Shown: positions 1 through 64,000 of the stretch, piece after piece
Numbering within the stretch: the first letter of the stretch is position 1
Layout: every line of letters starts with the position of its first letter
Source of the DNA: Scatophagus argus
Taxonomy: Eukaryota; Chordata; Actinopteri; Scatophagidae
Direction: 5' to 3'
DNA length: 64,000 bases
Assembly: GCF_020382885.2 (NCBI RefSeq)
Contig: NC_058494.1
Span: forward strand, 27,935,225 to 27,999,224
Program-made: the position numbers and the translations under genes
Notes under the pieces: generated by a model
Databases searched by the model: none
Told to the model about the DNA's origin: nothing
The model's input: only the letters and a program-made list of their open reading frames with translations

Positions 1-58
1 ATTATGATTCCTCGGTTGTCTGTGCTTCAGTCCGAGCTCAACACTTTGATTCGTGTCG

Positions 59-80
59 CTGGCGCCATCTGGTGGCCACA
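59..80. promoter_or_regulatory. CTCF-like motif
   Basis: The core GCGCCATCTGGTGGCCA fits the reverse complement of the CTCF consensus (CCACnAGrkGGCGC). This is a motif match only; binding is inferred. Confidence 0.4.
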
Positions 81-269
81 CAGTCTAACTACACCCTTTG
101 CTTTGCCCTCCTGCTCCTCCTCCTCTTTTTAGTCTTTAATTTTCTCTACATTTTCATCCAGTCCTCAGTCCATTTCCTTTATGATCTTTAATACTTTCCT
201 GATCAGTGGTACATTATAAGTACACTTACTCAAATACTTTATTTTTGAGCATATTGAGGGGATGTGTTG

Positions 270-305
<36 letters not shown>

Positions 306-608
306 AATTTGCATCAACTACACTTAGGTTTATATCTAAACTACATATAGAAAGGAGTATTGCATGTTATCTATGAGCCACTGAACATGATGTATGAAAC
401 ATGTCCGTGTGTCCACTGTGTGACAGCTGTTGTCAGTGACAGGTGTGTACAGTTTAATGTCCACTTTGAAAACCATTTTAGCGCTCAGTTCAAGTCGACG
501 GCACCTCGCGGCGTGAAGCCGAGCGAGCCGCAGGAGTGTGCGTGATGAGAGGAGCCGCACAGCATCCTCCATTATCCAACAACCTGCCTGTTACATAAGA
601 CCAGAGAG

Positions 609-722
609 GAACTGCGGAGGGGAGGGGGGGAGGGGGAGGAGGAGGGGGGAGGGGGAGGTGAGGGGGAAGAGGGGAGGAAGAGGGGAGGAAGAGGGGAGGA
701 AGAGGAGCAGGAGCAGGAGGTC
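609..722 (+). repeat. G-rich polypurine tract with quadruplex potential
   Basis: About 110 bases are almost purely G and A on the + strand. Runs of four to seven G are separated by A or GA, then an AGAGGGGAGGA unit is repeated three times. Such a strand can form G-quadruplexes or triplex DNA. It follows the CpG-rich patch at 485-545, so it may lie just downstream of a promoter. Confidence 0.6.
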
Positions 723-1104
723 TACAGGAGGTCTATACTGGGCTTTGACTGCTGTCAGGGTCGTGTCGTTCACCCTCCAGTGTGACAGTCTGACAGGATG
801 TTTCATCTCTGTTGTTCTGTATGTCTCGTTATCACATGTGCTAATATTTAATATTTAATATTTAGCGTTAAACGTTTGGTTTCCTTCAACCTGAGATGTG
901 ATTTCTGCAGGATTTCTTTTGACGCTGTGGACTGTGATTAAAATGCCTAAAGACCGTCTCATTCCAGAGTTCATTGATTAATCTGAGACGGTCAGCTCAG
1001 TCACTCATTCATTTATTCAGCTGTTTGTTCAGTCCTCCATCCATTCAGTCTGTTCATCGAGCACCTGACTGACTGCAGGTCAGCAGGTGCAGCCGGTTAG
1101 CGTT

Positions 1105-1530
1105 TCTTCACCCGTTCACTCACCTGTTCACTCACCCCTTCACTCACCTGTTCACTCACCCCTTCGCTCACCCGTTCACTCACCTGTTCACTCACCCCTT
1201 CACTCACCCGTTCACTCACCCGTTCACTCACCCGTTCACTCACCCCTTCACTCACCTGTTCACTCACCCCTTCACTCACCCGTTCACTCACCTGTTCACT
1301 CACCCCTTCACTCACCCGTTCACTCACCCGTTCACTCACCCGTTCACTCACCTGTTCACTCAGCCCTTCACTCAGCCCTTCACTCACCCCTTCACTCACC
1401 CCTTCACTCACCCCTTCACTCACCCGTTCACTCACCCGTTCACTCACCTGTTCACTCAGCCCTTCACTCAGCCCTTCACTCACCCCTTCACTCACCCCTT
1501 CACTCACCCGTTCACTCACCCGTTCACTCG
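1105..1530 (+). repeat. 12-bp minisatellite, about 35 units
   Basis: The unit is TTCACTCACCYG with variants ending CCCC, CCTG, CCCG or GCCC. Twelve is a multiple of three, so the array stays open in several frames on both strands and gives artefact peptides such as (HSPV/HSPL)n. The variants are ordered: near the 3' half a block with two GCCC units followed by CCCC and CCCG units occurs twice, showing a higher-order duplication. No start context, splice site or homology supports a protein. Confidence 0.9.
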
Positions 1531-1768
1531 GTAACTTCACTCATTTGTCTGCACTTTTATTTCTTTGGTGTGGTTTTCTGGGATCTTTTAATGTACGTAT
1601 CTGAAATAAAATGTGTTAGTGTTATTATTATTCATTCGTGACTGTACATGAGTTCCACGTCAAAAGCTTTTCTAAAAATACACTTAAATAATGACGTCTG
1701 CCAGCTCGTCGACATCCATCAGGATCTGATGCTGACCAATGAAAACCTGCAGCCTGCATGATGCTGCT

Positions 1769-1831
1769 GTGTGTGTGCGTGTGCGTGTGCGTGTGTGTGT
1801 GTGTGTGTGCGTGTGTGTGTGTGTGTGTGCG

Positions 1832-1880
<49 letters not shown>
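1769..1880 (+). repeat. Interrupted GT microsatellite
   Basis: About 110 bases of GT dinucleotides with scattered GC interruptions. Alternating purine-pyrimidine sequence of this kind can adopt Z-DNA. Confidence 0.9.
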
Positions 1881-1883
<3 letters not shown>

Positions 1884-2250
1884 GGGATCCCACCTCTCTC
1901 TCCTTCCAGATCCATCTCTCCACCCTCCTCTCCTCTCTGCAGCATCCCTCCTCCTGCTCAGCCAATCAGCTGCCGGGGAGTGTGATCACATGACCAGCAG
2001 CCACCAGTGGTTCTCCACCAGGCACCGGCAAAAAGAGGGGAGGTGTCTCTCCCCCTCCTCCTCCTCCTCCTCCTCCTCCTCTCTCTGAGTCAGACGGTGT
2101 GTCTAGAGGAGAGTCGATGGATGTGAGGGATCCGTCTAACGCGCTCACACACGTTTCTTCTTCTTCTTCTTCTTCTTTTGCAGACCAGAGGCCGCTGCTC
2201 CGTCTTTAACCTCCCCTGCCTCCCTCCCTCTGCTGGGGAACACAGGGGGG

Positions 2251-5200
2251 ATGAATGGGGAGGCGATGGAGGGGAACCCGGTGCAGGAGCAGCAGCATGC
2301 CGGTAACGGCTCCCACCTCCCTCCCCCTCCCACCATCACGCCAGCCATACCCCCCTACGTGAAGCTGGGCCTGACCATCGCTTACACCATCTTCTACTCG
2401 CTGCTGTTCGCCTTCGTCTACGCCCAGCTCTGGCTGGTGCTGCGATACCGACACAAGCGCTTCAGCTACCAGACGGCCTTCCTGTTCCTGTGTCTGCTGT
2501 GGGCCGCCCTGCGCGCCCTCCTCTTCTCCTTCTACTTCAGAGACTGCGTGACCGCCAACGCTCTCGGACCCTTCGCCTTCTGGCTGCTCTACTGCTTCCC
2601 CGTCTGCCTGCAGTTCTTCACGCTCAGCCTCATGAACCTCTACTGTGCACAGGTGAGGGGGACTCTGCTGCTGGTCCAGGTGGGGGGTGAGACTCTGGAC
2701 CACAGTGTTCTTTAAAGAGTGACGTAACAGCTGCTCCAGTGCTTTGACTTCGCTCCTTGCTGCAGTGATGTCAGAGGGTACTCCACGGTGTGTCAGTGCG
2801 CCGTGACATCACTGCTGGGTGTGGTTACAGGTGCAAAAGAGCACGTCTGACCACAACCAGCGGACTCCTACACCTGAAACCCCGCCAGACATATCGGTGT
2901 GTCCGTCAATATGTCCTCAAGTCCTGAGGACTCGATCGGGATTCCAGTCCAGATCTGAAAGTCTTCAAAGACGCCAAATACGTCAGGCTGAAGCTCGGGA
3001 AAACGTTTCTGCAGCATCAGCCTGCTTTCAGACTCTGACGTGTTCAACAGTTCATTCTCAGCTAGTTCAGTTATTTAGCTACTTAGCTACGTCCATGAGA
3101 GACAACCACAGGAACATTAGGCCACAGCTGCAGGGTCACGCCTCCAGAACAAAACCGAGAAGTGAAAGAATCCTTTACAGTCATTCTTAAATATTTAAAA
3201 ATCTTTGTGGACCCCCTCAGCCACCTGAGCTGCAGCCACTGTGAGGCTCAGCTGAATCATGTTGGTCTGGCAGCCACGTCAAATGTTCAGTCAGTCAGTG
3301 TTTTTCTGGCTTGATGGGTGTAGCAGCTCTTCCTCAGCCATTCATCCACGGCAGCTGGCAGATGCACAAATAGAAAGAAAGGAAGGACAGAAGTAATCCT
3401 CTTCACCAGCAGCTTTACGCCACGTGCTCCCGACAGCTGAGATGATTTTTCTTCTGATCAAACATCAAGGTGTCTCACTTCTTCAACGAGGCCGCCTTCA
3501 GTCAGAGTGCGAGTCAGTGAATGAGCTGCTGGACTCAAAAGCTGCAGACTGCTGGCTCTCGTATGGAGGACTGAAACTGCCAGAATCAAAAATAAATAAG
3601 GAAGAGAGAGAATAAAGTTAGCAAGGACAGCTAGCTGCACAGCTAACACAGCTAACTAGCTAATGACAGCTCCAGTTAGCAGCCGTTAGCAGTTAATTTA
3701 GCAGCATGTAAGGCTACCTGTCCAACAGCAAAATCTGTACATCACAATTATTTCTTCTGTTATTTATTATCAGATCCAAATGCACCAACCTCACCCACAG
3801 GTGTTGTCATTTACCTGTGGTCTGTGGACGTCCTTGTTGTTAATTCAACCCACAGACTTGTGATTGGTCGATTGTTTCTCCGTCGGGCGGCACAACACCA
3901 GATTTATTTGAAACACACGGAGCAAACCGGGATGAGATTCAGAAGTCGACCAGGCTAAAGATCAACTCCCTCCTGAAGGTGTTAATCTGTCTTTGCTTCC
4001 TTCACAGGTTTACTTTAAGGCAAAGTCCAAGTACACACCTGCACTGCTCAAGTACAGGTAACTTCCACCACCTCAGTGTGATGAATAACTCTCAAAGTCT
4101 GGAAATAAATCAGACTCAACATAAAATTAAACTTAGTTTTCCTGAAAAGTACTGATTGTTTTAGATTTTCCCAAAAGTTTAAAGTGCAGTTTTAAGACCA
4201 ACTCCCCTCCCCCCACCCAGACTTCCTCTGTACCTGGTCTTCTTGGGCGTCAGTCTTCTCTTCCTGGTGGTTAATCTGGTCTGTGCCCTCCTGGTCAAAA
4301 TGACCGCAGCTGATGTCAAGACCATCGTCCTGGTGAGGGTCACCATCAACGACAGTCTGTTCGTCCTCTGCGCCGTCTCGCTGTCCGTCTGCCTCTACAA
4401 GGTCGCCAAGATGTCGCTGGCCAACATCTACCTGGAGTCAAAGGTAAAAGCCACAGGTTTCTAACATTAGCAGGGCCGGAACAAAGTGTTTGGAGGCCCT
4501 CAGTGGGGCCCCAGAATAAAGAACTCAAACAGAACAGCCACAGATCATCAAGTTTCCTTTACTAAACTCCAGGTTACTCCAGGTTTTCCATCGGTGCGAG
4601 AAAGCTTTTGTAAATATCACTGCAGCACGGACATAAAATTAAAAATGAATGGTGACGAGTAATACCTGTGTGTGCAGGGCACGTCGGTGTGTCAGGTGAC
4701 TCTGATTGGCATCACGGTAGTGTTGCTGTACGCATCACGAGCCTGTTACAACCTTGTGGTGCTCGCCCTCACCGACATCGAGACCATCAACTCCTTTGAC
4801 TACGACTGGTACAACGTCTCAGACCAGGTGGGCTTTCGACTTAAACTGTGGTGATCAAACACACATCAGGAGTTTCATCTTTTTGCCCCTGACCTTTGAC
4901 CTGTCCCTGTCTCCAGGCGGACTTGCGGTCGTCGCTGGGAGACGCCGGTTACATCGTGTTCGGGGTGATCCTGTTCGTCTGGGAGCTTCTGCCCACCTCG
5001 CTGGTCGTCTTCTTCTTTCGGGTCAGACGGCCGCCTCAGGAAAGGGTGAGTCGTCCTCCCGTGTCGGCAGGGTCAGGTGACCTCTGACCTTCAAGACATT
5101 TGATGTGATATTCATGTTCCTCAGAGGATGAACCCTAACCTAAACCGAAACCGCTAGCTGTAGACTCTCAGTCTATTAATGCATGTGAATTCAGCCATTT

Positions 5201-6053
5201 TAAGAGCCTTTAAAGCCTTTAGTGGGGAATCACATGCACTTTGAGGCACAAAATAAGACTACAGGTGCATCATCGAATTAAACTTGTGTTAATTTGCTTG
5301 GATGTCCAGAACACAAATCTGAACTCAATCTGACCACCTACATGTACATTTGTCTTTCCACTAGTCTGGAAGAAGAATCACAAAACTGCACCAAACATTA
5401 CGTTTTACACTTGTGGCGTTTCCCCTTAAAGGAACAGTTCACCCATTTAATTTTTTTGGTGAACTGCTGATTTAAACACATTCATCAGATCTGCAATGAC
5501 GTGACATTTTAGCTGAGAGACTTCTTGACTACAAGGCTGCACCACAAAAACTGAAATTACTCACACGTCAGAGCCATCATCCCAGACCACCTGATACGTG
5601 AACCAGTTTTTGGTGTCGGATGGTGGATCCAGTGAGCTCAGCGTCACAGCGGAGCTTCTGTGTTTACTGTTTCACTGATGAAGACTCTCGGTCTCCGCAG
5701 AGCACCGTCGGGATACCAAACCACGTTCTCTCCTCCAGGGGTTACTTCTTTGACAACCCTCGTCGGTACGACAGTGACGACGACCTGGCGTGGAGCATCC
5801 CCCCCCAGAACGCATCAGCAAGGTACAAAGTCACTTCTGAATTCATTCAAGCAGTGCTAATCAATACTAACGATGGACCAAATCAGATCTCATGTCCTGG
5901 TGTGATGAAACAGGTTCTCGTCTTTCTCTCAGTCTTTCCTCCGACTGCTACGACTGGGGCAGCCGCCACAGCAGCTTCACTGTGCACACCAACAGCGACG
6001 AACAGCGCCTGACCGCCGCCACCGCCGCCGGAGAGCTCCACCCTTACCCATAA
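2251..6053 (+). CDS. gpr137b: GPR137B-like seven-pass lysosomal membrane protein
   Basis: Coding exons: 2251-2652, 4008-4057, 4221-4443, 4678-4827, 4917-5045, 5701-5822 and 5933-6053 (TAA). All introns are GT-AG and the phases agree, giving 398 residues. A 5' UTR exon starts at 2184 after a TTC-rich acceptor. The protein begins with a short luminal tail holding an N-glycosylation site (NGS, residues 19-21), then membrane segments starting near residue 37. Family landmarks are PPYVKLGL and [11 protein letters not shown] in exon 1, [11 protein letters not shown] in exon 3, [12 protein letters not shown] in exon 4 and [17 protein letters not shown] in exon 6. The last block, and the ero1b neighbour as at human 1q42, point to GPR137B rather than GPR137 or GPR137C. 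Known family role: a lysosomal membrane protein that helps bring Rag GTPases and mTORC1 to the lysosome; it is not a classical G-protein-coupled receptor. The C-terminal tail is poorly conserved. Candidate poly(A) signals are at 7047-7052 and 7876-7881. Confidence 0.93.
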
Positions 6054-6700
6054 GCCCTCTCTTCACTGTACAGCATCAGTCTGCACTTTGTGATTGGTTG
6101 TCGTGTTTCTTATTATCACTGACATCCAGTTTGTAGAGTCACAGAGAGAATTTAGGGAAAACACCAGAACGTCCAGCAGGGTTCCTACACAGGTTGTAGT
6201 AATACTGTAGTGTAGTACACCAACGCAGTAGCACTCCAGTAACTGATGTGGAAAATGTTTGTTAAAATACACACAGTGAGAAAATATCTTGCTGAAGTTT
6301 GGAGACGACACAAATCCACTGATCAGGTGCTCAAAGATAAATTGTACATGTACAAGAACAACAATTTAAATGCCACTTACAGGTGAAACAAAACAAAGCA
6401 AATGCACACAGGAAACGTCAGATGAAAAGTCAAGCGTGAACGCAGAGCTAGTCATTTTGATAAATGACACTATAAATGATATGATCTATTGATTTCACAT
6501 CATTTTCATGATAATGAGAAATTGTATTAGTATTTAACTTTCAAAATCAACTTGATTACAGAAACACAACGTACAGAGCAAACTTGATGAGCAGAGTTGA
6601 CTTGCGACGTTAGCAGCTAAACCTTATCAATGCTAACGCTGATGCTAACGCTCACACAAATGGACATGGAGGTCGACTACAGGAGGTCTGCATAGTTTCA

Positions 6701-6785
6701 TTTCAATTCAATTCAGTTTATTTATATAGTGCCAATTCACAACAAAAGTTATCGCATGACACTTTCCAATTTGAGCAGGTCTAAA
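6701..6785 (+). repeat. Dispersed teleost repeat (CAATTCAGTTTATTTATATAG family)
   Basis: The stretch starts with a CAATTCAGTTTATTTATATAG core, then a CCAATTCACAACAA box and a GCATGACACTTTCCAATTTGAGCAGGTCT tail (each partly shared). Related copies lie at 38243-38420 (+) and 43590-43675 (-). No terminal structure was identified, so the class is unknown. Confidence 0.6.
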
Positions 6786-8487
6786 CCAAACTCTTTAATT
6801 AAATTGTAAATAGTAGTGCAAACAGATGGCGCTGAGGATCAATTACTTAGCTTAAAAATTCAGTGAATGATCTAAAATATTTGGCCAACCGGACCCCAGC
6901 AAACCATCCATCAAACCGAATGAACGAGGACGTTAGCACGACGTTAGCATGAGAGTGTAAATATTTTCTGAAAACAAGATTAGTGACAGTATGAAAACCT
7001 TTTCATTCAATACATTCAAGTCTTTTTGATCTCAACGTTTCTCTTCAATAAAAATGAACCAAGCTGGACTTTTTCCAGGCTAACGCTGTGTAGGAGTCCT
7101 GCTTCAGAGATGCTTTTACAGTCATTAATGTTTTAGAGAAAGTTTTTCAGCGAGTCAGTCAAGTGGAACAGGCACAGTCCTTCATTTTGTTTGATTTAAT
7201 TATTCACACAAACAGACACCTGATGAGTCCGACGCTCCTCCAGACAATCTGACAGGTTAATAAAGGTTCACTCAGTCTAGTTTTTAACATTAAAATGTCC
7301 TGTCCTGAGCAAACTTTGAAAAGCTCCTCAAGTCGTTTTTGGATTTTGTGGACTTTAACAGACGAAACCATCGAATGTTCGAACACTCGTGCACTGTTTG
7401 TTGATTTAACCTGATCAATATGCTGTAAATATCAATAACCAGACAGCTGAACACCTCTGTGTTGTTTTGATGTTCACATGTTAATAATTAATTTAATCCT
7501 GGCTTGAGCTTTATTTTGACTTCTTTATAAACAAATTCAATATTTATTAAATGTGAAATTGAGTTTTGATAAATTTCTGAAACGTTTTAGAAAGTTTTGC
7601 TGTTTTTTAGTAAGAATCTTTTAAAGCCCGATAGTCATGAAAACTGTTTTGAGATTTAACCCGTCGGTACCTTTTTCTTCATGTGGACTTTGTTCTGCAC
7701 TGTTGACAAGTCTGTAATGTTCAGAAAAAGAAGCTTAAAGTTTATATTTCTAACAGACGCAGGTTTTCTAAGTTATTTGTGCAGCCGCGGGGTCTCACTG
7801 AGACCACACATTTTGCTGTTGAGCTCGTTTTGTGTTTGTGTGTTGGTGACATGTCGACACGAAAGGTAACACTTCAATAAAATGACCGTCTGGTTGTAAT
7901 CACAACAAAGTTAGAATTTATTGGACAGTTCATCTGAATTAAAGGAGCAAGTTGTATAAACATGAACATTCAAAGCAGGCAGCAGAGTAGCTGTTCTGCT
8001 TGGCCGTAGCTATCGCTAACCACAGCTCGGCAAGCCATCAGCTAATGGTCCTCTGGCTGACTGGGCTGGACCTCATCCTCAGTCACCACGAGGCTCAGCT
8101 GAGGATTTATTTAGGAAAAAACGAAGTGATTTAAACTCTGAAAGAAGAATGACTTTTGTAAAACATCTGATTACACTGACTGAAAAAGGTCAAAAAGTTC
8201 AAACTCATTTTAAGCAAAAACCAAACGGAGGTCAGTGATGTCCACAAATATTTAATCCTCTTTTCAAATAAATACACTCAGCAGGTACACACATGGACAT
8301 GGTGCATGTTTATCCATACAGCAGAGATCTGAAAGCAAAAGAAAGTAAACCTCAAGCTGTGCCGCCTTTTACAAACTGGACAGGTTCAACATGAGGAGCG
8401 TGAAGGTCTGAAGCTGAGCTTTAAGGCTGACCAGTGGACTGTGCAGGACGTCCTGCTGCTGGAGGACATGCAAGGCTCAGAGGAAGG

Positions 8488-8518
<31 letters not shown>

Positions 8519-9983
8519 ATCACACACACTGAGCAGGCAGACTCCCTACGGAGGCTCCAAGGTAACACTAAAATAAATAAAATCTACTGAAAGATTCAAT
8601 GAGAGCGACTTGATTTTATGTCTTCATTTTTCAGATCTGAAAACAACCAGCTGAACTTAACTAACATGTTTTTGGAATATTGAAAAAAAAAAGTTTCTAA
8701 AATTGCAGGACTTGATTTTTTGTTGTTTTTTTGGAAAGTAATTTTCATTTTAAGTTTCCAGTTGTGTACATTTTTAATGTTCAGGTTTCAGACTTTAATT
8801 TTACTTTTGGAAATAAACGTTAAATTAATTATTTATTGTATATTTATTTGTCTATATATTTATGTGTAATTATGTAATAATCTCTTTAAATGAAATTTTA
8901 CAGAAGTAATTTGTAAAATTATTTTTCAAATGTCTTTTAATCTTTACAAACCGTATTTATTATGTCCCACCTAATAATTAAATTTATTTAATAATAAATT
9001 TATTAATTAAATGAACCAAAAGAGACATTTTTTTTTACAGCCTTTAAAAACTTATTTTCCAAATCTCAGTGGGGAAAAACGGGGGGCTTTCATTTGTCAC
9101 ACTAAGGCCTCCGTACACTTTACCTCACGGTTTTATCTTTTGCACAAAGAAACACAAACTGTTTCCTGTTTCATGAATTCACAAACACAAACCTTCTGTC
9201 TCATTAACGAAGTTTCCTCTCCGAGAGGATCAGGATCTGCAGATCTGTTTGATCTTGCAGCTGACTGGTGATCAGGTCAGGTGAGTTTTGTCTTTTAAAC
9301 ATCTTAAAGCGATGCCATTTGGCTGCAAAATGGGATTTCTTGTAGTAATTACTGATCATTGTGAACCACAAGGTATTGAAGCACACAATAGGACTAAACA
9401 GAAAGTGAAATTTTACTTACTTAAAATATGACTTTTTATACTGAAACATTTATTTCAATCATATTTTGTATTGGTATCCAGATGTCAAATAATTAAATAT
9501 ACAAGTGATGTATCAGCCTCACATCACACGTGTATGATCAAAAACAAAAGCTCAGGCTCATAACTCATCGTAACATCACGTCTCCAAACAACACAGCCGA
9601 GTTAAACACAAACATCAAAAAACCAACTAAAACACATAAAAGAAAAGCAGGTGACTTAAACATCTTTGGTCCAATCAAACCTGACTAAATCTTTATTTCC
9701 AGGTTGTAATCTAAAGAATTATTGTTCCTTAAGGACTTCAGGCTCCACGGGGCTACAGAAAACCAACCAACCACAGGTGACGTCCAGTCCAATGACGTCC
9801 TTTGCTTGTTTGACGTTGCTTATTGATCGTAACAGGTGTAATCATTTAAATCTCTTAGTGATGACTTTGTGTCTCTATAAAGATTAAAAACTGCTTGTTA
9901 AAGGCGAAGTCTGGTGATATTGTGGTGGTTTCTTATCGTCAACAAATCTCTCTGTGCCTTAGAGTTCCTGCAGTCCCTCCAGT

Positions 9984-10004
9984 GTCCAGCAGGGGGCAGC
10001 TCCA
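9984..10004 (+). promoter_or_regulatory. CTCF-like motif
   Basis: The core CCAGCAGGGGGCAGC is very close to the CTCF consensus (CCAsyAGrkGGCrs). It lies between the convergent gpr137b and ero1b genes. Binding is inferred. Confidence 0.45.
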
Positions 10005-11264
10005 CTGGTTCCAAACGCAAGTCCGACTGTATGAAAGCTTATGAGAAAACGAGTGGACTTCTCAGTTGATTTATGACCTCAGTGAGCAGTTTCCTGGTGT
10101 GATTCTGGTCTCAGTCTCTGGTTTCAGGTCTTCTTAACTGCAGCATTATGTTCTTTTTGTAAGTTATTGTTCCGCTTGGAGTCAAACAGACCATAAAGCA
10201 GAAACACTTTAGGGCAGGACTACTTTGTGATTGACAGGCTGCTACCATGGCGTGTCCTCAGGTTTCCAGTTGGGTCCCATCAGGTCACTTCTGGCTCCAA
10301 ATAACAAGATGGCTGTGATGCCAAAATGGAGGCTTCAAAAATGTGGTCCACAAACCAAAGGGTGACATCACAGTGGGGCTCAGGCGTGGGATTTGTTGAC
10401 AGTAAGAAAAACAACAGATTGACCCTTTAAGGAGAATGTTTTTCACACTTTCCCATCAGCTGCTGCAACAAGACCTCCACCCTCTTCAGTGCCACCACAC
10501 CCCTTTTTCACTTATGAGGAAGTTTACAGAATGAAATAAAACACCTCAGCAAGAATCAGTCTGAAGACAAGATAACGACTCCTAGCTTCACTACATCTGT
10601 CTCCATTTAGGCTGCGCTTTAAGACAACACGGTGGAAGCAAAGAGAGAAAACCAGACGCCACTTTTACAAAACACACGGCAGGCAGACGGACAGACGGAC
10701 AGACAGACGACCCATTCATCCAAACAAACAAACAGAATTATTTGTTAATTAGCAAAAATCTGCTACTGTATCAAGCTTAGCATTAACTGTGGAATCAAGT
10801 CATAGTCCATTATTTTATAGCTGCAACTGCTGATGGTCTCACACACACACACGCACACCAACAAACTGTTCCAACTCACCACAACGTGTTCAGTCACCTT
10901 GTTAAACGAGTGACATCTATTGCTTTGTATGAGACGTGAAATATCACGACGCGACTTCAACGTGTTCACCTTCCCTGAAGCGCTCGCAGATGAGCTCTCA
11001 CGTCATCGTCCAACAGCCACAGCGGCTGATAAATCTGCAGCCAAGCGGCCGTCAGCTTCACGTGGTGACCCGACGTTTCCTTCTGACTGAAGCTGGTCTG
11101 ATAATCCTGTTTCACACAGCCGAGTCTGCTGCTGGACGCTGAACAGCTGGACAGAACCTCTTCAAGAGGAGCTCAGCTTCATCTGGAGGAAACCCTCAGA
11201 GTCACGCAGGCCACGAGACACGGCTGGAATCCACCAACATGTGGCCAGTGGAGATGTACGTCTG

Positions 11265-11341
<77 letters not shown>
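11265..11341 (+). repeat. Long CA microsatellite
   Basis: About 38 uninterrupted CA units in the ero1b 3' flank. The long pure array is probably length-polymorphic. Confidence 0.95.
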
Positions 11342-12106
11342 GCCTAACAAGCTGACATAAATTAGGCCTGAGATGATAAACACGAGCTGATTGGTCCAGA
11401 TCCTCAGGCTTTGAGCAACAAACTTCTCCAAAGACAAGAATGTGAGAGAGAAGAGAAAAACAAAGAGGCAGCATCAGACAAACGGCGTCCGCTCGGCCGT
11501 CCGTCTGTCCTCAGTCCTCCGTCAGGACAGCTCATTTCTACATTCTAGAAGGAGGTCTGACTCAGGGTCACGTGAGTGGAAAATCCAACGGGATGTGATG
11601 TCACCAGAGGGCGGGGTCAGCGAGGGGGGCAGGGCGAGTGACATGACTGTTTTTAAACTCAATCAAGCTCAGTCACTTCCTGTTGAACACCACCTTCACG
11701 TGGCCATCAAGAGTCCGTCAACGGCCGCCGTCTGCTTTGTGATGTCACTTCCTTCCAAACATTTGGTTTGTTTCATCAACATCACAACCACCCTGCTGAT
11801 TCCACTGGCCGACTTCTCAGAAGAGACCAAAAAATAACTTAGAAGAGAAACGGTCAGAGTTCTTCACTGGCCAATAAGTTTTACAGCAGAGAAAAGAGGG
11901 GGAGGAGGAGGAGTTAACATTCATCATCTGCCACACAGAGGAGGAGGAGGAGGAGGAGCAGGAGGTACAGAGGGGAAAGAGACAGAGCGTTAGTCAGGGT
12001 GTTCACTGCTGATCCTGATGAAAAAGTCCTTCCAGGTGAGGATTAGACTATTGCAGTTCTCTGTGGGCTGGCGCCGCCTACTGGCCAGGTGGAACATCAC
12101 CTTCTG

Positions 12107-15100
12107 TTACCTGCTCTCCTTCAGCAGCAGGCGGAAGTTGTGGAGCTGATATATGCTGGTGGACAACCTGAGAGAGAAAAGCGAGACAAGAAACGTGGCG
12201 TGACGTTCGTGTGTTCGGAATGAGGGGTCGAATCTCCAACTCCATTCAGCTTCTTGTGACAACCCAACCCATTAGCACAAACATTAGCCACTTCCAGCTG
12301 CACTGGTCCACCCAAACTGTTACGGAGCTGCTCAGGCGCAGGTGAAAACTTACCTGCCGAAGGCGTTCAGCAGGGCCACGATCTCCTGCCGGGTCAGCTG
12401 GAAGCCTTTGGAGGGGCTGTGTTCAGGAAGGTTCTGGATCTCCCTCTCAGAGAAGAGGACCTTCAGGGCCGTACCCAGACCCTGAGTCTGCACACGACAC
12501 ACAGGACAACCGTCAAGGAGCTCGACAGGTTCTCTAAATTCAGCAGGTATAACCGCGAACACGGACTCTTCACAGCGTATTCGGTTAGACCGCGTGCAGG
12601 TGGATTTTAAAAAATGGATCACATGGAACCAGTTTAGTGCACACGTCGTTACTGCTGCTCTGTTATTAATGAGATCAATAATCAGAGTGTGGAGCCACAG
12701 CCAAGAGGCTCACCTGCAGCTTCCCCCACAGGCGACATTTACTGCAGCCCACGCAGTCCATGATCCTCGAGATGTTTTTAAAGTGGAGGCGGAACTCCTC
12801 CTGAAAGACACGACGTCCACTTTGGGTTACGCAGCCTTCATACATGACGCGTCCCCAAACAAACACCAGAATAAAAGACACACAGACGGACTCGTCACTG
12901 TTACAACACTTTGGCTTCACCTTTAATGTTTTGGCTTCCATTTTGTGTCCGGCGAACATGGACTTCTCGTCAAAGTGCATGGGGAAAGCTCTGCAGGACA
13001 AAAGGAGCAGTCAGCTTTCTGATCACTTCTTACAAATGAACTGCACAACATGAGAAACTCAAACTCACGTCTGCGTTTAAACACACCTGTGCAAAATAAC
13101 AGGCTTCAAAGGTGCCCCGTTAGTTGTTGTTGTTTTATGTTATTTTCTCAGCACTTTATTTAAAATCATAACCGCTGATCTCTGAATCACGTTGGACAAA
13201 AACAAGTTTTATTTATGTGAAAATTTAAATTCAGAGGAAAGCAGAGGAAAGATGCTGCTAACAGCAGACTAACATGCTAACATGCTAACACTTAACATGT
13301 TGTACCACTATTTAGCATGTTAGCATGCTAACTGTTAGCATCAGACTGGAAAAAGGACTGTCCAGTACAGACCTGAGTAAAAAGTGTTTTTGTTGTATTA
13401 CGACTAAAAGTCTCATTGGGTTTCTAACTTAAGTTTGTTCATTCACTTTTATTGAAAACTTTTCTGTGAAAAACTGATCTGAAGCTCAGTTCTGAGGCTG
13501 TAATAAAACTTAAGGCTACCTCTGCCCACTTCCTCTTGAAGCCACGCCCATATCTGGTTAAGATCCACCCATTGAGTACAAATACATGATGTACTTGGTT
13601 ATTCCTGATTTGAATGTTACTACATTAGGTGTATTATCAATTGATCAATTCTTTGGCTTATACAAAGTCATAAAGAAGTGAAAATTAAAATTTGAAACTG
13701 CAATAAACAAATGAATGTTCCAGCAGTACATGTTAGCATGCTAATGTCCAGCTTGTAGCGCTGTGTGTTCGCACCTTCACTGACCAGCACGCCGGGCTTC
13801 GATTGATTTCATTATCCATAAATCTGCAAATTATTCTCAACATAAATCAATTAATAACTTGTATATAAAATGATAAAAATGTGTGCCAGAGACCAAAGTG
13901 ACGTCTTTAAATTACTGTTAACAGTCCAAGACCCCAGAGACTCTTCACTTATGGTCATAACTTACAGAGAAAACATTTAAGAAGTCGCCAGCAGCAAACG
14001 TTTGACATTTTGGCTTGAAAAATGACAAATGATTAATGAATTATCAATACAGAAGGCAACCACTCTTCTTTCGACTGACTAACTGATTAATCAATTAATT
14101 GTGGCAGCTGTGGTGAGGACTCGTGTCCAAGTTTTTGTCTGCTAGTGAAGAAGACATGAAGCAGATGCTGACATGAACAAATGTGGATGTTTAAGGTTTT
14201 TGGCGACTGAACTGCACTTCTGTTTCATCACGTCTGACCCGAAGGCCTGAAGAACAAACCCGTCTTACTTGATCTCATTGAACAGCTGCAGCAGCAGGTC
14301 CTTGGTGGCCAAGTCCTCCTGACCGTTTCCTGTGTACAAGTTGACAAACGCTCGCTCGAAGTACGGCGCCACCTTGTAGAGCGCGCGCAGCTCGATCAGG
14401 TACAGGAAGTACAGGTTCTTCAGCCGCCGCGTGCCCTCGCCTTTGGTCTCTGCCGTGTCGAAGCGCTGCCGGAACTCCTGAACGTTGGGGCCCCAGACCG
14501 AGCGGCCCCAGCCCTCTGAGGAATCAAACAGCAGCAGCACTTTAGCGCCTGAACTCACGTTTCACGGACTGAATGAGCTTCGGGATGAGCTCGGCGTACC
14601 GTCCAGCAGGTACTGGGCGCACAGGTGGATGTTGATGCTGCTGTGGAGGCCCGAGATGAGTCGGTAGAAAACTCGCTTCTCCAAACACAAACCTGCAGAC
14701 AGGAAGCGGAGAGTCCGCCGTCAGCTCGAAGACGACGAGTTTCGTTTCCACACTGATGGATGTTTTTCATTCATCATCACATCACCAGACTGCATCTCAA
14801 TCAGTTTGTTAAATAAACGTGAGAGAAAAACATCAACGAGGACGTGAGGACGACTTTACCTTCGAGCCACGTGTAGAAACCTTCACCTGCAAGGTGAGAC
14901 ACGACAGCTGATCAGCTTGTCAGCACGCAGATAAAAATAAACTCATGAAGATCGTTTAGTCGTTACTCACCGTCATCGTCTCCTGAACGCAGACAGAGAG
15001 AGAACAAAGCTGTTAGATCTGTGCTATTAATACACACACACACATCACCGAGAATCACTGGAAAATATTATGGGATGTCCACTGATCATAGAAAAACTGA

Positions 15101-15474
15101 CAAAGTTGAACCAAAGGTTATGTTGCGTTTCCTGTGAGGGATTCTGGGTAAAGACGTTGAGGAACAGCCTCCGTCATCAGGCTGAGGTTAAACAGGAAGT
15201 CACATGCCTGCTCTGACTCCCTCAATGGTCTGAGCGTCAGCTGAAACGTTTCAACACTTTGCTTTGAGACTCTGACATAACACATCATAACCTCGTTCAG
15301 ACTGATCTGAGAACAGCAACATGGCCGACAGCTCAGACATCAGCGCCCACCAGGAGTCCTGATGACAAAAAGCTCAAACCAAACTGAGCAGTCAGTGACG
15401 TTCAGGACTCACCTCTGCTCGGAGCCAGAGGGTTCAGAGGCCGGTACACTGATCTGGGCCTGTCCACACACACG

Positions 15475-15515
<41 letters not shown>

Positions 15516-15602
15516 GTCAGAGGTTACAGTGTATATCAGTATGTGTTCTGTCAGACTGCAGAAACACACAAATAAACACACATTCCTACCTACAGCGTGT
15601 GA

Positions 15603-15644
<42 letters not shown>

Positions 15645-16930
15645 CTGTGTGAGTGGTGTGTGTGTCTCACTTGAAGCAGTTCTCCTCATAGATGCTGTTC
15701 CAGACTCTCCAGGCTGAAGGACCCTTGTATCCGGTGTATCGCTCCGGGTTCAGCAGCAGATCCACATACTCAGCATCTGGAGAGGTTTCATCTGACACAC
15801 ACACACAGAAAAGCAGACTATAATGGACTGAACAAAGTGCACGAACAACACGCTGCTCGTTGATCAAACCCCTGCGGGACCTCGTGAGGTCTCATCTGAG
15901 GTAACGGGATCCCAGAGATCGCACGCAAATCCTCCTGTGTGGCTGCAGGGTCGTGAGAACCACCAGGACTCGTCCTGGGGCCTGCAGTGGTTCAGGTCAA
16001 AGAGTGAATCCTCACCGTCCAGCTCACAGAAGTGGTCCTGAGCGTCGTCGTGTCTCGCCCAGTCAGCGAACGCCTCTTTACTCTGGTTACTGAAATAAAG
16101 ATGAATAAATGACCACATGAACATCCTGAAGACTCCAGTCTGAAGGCTGAATTTGAGGTTCAAGTAAACCTGATGGTCCCTCTGGTCTGTTGCCTCCACC
16201 AGCTGAGCAGGTTTTAAAAAACACAGCTTTATCAGATTCTGCTGCCGCCTCCACCCGCGACGAGCCTCCACCCGTGACGAGCCTCCACCTTTACCACGAG
16301 GGCCAGTGAAGTGGGCTGAGAGCAGCAGCTGCTGGTTTATGTTTGACTGCTTCCTGTCAGCTGACGGAGACAACAGGCAGTCAGTCAGTGGCGTCACCTC
16401 AGGGTGCTGTTGATGGCGCCCAGCTCTTTGGCCTGCTCGCACTCCGTCATGTCCGACATTGTGTTGGCTGCCTGCGAGTACTGTGGACAGAAAGACAGAG
16501 AGCGGACGGATGTCACCTCGATCAGACTCTGATTGGCACTCGTTTCCTTCTTTCGCTTTGCTGCAGCTGAGCGAACGCTTCAGCGCAGGCATCATGTGAC
16601 TCTCATGTCTGTCTGTCCGTCAGCGGCTGGTTAGCTTAGCTTAGCACAGAGACAGGAAGCAGGTGCAAACGGCTACTGCGTTCTCTGCTACAGTCGCTGT
16701 GGATGTGGCTTTCAGGTGGATGAGCGTCACTGTGGGCACAGGTTGGTGTTTCCTGTTCTCCACCCGACTGATTTTAACCCTCCTGGCTGACGGTCAGTGA
16801 AACAGACTCGACCTTCACTGAGACGAGTGCAGATGACCAAACATTCCTGCCAGCCAAGAGCTGGCAAACACTCAGTCTCTACATGGAAACTATCAGAGCA
16901 GATAAGCTGAGTGCTGTGAGGGTTTACACA

Positions 16931-16962
<32 letters not shown>

Positions 16963-19900
16963 GCTGATGAGACACAAAGTGCTGGGACAAACACAGCTGG
17001 TCCTGAACTCCATTTGACCAGCAGCTTGTTGTCAGGTCTGAAGTCAGTTCAGCCCTGGGACTGCGTGTCATTAACGAGTCCCACACACTCGGTCCTGCTA
17101 CCACAGACACTCACTAAAGCACCAAGTGGGGATCCCTCCGCTGCTGAAAATAGTCCCAAACAAATGCAGCTGTTTTTAAAAGGAGCGACTGTTGTTATTG
17201 CTGGCTGTAGCTGCAGCTAACGTTAGCTCAGTCATATCATTAGCATCTCTTAGTTGGTACCGTCAGAGCATCAGAGGCGGATCCGAGAGTCTGGTCGCAT
17301 TCAGACTCCTGTTGACGTATTCTTAAGTCTTGTTTACGTTTAAATTATTCAAATTAAAACTGCATTCAAACAAAGTTCCCGTGTTTACTTTGGCTTCAGT
17401 CTAAACTGTTTAACTATTTGTAAGTCAGGCACTCAGAAAAAGACCTTTCAGCTAACGGGACAGGAGCCGTTCGACATGTCGGTCAAAGCCCTGAGCTGCT
17501 GCGATAAACGTGACAACAAAAACTCAAATTTTACGACAATCCGTTGAAGTCCTGTCGCTGACCTGTTGTGTTTCCAGAGCAAAGAAAAACGTGTCGCTCT
17601 CACCTTGTTGTAGTTCCCGGACTTGATGCCCACTGGGATTTTACTCTGTGGAACAAACAAACAGTAAGAGACAGCAGAAAGCACAAACTCTACATCATCT
17701 CAGGACCACAAAACTGTCTCAGCGACTGTTTTCAAGTGGACACATCTCGTTGTTGACCTAAGATCAGTCAGAGACAGCAGGCAGATGTTAAAGCCGCGTC
17801 AGTCAGACTATCATGAAGCAGCTGCTGTTGGTGACCTCTGACCTCTGGACAAGGCTCCACATGGCAGTCTTTGATGGCACAGTGTCCGTCGTCGGGCCAG
17901 AAGGGACACGGTCGCTTCAAGTTCACCTGGAGACAAAAGACATGAGACTCGTGTCTGAGAGATTTCAAGTCCATCACCATCACATAAAGTCAGTTCATCA
18001 CATGAAGCACGGTGTTGACAGACAGGCGTGTCCTGAACCTGTCATGTTAGCATTCGTGTCTGTGATGCTAACGTTAGCTCGGGCAGCTACAGCGCAGAGC
18101 ACGTCCAGCTTTACGTGCTCCCTCGCAGCAGCAGAAACGAGGCTCTGAACGTCACCAGGGGTTTGCAGGGTTCAGGGAAGACGTCTTCCTCTTACTGCAT
18201 CTGTCTGTGGACAGTTTGACTCGTCCTTCCTGTGGCATAACAGCCGCTTCACAGGAACAAAACCATGAGGAAACACTACAGCAGCTGCAGGTGCAGAAGT
18301 GTGTGAGAGGCCGCCTGAAGGAGGCGAACGTCATGCCAACCGCCACCACTGAGAAGGAAGGCAGGAAATCGATTCTGACAGACAAACACATTTTTCAAAA
18401 GCAGACAAACTGGTTTCTGCTTCCTGATTTAAAACAACAAGCACCTGCTCAGCTCAGGCTCAGGCAGAAACAAGGGAGAACAGGCGATTCAGGGCTCGCG
18501 CTGAATTTTCGCCCCTTCACAGACCTAAAGAAGCCTGGAAGGTCATTCGTCCAATCGCTCACTCACGGCGGTGACGGTGAAGCTCTGCCTCGAGTGTAAC
18601 ACTGCGATTACACAACACAAACCAGCAGAATAAACAATGGAGCCAACATGTGCTCACACTGCGGGGCAGAAACCTCCACCGGCAGCAGCTCTCACCCTGT
18701 AGTATCTGAAGTAGTCCTTCTCCGTCAGCTTCTTGATGCGCGGGTAAACCTTGAAGTTGTTGAAGACGTCGATGCTCTCGACGTCGCAGAAGCAGTCGTC
18801 CAGGACTCCTGTGAGCTGCAGCGGAGACAAACAACACGTCAGCAAAGTCCCGTCCAATCACAACAACGCAAACGCAGCTCAGGTGAGCCACCGGGAGAAG
18901 AGTTCAGGGCGGCTCACCGCCGTCTATCAGAGTTCATCAGCTTTGGTCAGCTTTTCATTTCAGCCTTTCCTGTTCCACACTGCTGTAAACGGGGCTCAGA
19001 CCTTGACGTTCTGTCATGTTACACGTTAAAGGACCGTTTCATAAGAGTAACTGGAAGTTGGAGCGAGTTTTTAGATGACGAGATTTAGTTACTTTGCACA
19101 TTCAGATTATGAGTAAGAAACATGAACACTGTTACATATTACTACGATTAGAAACACTGATATTTAAATCAATCTTATGGCTGAAATCCACCCTGTGTAT
19201 TTTCTTGGCTATGATTATTTTCTTGAAAACCACATTCATTTTACTGACACAAAGTTTAAGTTGACTCATTAAAACGCCCGACAGTCCAAACCCCAAAGAC
19301 ACTCGGTCTGCTGGGAGTTTTGTCCTCGTGGCTTAAAAAGACTCAACTGATGAAGTGACAAATCCCTTCAGCTTTAAAGTAAATATGTTAAGACTTTACG
19401 TGACCACCCAGCAGACGACACGCCTCACGTTCTGCTGAGGAGTCACTCAGAGCGTATTCACAGCTTTGTTATCCGTCGGGTCTCTTTTGGATAAATTTGC
19501 ATTTGGCTGCTGTGAAGCGACCGCGTCTTTAGCCGTGTTTACATTAACAGAAGACATTTTAACTGAAAACCGGTCACTGACAACCAACAGAAACAACGCT
19601 GTCACGTCCCGATGATTTCTGAGGATGTTACCAGAGAGGAACTGGGAGATTCATTATTTACAATTAACTGTTAACAGAAGGCCAACTGAACCTGCACAAA
19701 TGAGAAACTCGTTAACAGGACGAGCGTACGTGTGCTCAATTAGGTTTCCACTAATCTGAGTCTGAACTTCCCTTTCAAACACAGAAGTTCCTATTTCACC
19801 AACATTTAGTGCCAAAATGCAGTTTTTTTCTGCAGAGGGAATTCCTGAATACACAAAATCACGTAAACATGTAAAATAAAGTGCACCAAATTTAGATTAG

Positions 19901-21190
19901 AGCACATTCAATGAGACTAAGTGGACGGAGCCAACTCATTCTGGTATTTCTGATACTGTACCAAGTGCGGAATTCGTCAGAAACACCTGGACGGACTCAA
20001 ACGCATCACATGAACCAAACCACAGCTGACCTCTGACTGTAGCAGTCCGCCGAGAGCCAGGACAGGCAGGAGGAGGCCGATTCCCCTCAGCATGTCGCTT
20101 TTCTCTCGCGCTCCTCTTCACTGTGCTTTAAAACTAAAACTTCCTCTCAGCAAACGTTGGGCCTGCAGCTCTTGTCTGCGGGCTGAGCTGTCACTACAGA
20201 CACCCAGTCCCATGCCCGCCCGGGGACACGCCTCCAAACAACAGGCTGTCAAGCTAAACCCCGCCCCTCCAAGTTTGTAGTCCTCTTCCTGGTTAAACGT
20301 CGTTAGGAGCGCCTGTTGTTTGCGGCTGTAAAGACTACAACTCCCACGAGAGGACAAGAGGCGGGAGCTCCGCCGCAGCCAATCACAGGACACCACGCTT
20401 TTCTACTCTCCAGCGGCGATAATAGCAATTCGGCTTCAAGGCGTGTAGTTTTACACGTTCATCGTCAATACTGTGTAAGCTTCGAAACAACGTTAATATT
20501 CAACACACCAAGAGAAGGAAGTTGGTTAGTTGAAATCAGGAGCAACCCAGTAAAATGTTTTAAAACAAATAAATAAGGTGACAGTAATGAATGTCAATTG
20601 TAAAATATCATATTCAGCTAATAAGTCTCACTTGAAAACTCAAAACGGTTTTCATAACCGCCACACAGACAAAAATAAACACAGTGGACATTTCACTGTT
20701 TATACGTGCCGTTTTCAGCTTCGAACACCTTACTGACAGAAAAGTGAAAAAATTTGTTTTTTTTTTTTTAAAAAAACCCCACACAATGTGACTTATACAC
20801 ACACACAGACACACACACGGAGAGCACTGCTGCTGCTAGCTAGCATCACACACGGTGACGTCAAATTAAGACGACAGTAGAAAATGCTAGAAGATTTCCT
20901 GAATGGTGACTGTTGTCGTGTCGTGTCGCTTCGTTTAAAGCTCCAAGTTAAATTACAAAATCCGCAACAACAACATCGTGTTGACTTTACGGTTGCACAA
21001 GCACAGCGCCGGGGCGACTTACATGGCAGAAGCAGCTCTGGTCCTGGCTGTCTGGAGCTCTGCTCGGATGTTGTTGGCTCTGCTGCGTTTGAGGTTTTAC
21101 GTTGTTTTGTTGAAACCAGCCCAGAACAAAGTTCCCGAAGAACCAGGCCAACAACACAGCGCAGAACGCTCGTAAAGTTACTTTCCACAT
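12107..21190 (-). CDS. ero1b: ERO1-like protein beta, ER oxidoreductase
   Basis: An ER-lumen flavoenzyme that reoxidises protein disulfide isomerase and passes electrons to oxygen, making H2O2. Exons in transcript order: first exon 21023-21190 or 20031-20093, then 18696-18815, 17843-17926, 17604-17645, 16398-16480, 16016-16089, 15671-15791, 15413-15459, 14971-14982, 14860-14886, 14600-14692, 14269-14515, 12921-12990, 12714-12800, 12354-12487, 12107-12167 (TAA). Phases close, giving 454 residues with the short start or 489 with the long one. Visible motifs are the regulatory cysteines in [10 protein letters not shown]...CHVEPC (exon 3) and the active site CVGCSKC (CxxC, about residues 380-383 of the short form). 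FAD-fold blocks are [36 protein letters not shown] and [34 protein letters not shown] and the KGFQ block match ERO1B rather than ERO1A. Two exons are only 12 and 27 bases. It runs convergent to gpr137b. Confidence 0.95.
12260..12330 (+). other. Short last intron of ero1b
   Basis: The intron between the last two coding exons spans 12168-12353. It reads open on the minus strand for about 64 codons, but the exon junction (GGCAG|GTTGTCC across the splice) restores the conserved [12 protein letters not shown]-terminus, so it is treated as an intron. Confidence 0.6.
13258..13335. repeat. TTAGCATGCTAA-type palindromic repeat cluster
   Basis: ACATGCTAAC is repeated in tandem and then appears inverted as GTTAGCATGC. 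The cluster lies in an ero1b intron. A related cluster is at 57218-57270 in tp53bp2, and single GTTAGC/GCTAAC units are scattered through the window (for example 3620-3700). Confidence 0.7.
14860..14982 (-). other. ero1b: Two consecutive ero1b microexons (12 and 27 nt)
   Basis: Exon 14971-14982 is 12 nt and exon 14860-14886 is 27 nt, each with AG before and GT after on the minus strand. Together they restore the block [16 protein letters not shown], matching vertebrate ERO1B (SRGEDDGESFYTW). Without them the flanking exons still join in frame (39 nt lost), removing the acidic linker before the conserved FYTWLEG. Confidence 0.85.
15460..15670 (-). other. ero1b: ero1b intron 7 bounded by AC and GU repeats
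   Basis: In the transcript this 211-nt intron has a long AC repeat soon after the donor (plus strand 15605-15643) and a GU repeat directly before the acceptor (plus strand 15465-15512). The acceptor reads GU repeat then GGACAG and has no pyrimidine tract. The two repeats are complementary and can pair, bringing both splice sites together. Confidence 0.8.
16931..16964 (+). repeat. GT microsatellite in an ero1b intron
   Basis: About 17 GT units within the intron between ero1b exons 4 and 5; it reads as CA in the transcript. Confidence 0.9.
20031..20093 (-). CDS. ero1b: ero1b alternative first exon, short (1b)
   Basis: ATG plus 21 codons encode [19 protein letters not shown], then SE, a clean signal peptide. 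The exon ends in phase 0 at a GT donor (GAG|GTCAGC) and splices to exon 2 to give [11 protein letters not shown]. This resembles mammalian ERO1B, where the signal peptide runs straight into TGVLDDC. It lies about 0.93 kb inside the longer alternative. Confidence 0.7.
21023..21190 (-). CDS. ero1b: ero1b alternative first exon, long with CxC (1a)
   Basis: ATG plus 56 codons, starting [20 protein letters not shown] (a hydrophobic signal or anchor segment), then a Q/S-rich linker and the end DQSCFCH. A strong donor follows (CAT|GTAAGT) in phase 0. Joined to exon 2 it gives [14 protein letters not shown], with cysteines at positions 1, 3, 12 and 14. That is exactly the spacing in ERO1A (CFCQ-VSGYLDDCTC). 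The short first exon lacks this pair. Usage of either exon cannot be told from the sequence. Confidence 0.75.
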
Positions 21191-21330
21191 CACTCACTGT
21201 GCCGGTAGAGCTCCAGGGGGAACAAAAAAGAGCCCGGAAACACCGAGACTTCGGTCAGCTCAGCCTGTTCGGCGAGTCGGCGGCTACGGTAGCTTCGGGC
21301 TAGCTGAAGTTAGCATCCGCAGGCTACAGT
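21191..21330 (-). promoter_or_regulatory. Candidate ero1b promoter / 5' UTR
   Basis: CpG-rich sequence directly upstream of the long first exon on the minus strand. No TATA box is clear. Inferred from position and base composition only. Confidence 0.35.
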
Positions 21331-22260
21331 GGCTCTAGAAATCTGAGCGGCTGGGTGAAGTGAGCAGCCCGGTGTTCGAATACCTTCACACGGACGTTTA
21401 AGGTTCTGCCGCCTCTAACAGAACCGGGGTCACTGTTTACAGACGGCAAGTAACTCGGGAAGTTCTCATCCACCAGCGTCCACCAATTTACTGTCAAGTT
21501 AGCAAAACAAAAAGTAGTTTTATTTCCGGTTACAATCTTCAAGATAAAATGCCCGCGATAATTTGCAGTAAATGGATAAAAAAAATCCCACAGAAACAAA
21601 ATGGTGGAAAGCCTTCCCAGAAGAGTGGAAGCTGTTAAAGCTGCAAAGCTGTCTGTGTTTTCAGAATGTCTCAAGGGGTCAGGTGTCCCATTACGTTTGT
21701 CTATACAGTGTATTTTATTTTGAAAGTGGGTTGGATGGGTTTCCCTCTGTTAGAGGTTAGAAGGAGGAGATTTTGAGGGGGGAGATTTTCTTAAGGCCAT
21801 GGACAAACTGCAGCTCCTTCCTTCTTTCTCTGATTCAGTAGGAGCTACAGGAAAGAAGCAAATACTGTGAGAAGGTTTGAACTTTACAGGACAAACAGCA
21901 GAACTACAGACTGACTGTCAGACGGATGCAGAGCTGTAGAGGACTGTGAACTTACTGTTGACCTGCTGACTTTAAAATACATTCTGTGGGACTGACCTCT
22001 TTTTGAGAAACCTGGCTGCAGAAGAACTCACACAGCAGAGGAAAAGAGAAAAGATCGTCACAGACATTAAACTTATCCTGTGCCAAATGTATGTTATTCT
22101 AATCACATGTAAACCTGCAGGAGGAGACACATCCTCACAAACAGAAGTGCAGGAAGAGGCGGAGCAGCACTGGACAGCTTCAACGTCACATCACTGAAAT
22201 GAAACCTAAACTGTCAGAGCTGCAGTCAAGACGAGTTTCTGTGTTTCTGACTGAAGAAGT

Positions 22261-22308
22261 AATGAACTGAGTTCATCAGGTTTTTCTCAGCAACTGACGA
22301 AAACACTG
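22261..22308 (+). other. 5' UTR exon end of the first TRIM gene
   Basis: The sequence ends GAAAACACTG|GTGAGTGC, a strong donor, and the acceptor TTCTCAG lies at 22529-22535, ten bases before the TRIM start codon. The same GCAAACACTG|GTGAGT junction precedes the second TRIM gene at 28271. The upstream limit of the exon is not visible. Confidence 0.65.
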
Positions 22309-22544
22309 GTGAGTGCAGCTGATAATATTTAAGGTGAATGCACACAAAACTTACAGCACCAATCAAACAGGAAGTTACATTTTTTATTGTGTAATGACAT
22401 GTCAGAGAGAAATCTCAGTTAGACGGACCCATAAAATGTAAAGTTTTAAAATTGCTGTAATCATACTTTGACATTTTTATAAAAATGATATAAAGGTATG
22501 TACCAAAACATGTCATACTTTACGTTTGTTCTCAGTGTGCAGAT

Positions 22545-24185
22545 ATGTTTGCTGCCAGCAGTCTGCTGTCTGAAGACCAGTTTCTGTGCTCCATCTGTCG
22601 GGATGTCTTCACTGATCCAGTCACCACATCATGTGGACACAACTTCTGCAAAACCTGCATCACTGAGCACTGGAACACCAATGATAGGTGCCGATGTCCC
22701 ATGTGTAAACGGGTTTTCACCACCAGGCCCGACTTAAAGGTCAACACCTTCATCTCTGAGATGGTTGCTAAGTTCAGACAGTCAGCTCAACAGGAAGCCA
22801 GCAGCAGCTCAGAGCAAGAAGTTTCCAATCCAGGAGAAGTTCCCTGTGACATCTGCACTAGAACCAAACTGAAGGCCCTGAAGTCCTGCCTGGTGTGTCT
22901 GGTCTCCTACTGTGAGACTCACCTGGAGCCTCACCTGACATTGTCAGGCCTGAAAAGACATCAGCTGATTGACCCTGTGGAGAACCTGGAAGACAGGATG
23001 TGTAAGCAGCATGATAAACCTCTGGAGCTCTTCTGTAAGACCGACCAGATGTGTGTCTGCACTCACTGTCCTGCTTTAGACCACAAGACACATGAAGTTG
23101 TTCCTCTGAAAGAAGGATATGAAGAAAAGAAGGCAAAGCTGGGGAAGACAAACACTGAACTTCAGCAGATGATCCAGGAGAGACGACTGAAGATTCAGGA
23201 GGTCAAACACTCAATGAAGCTCAGTAAGCGAAATGCACACATGGAGGTAGCAGAAGGTGTTCGGGTCTTCACTTCTGTGAAGGAGTCTGTGGAGAGAAGC
23301 CTGAAAAAGCTCATCGATGGAATCCAGGAGAAACAAAGAACGACACAGAAACAGGACGAAGGCTTCATCAAACTGCTTGAACAGGAAATCTCTGAGTTGA
23401 TGAAGAGAAGCACTGAGGTGGAGCAGATCTCAAACTCTGAAGACCACGTCCATCTTCTCCAAAGATTCCCATCTCTGAAGGTTGTCCCTCCCACTATGGA
23501 CTGGTCAGATGTCAGTGTCCCTCCAGCATCCTATGATGGGACTGTGACGAGAGCTTTGGTTCAGCTGGAGGAGACACTCAGTGAACGGACGAAGAAGCTT
23601 CTCGCTGAGGCTGAGCTGAAGAGGGTCCAGCAGTATGCAGTGGACGTGACTCTGGATCCTGACACGGCACATCCTGAACTCATCCTGTCTGATGATGAGA
23701 AACAAGTGACTCATGGTGATGTGAACCATCTTCCGAACAACCCAGAGAGATTTTCTCATTATAATTTTCTTTTAGGAAAGCAGAGTATCTCTTCTGGCAG
23801 ATTTTACTTTGAAGTTCAGGTCAAAGGGAAGTCTAAGTGGAATCTGGGAGTGGTCAGAGAGTCGATAGACAGGAAGGGAGAAGTTACAATGAGACCTGAG
23901 AAGGGTTACTGGACAATATGGCTGAGAAATGGAACTGAGTACAAAGCTTTTGATGACCCTCCAGTCCGTCTCTCTCTGAAGTCTCAGCCCCAGAAGGTGG
24001 GGGTGTTTGTGGATTATGAGGAGGGTCTGGTCTCCTTTTATGATGCAGAAGATGCAGCTCTGATCTTCTCCTTTACTGGCTGCTCCTTCACTGAGAAACT
24101 CTTCCCATTCCTTAGTCCCTGTAGGAATGATGGTGGTAGAAACTCTGCACCTCTCATCATCTGTCCAGTCAATCAAACTGTCTGA
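22545..24185 (+). CDS. Bloodthirsty/TRIM39-like E3 ubiquitin ligase, copy A
   Basis: A single coding exon of 546 residues. Order: RING (C15, C18, C30, H32, C35, C38, C51, C54), a B-box1-like zinc motif near 99-140, B-box 2 at about 150-188, a coiled coil at about 190-330, and PRY-SPRY from about 363 to the end. This is a full-length TRIM of class IV. The intronless ORF, the opening MFAASSLLSEDQFLCSIC and the SPRY opening DVTLDPDTAHP are typical of the expanded fish btr family; the family's members act in ubiquitylation, several in innate immunity and one in red-cell development. Compared with copy B, the usual PCGH of the RING is SCGH and the CxxCLD position is CRD, so ligase activity could differ. 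The 3' UTR begins almost at once in an antisense Tc1 remnant. A function for this copy is not known. Confidence 0.9.
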   Translation: MFAASSLLSEDQFLCSICRDVFTDPVTTSCGHNFCKTCITEHWNTNDRCRCPMCKRVFTTRPDLKVNTFISEMVAKFRQSAQQEASSSSEQEVSNPGEVPCDICTRTKLKALKSCLVCLVSYCETHLEPHLTLSGLKRHQLIDPVENLEDRMCKQHDKPLELFCKTDQMCVCTHCPALDHKTHEVVPLKEGYEEKKAKLGKTNTELQQMIQERRLKIQEVKHSMKLSKRNAHMEVAEGVRVFTSVKESVERSLKKLIDGIQEKQRTTQKQDEGFIKLLEQEISELMKRSTEVEQISNSEDHVHLLQRFPSLKVVPPTMDWSDVSVPPASYDGTVTRALVQLEETLSERTKKLLAEAELKRVQQYAVDVTLDPDTAHPELILSDDEKQVTHGDVNHLPNNPERFSHYNFLLGKQSISSGRFYFEVQVKGKSKWNLGVVRESIDRKGEVTMRPEKGYWTIWLRNGTEYKAFDDPPVRLSLKSQPQKVGVFVDYEEGLVSFYDAEDAALIFSFTGCSFTEKLFPFLSPCRNDGGRNSAPLIICPVNQTV

Positions 24186-24194
24186 TCTTTCCCT

Positions 24195-24575
24195 TTCATG
24201 CAGTAGAGCATTTGTGAGGTCACACACTGATGTTGGACCAAAAGGCCTGGCTCACAATCTCCGTTCCAGTTCATCCCAAAGGTGTTGGATGGGGTTGAGG
24301 TCAGGGCTCTGTGTGGGCCAGTCAAGTTCTTCCACACCAAACTCATCCAACCATGTCTTTATGGAGCTTTGCTTTGTGCACTGGGGCACAGTCATGCTGG
24401 AATAGAAAAGGGCCTTCAACAAACTGTTGCCACAAAGTTGGAAGCATAGCATTGTCCAAAATGTCTTGGTGTGCTGAAGCATTAAGATTTCCCTTCACTG
24501 GAAGTCAGGGGCCGAGCCCAAACCCTGAAGAACAGGCCCATAGAGAGGGGTGTCTGGATACTTCTGTCTAGATAA
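24195..24575 (-). mobile_element. Tc1/mariner transposase remnant
   Basis: Read on the minus strand, the 3' part of a Tc1-type DDE transposase is recognisable: DWPTQSPDLNPIQHLWDELE, then CDLTNALLHE. At least one frameshift separates the second-aspartate block (HDCAPVH) from the rest, and the catalytic glutamate of NPIE is glutamine (NPIQ). The copy is dead and 5'-truncated. It begins about ten bases after the stop codon of TRIM copy A, in antisense. Confidence 0.85.
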
Positions 24576-24600
24576 TGTACAGAGTCAGCCAAAAAAATGA

Positions 24601-24640
24601 AAACACACATCAGGAAAAAATAAACATGCATAAATATTTC
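24601..24640 (+). repeat. Left arm of an inverted repeat pair
   Basis: The core CACACATCAGGAAAA-x-AAACATGCATAAATATTT matches the reverse complement of 26236-26275 at all but a few positions. The pair is 1.6 kb apart and encloses the LINE fragment, like the termini of a MITE or DNA transposon. Confidence 0.75.
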
Positions 24641-24753
24641 AATACCAAAATTATTCTGACATCACGAGAAGTTACCTTTGGCCTCTACAATTACAAGAGG
24701 TACTCAAAGTGGTGGCTTTGAAAGAGGTATCTATATGTATATAAGTACTTATC

Positions 24754-26210
24754 AGAATCAGAATCAGAATTATCTTTATTGCCATGTAAGTGAAGAGGTT
24801 TCACATTACTAAGAATTTGTCTTGGTGATTGGTGCACATATAGAGCATAAGAACAAGTAACATATAATAACAGAGTAAATTAAAATAAAATAGAATAAGG
24901 TAAAACAAAATAAAATAAGATAAGTAAAATAAATATGGTTCTGGAGGTAGTACAAAAGTGAGGTAGTACAGGGTGGAAGTATAGTGCAAGTAGGTGAGGT
25001 AAACAGTGCAAATGAACAGCAGGTGGATCATGACATGAGCAGAAATCAGTTCCTGTACTGAAGTAACTAAAGTGCAGAGCAGCATGTTAGTCAGTTGGTG
25101 TTCAACAGTCCAACAGCACAGGGGAAGAAGATGTTCTTGTGGCGTGAGGTTTTGGTCCGAATGGACCATAACCTCCTGCCTGAAGGGAGTTTCTCAAAGA
25201 GTCCATGTCCAGGGTGAGAAGGGTCAGCTGTGATCCGACCTGCACGCCTCAGAGTCCTGGAGGTGTACAGGTCTCTGAGAGATGGAAGGTTGCAACCGAT
25301 CACCTTCTCAGCAGAGCGCACAGCACGCTGCAGTCTGTGCTTGTCCCTGGCGGTGGCCCCAGCGTACCACACAGTGATGGAGGAGGTGAGGATGGACTCA
25401 ATGATGGCCGTGTAGAACTGAACCACCATCTTGGTTGGCACCTTGCGTTTCCTCAGCTGCCGCAGGAAGAACATCCTCTGCTGGGCCCTTTTGATGAGGG
25501 ACCATCAGCTCCCACTTGAGGTCCCGGGTGATGGTGGTACCCAGGAAGCAGAACGAGTCCACCGTGGAGATGGGGGTGTCTGTCAAGGTGAGGGGGAGCG
25601 ATGGAGCTGGCACTTTCCGAAAGTCAATGATCATCTCCACTGTCTTCTGGGCGTTCAGCTCCAGGTGGTTGTTGTTACCGCACCAGGACACCAGACGGTC
25701 CACCTCCCTCCTGTAGGCGGACTCATCCCCGTCCGAGATGAGACCGATGAGGGTGGTGTCGTCTGCAAACTTAATCAGCTTGACAGACTGGTGGCTGGAG
25801 GTGCAGCAGTTGGTGTAGATGGAGAAGAGCAGAGGGGAAAGTACACAGCCCTGGGGGGTCGGTGCTGATGGTGCGGGTGTCCGAGACATTCTTCACCAGC
25901 CTCACATGCTGTTTCCTGTCTGTCAGGAAGTCAGTGATCCACAGGCAGGTGGGGTCAGGCACGTTCAGCAGGGACAGCTTGTCCTGGAGGAGAGCTGGGC
26001 GGATCGTATTGAAAGCAGAGCTGAAGTCCAAGATCCTAACGTAGGTTCCCAGGGAGTCCAGATGCCGCAGGATGAAGTGTAGAGTCAAGTTGGCTGCATC
26101 GTCTACAGACCTGTTGGCTCTGTAGGCAAACTGCAGGGGGTCCAGGAGGGGGGTTGTGATGGACTTGAGGTGGGACAGAACCAGGCGCTCAAATGACTTC
26201 ATGACTACAC
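24754..26210 (-). mobile_element. 5'-truncated non-LTR retrotransposon (L2/Rex-like)
   Basis: On the minus strand from about 26205, the reverse transcriptase reads QFAYRANRSVDDA, then LDFSSAFNTI (palm), PQGCVLSPLLFSIYTN and the catalytic FADD box (LIKFADDTTLI), then the thumb-side block LRQLRKRKVPTKM. At least two frameshifts (near 25860 and 25490) break it. The endonuclease part is missing. The 3' end has AATAAA and three ATTCTG units, as in tails of fish L2/Rex-like elements. The exact clade cannot be fixed by eye. Confidence 0.88.
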
Positions 26211-26235
26211 TCTGTAGTCATACAAATACAAATTA

Positions 26236-26275
26236 AATATTTATGCATGTTTTTCTTTTCCTGATGTGTGCATAC
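26236..26275 (-). repeat. Right arm of an inverted repeat pair
   Basis: Reverse complement of the left arm at 24601-24640. It starts within 30 bases of the truncated 5' end of the LINE, so the LINE most likely inserted into a small inverted-repeat element. Confidence 0.75.
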
Positions 26276-26336
26276 ATTAATTTGTCTGCTTACTTGTAGT
26301 TTTCACACAATATTGGCACTGCAGGAAGTACTAGGA

Positions 26337-26705
26337 GGGGCGGCACGGTGGTGCAGTGGTTAGCACTGTCGCCTCATAGCAAGAGGGTTCCAGGTTCGAA
26401 TCCCGGTCTGGGCCCTTCTATGTGGAGTTTGCATGTTCTCCTTGTGCCTGCGTGGGTTTTCTCCGGGTTCTCCGGCTTCCTCCCACAATCCCAAAAACAT
26501 GCTCATTAGGTTAATTGGCTACTCTAAATTGCCCCCTAGGTGTGACTGTGAGGGTGTGTGGTTGTTTGTCTTTGTGTGTTGGCCCTGCGATTGACTGGCG
26601 ACCAGTCCAGGGTGAACCCCGCCTCTCGCCCGTAGTCAGCTGGGATAGGCTCCAGCTCCCCACGACCCTGAGGGATAAGTGGTATAGAAAATGGATGGAT
26701 GGATG
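26337..26705 (+). mobile_element. tRNA-derived SINE with intact target duplication
   Basis: The head carries RNA polymerase III boxes: A box near TGGTGCAGTGGTTAGCACT and B box GGTTCGAATCC. The body is the common fish sequence with GGGTTTTCTCCGGGTTCTCC and GGCGACCAGTCCAGGGTG, and the tail ends in ATGG repeats. A perfect 12-bp target-site duplication GAAGTACTAGGA flanks it (26325-26336 and 26706-26717), so the insertion is fairly recent. A second copy is at 58959-59283. Confidence 0.9.
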
Positions 26706-26717
26706 GAAGTACTAGGA

Positions 26718-28217
26718 TACCAATGGCTGAGAAATATAAGAACTAACCAAACAATGACAGACTGAAATTAGAAAATGTATTGTCATTTACTGTTCAAATG
26801 TATATATTCATGTGCTTTTAAAATCTTACCAATTTGCTATAGGCTATAAGTTACTTGGCTGTGGGTATAATTTTACTGATCCCTGTAGAACAGCCAACCA
26901 ATAACCAATGTGAGAAATAAAATAAAAATACTCTCATTTAAATAAAAACTTTCTCTAAATAATGATTTTGTATCTCAAAATAAAAAGTTAGTATCTTTAA
27001 AAAATGGCACTTTCTCAAAGTTATAACTCAAAATAATGACTTAATTCAAAAGTTTGGAGGCTTAATGATGAATACCAGGAAATAATGACTCAGTTTCTCA
27101 GAATAACAACAAATGTTCTCAAAATTTGCATATTTCCTCATATGCACCAAAAGCAACAGAAAAAAGTGCGTGAGACAAACCTTTGGAGATCGAAATGTTT
27201 ACCGCCATAGGGTCCCGAGTCTTACTTTCATATTATGGGATTCTTTCCTCCAGAATTTCTAAAATATCATGCTTTATGAATCCACGTCAAACAATATTAA
27301 TGACTTACAGAATTTAATTTCTAAAATAATTTTAATATGTTGATCAATCATTGTGGTTTATTACCTTTCATAACAATTTATCTTAGGCCGTACAGAGTTT
27401 AGGAGTATGAAGCATTTGAAGATATTCCATAAATGACTTCACAATGAACTTCATTAGCTGCATCCCTGAAGAGGTGCGTTTAGCTAGGTGGCCAAGAGCG
27501 GCCTCAAGCAATAACAACGTACAGCAATGTGACAAAAGAGACCGCACTTAACCTTTAAATAATGACAAATACGTAACTTAATGTTCGTTAAAATCTCTCG
27601 GCCTGAGGGGTGAAGAGATTTCTGAAGAGTTTTGGGACAGAGGCAGGTATGGTAACCTTAGCTAGGTAGTTTCTGGTGCCATCTACGCTCAGCTTATTTT
27701 TCTTTATGCTTCCTTGTCATGTTTTGTTTTATACTTCCTGCCTCTATAATTTCCCCCTCCTTTATGATTTGTGATTAGTTTCTATTAATCTATTATTAGG
27801 ATTTCATCCATAGTGTAATTTATGTGTGTGTTCCTCTCATTCTTTGGCAGTTTGTCTCGAGCCTTGTGTATCGAGCGTCCAGTCGTTTCCTCGTGAGTAT
27901 CCTGCTTGTTATTTTGGAGTCTTTGCTTTGCTCTTTGCTTACTCCCCATTTGTTTGTTTTATTGGACAGCTTCTTTTTGTTGTGATCCTGGTCTACTGCT
28001 TCCTTCTATATTTTGATTATTAAATTATTATTCTTGCTTCAGTTGTCTGTACTTCCTTGTGTTCTTGTTACACAATTGTGACATCAGTGATATCTTGTCA
28101 TTATGAGGCGGGCCTGAACTGGAAACACAGGAGCTTAGGTGTCAGTATCTTTAAATGAAACAACATTTCTTAGAAAGCTAAAGGCTGCAGTTATGACAAG
28201 TCGTTAGTTTTTGTCCT
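26718..28217. other. AT-rich intergenic DNA before TRIM copy B
   Basis: No gene or recognisable element is seen. There is a stretch of loosely repeated TCTCAAAATAATGAC-like motifs (about 26900-27130) and a T/C-rich part (27600-28060). Confidence 0.5.
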
Positions 28218-28271
28218 TTGACTGTTCAGAGGGCCTTTCTCAACAATCCAGCAGAACCTTTGCAAACACTG
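28218..28271 (+). other. 5' UTR exon end of the second TRIM gene
   Basis: Ends GCAAACACTG|GTGAGTAC. It resembles the 5' UTR exon end of copy A (22308), and the matching acceptor TTCTCAG is at 31267-31273. This predicts a 3.0-kb intron (28272-31273) against 227 bases in copy A. Confidence 0.6.
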
Positions 28272-31200
28272 GTGAGTACAGAAGTCAGACTTCTAAAATA
28301 TAAGCTTTGTCTCGACCACCTGTCCTGCTTTGGCACATACAACACATGGGGCTATGCAAATGTGGAGTGTTATATTGTGTTTCTGTTGTTGTTTACAGAA
28401 AACTTCGATTCTTGTGACACTTGTCAAAAAGACAGTTCTGTTATCATAAATGTAGAAGCGTATTTTGAGTATACTCAATATAGGAAAAGAAATCTGTAAA
28501 ATAACCAAAGAAGTACTGGCAGCTCATTACTGGGACTTTGTCCCGTAACCAAAAAACTGAAATTTTCTGTTAATTACAGAACACAGAAGAAATTCAGAAT
28601 GAATTCTACAGTATAAAAACTCAAAGTTGTTCATAAATGCACAAAGTAAAAAAAAATGTAATCGGACTTTGTACTATACATAAAAAATGAAGAATGTCTG
28701 CTAACTTATGTTTTTTCTACAGTAACATGACATTTTTTCAATATGTTACCTAAAGTAATTTTAAAAAATACTTTACTATTGGGTAACTTAAAAAAATCAA
28801 ACGAATCTTCTGTGATAAAAACATATTTTTTCACTAACTTAAAGACCTTTCACAATTTTGTAAAAATGCTGAAGTAAAATACAAAGTCGCAATCCCAAAG
28901 AGTTAACGTTTGCTAATTTATTACTTTTTCTCGCTACCAATACAAAAAACGACTTTACAACAATCACACTCAATGATGAAATTATTGCAAAACTTGCAAG
29001 GGAAAAGGGATGGAGAGGTTTGCTTCTCGTCTGCAGGTGAGATGAAGTCTGTTAAACAAATAGTAAAATATTTTACTGAACTTCACTGACATACAGGAGG
29101 GCCAAAACAACAAAAAACTCTGGGGAAATAATCAGCTTACTGTTTGTTGAAGAAGTGGTATCAATCTTCTCAGTCAGAGAAAATGTCTTGAGCCATCATC
29201 ACTCTTTTTTAATGATATTATTTAGGGGATACTACAACATGTTTGAAAAAAACCTGCACTGTATTCATTCCTGTGCATTTGTCAAGTACGCGCTTCAAAG
29301 CTCTTTATGGAGGATGACAAGGTGATCTGGCCAGGCACTCAACAAGGAAATGAATGCAGCACAGAATAATACTTAAAATACTTTTCAGTATCAGCCGGAG
29401 AGTCGCTGAGCCTGCTTTCTGGAAAGTGTGAATGGTGCAAGCAGGTTGGAATGCGTAGGCCACGTGCTGTAATTCCCCGGCCCTGTGATTTCCCAGCATG
29501 GGATCAATAAAGTAAATCTATCTATCTAGACAAGCGGGACTCTTGTCAACTTTGCAGATTTATTTTTCAGATTCTGAAAATCATTTTCAGTCATGAATGA
29601 TTTTCATTGTAATTGACAGCAAAATGGAAGATGTAGCTAGTCCTGGATTAGAAGATTTTCAACCTCCAGAAAATACTGCTTAACACCATAATTGAAGACA
29701 TATTTAAAGTTTTACTTCCTGCTTGCTATATTAATTTCCTTATTAAACTGCCTGGCAAGGCAAAGCCTAACACTTTGAAACCCCCTCTAGATGAACACAC
29801 AGGAATGAGTACAGTCTGGGCTTTTTTCTCAATTTGTAATACCCTAAATAATACATCTCAATAGTTTACATTTTCAAAGACAATTGGACATTATTCCTTT
29901 AACTTTCCATACATAAATGGCGGTAAACAAAATCCCCCAAAAAACCCAATATTACATTACAACTTTGAAAGCACAGGGATGCGTTTACGATTGAACAGCA
30001 GTTTCTAAGGCTGTAAGGAAATTACTAGTTTTAACACATGCTAACATTACACTCGAGACAGAGTGAGTAGGTGAGAAACATAGCTCGAGATGACTTACCA
30101 TTTGAAGAGCTGAGTGTTTCCCTGGAGGTGAGGACTTGGCCTTGTAAAGCTCTAGGCGCCATCTTGGAAAGGCAGTGCTAGCTTCTGTAACGTTAGGCAA
30201 AACAGAAGAAAAGAAATATCTAAATCAACACACCATATGTTAAATGATGCATTGATTTTTTCAAATTAAATTTAAAATAAAGTAAATCTCCTCTTTCTGA
30301 ACTCAAGCAGTCAGTTTGCCTCAAATAAATAATTTGCACTTGGCATACACCATACCAATGAACTAGAAAAACATTTGAACATATAAAATCATTTGACTTG
30401 ACCTGACTTAAGTTGTAAAATTTAAACATGTTTGAGTATGATGGGATTAAGCTTTTCAAAAGACACCTAGCTTATGTTTTGTTAGCTGAACACAACGTCT
30501 TCTCGCGACCAAACAACACAACGGTCAAGAACGTAAAGTTTTAGCTAATGTTAGCTACTTACGTAAATGCTAAGAAAACTGCAACTTCTTCAAGAGCTCC
30601 AAAAAGTAATTACCGTTTACAATCAAAATGGAGCTGGAGGAGGTTAACCTTGTCAGTTCACAGCTAGTGGTTGACAGACACGCACAGTGGAGATGGAGGG
30701 TATTGTTTCACGTGTGAGCTCCTGCTTCCATTAAAAATACTGGCCATAGAATCTTAAATTCCCAGATGCTGACCAACTGTCACAAAGGCTGAGGCAGGAT
30801 GGAGTAACCAAATAACATAACAGGTGATTATTTGTGTTGATCTAGCATAACAAAAATCTCTACAAAGCTGCTGAGTTTGTAAGGAAAAAATAAATTCTTT
30901 AATATCCCAAACCAAGTGATGGCTAATAACTTAGGATAAAGCTGTGAACAAAAGCAGATGTTATTTCTTTTTAAATTTACATTATTAATTCCAAGCTGGG
31001 AAATTACTTCATCATTATTCAACAAATATTCACAGTCATACTTTAAGTATACACGACCAACTGCTGAGGCATCATTCATACAGATGAACTTTATGGACCA
31101 TTTGTGAAGAATTCTTTCACCACAGCTTTTTTTTAAATTGTATTCTCAGTGTTTAGATATGTTTTCCACATCTATACAATTTAAAGTTTTAAAATCGCTG

Positions 31201-31273
31201 TAATCATACTTTGATATTTTTATAAAAGTGATATAAAGGTACCAATAATGTTATACTTTACGTTTGTTCTCAG
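28272..31273 (+). other. Long 5' UTR intron of TRIM copy B
   Basis: No coding exon is seen. It is AT-rich and holds a LINE 3' tail (29430-29528). The last 95 bases before the acceptor are homologous to the intron of copy A (22438-22535), so the duplication included intron sequence. Confidence 0.55.
29430..29528 (+). mobile_element. LINE 3'-end fragment with TCTA tail
   Basis: It ends GGGATCAATAAAGTAAATC followed by TATCTATC units. The same ending (GGGATCAATAAAGTATATC plus TATC units) is at 60985. Only the 3' tail is recognisable. Confidence 0.65.
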
Positions 31274-31282
31274 TGTGCAGAT

Positions 31283-32947
31283 ATGTTTGCTGCCAGCAGT
31301 CTGCCATCTGAAGACCAGTTTCTGTGCTCCATCTGTCTGGATGTCTTCACTGATCCAGTCACCATACCATGTGGACACAACTTCTGCAAAACCTGCATCA
31401 CTGAGCACTGGGACCATCATGATCAGTACTTGTGTCCCATGTGTAAAAAGGTTTTCAACACAAGACCTGAGCTGTACATCAACACCTTCATCTCTGAGAT
31501 GGTTGCTCAGTTCAGACAGTCAGCTCAACAGGAAGCCAGCAGCAGCTCAGAGGAACAAGTTTTCAAACTAGCAGAGGTTCCTTGTGACGTCTGCACTGAA
31601 ACCAAACTGAAGGCCCTGAAGTCCTGCCTGGTGTGTCTGGTCTCCTACTGTGAGACTCACCTGGAGCCTCACCTGACAGCTGCAGGCCTGAAAAGACATC
31701 AGCTGATTGACCCTGTGGAGAACCTGGAAGACAGGATGTGTAAGCAGCACGATAAACCTCTGGAGCTCTTCTGTAAGACCGACCAGATGTGTGTCTGCAC
31801 TCACTGTCCTGCTTCAGACCACAAGACACATGAAGTTGTTCCTCTGAAAGAAGGATATGAAGAAAAGAAGGCAAAGCTGAGGAAGACAAACACTGAACTT
31901 CAGCAGATGATCCAGGAGAGACGACTGAAGATTCAGGAGGTCAAACACTCAGTGGAGCTCAGTAAGGAAGGTGCAGACAGAGAGACAGCAGAAGGTGTTC
32001 AGGTCTTCACTGCTCTAAAGGAGTGTGTTGACAGAAGCCTGGACGAGTTCATCAAGACGATAGAAAAGAAGCAGAAAGCAACAGAAAAACAGGCAGACAT
32101 TTTCATCAAAGATCTGGAACAGGAAATCTCTGAGCTGAAGAAGAGAAGCTCTGAGGTGGAGCAGATCTCACAGTCTGAAGACCACGTCCATCTTCTCCAA
32201 AGCTTCCCATCTCTGAAGGTTGTCCCTCCCACTATGGACTGGTCAGATGTCAGTGTCCCTCCAGCATCCTATGATGGGACTGTGACGAGAGCTTTGGTTC
32301 AGCTGGAGGAGACACTCAGTGAACGGACGAAGAAGCTTCTCGCTGAGGCTGAGCTGAAGAGGGTCCAGCAGTATGCAGTGGACGTGACTCTGGATCCTGA
32401 CACAGCACATCCCAGTCTTGTCCTGTCTGATGATGGGAAACAAGTGACTCACGGTCATGTAAGGAAAAATCTCCCAGACAACCCAAAGAGATTTTCTTAC
32501 TGTGTTTTTGTTTTAGGAAAGCAGAGTTTCTCTTCAGGCAGATTTTACTTTGAGGTTCAGGTCAAAGGGAAGACAGCGTGGAATCTGGGAGTGGTCAGAG
32601 AGTCGGTAGACAGGAAGAGACTAATCCCACTGAGCCCTCAGAAGGGTTACAGGGCAATATGGCTGAGAAATGGAGCTGAGTATGAGGCTCTTGCTGACCC
32701 TCCAGTCCGTCTCTCTCTGAAGTCTCAGCCCCAGAAGGTGGGGGTGTTTGTGGATTATGAGGAGGGTCTGGTCTCCTTTTATGATGCAGAAGATGCAGCT
32801 CTGATCTTCTCCTTTACTGGCTGCTCCTTCACTGAGAAACTCTTCCCGTACTTCAGTCCTGATCTTAACCATGGTGGTAGAAACTCTGCACCTCTGGTCA
32901 TCTGTCCTGTCAGTCACACTGATGATATTCAAATGGAAAGACTGTGA
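31283..32947 (+). CDS. Bloodthirsty/TRIM39-like E3 ubiquitin ligase, copy B
   Basis: A single coding exon of 554 residues with the same architecture as copy A: RING (C15 to C54, with the usual CLD and PCGH), B-box1-like motif, B-box 2, coiled coil and PRY-SPRY from about residue 363. It is eight residues longer because the C-terminal end differs (SHTDDIQMERL). The coding sequence is a mosaic relative to copy A: a 199-base block (32205-32403) is identical by eye to 23467-23665, and the B-box region is nearly so, while the middle of the coiled coil (31965-32094) and parts of the RING and SPRY differ at many codons. The likely role is ubiquitin ligation with SPRY-based target binding; the target is unknown. 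Confidence 0.9.
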   Translation: MFAASSLPSEDQFLCSICLDVFTDPVTIPCGHNFCKTCITEHWDHHDQYLCPMCKKVFNTRPELYINTFISEMVAQFRQSAQQEASSSSEEQVFKLAEVPCDVCTETKLKALKSCLVCLVSYCETHLEPHLTAAGLKRHQLIDPVENLEDRMCKQHDKPLELFCKTDQMCVCTHCPASDHKTHEVVPLKEGYEEKKAKLRKTNTELQQMIQERRLKIQEVKHSVELSKEGADRETAEGVQVFTALKECVDRSLDEFIKTIEKKQKATEKQADIFIKDLEQEISELKKRSSEVEQISQSEDHVHLLQSFPSLKVVPPTMDWSDVSVPPASYDGTVTRALVQLEETLSERTKKLLAEAELKRVQQYAVDVTLDPDTAHPSLVLSDDGKQVTHGHVRKNLPDNPKRFSYCVFVLGKQSFSSGRFYFEVQVKGKTAWNLGVVRESVDRKRLIPLSPQKGYRAIWLRNGAEYEALADPPVRLSLKSQPQKVGVFVDYEEGLVSFYDAEDAALIFSFTGCSFTEKLFPYFSPDLNHGGRNSAPLVICPVSHTDDIQMERL

Positions 32948-34027
32948 TGTAAAGGAACAAATATGCAGTTATTTACTCTGGATTTTTCTTTCTCTGAGCT
33001 ACTTTAAGCCGAAATGATTCATCAACCAATTGTTCAGTCAGTCATAATGATTGTTAGTTACAACATTACAATATTTATTCAGTTTTTTAAAAAAACCTTT
33101 TCAGTTGTTGTTGGGTTTTTTTTTTATTAAAACCAGCAACAACAACTAATTAAATGATGAATGGTAAGTAAGTGTTTAATATTCTTCTCTCAATCATTCA
33201 GTGATTTATTGACTCTTTTTTTTACTTGTAGTTAAAGTCTAATAATACAGTCTAAAGGTCTAGCACAAATATTTTTTCAATCAAGGTAGAGATAAAAAGG
33301 ATATTAAAGGTGCAATTGGTAAAATATGAGTATATATGAGTATCACTTTTTTCTTGATGGTGTTGTTCTTAGTTTAGCTCTTTTCATATAAAATGATAGT
33401 TTATAGGTGATGTTTACTACAGTAGTGGAGGAAATATGTAGATCCTTAAGTGAAAGTACCCATACCTGTTGTTACAAGTAAAAGGCCCACACTGAAAATG
33501 TTGCTTAAGTATAAACAAGTAAATATATTTGGGGTATTTAAAAACAATAAAAAGAAATTAATTAACTGACTGATTATGTATCCATTTTTCTATGTGAAAT
33601 GTTTGATTTCAGCTTATGCCATGTAATTACAGACACAAAACAAAACAGTGTATCAACACTCAAATTTGTGCCTGACAAAATGTATTGTTACTTTAATTCC
33701 TTCACAGCAAACAAACATCAGCACTTCACTTACTTTTACTTTGAAATGTCATCTCTTTTCCCATTCGGAAAACCTGAAGGTTGAAATTATTTTGAAAGTT
33801 CCGGAAGCTGTACTGTGTGTGCGGAAGCGGACTTGACGGTGCTGATGATGCTGAAGAGAGCATCCTCCGCTGCAGGTCTTGAGCCAGACAGGCCCCGTGT
33901 TTCGGTAGATGTGATGTTTGAAAGCGCAGTATTGTTAACTTTATCTCGTATGACGTCATCACCGTGAGCTCAGGCGGCTCCCGGGGATCTCGAGTTTCAG
34001 GCTGCCGCGCACGTCCTGAGCTCAGCG
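32948..34027. other. Gap between TRIM copy B and gtpbp2
   Basis: Holds the TRIM 3' UTR, a dispersed repeat copy at about 33415-33500 (AGTGGAGGAAATATGTAGATCC type, related to 39225-39400), and the CpG-bearing gtpbp2 promoter/5' UTR from about 33780. No gene was recognised. Confidence 0.5.
33900..34027 (+). promoter_or_regulatory. Candidate gtpbp2 promoter / 5' UTR
   Basis: CpG-containing sequence directly upstream of the start codon, including a TGACGTCA element (CRE-like) at about 33951-33958. No TATA box is seen. Binding is inferred. Confidence 0.35.
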
Positions 34028-37000
34028 ATGGTGGATTTGTCCGAGAGTGGCGCAGTGTCGCCCGGACACGGCAGACACGGACAGGGATCTGGCTCCGGGA
34101 ATAACGGGAAGAAAACATCGAAAAAGTCGCGAACGAGAAGAGGCAAACGCGGCCGGAGAAGAAGGAATAAAAAGAACAACAGGAACAGCAAAACGCCGCC
34201 ACCGTATTTTCCACCGGAGGTAGCTTCCGTGTATCCCGGGGATTAACGGGACATCCAGCCCGCTAAAGTAGCCAGCTAGCTAGTGGTACTGCAGCAAACC
34301 TGAGCCAGTTTCAGGCTAACTTCTGACGACATGTATCTCAGCACGTCAGTAAATATCTGTAGCATGCTGTGACAGTACTGTTGGTGTGAGATACCCCCAC
34401 CCGACACTGACTGCTGTCCGGAGGAAACGTCACACCAAACCGCACTTAAATATCTCACAATTTAACATTATTTGGACCAAATGGTGAAGGCACAAGTGGC
34501 ATAAAAGTTGATTACGTATCTTTTCTGAAATAAAACAGAAAAACTAACAATTCAGCTTATGCTTCAAGCATAAAAATGAGTGCTTGCGTTTCTATATTTA
34601 TCTTCCAAATCTCAGCACTGTTTAACACAAAAATCTACTGTGGACTTATTTGGTGGGAGAATCCTGGGGAAACAGCTGTGAAAAGATATTCAGGCAATGT
34701 GATTGTATGCCGAATAGAGACTTTCATCTTTTAGATATAGGAAAAGGTCAGAGTCGATCTTTATATGGTACTTGGAGCTTCTTTGGTCCAAATAAACGTT
34801 AAATTGGCAGAATAGTCAATGAAAATGGGCGCGCGGATGCACGTTGCCGCCCACGTAAGGGAACGTAAGGGAACGTAAGGGGTTGCGGTGCAGTCAGTTG
34901 AAAACATAATGTGTCAGCGCTCACCACCAGGCATCATCATCCTCATCCTCATCCTCATCTGTGAGACACACAAACAGGGACAGACAGCAGCGTCCACGTA
35001 CTGTAGCACATGGACTGTGTGGTGTGAGTCCGTCCATTTGGACACGAGTCTGTCTTTCAGTGTCCTCATCCGTCTTCTTTCTGTTTTCAGGCTGAAGAAG
35101 GAAACATTGAGTACAAGGTAACCAACTCAATAAATATTTATTGTTAGTTATTTTCTTCAGCTATTCAGGTCCAGGTTGTATTTAATGATTAATTATTGTA
35201 TAGAAATGATGTCGTTATATTAACCTAATTAGTAATTAGTTAATAATTGTTAGTCAGTATAAACACACATAACTTTGTCAACATTTTGCTGGTGAAGTGT
35301 GGAGGACTGAACCTGCCAATAACCAAACAAGTAAACAAATTACTCAATAAATACATTAACATACCTTCAATGCACCAACAATACCTAAAAAAATACTGGA
35401 ATTAATTAATTAATTTGTGAAATGTGACTTAATTTACATTTATGTATTAATTCACAAAGCCATTTGCTTTTATGCTGGCAGACAGGAAAAAGTACCTGCA
35501 ATATAATTTGTGAGTTATTTTTATGTTTGTGTGAATGTTAGTTTATTAGTTTCTTACATTTTTGGTGTCTTAGCGTTTTTGTTTATAGTAACAATTTTGA
35601 CACCAATATGTCAATAAAAATAGGATTTCTGAACATAAAACAGATAAAAACCAAATCCTTTTGCGATGGTGATGACAGCCTGCAGTCAAACATGTCAGCG
35701 TTAACATGAGTTCATCGGCGCCCCCTGGTGGACAAACTCACGCAGTCACAGCGTCTGAATGACCTTCAGCGTTTCTTTCACATTTCTTTGCTGTATTCAG
35801 ACAGTTTACTTCAGTACTAATACTGCACTGCGAGTAAAAGTTCAGCGTTGTTCGGCTGTAAGGTTCCCCACCAGCTGCCGTACGCTCGGAGAGAGATTTA
35901 TTTCAGTTTTAGTTCAACTGGCCACTAAAGTTGTGTACATAAAGCTGCAAGAATTTAGCGATTAATCAGTGAATTGGCTTACAGAAAGTAAACCAGCAGC
36001 CATTTTAACAGTCAGATGGTTTAGTAACGTTGCACTGTTGGAAAGTTAACAGACCTGTCTGTGTATTTATTTCTATTTCCTGGACAAAATGTTTGCAGAA
36101 GATGTTGAGCAAAGCGTTTCTTTGACTTGTGGTCTGTCTGGCTGTGAGCTCTGTGGACGTTTTCCTGTTCATCCGTCACGTTGCTGTCCCTGTGCTCGTG
36201 TCGTAGCTGAAGCTGGTTAATCCCACGCAGTATCGCTTCGAGCATCTGGCCACGCAGCTGAAGTGGCGTCTGCAGGAGGGCCGCGGCGAGGCCGTCTACC
36301 AGATCGGAGTGGAGGACAACGGCCTGCTGGTGGGCCTGACCGAGGCCGACATGAAGGCCTCGCTCAAGACCTTAAAGAGGATGGCAGAGAAGTAGGTCAC
36401 CTCCTCCGACAGGTGATGCTACACCTGGAAGACTGCTGAGGCAGCTGTCAGAGGAGCTGCTGAGCCGTTCTGAAACGTGCCAGTACAAATCATGAAATTT
36501 GTTGTCATGTGAAACATTTGTTCACATTAGGTGACATTCAGACTCACTGGCCGAAGCCGCTTCACTAAACGAACGTGAACGTAGTGATGGAGTTGACTGA
36601 GTGCAGCGCCGTGCTGTGAGCTGTTTCAGTTTGTTCAGGTTTTCCTTCTGTGTCTCATCAGGGTCGGCGCTGACATCACTCTCCTCCGAGAGAGGGAGGT
36701 GGACTACGACTCGGACAGAAGCACCCGCAAAATCGCAGAAGTCCTGGTTCGAAAGGTTCCTGATGATCAGCAGGTGAGATGCTGCTCATGCATCACACCT
36801 TGAGTTCGATCGTTCAGGTCTCAGTTGAACTTGTTGGGTTTTCCTCTTAATTTAGTTTCTTTTCACGTTGCAAAAAATGCAAACCGGAATGCGTCACCGA
36901 TGACAGTTAAGTCCACATCAGGCAGGTGGGAGTGCAGCAGCTGTCCTGATAAATCCTGAGCTCCGTCACTGCTGTCAAAAAATATTTATTTTATTTTAGA

Positions 37001-39804
37001 AGCTAAAAAACGTTTGATGGGTCCTGAACCAATGACCATCACTGGTCTCGGTTCATTGATGTGTCCGAGGGTTTTGTTAGCAAATGCTGTAGAAGGAAAC
37101 ATGAAAATCTCCTGAGCTTGTGTTGACCGCAGACGTCATTCCAGGCATTTTAACAAAAGCATTTAAGAAAACTTGTTGACTTTGAGCCGAGGAACCCTAA
37201 CTGGAAGTGCAAAAGTGCTGACTTCTTCCTGGGGTTTTCGACTCCTTCCTACAGCACTTCATGTGAAATGAGCTGGTTGAGGTCCGGTTCGGCTCAGATT
37301 TGAGTCCCCTTCCCCTAAAGGGTCACCATGAGTTGTTTGGGTCCAAACCCAAGTACGATTCCTTTGTTCAGATCTCAGGTTGTTCAGACATTAAAAAGGA
37401 TGACCACAAACTGAGCTCAGCTGCAGGCAGCAACAGGATCCTTTTTAAACAGACTTTTATCTGTTCGTTACCCTCCATCATGTTGTTTTGGACTGCGACA
37501 GTTCCTGGACCTGCGGGTGGCGGTTCTAGGGAACGTGGACTCGGGGAAGTCGACCTTGCTGGGCGTCCTGACGCAGGGCGAGCTGGACAACGGCCGAGGC
37601 CGAGCGCGGCTCAACCTCTTCAGACATCTGCACGAGATCCAGACGGGTCGCACGTCCAGCATCAGCTTCGAGATCCTGGGCTTCAACAGCAAAGGGGAGG
37701 TGAGCACCCCGAGAGAGCTGAGCCTCGCTTAGAAATACGGTCATTGTGTCACCACGCCGACTCGCAGGTGAATGACGTGACTTGGAGTCGCATGTTTTCG
37801 AGTTACATTGTAACATAAAGCGTTTATTATGCTAATTAAACATACAGTTTAATATAATGTAGAGATGCAGGATGGCATCAGCGTGTTGTCACCATCTGCC
37901 TTAAAATGAAACGTCGGCCCGGCGTGCACCTTTTTGCTAATACGAGAGGCTGATAGGCTGACGCCGTGATGACGACCACAGAAGCTGCTTTCTCCGCTTG
38001 TCTGCTTTCTGAATCCAACGCAGGTGGTGAACTACAGCGAGTCTCGCACAGCCGAGGAGATCTGTGAGAGCTCCTCCAAGATGATCACCTTCATCGACCT
38101 GGCCGGACACCACAAGTACCTGAAGACCACCATCTTCGGCCTCACCAGCTACTGCCCCGACTTCGCCATGCTGGTGGTGAGCGCCAACACGGGCATCGGT
38201 GAGCTGCAGCGTCACACTCGCTCCACACAGGAAGCCACAGCATCAGTTCAGTTCAGTTCAGATCGTTTATGTAGGATCAACTCACAACAAGTGCTGTCAC
38301 ATGACGCTTTGCCATCAGAGCAGAGACTCAAGAGACTCAACAAAACCGCCGTGAGCAGGCGCTTGGCGACAGTGGGGAGGAAAAACTGCCTCTCAGGACG
38401 CAGAAACCTGAGAGCAGACCCCGACTCGATGTGGGCGGCCATCAGACCATAAAAGTCAAAGTCCCTCATCACCCTGCTGAAACAGTCCTGTTAAAAGCTG
38501 CAGTTGACAGCTGTTTTTAATCTTCCACTCATTTATCGATTATTTGTTTGGGTCTAAAGCTGTGGAAGAAGACCCAACGGTTCATCAGAGCTAATTGACT
38601 TATTGTCATAATTGGTGGAATAAATTTTCTGTCAATCGACAAATCAGATTTTAAAGAAGTAAAAACAACACAGTGAAGTCACCACTAGAGGTCAGGAGTG
38701 AGCAGCGTTGGCCGTTCAGAGTCACAGCTGGTTTACTGTGCGACCTGTAGTGACCTCACACACACTTTGTTTACTGTAAACATTAAGTGAAACATTAAGC
38801 CTCCGCAGAACTACGCGGTCTCAGACTGCGCAGGACCACAATGCTGATTCAAGACAGAAAAGACAAACGGACAACAAACAACACGCAGTCAACCTGTAGG
38901 AGATAAAAGACTGAATGAGTGTTTCTCTCCTGAGACCTGCCTGGTGCCTTCTGGGTAACCAAGTCTTTTAATCGGTTGTGTTCCTGCGCTCCGTCCAGCT
39001 GGCACGACGCGGGAACACCTGGGCCTGGCCATGGCGCTCAAAGTTCCCATCTTCATCGTGGTCAGCAAAGTGGACCTGTGCTCCCGCGGCACCGTGGAGC
39101 GAACCGTCCGACAGCTGGAGCGAGTCCTGAAGCAGCCGGGCTGCAACAAGGTTCCCATGGTGGTGTCCACCCCCGACGACGCCGTGACCGCCGCTCAGCA
39201 GTTCGCTCAGTCTGCCTGGTGGGTAAAAATACGACTAATACTGCAACTAATACTACTGCTACTTTGAATACTTTGAGTACATTTTGCTGATGATGCTGCC
39301 TTACTTTTACTGAAGTAACATTTTCAGCACTGGACGTTTACTTGTAGCAAAGTATTTTTCCCATGTGGTGTTAGTACTTTTCCTGTAGTAAAGCATCTGA
39401 GCTCCTCCTGCGCTGCTGTTCACGTGATCTGAATGTGTCAGCTGTGACGGACGTGGAGGTCTTCAGTGGGACTGATGCTGACGCTTCAGTCAAATCTGCT
39501 GGTCCTGCTGAGAGGATCAGATGCTCCTTCAAACTGGATTCGACTCGTCGTTCTCTCCTCCCGCTGCTCCGTCTGTCCTCCTCCGTCTGTCCTCCTCCGT
39601 CTGTCCTCCTCCGTCTGTCCTCCTCCGGCCTGTTTTTGTTCACAGGTGATTGATCGTCTCCCTGAGGTGGAAAAGGGCTGTTCCGTGCATTTTCTTCTGC
39701 CCTTTGTGCTCCAACCGTCCACTTTTCTGAACTGTCAGACCTGAGCGAGAGAGTCCACAGTGGACAAAATATTAGAAACACCTGTCAGCATGATTAACGT
39801 TTCC

Positions 39805-39860
<56 letters not shown>

Positions 39861-41104
39861 CAGCATCACGCCCATCTTCACCCTGTCCAGTGTGTCTGGA
39901 GAGAGTCTGGACCTGCTGAAGGTTTTCCTGAACATCCTCCCTCCACTGAGCAACAGCAAGGAGCAGGAGGAGCTGATGCAGCAGCTCACCGAGTTCCAGG
40001 TACACACACACACGCACACACACGCACACAATGAAAACCTTCTCTCACTCATGGTGTGTGTGTGTGCGTGCGTGTGTGTGCGCGCAGGTGGATGAGATCT
40101 ACTCAGTTCCTGACGTGGGGACTGTGGTGGGAGGAACTCTGTACAGGTGAGATGATAGAGGGTTTGGGAAGTCTGAAAAGTTTAAAAGTAGTAGTATACG
40201 AGTACTGCGTGTACTGCAGTAGTGACGCTGGCTGTGTGTCTTTCAGCGGAGTGTGCAGGGAGGGCGAGAGGCTGGTGGTCGGGCCCACCGACGAGGGCCG
40301 CTTCCTGCGCCTGAAGGTGGGCAGCATCCAGAGGAACCGCTCGGCCTGCAGGGTCCTGAGGGCCGGACAGGCCGCCACGCTGGCTCTGGGGAACTTTGAC
40401 CGCTCGCTGCTGCGTAAGGTCAGAGGTCACATGACTTGAGGTTCTACCTCACCGATGGTGAAGGTCTCATGGCGGTAAAGTTAATCATCCAGCACTTCTG
40501 TTCTCAGGTGTGTAGTGACTTCGCAGGGCTGCTACTCTGACTTTAGACCGAGAGAGGAGATGAGAGCTTTAAAGGAACAGCCCCCCCCCACACACACACT
40601 CCTCATGAGCATGTCCTGACCGTGTCGTCTGATTGGCTGTTGCAGGGTATGGTGATGGTCAGCCCTAAGATGAACCCGACCATCTGCTGCCAGTTTGACG
40701 CGGCCATCGTGCTGCTCTTCCACGCTAAGACCTTCCGGCGGGGCTCACAGGTCACCGTGCACGTCGGCAACGTCAGACAGACGGCCACGGTGGAGTGCCT
40801 CCACGGGAAGGTCGGTCCGTACATCCTGGTCTGTAGATGGTGTTGAGCTTGTGAGCAGTGCGCCCTCTGGTGGCTGCCTGGTGTAACTGCGTCCGTGTCT
40901 CTGCTGCAGGACGAGCTGCGTACAGGCGAGCGAGCTGTGGTTCGCTTCCGCTTCATCAAGCACCCCGAGTACCTGCGACTGGGCGCCAAGCTGCTCTTCA
41001 GGGAGGGCGTCACCAAAGGCATCGGCCACGTCACCCGCCTGCTGCCGCCCTCCCAGAACCAAGACCAGAACCAGAACCACGACCAGAACGTGCAGGAGCA
41101 TTAA
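34028..41104 (+). CDS. gtpbp2: GTP-binding protein 2, ribosome-rescue GTPase
   Basis: Exons: 34028-34219, 35091-35117, 36207-36391, 36662-36773, 37502-37699, 38024-38198, 38999-39218, 39864-39999, 40088-40146, 40247-40418, 40646-40810, 40910-41104 (TAA). Phases agree, giving 611 residues. The N-terminus is basic ([19 protein letters not shown]). The GTPase shows G1 GNVDSGKST (about 182-190), G3 DLAGH (about 264) and G4 SKVD (about 319). EF-Tu-like domains II and III follow ([31 protein letters not shown]). Blocks such as [20 protein letters not shown] and [14 protein letters not shown] are those of GTPBP2 rather than GTPBP1. Known role: works with Pelota in rescuing stalled ribosomes; loss causes neurodegeneration in mice. 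Oddities: exons 8 and 9 have UG repeats in place of pyrimidine tracts, and the C-terminus has an NQ/DQN-rich tail before the stop. A poly(A) signal is at 42868-42873. Confidence 0.95.
35716..35733 (-). promoter_or_regulatory. CTCF-like motif in gtpbp2 intron 2
   Basis: GCGCCCCCTGGTGG is an exact reverse complement of CCACCAGGGGGCGC, the CTCF core. This is the best match in the window. Confidence 0.5.
38243..38420 (+). repeat. Dispersed teleost repeat copy in gtpbp2 intron 6
   Basis: Contains ACTCACAACAAGTGCTGTCA and GAGCAGGCGCTTGGCGACAG followed by GGGGAGGAAAAACTGCC, shared with the family at 6701-6785 and with the usual longer teleost consensus. Confidence 0.6.
39225..39400 (+). repeat. Dispersed teleost repeat (TACTTTTACTGAAGTAACATTTT family)
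   Basis: Spaced blocks such as TACTTTTACTGAAGTAAC and TACTTGTAGCAAAGTATTTT are the 3' half of a very common teleost repeat. It lies in gtpbp2 intron 7. Related stretches are at 33415-33500 and 41935-42065. Confidence 0.5.
39808..39863 (+). repeat. gtpbp2: GT(n)CG(n) repeat forming the gtpbp2 exon 8 acceptor
   Basis: A GT tract of about 46 bases, then GCGCGCG, then the CAG that ends the intron. There is no pyrimidine tract. In RNA it is a UG repeat, the known binding sequence of TDP-43, comparable to the UG tract at CFTR exon 9. Confidence 0.9.
40000..40087 (+). other. gtpbp2: gtpbp2 intron 8, 88 nt, AC repeat at donor and GU repeat at acceptor
   Basis: The intron starts GTACACACACACACGCACAC and ends in GTGTGTGCGCGCAG. 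The 5' third (AC/GC units) and the 3' third (GU/GC units) are complementary over about 30 bases, with a roughly 25-base loop. Folding would put donor and acceptor side by side. The 3' splice site has no pyrimidine tract. Confidence 0.85.
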
Positions 41105-41934
41105 AGACTTCGACCGGTCAGACGTCAGCTCTGATCGGGTTTACTCTCCCGCCACATGGCGGCACACTAACTCTCCCATCCCGGATCTATAGTTCTGACC
41201 TCATTCGCCCCTGCTGTGATGTCAGAGTCCATCATCATCAGCATCATCATCATCTTCCTCCCAGCAGACGTTCGTGTCTGGAGTTAAAGCTGGCTGACCT
41301 CAGTGGACTTAAGCCTGGACGGTTAATCTGATGTTGTGCCACAGTTTGCTTTAAGAGGCTCCGCTTCCTCGTGAGGAGGCAGCGGGATTGTCTTTGGGGG
41401 CGGGTTGGCTTTGAGGATTGTGGCCAACACAACACGGGTCCACACACGCACGGTGCGCACGGTGTGTGCGCAGTGCGGCGTTTGAAGAGGCCCGAGGTGG
41501 ATCTCATGGTGCTGGTTCTGCCTGTTTCTCTCACTGCGGGAGGACGGTGGCTGACCAGGGTCAGTTTTAGACAGACAGGAAGCTACAGGAGAACAAACCA
41601 GAGGGTGAAAGGGACGAAACGTGTTGGCTTCACTGGCCGGCTGATTTCTCGGAGAATCTGACGTCCCTGACAACGTAATGACGTTATGCTAATTTGTTAG
41701 CTCAGCTGAAGCTGGAAGTGAAAGTTTGAATTCTCACTCTGAGGTCAACTTTGGAGAAATTTGGTGTGAATTTGAGAACCAGTAGATAATTTAATCACAT
41801 TAGCTCGTGTGCTCAGTGGGTATTAATGACTGAGTTTTCAGTGCTGATTAGCCGATTAGGAAAAGATATTTGGAATTTGTACACATTCGCAGTAAAAATA
41901 AAAAAATCTTAGTGTGAGAATTTAGAAAGGCCAG

Positions 41935-42065
41935 TGATGAAGTGTAATGAAGTACATTTACTCAAGTACTGTGCTGAAGTACAGTTCTGAGGTATTTCGT
42001 ACTTCCACTCCACGACGTTTGGAGATAAATCTGCTGCTTTTTACTGCTCTGCATTTGTGAGAAAA
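41935..42065 (+). repeat. Dispersed teleost repeat (AAGTACATTTACTCAAGTACT family)
   Basis: Contains AAGTACATTTACTCAAGTAC, GTACTTCCACTCCACGACGT and CTGCTTTTTACTGCTC, the 5' half of a common teleost dispersed repeat. It lies in the gtpbp2 3' UTR. Confidence 0.55.
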
Positions 42066-43124
42066 CTGGAGTTAATGATTCACTCAGATTATTAATGCAA
42101 AAGATAAACAGTTATCTATCAGACGACTGCTGTTACTTTAAAACAAATTGATTTTACAGGCCGTCTTAACAATAAAACCAGCCAGGCCCTTTTGGTGATC
42201 AGAAAAATGTTTGGCTTTCTTAAATGGATGAGTTTTGCTGCGTGCTTCATTTCAGCTCACGTGTTTACAAACGAGCGCGTGGGATTCGTTAACCTGAGAG
42301 TTTTCTAAGGACGCCTCTCGACGCCTCCGGGCCTCCGTACGTACCGAAGGAGTTCAGACTGATGCGATCTGACTGGATCTTCATGCTTTTATTTTTACAC
42401 CACTCCCTGAAAACCAGCTGACTTCCTGTCGTTTATTCCAGCCCCTCGTGGGGTTAATCAGCCGTTGGACGATGACACTCGGCATTTCCAAATGACTTGC
42501 ATCTTGTTCTGTCCGTGTTTGCTGAAGACATTAAAGGTTTGTAGGTTTGATGTGTCAGGCAGCTCGCTGCAGCTAAACATAACCTGCATGCTCTTTGACT
42601 CTAAAACATGAAGTGTGTATCCAGTGCTGAGACGGATTTTAATGTCATTTTTTGGAGATTCTGTGCAATTTAAAACCTAAAAATATCGAATGTACTTTCC
42701 GTGGAGTTTGAATTTGCTTACTGTTTGAATGGAGTTACTGTTGAGTGTGCATGTGTGATGATGATGATGATGCCGGTGAGGAGATCTTCATCGGCTCATC
42801 GTGCAGAATGATGACGACATTAATGAGTGGATTTATCAGCTTGTTTTTCCTGACCGTCCTTCAAGCTAATAAATAAACAGTTACAGTGAAAAATGACTGA
42901 ACAGGACTGAAATCTGTTGCTCTGCAGAGTTTTTCTTTTGATTGTCTTCCACAAAGTCAGACAACAACATGGACGGAGTGTGTTTAGCTTAGCTTAGCAC
43001 AAAGACTGGAAGCAGGTGGAAACTGTTAGCCTAGCAGATACAAAAGGATACACCTGTGATGAAAAAAAAAAAAAAAATCAACTAAGCTGAGTAATCAAGT
43101 GTTTCCCCTGTATGCATCTAAAAT

Positions 43125-43770
43125 ACGACTGCTGCCAAAAGTGAAGCCAAAACATCTGATCGCCCCCTGGTGGCTGGCTGCAGTACAGCTCATAAGCTCC
43201 TCCCCCTCCGTGTTAGCAGATGGGACACGAGCCAAACTAAAAACTCAAAGTACACGTCAAATAAATTTTTCCCAAAGATGATTTCTGTCATTTTACTTTA
43301 GTTCTTATCATGCTGACGTTTGTTCAAGTGTTCATTTTTCTGATCAGTTTGGTTTTAATTGGTTATTAGATGCTATAAAAAGGGTCTGAAATGTCATGAT
43401 TGACAGCTGAGTGCTGCTCCTGATTGGCTCAGACAGGTGTATGGACGGGAACTCGATAATGCGGCTCCTCCTCCTGATTGCTACTGCACAGACTCTGGCT
43501 CCAAATGACATCACCAGAACAAGGTATCACCGGGGAATGTTGGGTTTTCTGTTTCACAAAATTTAATTAGTTTAATTAATTTAGAGTTTGGCTCAGACCT
43601 GCTCTAAAGTGTCATGAGATAACTTCTGTTGTGAATTGGTGCTACATACATAAACTGAATTGAACTGAAAGATGGCAGCGCTCGTATCAGGAATACTTTG
43701 GCTTCTCTTTAATATGGTGGGAGGAAGTGGAGACGTGTCGGCCATCTTTATGTGTCAGTGGATCAGTTCA
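43125..43770. repeat. Dispersed repeat carrying a CTCF-like core, itself interrupted by another repeat
   Basis: The segment 43138-43226 shares GAAGCCAAA, CCCCCTGGTGGCTGGCTGCA and GTACAGCTCATAA with 57681-57745 in a tp53bp2 intron. Further pieces of what looks like the same family follow (GACTCTGGCTCCAAATGACA at about 43493; GATGGCAGCGCTCG at about 43672; GTGTCGGCCATCTTTATGTG at about 43735). A copy of the CAGTTTAT-type repeat lies between them at 43590-43675 on the minus strand, suggesting a nested insertion. Confidence 0.6.
43161..43180 (-). promoter_or_regulatory. CTCF-like motif inside a dispersed repeat
   Basis: CGCCCCCTGGTGGCTGGCTG fits the reverse complement of the CTCF core. The same core is in the related repeat copy at 57701-57720. 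Confidence 0.4.
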
Positions 43771-45022
43771 CACACCTGTGAATAGGCTGAAGCGTATCAA
43801 CGACAAACGTTTACCTGATGATGTCAGCAGAGTTTAGCACAAACACTGGGCAGACGTCAACGATGAAGCAAGCAGTGCCGGCGGCCGTCCTGCGTCCTCA
43901 CGTAGGATTAACCAGGACCACCGTGACCTGCAAAAGCTGTCAGTCTCAGACACCTGATGTTAATGTTCCATATTGTGTGGACAAGATTCCCTAAAGAAAC
44001 GTCCGAAATGGACGTTCTCTTTAACGATGTGGTTCAGTTTGAGTACAACAATGGAAACCCAACGGCGACACTGAGAGTTTAAAAGACTGGCTGATCAAAA
44101 GAGGAAACAGAAGCGACGCCTGATCGCACTTCACCTCCGCGGCTACAACTTCATCCTCACCGCGACGCGAAATGAAAAATGACACAAATCTGCTTCTGAT
44201 TTTATTAACCTTTTAAAAATGACAAACTGCTGCAGCAGAACAAAAACTGTCGAATAAAACCTGAATAACAAAAGAAGAAACTTTTACATTCTGTCACAAC
44301 AAGAGCTTTTGCTGAACACACATTAACATCCTGTGGGAGTCCGAGGATCATCAGCGACATCAATGTCCAACTAACCTTAACAGACTGGACTCACTGAGGC
44401 CCCGAGCTGGATGTGATCAACTCTGCAACAAACCACAAAGACTGTCTGGCTACACTTTATTAAAAAATGAATAAAAAATGTTACCTGTTGACAGGTGACA
44501 CCTGTACTAAAAAAACAAAAGAAAAAAAAAGAATTTGGGATATTTGGGGCTTTGTACAAAACCAACACTTTGGTGCAGAACAATTACAGGCTGTTAGAAC
44601 TTTTAAGATTTAACAGCTTGTAAGATTTGCTTTAACTCCAATATTTCCTGCATTTGGCGAACGCTGTAAGAAACTCAAGGGACTCTAATCTTAAACAGCT
44701 CAACACAGAAGTCAAAGATGGTGGCCTCCTGTCACATTTGCTTTAGTTTTTAACTGTTTCCTTTGATAAAATAAAAGAAAAATTTTTAAAAGAATTACAA
44801 GATAACACGACTCATCGACTGTTCGTTTGTTACCACAGACGGACTCCTGTGTCTTCTTCTGTCTCTCCAGCAGTTCGCGGGGACATTCTTCATGCTGAGT
44901 TTGACAAACCAAACAGGTCCAACGCAGTTCAGAAAACAAACAGGGGTTTGCTGGTCTGCTCCTCCTCCTCCTCCTCCTCCTCCTCCTCCTCCTCCTCCAC
45001 ACTTCGACTCGTCAGCGGTCGG

Positions 45023-48000
45023 TTAAGCCAGGCTCCTCTGCCGGGGCCTGATCCTCAGATACAGCTGGGAAGCCAAAGGGAAAAGAGTTTCTCATTAAAA
45101 CGCCATTAAGATAAGACTGAAACACTGAAGCATCTTACATAAGACTGTTGAGTAACAGGAACGTCCTCAGAGCCGCTTTTAAAACTGATTAGAACAGATG
45201 AGGTTTAGGGAAAAGTGGAAGAAACAGCAGCGTGACAGGAGGGTTGACGGTTTGCTTCCCTGTGGAGCTCAGCAACCAGAGCAGGAAGTCAGAGTCAACC
45301 GTCCTGCCACGTAATCATCCGGTTTACATCGTACTTAAACATAATCAAACTGCACTTCAACACAGAGAAATCTGATCATTCAGGACCAACGGATGCCAGT
45401 GGCTTCAGTCGAACAACGTAGAGGAGAAACGTCCGCTCACCCCCAGCAGGTTTCGGGGGATGTAGCCCTCACGATCACCACATCTCGCCCACCACCACTC
45501 AGTCTCCACCTCGTCCTCCCGTCGCAGCACCGTCATGCAGTCGCCCTCACTGAAACCGAGTTCGTCATCGTTCTGAGGTTTGTAGTCCCACAAGGCGTAC
45601 ACCACGCCTCGGTTCATCACGCCCATCTTCTCCTGAACACCTGCCGAGAGGAAGCGTTTAGGAACTGCATCATCTCAACAAAATCTTACTCACTCAGTCA
45701 TTTTTGTCAAGCTGACTGTAACAGGCAGGTAGACCCATGAAACCCCCTTTCAGAGAACTTTGGTATTTTAGCTGAGCTCTCAAAAACTAAGTAGACCTCC
45801 TGAACCTCCCAAAGGACCCTTGAAAATCCCTTGATAACAAACGAAACCTTGTAACATCTTTAGAAACTTCTGGAACTCATTTAAGAACCACAAACTACCC
45901 TCCCATGAACTGTGGCCAGTATTACATCCTGGACACCTGGAACCTCCACAGTAGCCTTTAACTCCTACCTTAAACGCCCACAGAGCCCCTTGAAGGTCTT
46001 TCAACACTCACTTTTGAACCAGACTCTTAATGGAGTCCGGAGCCTGTTGTGGTCTGACTGAACTCAGTCACTGAGCCTCATAATCCCCACTGACCCCTTA
46101 CAGAAGGACCTCCAAACGTCCTCAGCAGCGTTACGCCTTGTGTTTGGTCTCACCATAGAGGAACTGAGAGCACTGGGCATAGCCGTCTTCCATCTCCTCA
46201 CATTTGTCTGCAGCTGTCTGCTGGTCGCTGTATGTGGTGGCAAACACGGCAGCCCCGGACTCCACCAGGAACTTACAGACCTGAACGTTGTTACAGGATG
46301 CAGCACAGTGGAGGGGAGTCCTGCAGAGAAAGAGAGGAGAGGAGGAGAGACTTGAAAGAACCGGTCTGGAGGTCTGGATCACCGCGCCCACCGTGTTGTT
46401 CTGGTTCAACTCACCAGCCGTCGCTGTCTGCAGCGTTGGCGTTGACACCAAACTGAACCAGGAACTTGACGATCTCGCCGTGGCCGGCGCAGACGGCGTT
46501 ATGCAGCGCGGTGATGCCCTCGTCGTTCGGCATGCTGGGGTCCTCAACCTGCAGGACAGGAATGTGAGTCAGTCACATCAGCTGGGGCTTTTAACTGTCG
46601 GCCCTGTCTCGATTTCCCTGTCGTCAGTCTCGACTGTAGTGCCAACACGTTCCTAAATTAACAGCACAGACAGTACAAATGCACCAACCAGAAACCAGCA
46701 CTATACTTCCTGTGCAGGTGTCAAACTGGGCAAGTGTCCCCCCTGGTGGATGGACAGAGTAACACCAGACACTGGGGCGACTCACGTCGTAGATGACTCG
46801 CTGGACGAGGTCGTACTCGCCCTCCAGAGACGCGTCCAGCAGCAGGGCCAGAGGGTTGAACTTGACCCGCACGCTGCGGTCGATCCGGTCCGAGCTGGCT
46901 TTCCGGAGGATCGACTTCTTACCCTGAGAGGAACAGCAGGAAAAGAGGGACCATTTAGGCGACGTGACCCTTTAATATCCATCAGCATCACTTTATTGGG
47001 ACACTTACTGGGGGCACCGCGACCTGTCCTGTGACCTCTGGAGGCTGCAGGTTGAGGGCATCATCCCCCTGCTCCCCCTCACCACAGGTGGGGTAAGGTG
47101 GGGGTGGGTAGGGGGGGAACTCCTCTGCAAAGTAGTCCTGGGGGACTGAGGCAGAAAGACACCTGTCCTCCTCCTCCTCCTCCTTGTCCTCCAGAGGGGG
47201 GGGCAGGGAGCAGCAGGGGGTGGGGTCAGGGATGGGTGAGCGAGGGGGCAGAGGGGGCGGGGTCAAGCTTTCCTCTGGGCTCCCAGCGAGCATCTGCTGG
47301 TCGTCAACCTTGAACGGTGCATCTGCACCATCCACGCCATCCTCGTGAAACTCAGGATGAGTCCCTGCTGGCACAACGGTCTCCATGGGGATGGTTTCCA
47401 TGGCAGCCAGAGTGGTTTTCTGATAGAGCAGCTTCTGGATGTTGGGTCCTGCCGGGCCCTCAGGCTCAGTGATGGAGCTGCGTTTCTTCAGGGGCCGGGG
47501 GGCGTGGTGCAGTCGGCGCCGCAGGGCCTCCAGGTCGGCGTCGCTGGGGTTCCTGTGAGGGTTGGACAGGAAGGGGAGGAGCTTGGTGGGGCTGAGCGGT
47601 CGTGGGGTGGTGCGTTCTGCCGTCTCTGCTCCGACGCCTTCACCCTGGAAACTGTTGTCAGCCTCAGTCCCGTCACAAACACAAGTGCCAGGATTCACAA
47701 CAGGGCCGTCTGAGGTGACAGCCTGCTGCCCCCCACTGGCTGGGAGGACTGGTTTCCCATACACTGTGAGGAGGGAGGAACACTGACGTTAAAGACCAAC
47801 ATCTGGTTTTAGCCCGTGAGTCAATTATCAGCAGCTAGTTTGATAATTCATCAGCAAAAATGACAAAATGTTCTCTGTTTCTAGCTGTCCAGTGTTTGCT
47901 ATAAACTCAAATGAATAAAGTTGTGTCAGCTCTGCTGTTCCCTCATCACGAGTGCCGATACTGGAACAGCATAAGCAGTTAGCTGTATTAGAGCATCACC

Positions 48001-50886
48001 TCTGGGCTGGCTGCGGGGCAGTGTGCCCTGGCCGCTCGGTTGGTAGCCCTTCCCTGGCACGGCCTGCTGGGTGTACATGGAGTAGATGGATGAGGCCGCC
48101 ACAGTCTGTGGTTTCTGCAGCACAGGGGGCGGAGCATCAGAAAGATCGGGGGTATAAGGTCGAATGGCAGCAGCTGGCGGACTCTCCTGCTTGTTGGGTA
48201 GAGGGAGGGTGTGGCTGGAGAGCACTCCCGGAGCCCTGAAGTGGCCCCCAGCTGGACGCACCTTTCCAGGGAAGGTCCCGGTGCTGTATGCGGGCTTGGA
48301 GAAGGTTGACGGGCCAGACGAGGACGGTTTGGGCTTGCTGGGAACTGGAGGTGGCGCCCCCACCTTGGACAGACCTTTACCTGAGGCCTAAAGGTGGCAG
48401 GCAATTCAAAACATCACAGGTTACAAAAGCAGAAATGCGTCCATCATGTGAGTCCACGATGCCACATGAGCTAAACACGCCCATCAAATATCAAACGTGT
48501 TTTACTAAAATGATGCACTGAGACGCAGCCTTTCATCTTGCCTGTTGTTAACTTTAAATTTTCTATTCTTCACATTGTTTAAGGTGTGTGCTGTTCCTTA
48601 ATAAAGTAGTCGTCGAATGACCAATCGATCCCTCAAGTAATCAATCAAGTAAGTCCATTTTAACTGTTAGCATGTAACACAATCGCTAAGTTAATTCTGA
48701 TTTCACCTCATCAGAGATTAGTGAACACAAAGTTTCTCACAGTGAAAACCAGGGAGGATACCTGGCTGTCCCTGAGCAGGTTCTCAGTGGTGTGGTTAGT
48801 CCGTGAGGGGATGGGGGGCGGGCTGTCCCTCTCAGAGAGGCCTTTCTGGTTCGTGAGGGTCTTACCACCTGCAAGAGGGGCAACCATCATCACAACACAG
48901 ACATCTTCCACTCTGGCATTTCTATACAGCAAAGTTTATAATCTCACAGACACCAAGCTGCTTTCCTCCAGGTTTCATTTTCTAAAGCCAAGACAAGCCA
49001 ATCCTCAAATTTGCCATACCCAAGTGTCCCTGAATGCACCATCAATGCACCTGAATGCACCAAAAAAGATAATAACGAAGGCAAAGAAATGTTGCAGCAT
49101 ATCTCATGAAAGACTGACAAGCCGTGGAGTCTCACCGTTATGTAAAACAACATCACGTCTTGTGTTGACATCGAGCTCTGACTGACCTGAGTTGTGGCAG
49201 CTGAGGCTGGACATGCGAGGCAGCGTTGAGGCGTGGCTGTAGCCTCCACCGGACTCAGACGAGCCGCTCCAGTCAGACAGTTTGCTTATCTTTGATGTGG
49301 TGAAACCTTTAAAGAGCAAAGAAACTTCAATCTAGTACACTGTAGGTAACAAGTTCTAACGTGTATCTTCACGTGCAGCACCTGAGGCTGGTTTGACTGG
49401 TCTGGGAGGCGGCCTCAGGAACGAGTCGGGCATGGGCAGGGTGGTGGTGCCGTCCGGGTACGCCGGCTTCACCAGAACCTCCTGGCGGACCGGCACCGGA
49501 GGCCCCTGAGAGCTTGTTGTGGATGACTGGATGTATGGCCCCACCGCCGCCACTCTGGAGACCACACCATGCTGAGGGGCCACCCCGTCTGAAGCCACCT
49601 GGAGGGGACGGAGGGAATATTTGACAGCTCCAGCAGTTTTGGTGTTAAGTCTGATGTCTGCAGACAGAAGCTAACGAGCAAAACTTAATGGTTCAAAGTT
49701 AGCAATGAAACCTAATAATTTATTAAATTTTGCTTTTCCTGAAGGTGTACTCATTTAAGTGGCTCCAGTTAAAAGCTCAACAAAGTCCCTGTAGAATATA
49801 ACATATTGTCCTCACTGGCAGGTTCTCCTTCTGCTGCAGGGCAGCTTTCTTCTTCCAGAGTCGCAGTCGGAGCTCGGCCAGCCGACGGTCCATCGCCGCC
49901 ACCTCCAGGTTCCTCTTGTTCAGGTTGTCCCTCTGCTGCTGCAGCCTGCCGCTCTGATCCTGGTTCAGCTTGTTCCTAAACTGGAAGGTCAGGGATGAAA
50001 CTCAGTGAAAATCAGCTGAGAGAGGAGGAAGCTAATGCTGCAACATTAGCTAGTTAGCCTTTCTTTTCACTGTGGTCACACCATCATTTTAATTTTAACT
50101 AAAATCTCAATCTCTGTCAAAATAACGACTGACTGGACTGTTAGCCGACTCTTTAACAGAGCAGTTAAGAGTTTAAAGTAACGGTCGAATTTCTTCGCTG
50201 AGGACCAAGTTTGTTTCAACTTAAAATGGCAAACATTTTCTGCTTCCAGCTTCTAAAATGTGAAAACAATATAATAATAACAACAAAATAATAAAACATA
50301 AATGTCTCATATCTCCTCCGACACCACTTTGTGTGTTTAGCTTCTAGCTAGTTAGTTACTGCACAGTCTTCTTTTGTCTGTTTGGTGGCAGGTAGCGACC
50401 AGCGTTAAGGTGCTTTACTGCCACCTGCTGTGATAAAGAGAGAACATAAAGAAATAATTCAATAAGCATTGGATAATTTTCTAATGTCAACCACTGAACA
50501 TCGTCACCCCAGCTGCTCAGTGTGTTATTTGTTCTGATGCCAGGAGACTCTCACGTCCACATTACTGAAAGAGTCGTAGACCTGCTGACGCTAACTGCTC
50601 CCTGGAGACCACGGCCGCAGGTCTGCTGAAGTCCTCACCTGCAGCTCTTTATAGAGGCGCTCCAGTTCAGCTGTGGAGGATGTGGTGTTGTGATGATGAG
50701 GAAGAGGCGGAGGAAGAGGAGGCTCCAGTCTGTTGCTCCTCAGCGCCTCCAGCTGGCCGCTCAGCTCCTCCACCCTTGACACGGCGACCAGGAGCTCCCT
50801 CTGCTTCTGCTGGAACAGACCGGTCATCTGCTCGATCTCCTCCACTGACACACAGAAAACACAGCAACACACACACACACGCACAC

Positions 50887-50929
<43 letters not shown>

Positions 50930-52408
50930 AAAAAACCTCTTCAATATATCAAAAGAAACCAGAGTACTTCAGCATCAACAGATAAAGCCGAAGCTAAATG
51001 CTAAAGACAAACTTGCTGAAATCAAACACACGCAGCTGAGCAGATGTGGATCTGAAAGGATTAAACAGTCACAATTACATTTGACATGACAAGCTTCTTA
51101 ACGTAAAACTTGTGATTTCCATAATGCTGACCCCGAGTCAGGGTCAAAGCTATCTGATCTGATCTGGCCAGGGTTCATGTTTCTGTCAGCACACGTCACA
51201 CTGAACACGTCCTGCTCTCATGACTCAGTTTCAGTCTGAACTCCATTTAATCCTGTGAGGTGCTGCTCACAGCCGTTCTGAGCCAACAATCACAGCAAAG
51301 TGTTTCAGCCAAAGCTTGTTGTTCAGCTTTCTCTTTGTGCCTTTTATTTTGTAGGTCTTCCTGTGAAGCACACGGTGAAGAAGCTGAAACGTGCTGCCCT
51401 TCCTGTAGCGGCGGCAGCTCATTACGCCAGTCAGTCAGCTCTCTTCCTACATAGCTGATGGGCTGCAGGTCTCTGGATATTTTCTGGATTTCTGCTCTTT
51501 GTTGGGTGTTGTTGAGGTTTATGTGGAATCAATCACATACTAAGTCCCATGAATCAATAAACACAACCCTTCCTTGTATTCACTGTAGCCACTGATGTTG
51601 TCAAACCAAAGCACAAGCTGCCAGCTGCTCTTCGCCGGACGCCGACTGCTCCAAACTGCTGTGGTTCAGCCACAAGCGCCTGACTTGCAGCCTGGTTAGT
51701 TGGATTGGTGATGCAGACTGATTCAGTATCATCCAACATAACAAACACTGTGACAGACTGTGTCCAGCCACCCAGACCTCCACGTCACACTGACCCAGTT
51801 TGCTGTTGCTGAGGCGTTTCTGCTCCACCTGGCCCCTGAGGGCCCGGACCCGCCGCAGCTTGGCCTCCTGGTTCTGTGCGTTTTCTCTGAGCTGCCGCAG
51901 TCGCTCCTGGTCCGACACCTCCTGCTGCTGCTGCTGCCGCTGATCCTGCAGCTTCAGGTACCGCAGCCGCTGCTCCTGCAACAGCCAGCAAACACACCCA
52001 GTCAGCAAACACACGTGCAGCCCGGAGAGGAAGGTCCTCCACACACTGAGGGTGAGGGACTCAGCGAGAGCCCACAGGTAGTTTAGCCTGGCCCTGCGGC
52101 AGGTAGTTTAGCCTGGCTAAGGGTTAGGGTTAGGGTTAGGCTTAGGCAGGTAGTTTAGCCTGGCCCTGCGGCAGGTAGTTTAGCCTGGCCCTGCGGCAGG
52201 AGCAGCACAGCTCCATGATGCTGCAGTAGATTAACGTGATGCGTTCAGTAGCAGCGTTAGCAGGGGTGTGTGGGCTGTGTTGTACCTTGGAAGCCAGCAG
52301 CTGCTGCTGGGCTTTGATCTGCTGCTGCTGTCGGGTCGCCAGATCCTGCAGGTCGCTCAGCGTCACGTCCAGACGAGCCACAGGGACCTGCAGGCCACAC
52401 ACACACAC

Positions 52409-52449
<41 letters not shown>

Positions 52450-55400
52450 CAGTGTGTGTTTACATGTGGTTCCTCAGAGGCCGATGAGTGTCAGAGACTA
52501 CGTCCATGTTTTAAACACTGTGTGGACCAGATGCACAGAAACTGATGTCCGTCTTCTCACGTGACCCTGAGTCAAAGTGTCTCACCCCGTTCTCCAGACA
52601 TCTGTCCACAGATGTTTTCACTTGGTTCCTCTTCATCATCTGATCTGCAGCTCTGGACCCACCTGCACGTGAGAACTCGGTTAGTGTTGGTTTTCATAAC
52701 GTCTGCAGACACTCTGGGGGCCGTGGCTCTAAAGTCTCATAAGAACCGGATGGTTTGTGAGTGTGTCTAACGATGTGTCACTGGTTCTAAAGACATGGAC
52801 GAAGTAATACGTTCACATTCATTCTTTTCCTTGGATTTGACATTAATTTTTTGGGAAGAGACTGAGTCTGTTTTATGAAACTACTCATCAGGTTATTGGT
52901 TATGGTTTCTTCACTGTGAACCGATGAGCCCGGAGCTGAGAGCCACAGGAAGTCACAGTAAGAAAACAAGATGACATCAGCTTCGTCCTCTGGCGATCAG
53001 GTAAAAGATGACCTGACTGGTTACCAGCTCAGGAAAACCTCAGAGGGGAGCAGCTGCACACACAGAATTACTGCGAGTATTACTGCAAGTATTACTGCGA
53101 GTATTACAGGCTGATCAATGTATTTATACCCCGTATTCTCGTCCACGTCAGTCCGAGTTCAGCCACCATTTTGTCTGGAGGAAGACTCTGTGAAGGCTTT
53201 TCACACCGATTCGTTACTGCGTTCGATCTGTAGCTGAGATAAGCAGCCTCTCCGTCAGGTGTTTCTTACCTGGCTCTCGTCCTGGAGCTCTCTGGTGATG
53301 CAGGAGGTAACGCACCTCCCCCCTCTGCTGCCCCCATCGCTGCAACACCTCCAGCATCCGCTCTGCTTCTCCGACCACGCGTTCTGATTGGTTAGTTCGA
53401 CACCACAAGGTTTGTTAGCTTGTTGTGCGATCTCAAAGTACTCTGACTGTTCAGGTTTGGAGGCTTTGGGGGGGGGGACTCACCTGAGCCTCTCCACATC
53501 TCGGCGAGGTAGCAGTCTGCCTCTCCGGGCTCCTTGCAGAGCTCCACCACATCTCTGCAGAGCGTCTCCGGCGTGATGGGAACCTCGCTGAAGTGCTGGT
53601 CGTTGTTACTGAGGTACACGGTGAGGAACATCTACAAACAGAAACAGAAAATTTAAAAAATAAATAAAAAATAAAAAAACTTATAATAAATTGTGTGATT
53701 TATGAGGTAAAAAGCTCCAGATGTTTCACCCACAGCAGTGCTGCACCGTCCAGAACACACAGAAGACACTTCCTGCCAACACTAATTAGACTGTCAGTCA
53801 CTCCACACGGGTTCGCTGTTCGGACCTCCGTGTTACCAAACAGGCTTCAGACCAGCATCTGAACCAGGAGCTGAAGACAATCACATTCAGGTAAACCACT
53901 GGCTCGTCTTGATTGTGTCGACAGATTGTGTTCAACCTGCACCTTCCTGTACTATTTAAGACTGAATCGGATATTTGTGGACACAGTAGCTCCCATGATG
54001 CATTGGGCCATCTGTTACTCCAGCAGGGTATCTGCTGCCAGGACCAGAGCCAGATCGCCTCCTACAGCCAGCCAACCTGCACGGAGGCAGCGTTCAGCGT
54101 TTTCCAAGCTTTCCTCATCCTGGGAGGCACTGAGCGATGACTGGCTCAAAGGCTGGCCGGAGGTTTGACGGCCCTGAGCTGGTTTCAGCCGTCGGCTCGT
54201 CTCCGTCTCCACTTCGCTGCCCTCGGCCTGACGTGAAAAATGAGCCGCCGCCTTTGACCTTTCTGTCGGGCTTTCGGCGCTCACAGAGCTGAGACTGACT
54301 GCCTCATTTACATGCAGATGATGCTCGCTGTTACCGAGGCTGAAAGTGAAGCCGTGAAAACACAAGTGAGAAGTGCTCAGTTTGAGTCCAGCAGCAGTCA
54401 GACCCGCAGAAAGCACTGCTGATGCATGGAAACAACATCAGAGAAGCGATTAGCTGTCGCTGGTGACCCACAGGGTCAGTAAACCGTAAACTGTCCCTCG
54501 TGGTGTCCGAAGGCGTGAAAGTGACGCCGAGTATTTGTGCATTCAGCTCCTTCTGTTCTTAGTTTGTCTTTGAGCTGCTTCCACTGACAAAACTCTGTTT
54601 TCTTTTCAGCACAGTGAAGGTTCTGCTTAGGCAATCAGAAAATCAAAAATCTTGCTCGGAGCCTTCAGCACAGTCAACACTGGAGTTTGGAAAAACGTCT
54701 GATTTACAGCAGAGGAACTGAATTATTGACGCCATTTTAACCTCAACACGTGCACATTTTGACTAAAGTGACACGTTCAAAGTCGTCACGCTGTGCGTCG
54801 CGGACACGATGCTACAAAGCAAAGTGAGAAGAAACGTGGAAGGAACAGACGAGAACCGCAAGGTCACATCGACAAGCGACGTCACCGACGTGACCATCAC
54901 ATCTGAGTGGAAATCTGTACGTCCCCCCCACGTCAGTGACAGAGACGAATTAGTCTCAGCGAGAAGCATCCTGCTGTCCCACATTCAGCTCTGAGGGAAA
55001 AGTGGAGCACCGCCGCCACCTTCCTTCAGGTTCACCAAGATGAAGTGGGTCGCTGCTGTCAGTCACTGAACCGAGGTCGACCGGGAAACGCTGCAGCCAA
55101 TCGGAGCCTGGGCAGGAGAGGCTGTCCGTCCCTCAGGACGACACCAGGGAGGGGGGAGTGAGACCTCCTGTCGCCGCCGAGGCTGGTAATAGAATACAGT
55201 ACAGACTGAAGGTGTCTGTGGTGAAGTGGGGTATCAGAAGAAGGACAGTTTCAGAGTGTCCTGCAGCCTGCTGGCCTGACGTCCACAGTTCAGACTGTTT
55301 ACATCATTTAAATGACATTAAGTGTCCCTCAAACGCAGCTCAGGTGGACACTTTGAATCGTATTTCACTTTGGCCAATTTTGGTTTCAGACTGAAACTGC

Positions 55401-58060
55401 TGGAGGACGTTTTTCTGAAAATATCAGGTTGAATGTGGACAAAAGTCCAATTCTTTTTTAGCTAAGCTGACAATCCTGATGAGCCTGAATAAACTGCAGT
55501 TTGCTAGAAGCCTTTAACCACTGAACAATCTCTGTGGGTTAGCAGGAGTCAGAACACAGTGAAACTTTTGTTCATAAGTTCAAACTCATTAGTTAGCAAC
55601 AGACATGCTAGTTAAACACTGACGTCACTGAAGTACTAAAGTGCAGACAGTTCTTCTTCTTCTTCTTCTTCTTCTTCTTCTGGTGTTTCTGGCAGTCAGC
55701 AGACAGCTTCAGGGGCACATCATGGTTTACCGGAGGAGGACCGACCCTGATTTACATGAAACTAAGAAAACAAAGACAAACTAAAATTGGATCTGTGAGC
55801 CGAGCGATGAGACGCATACGCGGCTGAGGATAAATAAAATCTCAGACTTTCACTCGGCCTCTCTCAGGTCTTGGCTCGGTGGGCTGTGAGAACTGGGCGA
55901 GTGACCCTTTAAGTTTGGCCTGAGTGAACTCTTTGACTACAGTGCAGAGGGAGGGTGAACGGCTCACAAAGACCCGCAACAGGAGCCCGTCGTGTTATCG
56001 ACACCGAGAACTGACGACAGGAAGCTAAGACGGCCCACCTGAGAGCGGCCCGGCACACCTACCTGTCTGTCTGTCTGTCTGCCGGCCTGTCTGTCCGTCT
56101 GTGTGTGTGCGTGTGTGTCAGCTAGTCAACAGTCTTGTAAAACTCCTGAGGCTGAAGCTCTTAATCCAGACAGGAATTAGCAGAGCATCGCGCTCGTTAA
56201 TGCGACCAATCAGCCCACAACCCCCCACTGCTGCTGAGGAGGAGGAGGACATTAATGATCCGTCCACTGTCTGAAAGACGTCAACAGCTTCTTCAAAACA
56301 ACGAGGATTCAGGAGCGTCAGACGGTCTTCTTATCCCGACGCAACACGTGTTGACACGGACTGTTAAATACTTTACATCCACACCAGCAGCAGAAAGACT
56401 TTACTGTTTAAACATTTAAAATCTCTTCTTTAGTGACGTGACAGCTGGTGTTTCCTTGTCCTGCTGGACGGATGCAGTCTGACTAACGATGAAACACAGC
56501 AGTGATTTAACACAACAAGGCAGATCAGTTAGTACTTCTGTTTACATCAGAGGGCTGACTTCTCACGAGAAAATAACCTGCACCAGCAGATCAGCTGACA
56601 TCTTTATCAGCATCTTTCACGCCGCATTAGGACCTGAAAGACTTTATTTCACTGTAAGGAAGGTGTCAAAGCCTTAAAAGTCCAAAACCTGACAAATACA
56701 AACGTGAACAGATTGTTTCTGGAGTTTAGACGCAACACATCAAACCACGTTGGAGCAAACTGAAGGGAAATATGAACTGGGTTGTTGGTTGGTACGATGG
56801 ACGATTCATGTTTTCATCCTTTGTTCTGTTTCTGCTCGGGGAAACGCGGTGGCAGCTGGCACGCTGCAGGTCACATCCCAAATGTTTTGTAGGCGGCGTG
56901 GATGGCTGGAGCCATATGGTCGACGGCATCACGTGACGCACCAGGACTGGATTAACAACACACACACACACACACACACAGTCTGGAGCCCACCACAGTC
57001 AAAAACATCAAGACAGGATGCTCTGAAACCAGGGCCGCCCTCTGATTGGCTGCCTGCTGGACTTTTAAAACGTACACGGGGATAATTAACACGTTTTCCG
57101 GTCATTAACAAGTTATTGTTAGCCTGTCAATGTCGGTTGTTCAAGGTTCACCCACAGGTCACTCATGACTGCTTCAGTTCGTTAAGAGACACAAACCTAC
57201 CCAACAAATTCCTGTCATGCTACACGTTAGCATGCTACATGTTAGCATGCTACACGTTAGCATGCTAACAGATCAAAGCTGCATTCATAAACAGCAACAG
57301 GAAACCAAAGTCAGTGTTGTGACACACACTAATCCGCCTTGTAGAAACATCAGATGAATGGAAATGGAGCCTTGGTTATAATATTCTTATCTTATCACAC
57401 TGTGGTAACAAAACTACCAGAAATGGTGACTTCGTAACGTCGCTGATGCTGAATTACAACTAGGAGGCTGGCGTGAACAGCGTGACCTGAACTGAAAACT
57501 GCACATGCTAGATGTTGCACATGTAAAACGTGAACTCGTGCACGCTAACATCACGTTACCATGTCAAAATGCTAACTTGCAATGCAGAGCTGAGCCTGAC
57601 GAGCTGAGCAGGATGCTTTGGCTCTTTGGGTCCAGATCACTGACCGTATATAAAGATGGACGACATGTCGGCTCCCCAGAGGTGAAGCCAAACCATCCGG
57701 ACGGCCCCCTGGTGGCTGGCTGCAGTACAGCTCATAAACCCCCTCACCAGCATTCAGCAACATACTGCTGATGACGAGCGTCACGGGTCATGACTGCAGC
57801 TCAGACCTCGTGGATCACGAACACACCGGAGCTCGTCTGAACCAATCGAACGCCTGTGAAAGCACCTGGAGTCGACCCAGCAGGGTTCAGGAGGATTCGT
57901 GATGGGAAAAAATCTAAACTCAACACACACTGATTTTATTGTCAGTGTGAGGCGGACATTATAAATGAACAGGAAGGCTACAACTTCCCTGCTTCAGTTC
58001 CTCATCAAATGAGGAATACTAAAATAATACTGTTCCCGTATGACCTTGAACAGCACGTGT

Positions 58061-58112
<52 letters not shown>

Positions 58113-59960
58113 CTGGTCTCTGTGGCAACAGTTACCAAGCAGCACGGCGAGCTCCACTGAGCCTGCAAGACGATGAGTCCGTACTATAATGAACAGGGCG
58201 TGTTTGTAGGGAAGCGTGGACGAAGTACTTCAGGATCAGTTTTTGAACAGGAGGGACAAGATCTGCACCACATTCATCTGAGCCGGACTCACACTGTGTT
58301 TTCAAAGCAAGCCGAGAGGAGGTCACACTCTGAATGATAATAAGGTGTGGAAAGAGAAGTTCAGCTCGGTGTTTCCTCAAACAGACCTTCCTCCTCCTCC
58401 TCCTCTCCGTCACCTTCCTGCCTCAACCACCAGAGAGAACAGCAGCACAGGCTTCACGGACCCTGAACAAACCCACTGTGGCGTGAAAGCTGTGGTGTCA
58501 TGTGACCAAACCCAGCACACATTACATCTGGTTTGAAATACTACAGTTTTTCATCTTTTTGAGTTTACAGAGATTTCAAGAAAAGCACAATTTGACTATT
58601 TTTTAAAAATACAAACTCACTGTGCTGGACTTGGCCTGATTTTCTTGTGTTTGAGTGTTTCCTGTCCTGCGTGACGGGGGTCAGGGCTTAGAGGATCAGT
58701 CTGAGGATATTCTCGCCTGTCAACAAATCTATGAACACACAAACAGTCCCCATCAAATGCACCGTTTCCTGTTTGTTTTACGAAAAACCTACAGTGAGCA
58801 GCTGTTTGAGGAAAACACTGGACCTGTTCTAAACTTCAGATTTATGAAGCGTTCTTAAAGTTTTACGTGTTCGGTAGGAACAGACAGGAAGTCCGGCAGT
58901 ATGAAGAGACGGACTGACATGCTGCTGGTGTCTGAGATGACTTTTCCTAAGGAAAGCAGACATCCATTCATTTTCTATACTGCAGGGGAGCTGGAGCCTA
59001 TCCCAGCTGACTACAGGCGAGAGGCGGGGTTCACCCTGGACTGGTCGCCAGTCAATCGCAGGGCCAACACACAAAGACAACCACTCACACCTAGGGGGCA
59101 ACGTAGAGCAGCCAGTTAACCTAATGTGCATGTTTTTGGTATTGTGGGAGGAAGCCGGAGAACCCGGAGAAAACCCACGCAGGCACAGGGAGAACATGCA
59201 AACTCCACATAGAAGGGCCCAGACCGGGATTCCAACCTGGAACCCTCTTGCTATAAGCTAACCACTGCACCACTGTGCCGCCCGGAAAGCATATTTGGGC
59301 AAATAATAAAGGCCCGCCAGTAAATAAAGGCCTGTCCGTTAATAAAGGCCTGGTCGGGCCCCGGATGTGAGGCAACACGGCACACCAAAACCCTCTCTGG
59401 TTTTACTCTCGTGTTCCCACTGCTGATGAGGGGTGATTATCAGGACCATAGTTTAACTTATTTCATTTTTAATCTTGTATTTGTTCAGTTCAACCGATAA
59501 AACACTACAGGTTTCAGTGTCTGAATCTGGTAAAAGAGTCTGGTAAAAGAGTCACTGAACATTTATTTGTCTTTAAGGTACTTCAGCTTTTCAGCTTAGC
59601 CTAAAAATACTGCAATCAGCCTGTAAAATAACCACCAAGTGTACACGTTTACTGTAATTGTAGAATAAAAAATGTTAAAGCACAAGACTGACGAGGTTTT
59701 CAGTAAATACAGAGAAATTACGACATTAGTTTAACATTTACTTCATCCACATTCAGCTCAGTCTGTTAGAACCTCTTAGGTCTTACTGAGAGCAGCAGAC
59801 TCTGGTCCGTGCGGGTCTATGAGACATGAGACCCGTTCAAGATTCGCCCTTCAGGAACCCGAATGTGCGAGGCTCAAGTTTCTCAACAGGGTTAATTAGT
59901 GGAGATAATAAGAACTCACAGAACGGCGTGAACGAAGCGTTTTCCACTCACCGGCATCAT
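45023..59960 (-). CDS. tp53bp2: Apoptosis-stimulating of p53 protein 2 (ASPP2)
   Basis: Exons in transcript order: 59952-59960, 53484-53631, 53270-53383, 52586-52662, 52286-52387, 51795-51975, 50639-50844, 49816-49980, 49382-49598, 49187-49306, 48762-48868, 48000-48387, 47009-47763, 46786-46923, 46415-46548, 46154-46320, 45441-45640, 45023-45064 (TAA). Phases close, giving 1089 residues. The first exon codes only MMP. Order: Ras-association/ubiquitin-like fold ([20 protein letters not shown], 4-90), Q-rich coiled coil (about 125-330), proline-rich region with the PPPPY motif for WW domains such as YAP (near 845), PP1-docking RVKF (near 880), ankyrin repeats (about 890-1010) and an SH3 domain (about 1015-1078). 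Ankyrin plus SH3 bind p53, PP1 and others. [15 protein letters not shown] and [11 protein letters not shown] blocks match ASPP2. Human ASPP2 is about 1130 residues. The first intron is about 6.3 kb. The exon 8 acceptor was set at CCAG|TTTAGG because only that keeps the frame (FRNKLNQ). Confidence 0.95.
45700..46020. repeat. Degenerate tandem repeat in the penultimate tp53bp2 introns
   Basis: Loose units of about 25-35 bases built on AACCTCC, ACCCTTGAA and GAACTC recur along the intron (for example CCTGAACCTCCCAAAGGACC). They are too diverged to set a consensus by eye. Confidence 0.35.
50868..50922 (+). repeat. CA microsatellite upstream of the tp53bp2 exon 7 acceptor
   Basis: In the transcript (minus strand) this is a UG repeat about 24-78 bases before the acceptor of exon 50639-50844. 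A short T-containing stretch separates it from the AG. Confidence 0.85.
52074..52200 (+). repeat. 25-bp minisatellite interrupted by telomere-like TTAGGG units
   Basis: The unit CAGGTAGTTTAGCCTGGCCCTGCGG occurs four times. In the second copy it breaks after GCCTGG and runs into CTAAGGGTTAGGGTTAGGGTTAGGC (52116-52141), then the array resumes. The site is in the tp53bp2 intron between exons 5 and 6. Confidence 0.85.
52388..52450 (+). repeat. tp53bp2: CA microsatellite forming the tp53bp2 exon 5 acceptor
   Basis: In the transcript this reads (UG)n then UGGCCUGCAG at the acceptor of exon 52286-52387. The pyrimidine tract is replaced by the UG repeat. Confidence 0.85.
55651..55681 (+). repeat. 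TTC microsatellite in tp53bp2 intron 1
   Basis: Ten TTC units. The rest of this intron (53632-59951) has no recognised exon; it holds the repeats listed nearby. Confidence 0.9.
57218..57270 (+). repeat. CATGCTACACGTTAG tandem palindromic repeat
   Basis: CATGCTACACGTTAG is repeated three times and joined to GTTAGCATGCTAAC, a perfect palindrome. It is related to the cluster at 13258-13335. Confidence 0.75.
57620..57775. repeat. Dispersed repeat copy with CTCF-like core
   Basis: GTGAAGCCAAACCATCCGGA, then GGCCCCCTGGTGGCTGGCTG and CAGTACAGCTCATAA match the copy at 43138-43226. The left flank CCGTATATAAAGATGGACGA belongs to the same teleost family. Confidence 0.65.
58063..58111 (+). repeat. GT microsatellite
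   Basis: About 24 GT units in tp53bp2 intron 1. Confidence 0.95.
58959..59283 (-). mobile_element. tRNA-derived SINE, minus orientation
   Basis: Reverse complement of the family at 26337-26705. The B box is slightly changed (GGTTGGAATCC instead of GGTTCGAATCC). An 8-bp target-site duplication GGAAAGCA flanks it (58951-58958 and 59284-59291). It lies in tp53bp2 intron 1 in the sense direction of the gene. Confidence 0.88.
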
Positions 59961-60330
59961 GTTGGCAGTTTCCTCGGACTGAGAGCAGCTGAAGCATCAG
60001 ATCCTCCTCCTCCTCCTCCTCTTCCTCTTCTGCTGTCTGTCCGTCCGCATCACATCTATTCTTATCGGTGAGAATTCTGCTCCTCCTCGACCTGTTGCAG
60101 TGAACCGGCGGGCCTTTCTCTCGGTCTGCGGTCCGACCCCTCTGGAGACCAGGAGAACCGGACGGTTCGGGAGCAGCTCGGCCTGAGGCGGGAGGAGCCG
60201 GCGCTCACAGCTCAGCCTGTGTGCGATAATCCTCCACCCGTCCGTCCGACTGGGAGCCTGTCAGCGCGCTGCCAGCACAGCAGACCGCCGCTCACCTGCC
60301 GGAGCCCCGCCAGCGACGATAACAGCACGT
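59961..60330 (-). promoter_or_regulatory. Candidate tp53bp2 promoter / 5' UTR
   Basis: GC- and CpG-rich sequence directly upstream of the MMP first coding exon on the minus strand, densest at 60090-60330. A run of CTCCTC lies at 60005-60030. No TATA box is clear. Confidence 0.45.
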
Positions 60331-60529
60331 CCGGTGCGGCTTTTCAGAATAAAGGCATCATTTGTTGTACAAGTCCAGTCTGAGACCTTTGACTCTGATT
60401 CTCTCAGCGATTCAAACCAGGACAGTAATAATGTATTACCAGGGCACATAACTCCACAGTATTTAAATATGTTCAGAATATCAAGGTATCTAAACATCTT
60501 AAATGTTAAGGTGGAGCTCCACTGAACTA

Positions 60530-60985
60530 CTACACGCTGTATAGACTTAATATGAACAGCACCTCCTCCACCACACAGTAGACAGACAGCAGAGCACCTT
60601 CTCCCACAGGCTGCTACAGCTCTGCTGTCAAAGGGACCGAGACAGGAAGTCTTTCCTGCCACATGCCATCACACTGTACAATAACAGCTAAAACTGTGGT
60701 CATAACATACAGTCACTACACACTTTATATGTTTTACTCACTCACCTTACATTCTACTGGCACCTTACGCTCTACCTCTACTTTATTTTGCACTACATTA
60801 CACTGTTTACCGTTGTATACTGTATATACTTTTTTCATATTGCCTTGTATATATATTTATATATGCCACTTTTTATTTAGCTATTTTTAACATTTTGTTT
60901 AGCTTGTTGTGTGTATTGCTGTTGCTGCACTGCAGTTTCCCAGCCTGGGATCAATAAAGTATATCTATCTATCTATTTATTATAA
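60530..60985 (+). mobile_element. LINE 3'-end fragment
   Basis: Begins with a short coding remnant (CTGCCACATGCCATCACACTG region; the reading ends at a stop near 60690), continues as an AT-rich 3' UTR and ends GGGATCAATAAAGTATATC plus TATC units. The TATC tail and ending match the fragment at 29430-29528. Confidence 0.7.
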
Positions 60986-62699
60986 TTTATCAGCCGGTGA
61001 TATATTTTTCATTAATCTGAATCTCACCTCAGAGTATGAATAACAAATATGATTTATTTGTGATGCTCTGAATACAGTTTGCTGATATTTTTACATGTTT
61101 AATTTTCCAAAGCTTGATGTCACCACTTTTACTGAAGGAAGTTATATGAATACACTGTTTATTTTGAAGAATAATTTATCAATTTCCGGTTTTATTTTAT
61201 CCAACTTGACAGAACTCTTCAGGGCTCTCCTGGCAACGGGAAAAATCCCTCCTCCTTTCCCTCCGTGAGTGTGTGTGTGTATCCGTCTTGTGTGTATTAA
61301 TATTAATGAACTAATGAACTATACGTATTGAATATGAGAGGACAACATGAATGGAAGGCTCCATAACTGCACAGCGCACTGATAGCGACCCCTACTGGCA
61401 CAGTGCGGACATGCTTTTATCAGCTTTGTTATCGAGCACACAGTACCAGACAGTGGAGGAGGACCTACTCAGAGCTAAATGCACTGGATTAAAAACCACA
61501 ATACCCCCCTCTGAAATGTACTGCTGCAATGGAAACGCACTGACAAACGTAGACGAACAAGTAGCTCAAACTTGTACTTAAGCACAGAAGTTGAGAGACT
61601 GTTCAGTTCAGGAACTCTGGACACAAACACATAAAACACACTGGTAGCTGATGAAGTGAAGAATTATAAATACCTTTTGACCAGCAGAGGGCAGCACTGC
61701 GCATGACCATCCCTCCCTGACAGGAAGTAATTGGCACAGTTGTATAAAGCTAGCATGTTGTGGTTCCGCTAAAACTGGAACCTCGTCTACATCCCTTCAG
61801 AAAAACAGTGCAGAAACAAAGCCATTAGGTTTGACATGTTTGCTAACCGAGCGCAGAACAACAATGAACCACAGCAGACTGTGGTGTCAAACATATGCGG
61901 GTGAAATGGCAGCACATTTGCTCTTTTGTCTCGTCCAAAACGTCGAACAACCTGGTGAAACGTTTATTTTGTAACCGGAAATGCTTCGACTATGTTGTTA
62001 CCGGAGTGATACTTACGGCTAACGCGGATACACGTGGACGACGGAGCTCAGGAAAACAGGACTTGAATAAGAGCTTGATACCAGGCACTTAAAGCTTTAA
62101 CTGGTCTCAGCCGCTTGGCGTAAGCGTCGCGTCTCCGCCGGGCGGACGGACACGTTAGCGGGGACATCGCGGGGTTTCCGGTACGCTTTCTCCACTCTGA
62201 CACACAAACCGAACTCAAACTCTGCTCTCTGTAACATCACAAGAGCGGCTCTTATTTAGACAAAAGCGGAAACGTTTACTGTGTATGCTAGCAGGCAGCG
62301 AATTAAGAAAACACCAGATGTTTGGTGTGGAGTTTAGCTTAACGTTCTTCTGAAAGTCTGACTTCCTCCTGTCGAAGTTGGCTTCATGGAGCCGCACTGA
62401 GCAGGACCAGACTGAGCCGCCGCGCCGGTCTGAGGAGGCCTCCGCAGCCTCGTTAGTGACGTCAGGGATTCAGCATTTGTTTTGTGAGTGTCTGACTTTT
62501 TCTGTTTTATTTATTAACAATCGTGAAATGCTTACAATTAGGACATGTGCATAAATCTCAAAGAACAACAGAGGGGAAAGACACCGGGTCATTAAGTATT
62601 TCGGATGCGTAATTTTGACGTCACTTCCTGAGTGCGACTCACGCTGTTTATAACGGAGTGCGTGTGTGCAGGCAGAGTCGCTGCTGTGCATTTGACTAA
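60986..62699. other. Non-coding DNA before the right-hand gene
   Basis: No convincing coding exon. It holds a CTCF-like site (61679-61700) and a CpG-rich stretch (62020-62190 and 62400-62460) that may be the promoter of the right-hand gene. Confidence 0.5.
61679..61700 (+). promoter_or_regulatory. CTCF-like motif
   Basis: CCAGCAGAGGGCAGCACTG is a close match to the CTCF core plus its 3' extension. It lies between the tp53bp2 promoter and the right-hand gene. Confidence 0.45.
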
Positions 62700-62903
62700 A
62701 TGTCCAGAGTCCCAGCGCTGAGAGCTTCCGCCTCCCGGCGCCTCCGTGCGGCCGTGGAGGACAGGACTGTGGGGGACCAGAACCAGCCAGGAGCTTTAAT
62801 CCAGAGAGCCACTTACAAGCAGATACTGAGCAGACGTCACACGCGGAGACCAGAGACTCTCGGTCAGGTTCAGATGTTCAGAAAAGCTGCGAGGAACCTT
62901 TAA
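62700..62903 (+). CDS. Small basic ORF of unknown nature
   Basis: Sixty-seven codons from ATG to TAA, basic (many Arg), starting MSRVPALRASASRR. I do not recognise it. It might be a small gene, the first exon of the acidic gene downstream (a possible donor lies in TCTCG|GTCAGG near 62862), or chance. A TTTATAA-like box is at about 62647. Confidence 0.25.
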   Translation: MSRVPALRASASRRLRAAVEDRTVGDQNQPGALIQRATYKQILSRRHTRRPETLGQVQMFRKAARNL

Positions 62904-62955
62904 GTGATGCAGAATGAAGAGCAGTTAGAGCTCTGGAAAGCTGCAGAAACACAGC

Positions 62956-63006
62956 GGATCTCAATGTGGATCTCAATGTGGATCTCGATGTGGATCTCGA
63001 TGTGGA
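62956..63006 (+). repeat. 12-bp minisatellite (GGATCTCAATGT)
   Basis: Four units, GGATCTCAATGT twice then GGATCTCGATGT twice. It stays open as a tetrapeptide repeat on the minus strand (IHIE), which is an artefact. Confidence 0.85.
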
Positions 63007-63368
63007 GCAGATCTGCTGCGTCATGATGGACCTCCTGAGTTTTTGAGTTTCCTTCTTGTTGCAGACGCCACAATGTGTCCACATACAAACATGTGAACCA
63101 GTTAAAAAAACGTGACACCTGAAAAGCGTCTTTGCCGTGTTGCATTGTGGGACGTTTATGCAGGGTCCGGGTTTACGCGCAGCAACATTTCCCCTTTTCT
63201 GACATCCTTAAAACACCTCACGTCCTGTTGATGCTGATTGGTCGATTATTGGCTCGGCAGTTTGCAGATGATCGGTTGTGCGATCGTATGCCAGCTTCCT
63301 GTCCCACAGTGCCGTCAGTCTGACTCTTCCTCCTTTGTGTTCCACAGCGGTTCTCTACAGACGTGGAG

Positions 63369-63765
63369 ATGAAGGGGAAGGAGGAGCGGCGGCGGCCGGC
63401 GGCCCCGAAGAGGAGAAACGTGTCGCCGAGCAGCAGTGATGATGAGGACTCGGACGTGGAGAAGAACTTCGCTCTGCTCACTGAGGGAGGAGGAGGAGCT
63501 GAGGAGGAAGAGCAGCACCACGCAGGAGAAGAAGAACTGAGTGATGATGATGATGAAGAAGAAGGTTCTGATGGTGATAATGAAGAGGATGAGGAGGGTC
63601 TAGATGGTGCCGAGGAAGAGTCTGATGATGATGGTGGAAAGGAGGAGGAGGGTGAGGGAGGTTCAGACAGTGAAGCCTCTGCTGATGAAGATGATGATGA
63701 TGATGAAGAGTCAGAGGACGCTGCTGGCAGCAGCGAGAGGCAGACGAGAGAAGACATCAAAACAG
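63369..63765 (+). CDS. Acidic nucleolar-type protein, 5' part (rrp36 candidate)
   Basis: An exon starting after the acceptor TTCCACAG at 63347 and ending at ACAG|GTGAG (63765, phase 1). The first ATG is at 63369. The frame is also open upstream within the exon (RFSTDVE), so the true start could be in an earlier exon. The 132 residues begin MKGKEERRRPAAPKRRNVSP, then SSSDDEDSDVEKNFALLTEG, then a long Asp/Glu/Ser tract with many CK2-type sites, ending SERQTREDIKT. The pattern (basic start, SDVEKNFALL, acidic tract, then DIKT before what should be an MSFE block) fits fish RRP36, an rRNA-processing factor of the small subunit. RRP36 and GTPBP2 both lie at human 6p21.1, which supports this. The rest is outside the window, so the identity is not secure. 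Confidence 0.45.
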
Positions 63766-64000
63766 GTGAGTTTGAATGTGAGCACTTTGAGTCCAGCAGC
63801 TGAAGCTGACAGGAAGTCACTTGTGAGTTTAGTGAACCTGAGAAAAAATACGAGCCGACACGTTTGGTGTCTCACAACATAAACTAAAGTCCTGCAGGTT
63901 TGCTGTTCAGTATGAATGTGTAGTAACTGAAGAACTACAGCACACAGACAAAAGTATTGGGCCACCTGCCCATCACACCAACAGGGACTTTAGTGACGTC

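Follow-up and report, generated by a model that had tools for sequence, protein, structure and literature searches.

The ero1b locus of this fish raises the question of whether a single gene can switch an ERO1A-type N-terminal cysteine pair on or off by choosing between two first exons, as the first-pass annotation had proposed. Within the window, by which we mean the whole 64,000-nucleotide stretch analysed, the minus strand holds an intact 16-exon ERO1B-type gene running from 21190 to 12107, its 16 coding exons assembled from donor and acceptor signals and protein continuity. The frame is open with either first exon through to a TAA ending at 12107, giving a long form of 489 aa and a short form of 454 aa that have 433 residues in common. 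Judging by the sequence, we lean towards the view that both starts exist and are in use, the short one under the control of stress.

The enzyme body is encoded by exons 2-16, which with their introns occupy 12107..18815 (minus strand), stay open to the TAA, and carry the PF04137 ERO1 domain. The Pfam match is significant for both forms (E 1.9e-125 for the long, 1.6e-125 for the short) and covers profile positions 1-353 of 354; the nearest solved structures are those of human ERO1A, 3ahq and 3ahr. The shuttle pair CxxxxC is present, with long-form C112/C117 aligning with ERO1A 94/99, as is the inner CxxCxxC, where C412/C415/C418 align with ERO1A 391/394/397. Domain and cysteines point to a member of the ERO1 family with a predicted FAD-dependent PDI oxidase activity. 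The inner active site (12714-12800, minus strand) reads CSKC in both the long and the short form, as against CFKC in human ERO1A and CDKC in human ERO1B, and the residue between the inner-site cysteines has been linked to activity (PMC3971451).

The two candidate first exons lie upstream of exon 2 (18696..18815, minus strand), which is common to both forms, ends in YYR, and starts in phase 0 at 18815, where the acceptor ctgcag is followed by CTCACAGGAGTC, translated as LTGV. The long first coding exon (21023..21190, minus strand) has 56 codons. It opens with a hydrophobic leader, whose best 10 residues average a hydropathy of 2.54, and continues through a polar linker to SCFCH, ending in TGC TTC TGC CAT before the phase-0 donor gtaagt. 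An in-frame stop lies two codons above its ATG, so the frame cannot run further upstream within that exon. The short first coding exon (20031..20093, minus strand) has 21 codons, a leader with a best 10-residue mean hydropathy of 2.75, and a TCA GAG end before the phase-0 donor gtcagc. Both join exon 2 in phase 0, and the coordinates given for them earlier are exact: on the minus strand, the long ATG has its A at 21190 and the short exon finishes with base 20031. The spliced translations bear out the proposal that two phase-0 first exons fit exon 2, with frames open over 489 and 454 aa, and that the short one supplies a leader without CxC. The description of both donors as good holds for the long exon (5.10 bits, sixth of 16) but is generous for the short one, whose weak donor has a C at +3 and scores 2.28 bits, 13th of 16, on a vertebrate donor matrix. 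Among the donors accepted for this gene the lowest score is 1.64 bits, and that of exon 3, which also starts with gtcag, reaches 1.94 bits. These observations support a pair of first exons that both fit exon 2 and differ in whether they carry an ERO1A-type cysteine pair.

Two other readings of this stretch were considered and rejected. A repeat search over 18600-22500 turned up 13 families of direct repeats, each 12-16 nt, but nothing of exon length that would make one first exon a duplicate of the other. A 139-codon plus-strand ORF over the long exon (20884-21303), a candidate antisense gene, had no Pfam match when 20881-21300 was tested, and we judge it to be a shadow ORF.

For the cysteine map, we aligned the long form to 3ahq and anchored the ERO1A numbering by setting the first aligned Cys to 35; with that anchor, 94, 99, 104, 131, 394, and 397 match the positions given in PMC3971451. 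At 104, 131, and 166 the 3ahq construct carries Ala, so the regulatory partners were assigned from their positions and from PMC3971451 rather than from matching letters. Long-form C53, C55, C64, and C66 align with ERO1A 35, 37, 46, and 48, which confirms the ERO1A cysteine spacing claimed for the long exon. In the ERO1A structure, Cys35-Cys48 and Cys37-Cys46 are structural disulfides, and the long form matches these pairs by position, the bonds themselves being predicted. The equivalents of Cys35 and Cys37 are in the long exon and those of Cys46 and Cys48 in exon 2; neither form therefore lacks the Cys46 equivalent, and exon choice affects just the Cys35 and Cys37 equivalents. Cys35, 37, and 46 are given as the ERO1A cysteines that vertebrate Ero1 does not conserve throughout (PMC3971451).

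Elsewhere in the alignment, long-form C284 (short-form C249) occupies the position of ERO1B Cys262, where ERO1A has Ser263, so that a Cys stands in place of the ERO1A Ser. By this residue the sequence is ERO1B-like, Cys262 being an ERO1B isoform-specific cysteine, and the marker is not absolute, with Xenopus tropicalis ERO1B carrying Ser there (PMC3971451) and cone-snail Ero1 carrying Cys (PMC6275033). An N-terminal cysteine pair, which human ERO1B lacks, is absent from the short form and present in the long form. We take Q34 of human ERO1B to correspond to E21 of the short form. On that correspondence, the last residue of the short leader is the one with which mature human ERO1B, expressed as Q34-R467, begins (PMC6238587).

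Chance is a poor account of the long exon. We shuffled 21700-18816 6000 times with local composition kept and collected ATG exons that end in phase 0 at a donor scoring 1.6 bits or more, finding 0.89 candidates per region and 0.145 signal-like candidates per region. C-x-C-x at the junction arose in 3 of 6000 shuffles, CFC-x in 0 of 6000, and CxC with a signal-like leader in 0 of 6000; in a stricter run (2000 shuffles of 22000-18817, donor 2.5 bits) the CxC rate was 0.0015, and neither CFC nor CxC with a leader appeared. Across the whole window and both strands, 1 of 106 candidates ends in C-x-C-x, and it is the long exon. The length of the frame is less telling: when the long-exon region was shuffled 3000 times, an ATG frame of 56 codons or longer turned up in 920 cases. 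As a package, the long exon is well beyond chance.

These rates bear on the reading that the short exon alone is used, as in mammals, and that the upstream one, whether relic or chance frame, is no longer transcribed. Codon usage favours it: on a score trained on the shared exons versus introns, the long exon lies at -0.35 bits per codon, which is not coding-like and is matched by 13 of 37 open noncoding windows, while the short exon scores +0.21 and the shared exons, which are the training set, 0.28 to 0.94. Unusual codon choice is common in exons for signal peptides, which is an excuse for such a score and not evidence for the exon. That human ERO1B lacks the pair would also fit sole use of the short exon (PMC6275033). 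Against it, the frame, the leader, the 5.10-bit donor, and the exact CFC placement are all intact, a combination of CxC and leader that no shuffle reproduced, and in a relic one would expect some of these features to be gone.

The DNA above the long exon points both ways. Its CpG profile lends mild support to a putative promoter or leader, P1, at 21191..21550 (minus strand): in 300-nt windows, CpG observed/expected is 0.84 at 21001-21300 and 0.91 at 21201-21500, both with GC 0.56, and 0.08 at 21601-21900. The CpG-retaining stretch spans the long exon and reaches about 21.5 kb, ending 0.3-0.4 kb above the long ATG, which further argues against a silent upstream exon. This support is only mild because the depleted side, with near-identical TRIM copies and a LINE-type fragment, may be methylated repeat-rich DNA. 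A motif scan of 19800-22200 recognised no strong or core element at P1, which counts for the short exon alone, and one CCAAT at 21483-21487 was the only scan motif within 0.5 kb above the long ATG. Weighing these points, we regard sole use of the short exon as unlikely.

The short leader exon presents the opposite case, for its sequence is by itself weak evidence. At least one signal-like candidate was present in 677 of 6000 shuffles, so the short exon sequence is not beyond chance. Besides the long and the short exon, the real region holds one more candidate, 20691-20632, and each of the three is signal-like. This third phase-0 exon (minus strand) lies between the other two, with a gtgaga donor of 3.6 bits and a TATAAA just 7 nt above its ATG; promoter evidence for it was none, and we judge it probably a chance frame. 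Its occurrence within the same 2.9 kb indicates that such exons can appear without evident promoter support.

What lies above the short ATG speaks more strongly for it. Independent evidence for a second start comes most strongly from a feature absent from the first-pass annotation, a candidate stress element, a perfect ERSE of the form CCAAT-N9-CCACG (CCAAT-CACAGGACA-CCACG; 20379..20397, plus strand, the gene being on the minus), which is unique in the 64 kb and lies 0.29 kb upstream of the short ATG (20093). The window has 1 such element against 0.06 expected; one arose in 14 of 300 whole-window shuffles and, when the local 701 nt were shuffled 20000 times, in 22. A motif nearby, ACTACAACTCCC (20334..20345, plus strand), which we take to be the ZNF143 core, also occurs once in the window, against 0.02 expected and 10 of 300 window shuffles. 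The two fell within 100 nt of each other in 0 of 300 window shuffles; both were spotted by eye and tested afterwards, so these rates are after the fact. Two GC boxes, GGGCGG, follow on the minus strand (20261-20266 and 20216-20221) within the putative short-exon promoter, P2. The scan of 19800-22200 gave no ERSE-II, UPRE, AARE, NRF1, ETS, YY1, or TATA match. A perfect CRE palindrome, TGACGTCA, is found at 20856-20863, in intron 1 of the long form.

The makeup above the short exon is that of a predicted CpG-type promoter, ATF6- or XBP1s-responsive and positioned for that exon. Because the unique ERSE and the ZNF143-type site lie upstream of the short ATG, the short form without CxC probably has its own UPR-responsive promoter. 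Such a predicted stress promoter fits the known induction of ERO1B and of fish ero1b: ERO1B is induced by XBP1s and ATF6alpha (PMC3971451), mouse Ero1lb is up in two ER-stress models (PMC3174197), and ero1b is up in amberjack under heat stress and marine heatwaves (PMC12249142) and, along with other UPR genes, in E. maclovinus (PMC6146603). The short-form leader would also contain a 31-codon upstream ORF (20118..20213, minus strand) with a strong start context, GCGGGCATGGG, if transcription starts above 20213. This ORF stops 24 nt before the short ATG and is a possible brake on short-form translation under that condition, although transcription could also begin below the start of the ORF, given the GC boxes immediately above 20213.

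The same motifs could be read differently, with the upstream promoter and the long exon alone in use. The ERSE/ZNF143 cluster would then be an enhancer of P1 located in intron 1, and the short ORF, in that same intron, a leader-like frame arisen by chance. In favour of this reading are the ability of ERSEs to act in both orientations, the 13th-ranked short donor, the 677 of 6000 shuffles with a signal-like phase-0 exon, and the third such exon at 20691-20632. Spacing tells against it, since the ERSE, the ZNF143-type site, and the GC boxes lie 0.12-0.30 kb above the short ATG, as core-promoter elements would, and about 0.8-1.0 kb below the long ATG. By the Q34 correspondence, the short leader also ends where the mature human ERO1B construct starts. 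We consider exclusive use of the long exon quite improbable.

If both starts are used, the gene would have two promoters to choose from, and the coding first exon belonging to each would be joined through one phase-0 junction to a common 433-residue body. P1 would yield the 489-aa form, in which C53/C55 would bond C64/C66 in the ERO1A pattern, pinning the N-terminus to the body. P2 would yield the 454-aa form, with NF-Y and ATF6/XBP1s acting on the ERSE to switch it on during ER stress. In this short form, C29 and C31 would be without those partners and might be free, bonded to each other, or engaged in linking molecules; ERO1B dimerisation is reportedly the subject of one paper. ER stress would then shift the enzyme from an older, closed N-terminus to an ERO1B-like one. 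The earlier interpretation, that promoter choice could set the N-terminal disulfides of one enzyme, is supported in part, by two compatible exons with and without the pair and by the second-start promoter signals (ERSE, ZNF143-type site, and GC boxes).

Both starts might instead serve tissue or developmental expression, with the N-terminal pair structurally neutral, a reading that overlaps our own. Alternative promoters often serve expression only. Moreover, the loose control of ERO1B has been ascribed in part to the inner-site Asp394 (PMC3971451). Yet the two exons differ precisely in the cysteines of the ERO1A structural disulfides, and CSKC is common to both forms, so the inner-site residue cannot tell them apart. 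We hold a purely expressional role to be possible though doubtful. A more far-reaching version, which we think less likely than not, goes beyond our preferred reading: promoter choice in one fish gene would toggle between an ancestral ERO1A-like and an ERO1B-like N-terminus, an ERSE-driven swap under stress to a more loosely regulated form without N-terminal disulfides, and the mammalian alpha/beta difference at the N-terminus would have come about by loss of a first exon and not by change within an exon.

The first-pass annotation had also suggested that a single fish gene may combine features of two mammalian paralogues. The long form does have both traits, C53/C55 plus C284, which is the same combination as in Conus Ero1, but the reading as a mixture is probably wrong, since mollusc Ero1 already has both (PMC6275033). 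Conus geographus Ero1 carries the N-terminal pair and Cys262, and its authors note traits of both human isoforms (PMC6275033). Because mollusc Ero1, outside the vertebrate alpha/beta split, has the same combination, the long exon is probably a retained ancestral first exon. The short exon would then be an ERO1B-specific start, a simpler reading than a mixture of paralogues, and on a parsimonious view it arose together with the stress promoter inside the first intron in the ERO1B lineage. To our knowledge, the short exon is the only known start in mammals, and we infer that they retained it alone.

Two TRIM genes (RING, B-box, coiled coil, and PRY-SPRY) at 22431-24180 and 31174-32921 (plus strand) are 90% identical over 1759 nt, the nearer of them (22431-24180) standing head to head with ero1b, and a reverse transcriptase RVT_1 fragment, probably LINE, lies between the copies at 25401-25892 (minus strand). 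A 163-nt repeat piece at 26338-26500 recurs inverted at 59130-59283 with 92% identity, and 1069-1638 (plus strand) is an evident tandem repeat with repetitive translations of the SPVHSPLHS type on the plus and the SERVSEGV type on the minus strand. The reading frame at 2209-2712, convergent with ero1b, is presumably GPR137-like and had no Pfam match. These neighbours, the TRIM pair upstream and the convergent frame, agree with a fish source. Rfam returned nothing at the gathering threshold in the window. Pattern searches for relatives gave 1 match in viral contigs and 237 in prokaryote genomes, none of them confirmed, as expected.

Alternative first exons are well known as a kind. Among the matches listed from the open-licence PMC literature, judged by titles and abstract starts, we found no alternative ERO1B starts and no ERSE-driven alternative first exons, nor, within the same scope, any precedent for the toggling of paralogue-distinguishing ERO1 cysteines by a first exon. 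The cause of the looser regulation of human ERO1B relative to ERO1A is described as unsettled, the regulatory disulfides appearing the same and other features being invoked (PMC3971451). If both starts are used, the fish gene would offer a natural pair of forms that have all 433 residues of the body in common and diverge solely at the N-terminus, chiefly in the cysteine pair, so that the role of the pair would be directly testable. A paralogue-specific trait would, if this is true, be set by a first-exon switch and placed under the unfolded protein response.

Compared with human ERO1A (3ahq/3ahr), the long form has the same CxC-x8-CxC N-terminus, aligned residue for residue, and the same shuttle (94, 99) and inner-site (391, 394, 397) cysteines, but 280 of 441 residues aligned to the 3ahq construct are identical, Cys284 stands where ERO1A has Ser263, and there is a second start without CxC. 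With human ERO1B, the gene shares the Cys262 equivalent, a short form that begins at the mature ERO1B start (by the Q34 correspondence; PMC6238587), and the UPR induction of the gene (PMC3971451); it differs in having CSKC rather than CDKC at the inner site and an additional upstream coding exon, with an N-terminal pair that is absent in human ERO1B (PMC6275033). Conus geographus Ero1 X1/X2 resemble the long form in having the N-terminal pair and Cys262, but the two Conus sequences differ from each other at seven residues, and section 2.1 of PMC6275033 describes no alternative N-terminus. Hspa5, Sdf2l1, and Creld2 likewise have an ERSE or ERSE-like promoter element (PMC6393527, PMC3174197), whereas the ERSE here would serve an internal second promoter that alters the N-terminus of the protein.
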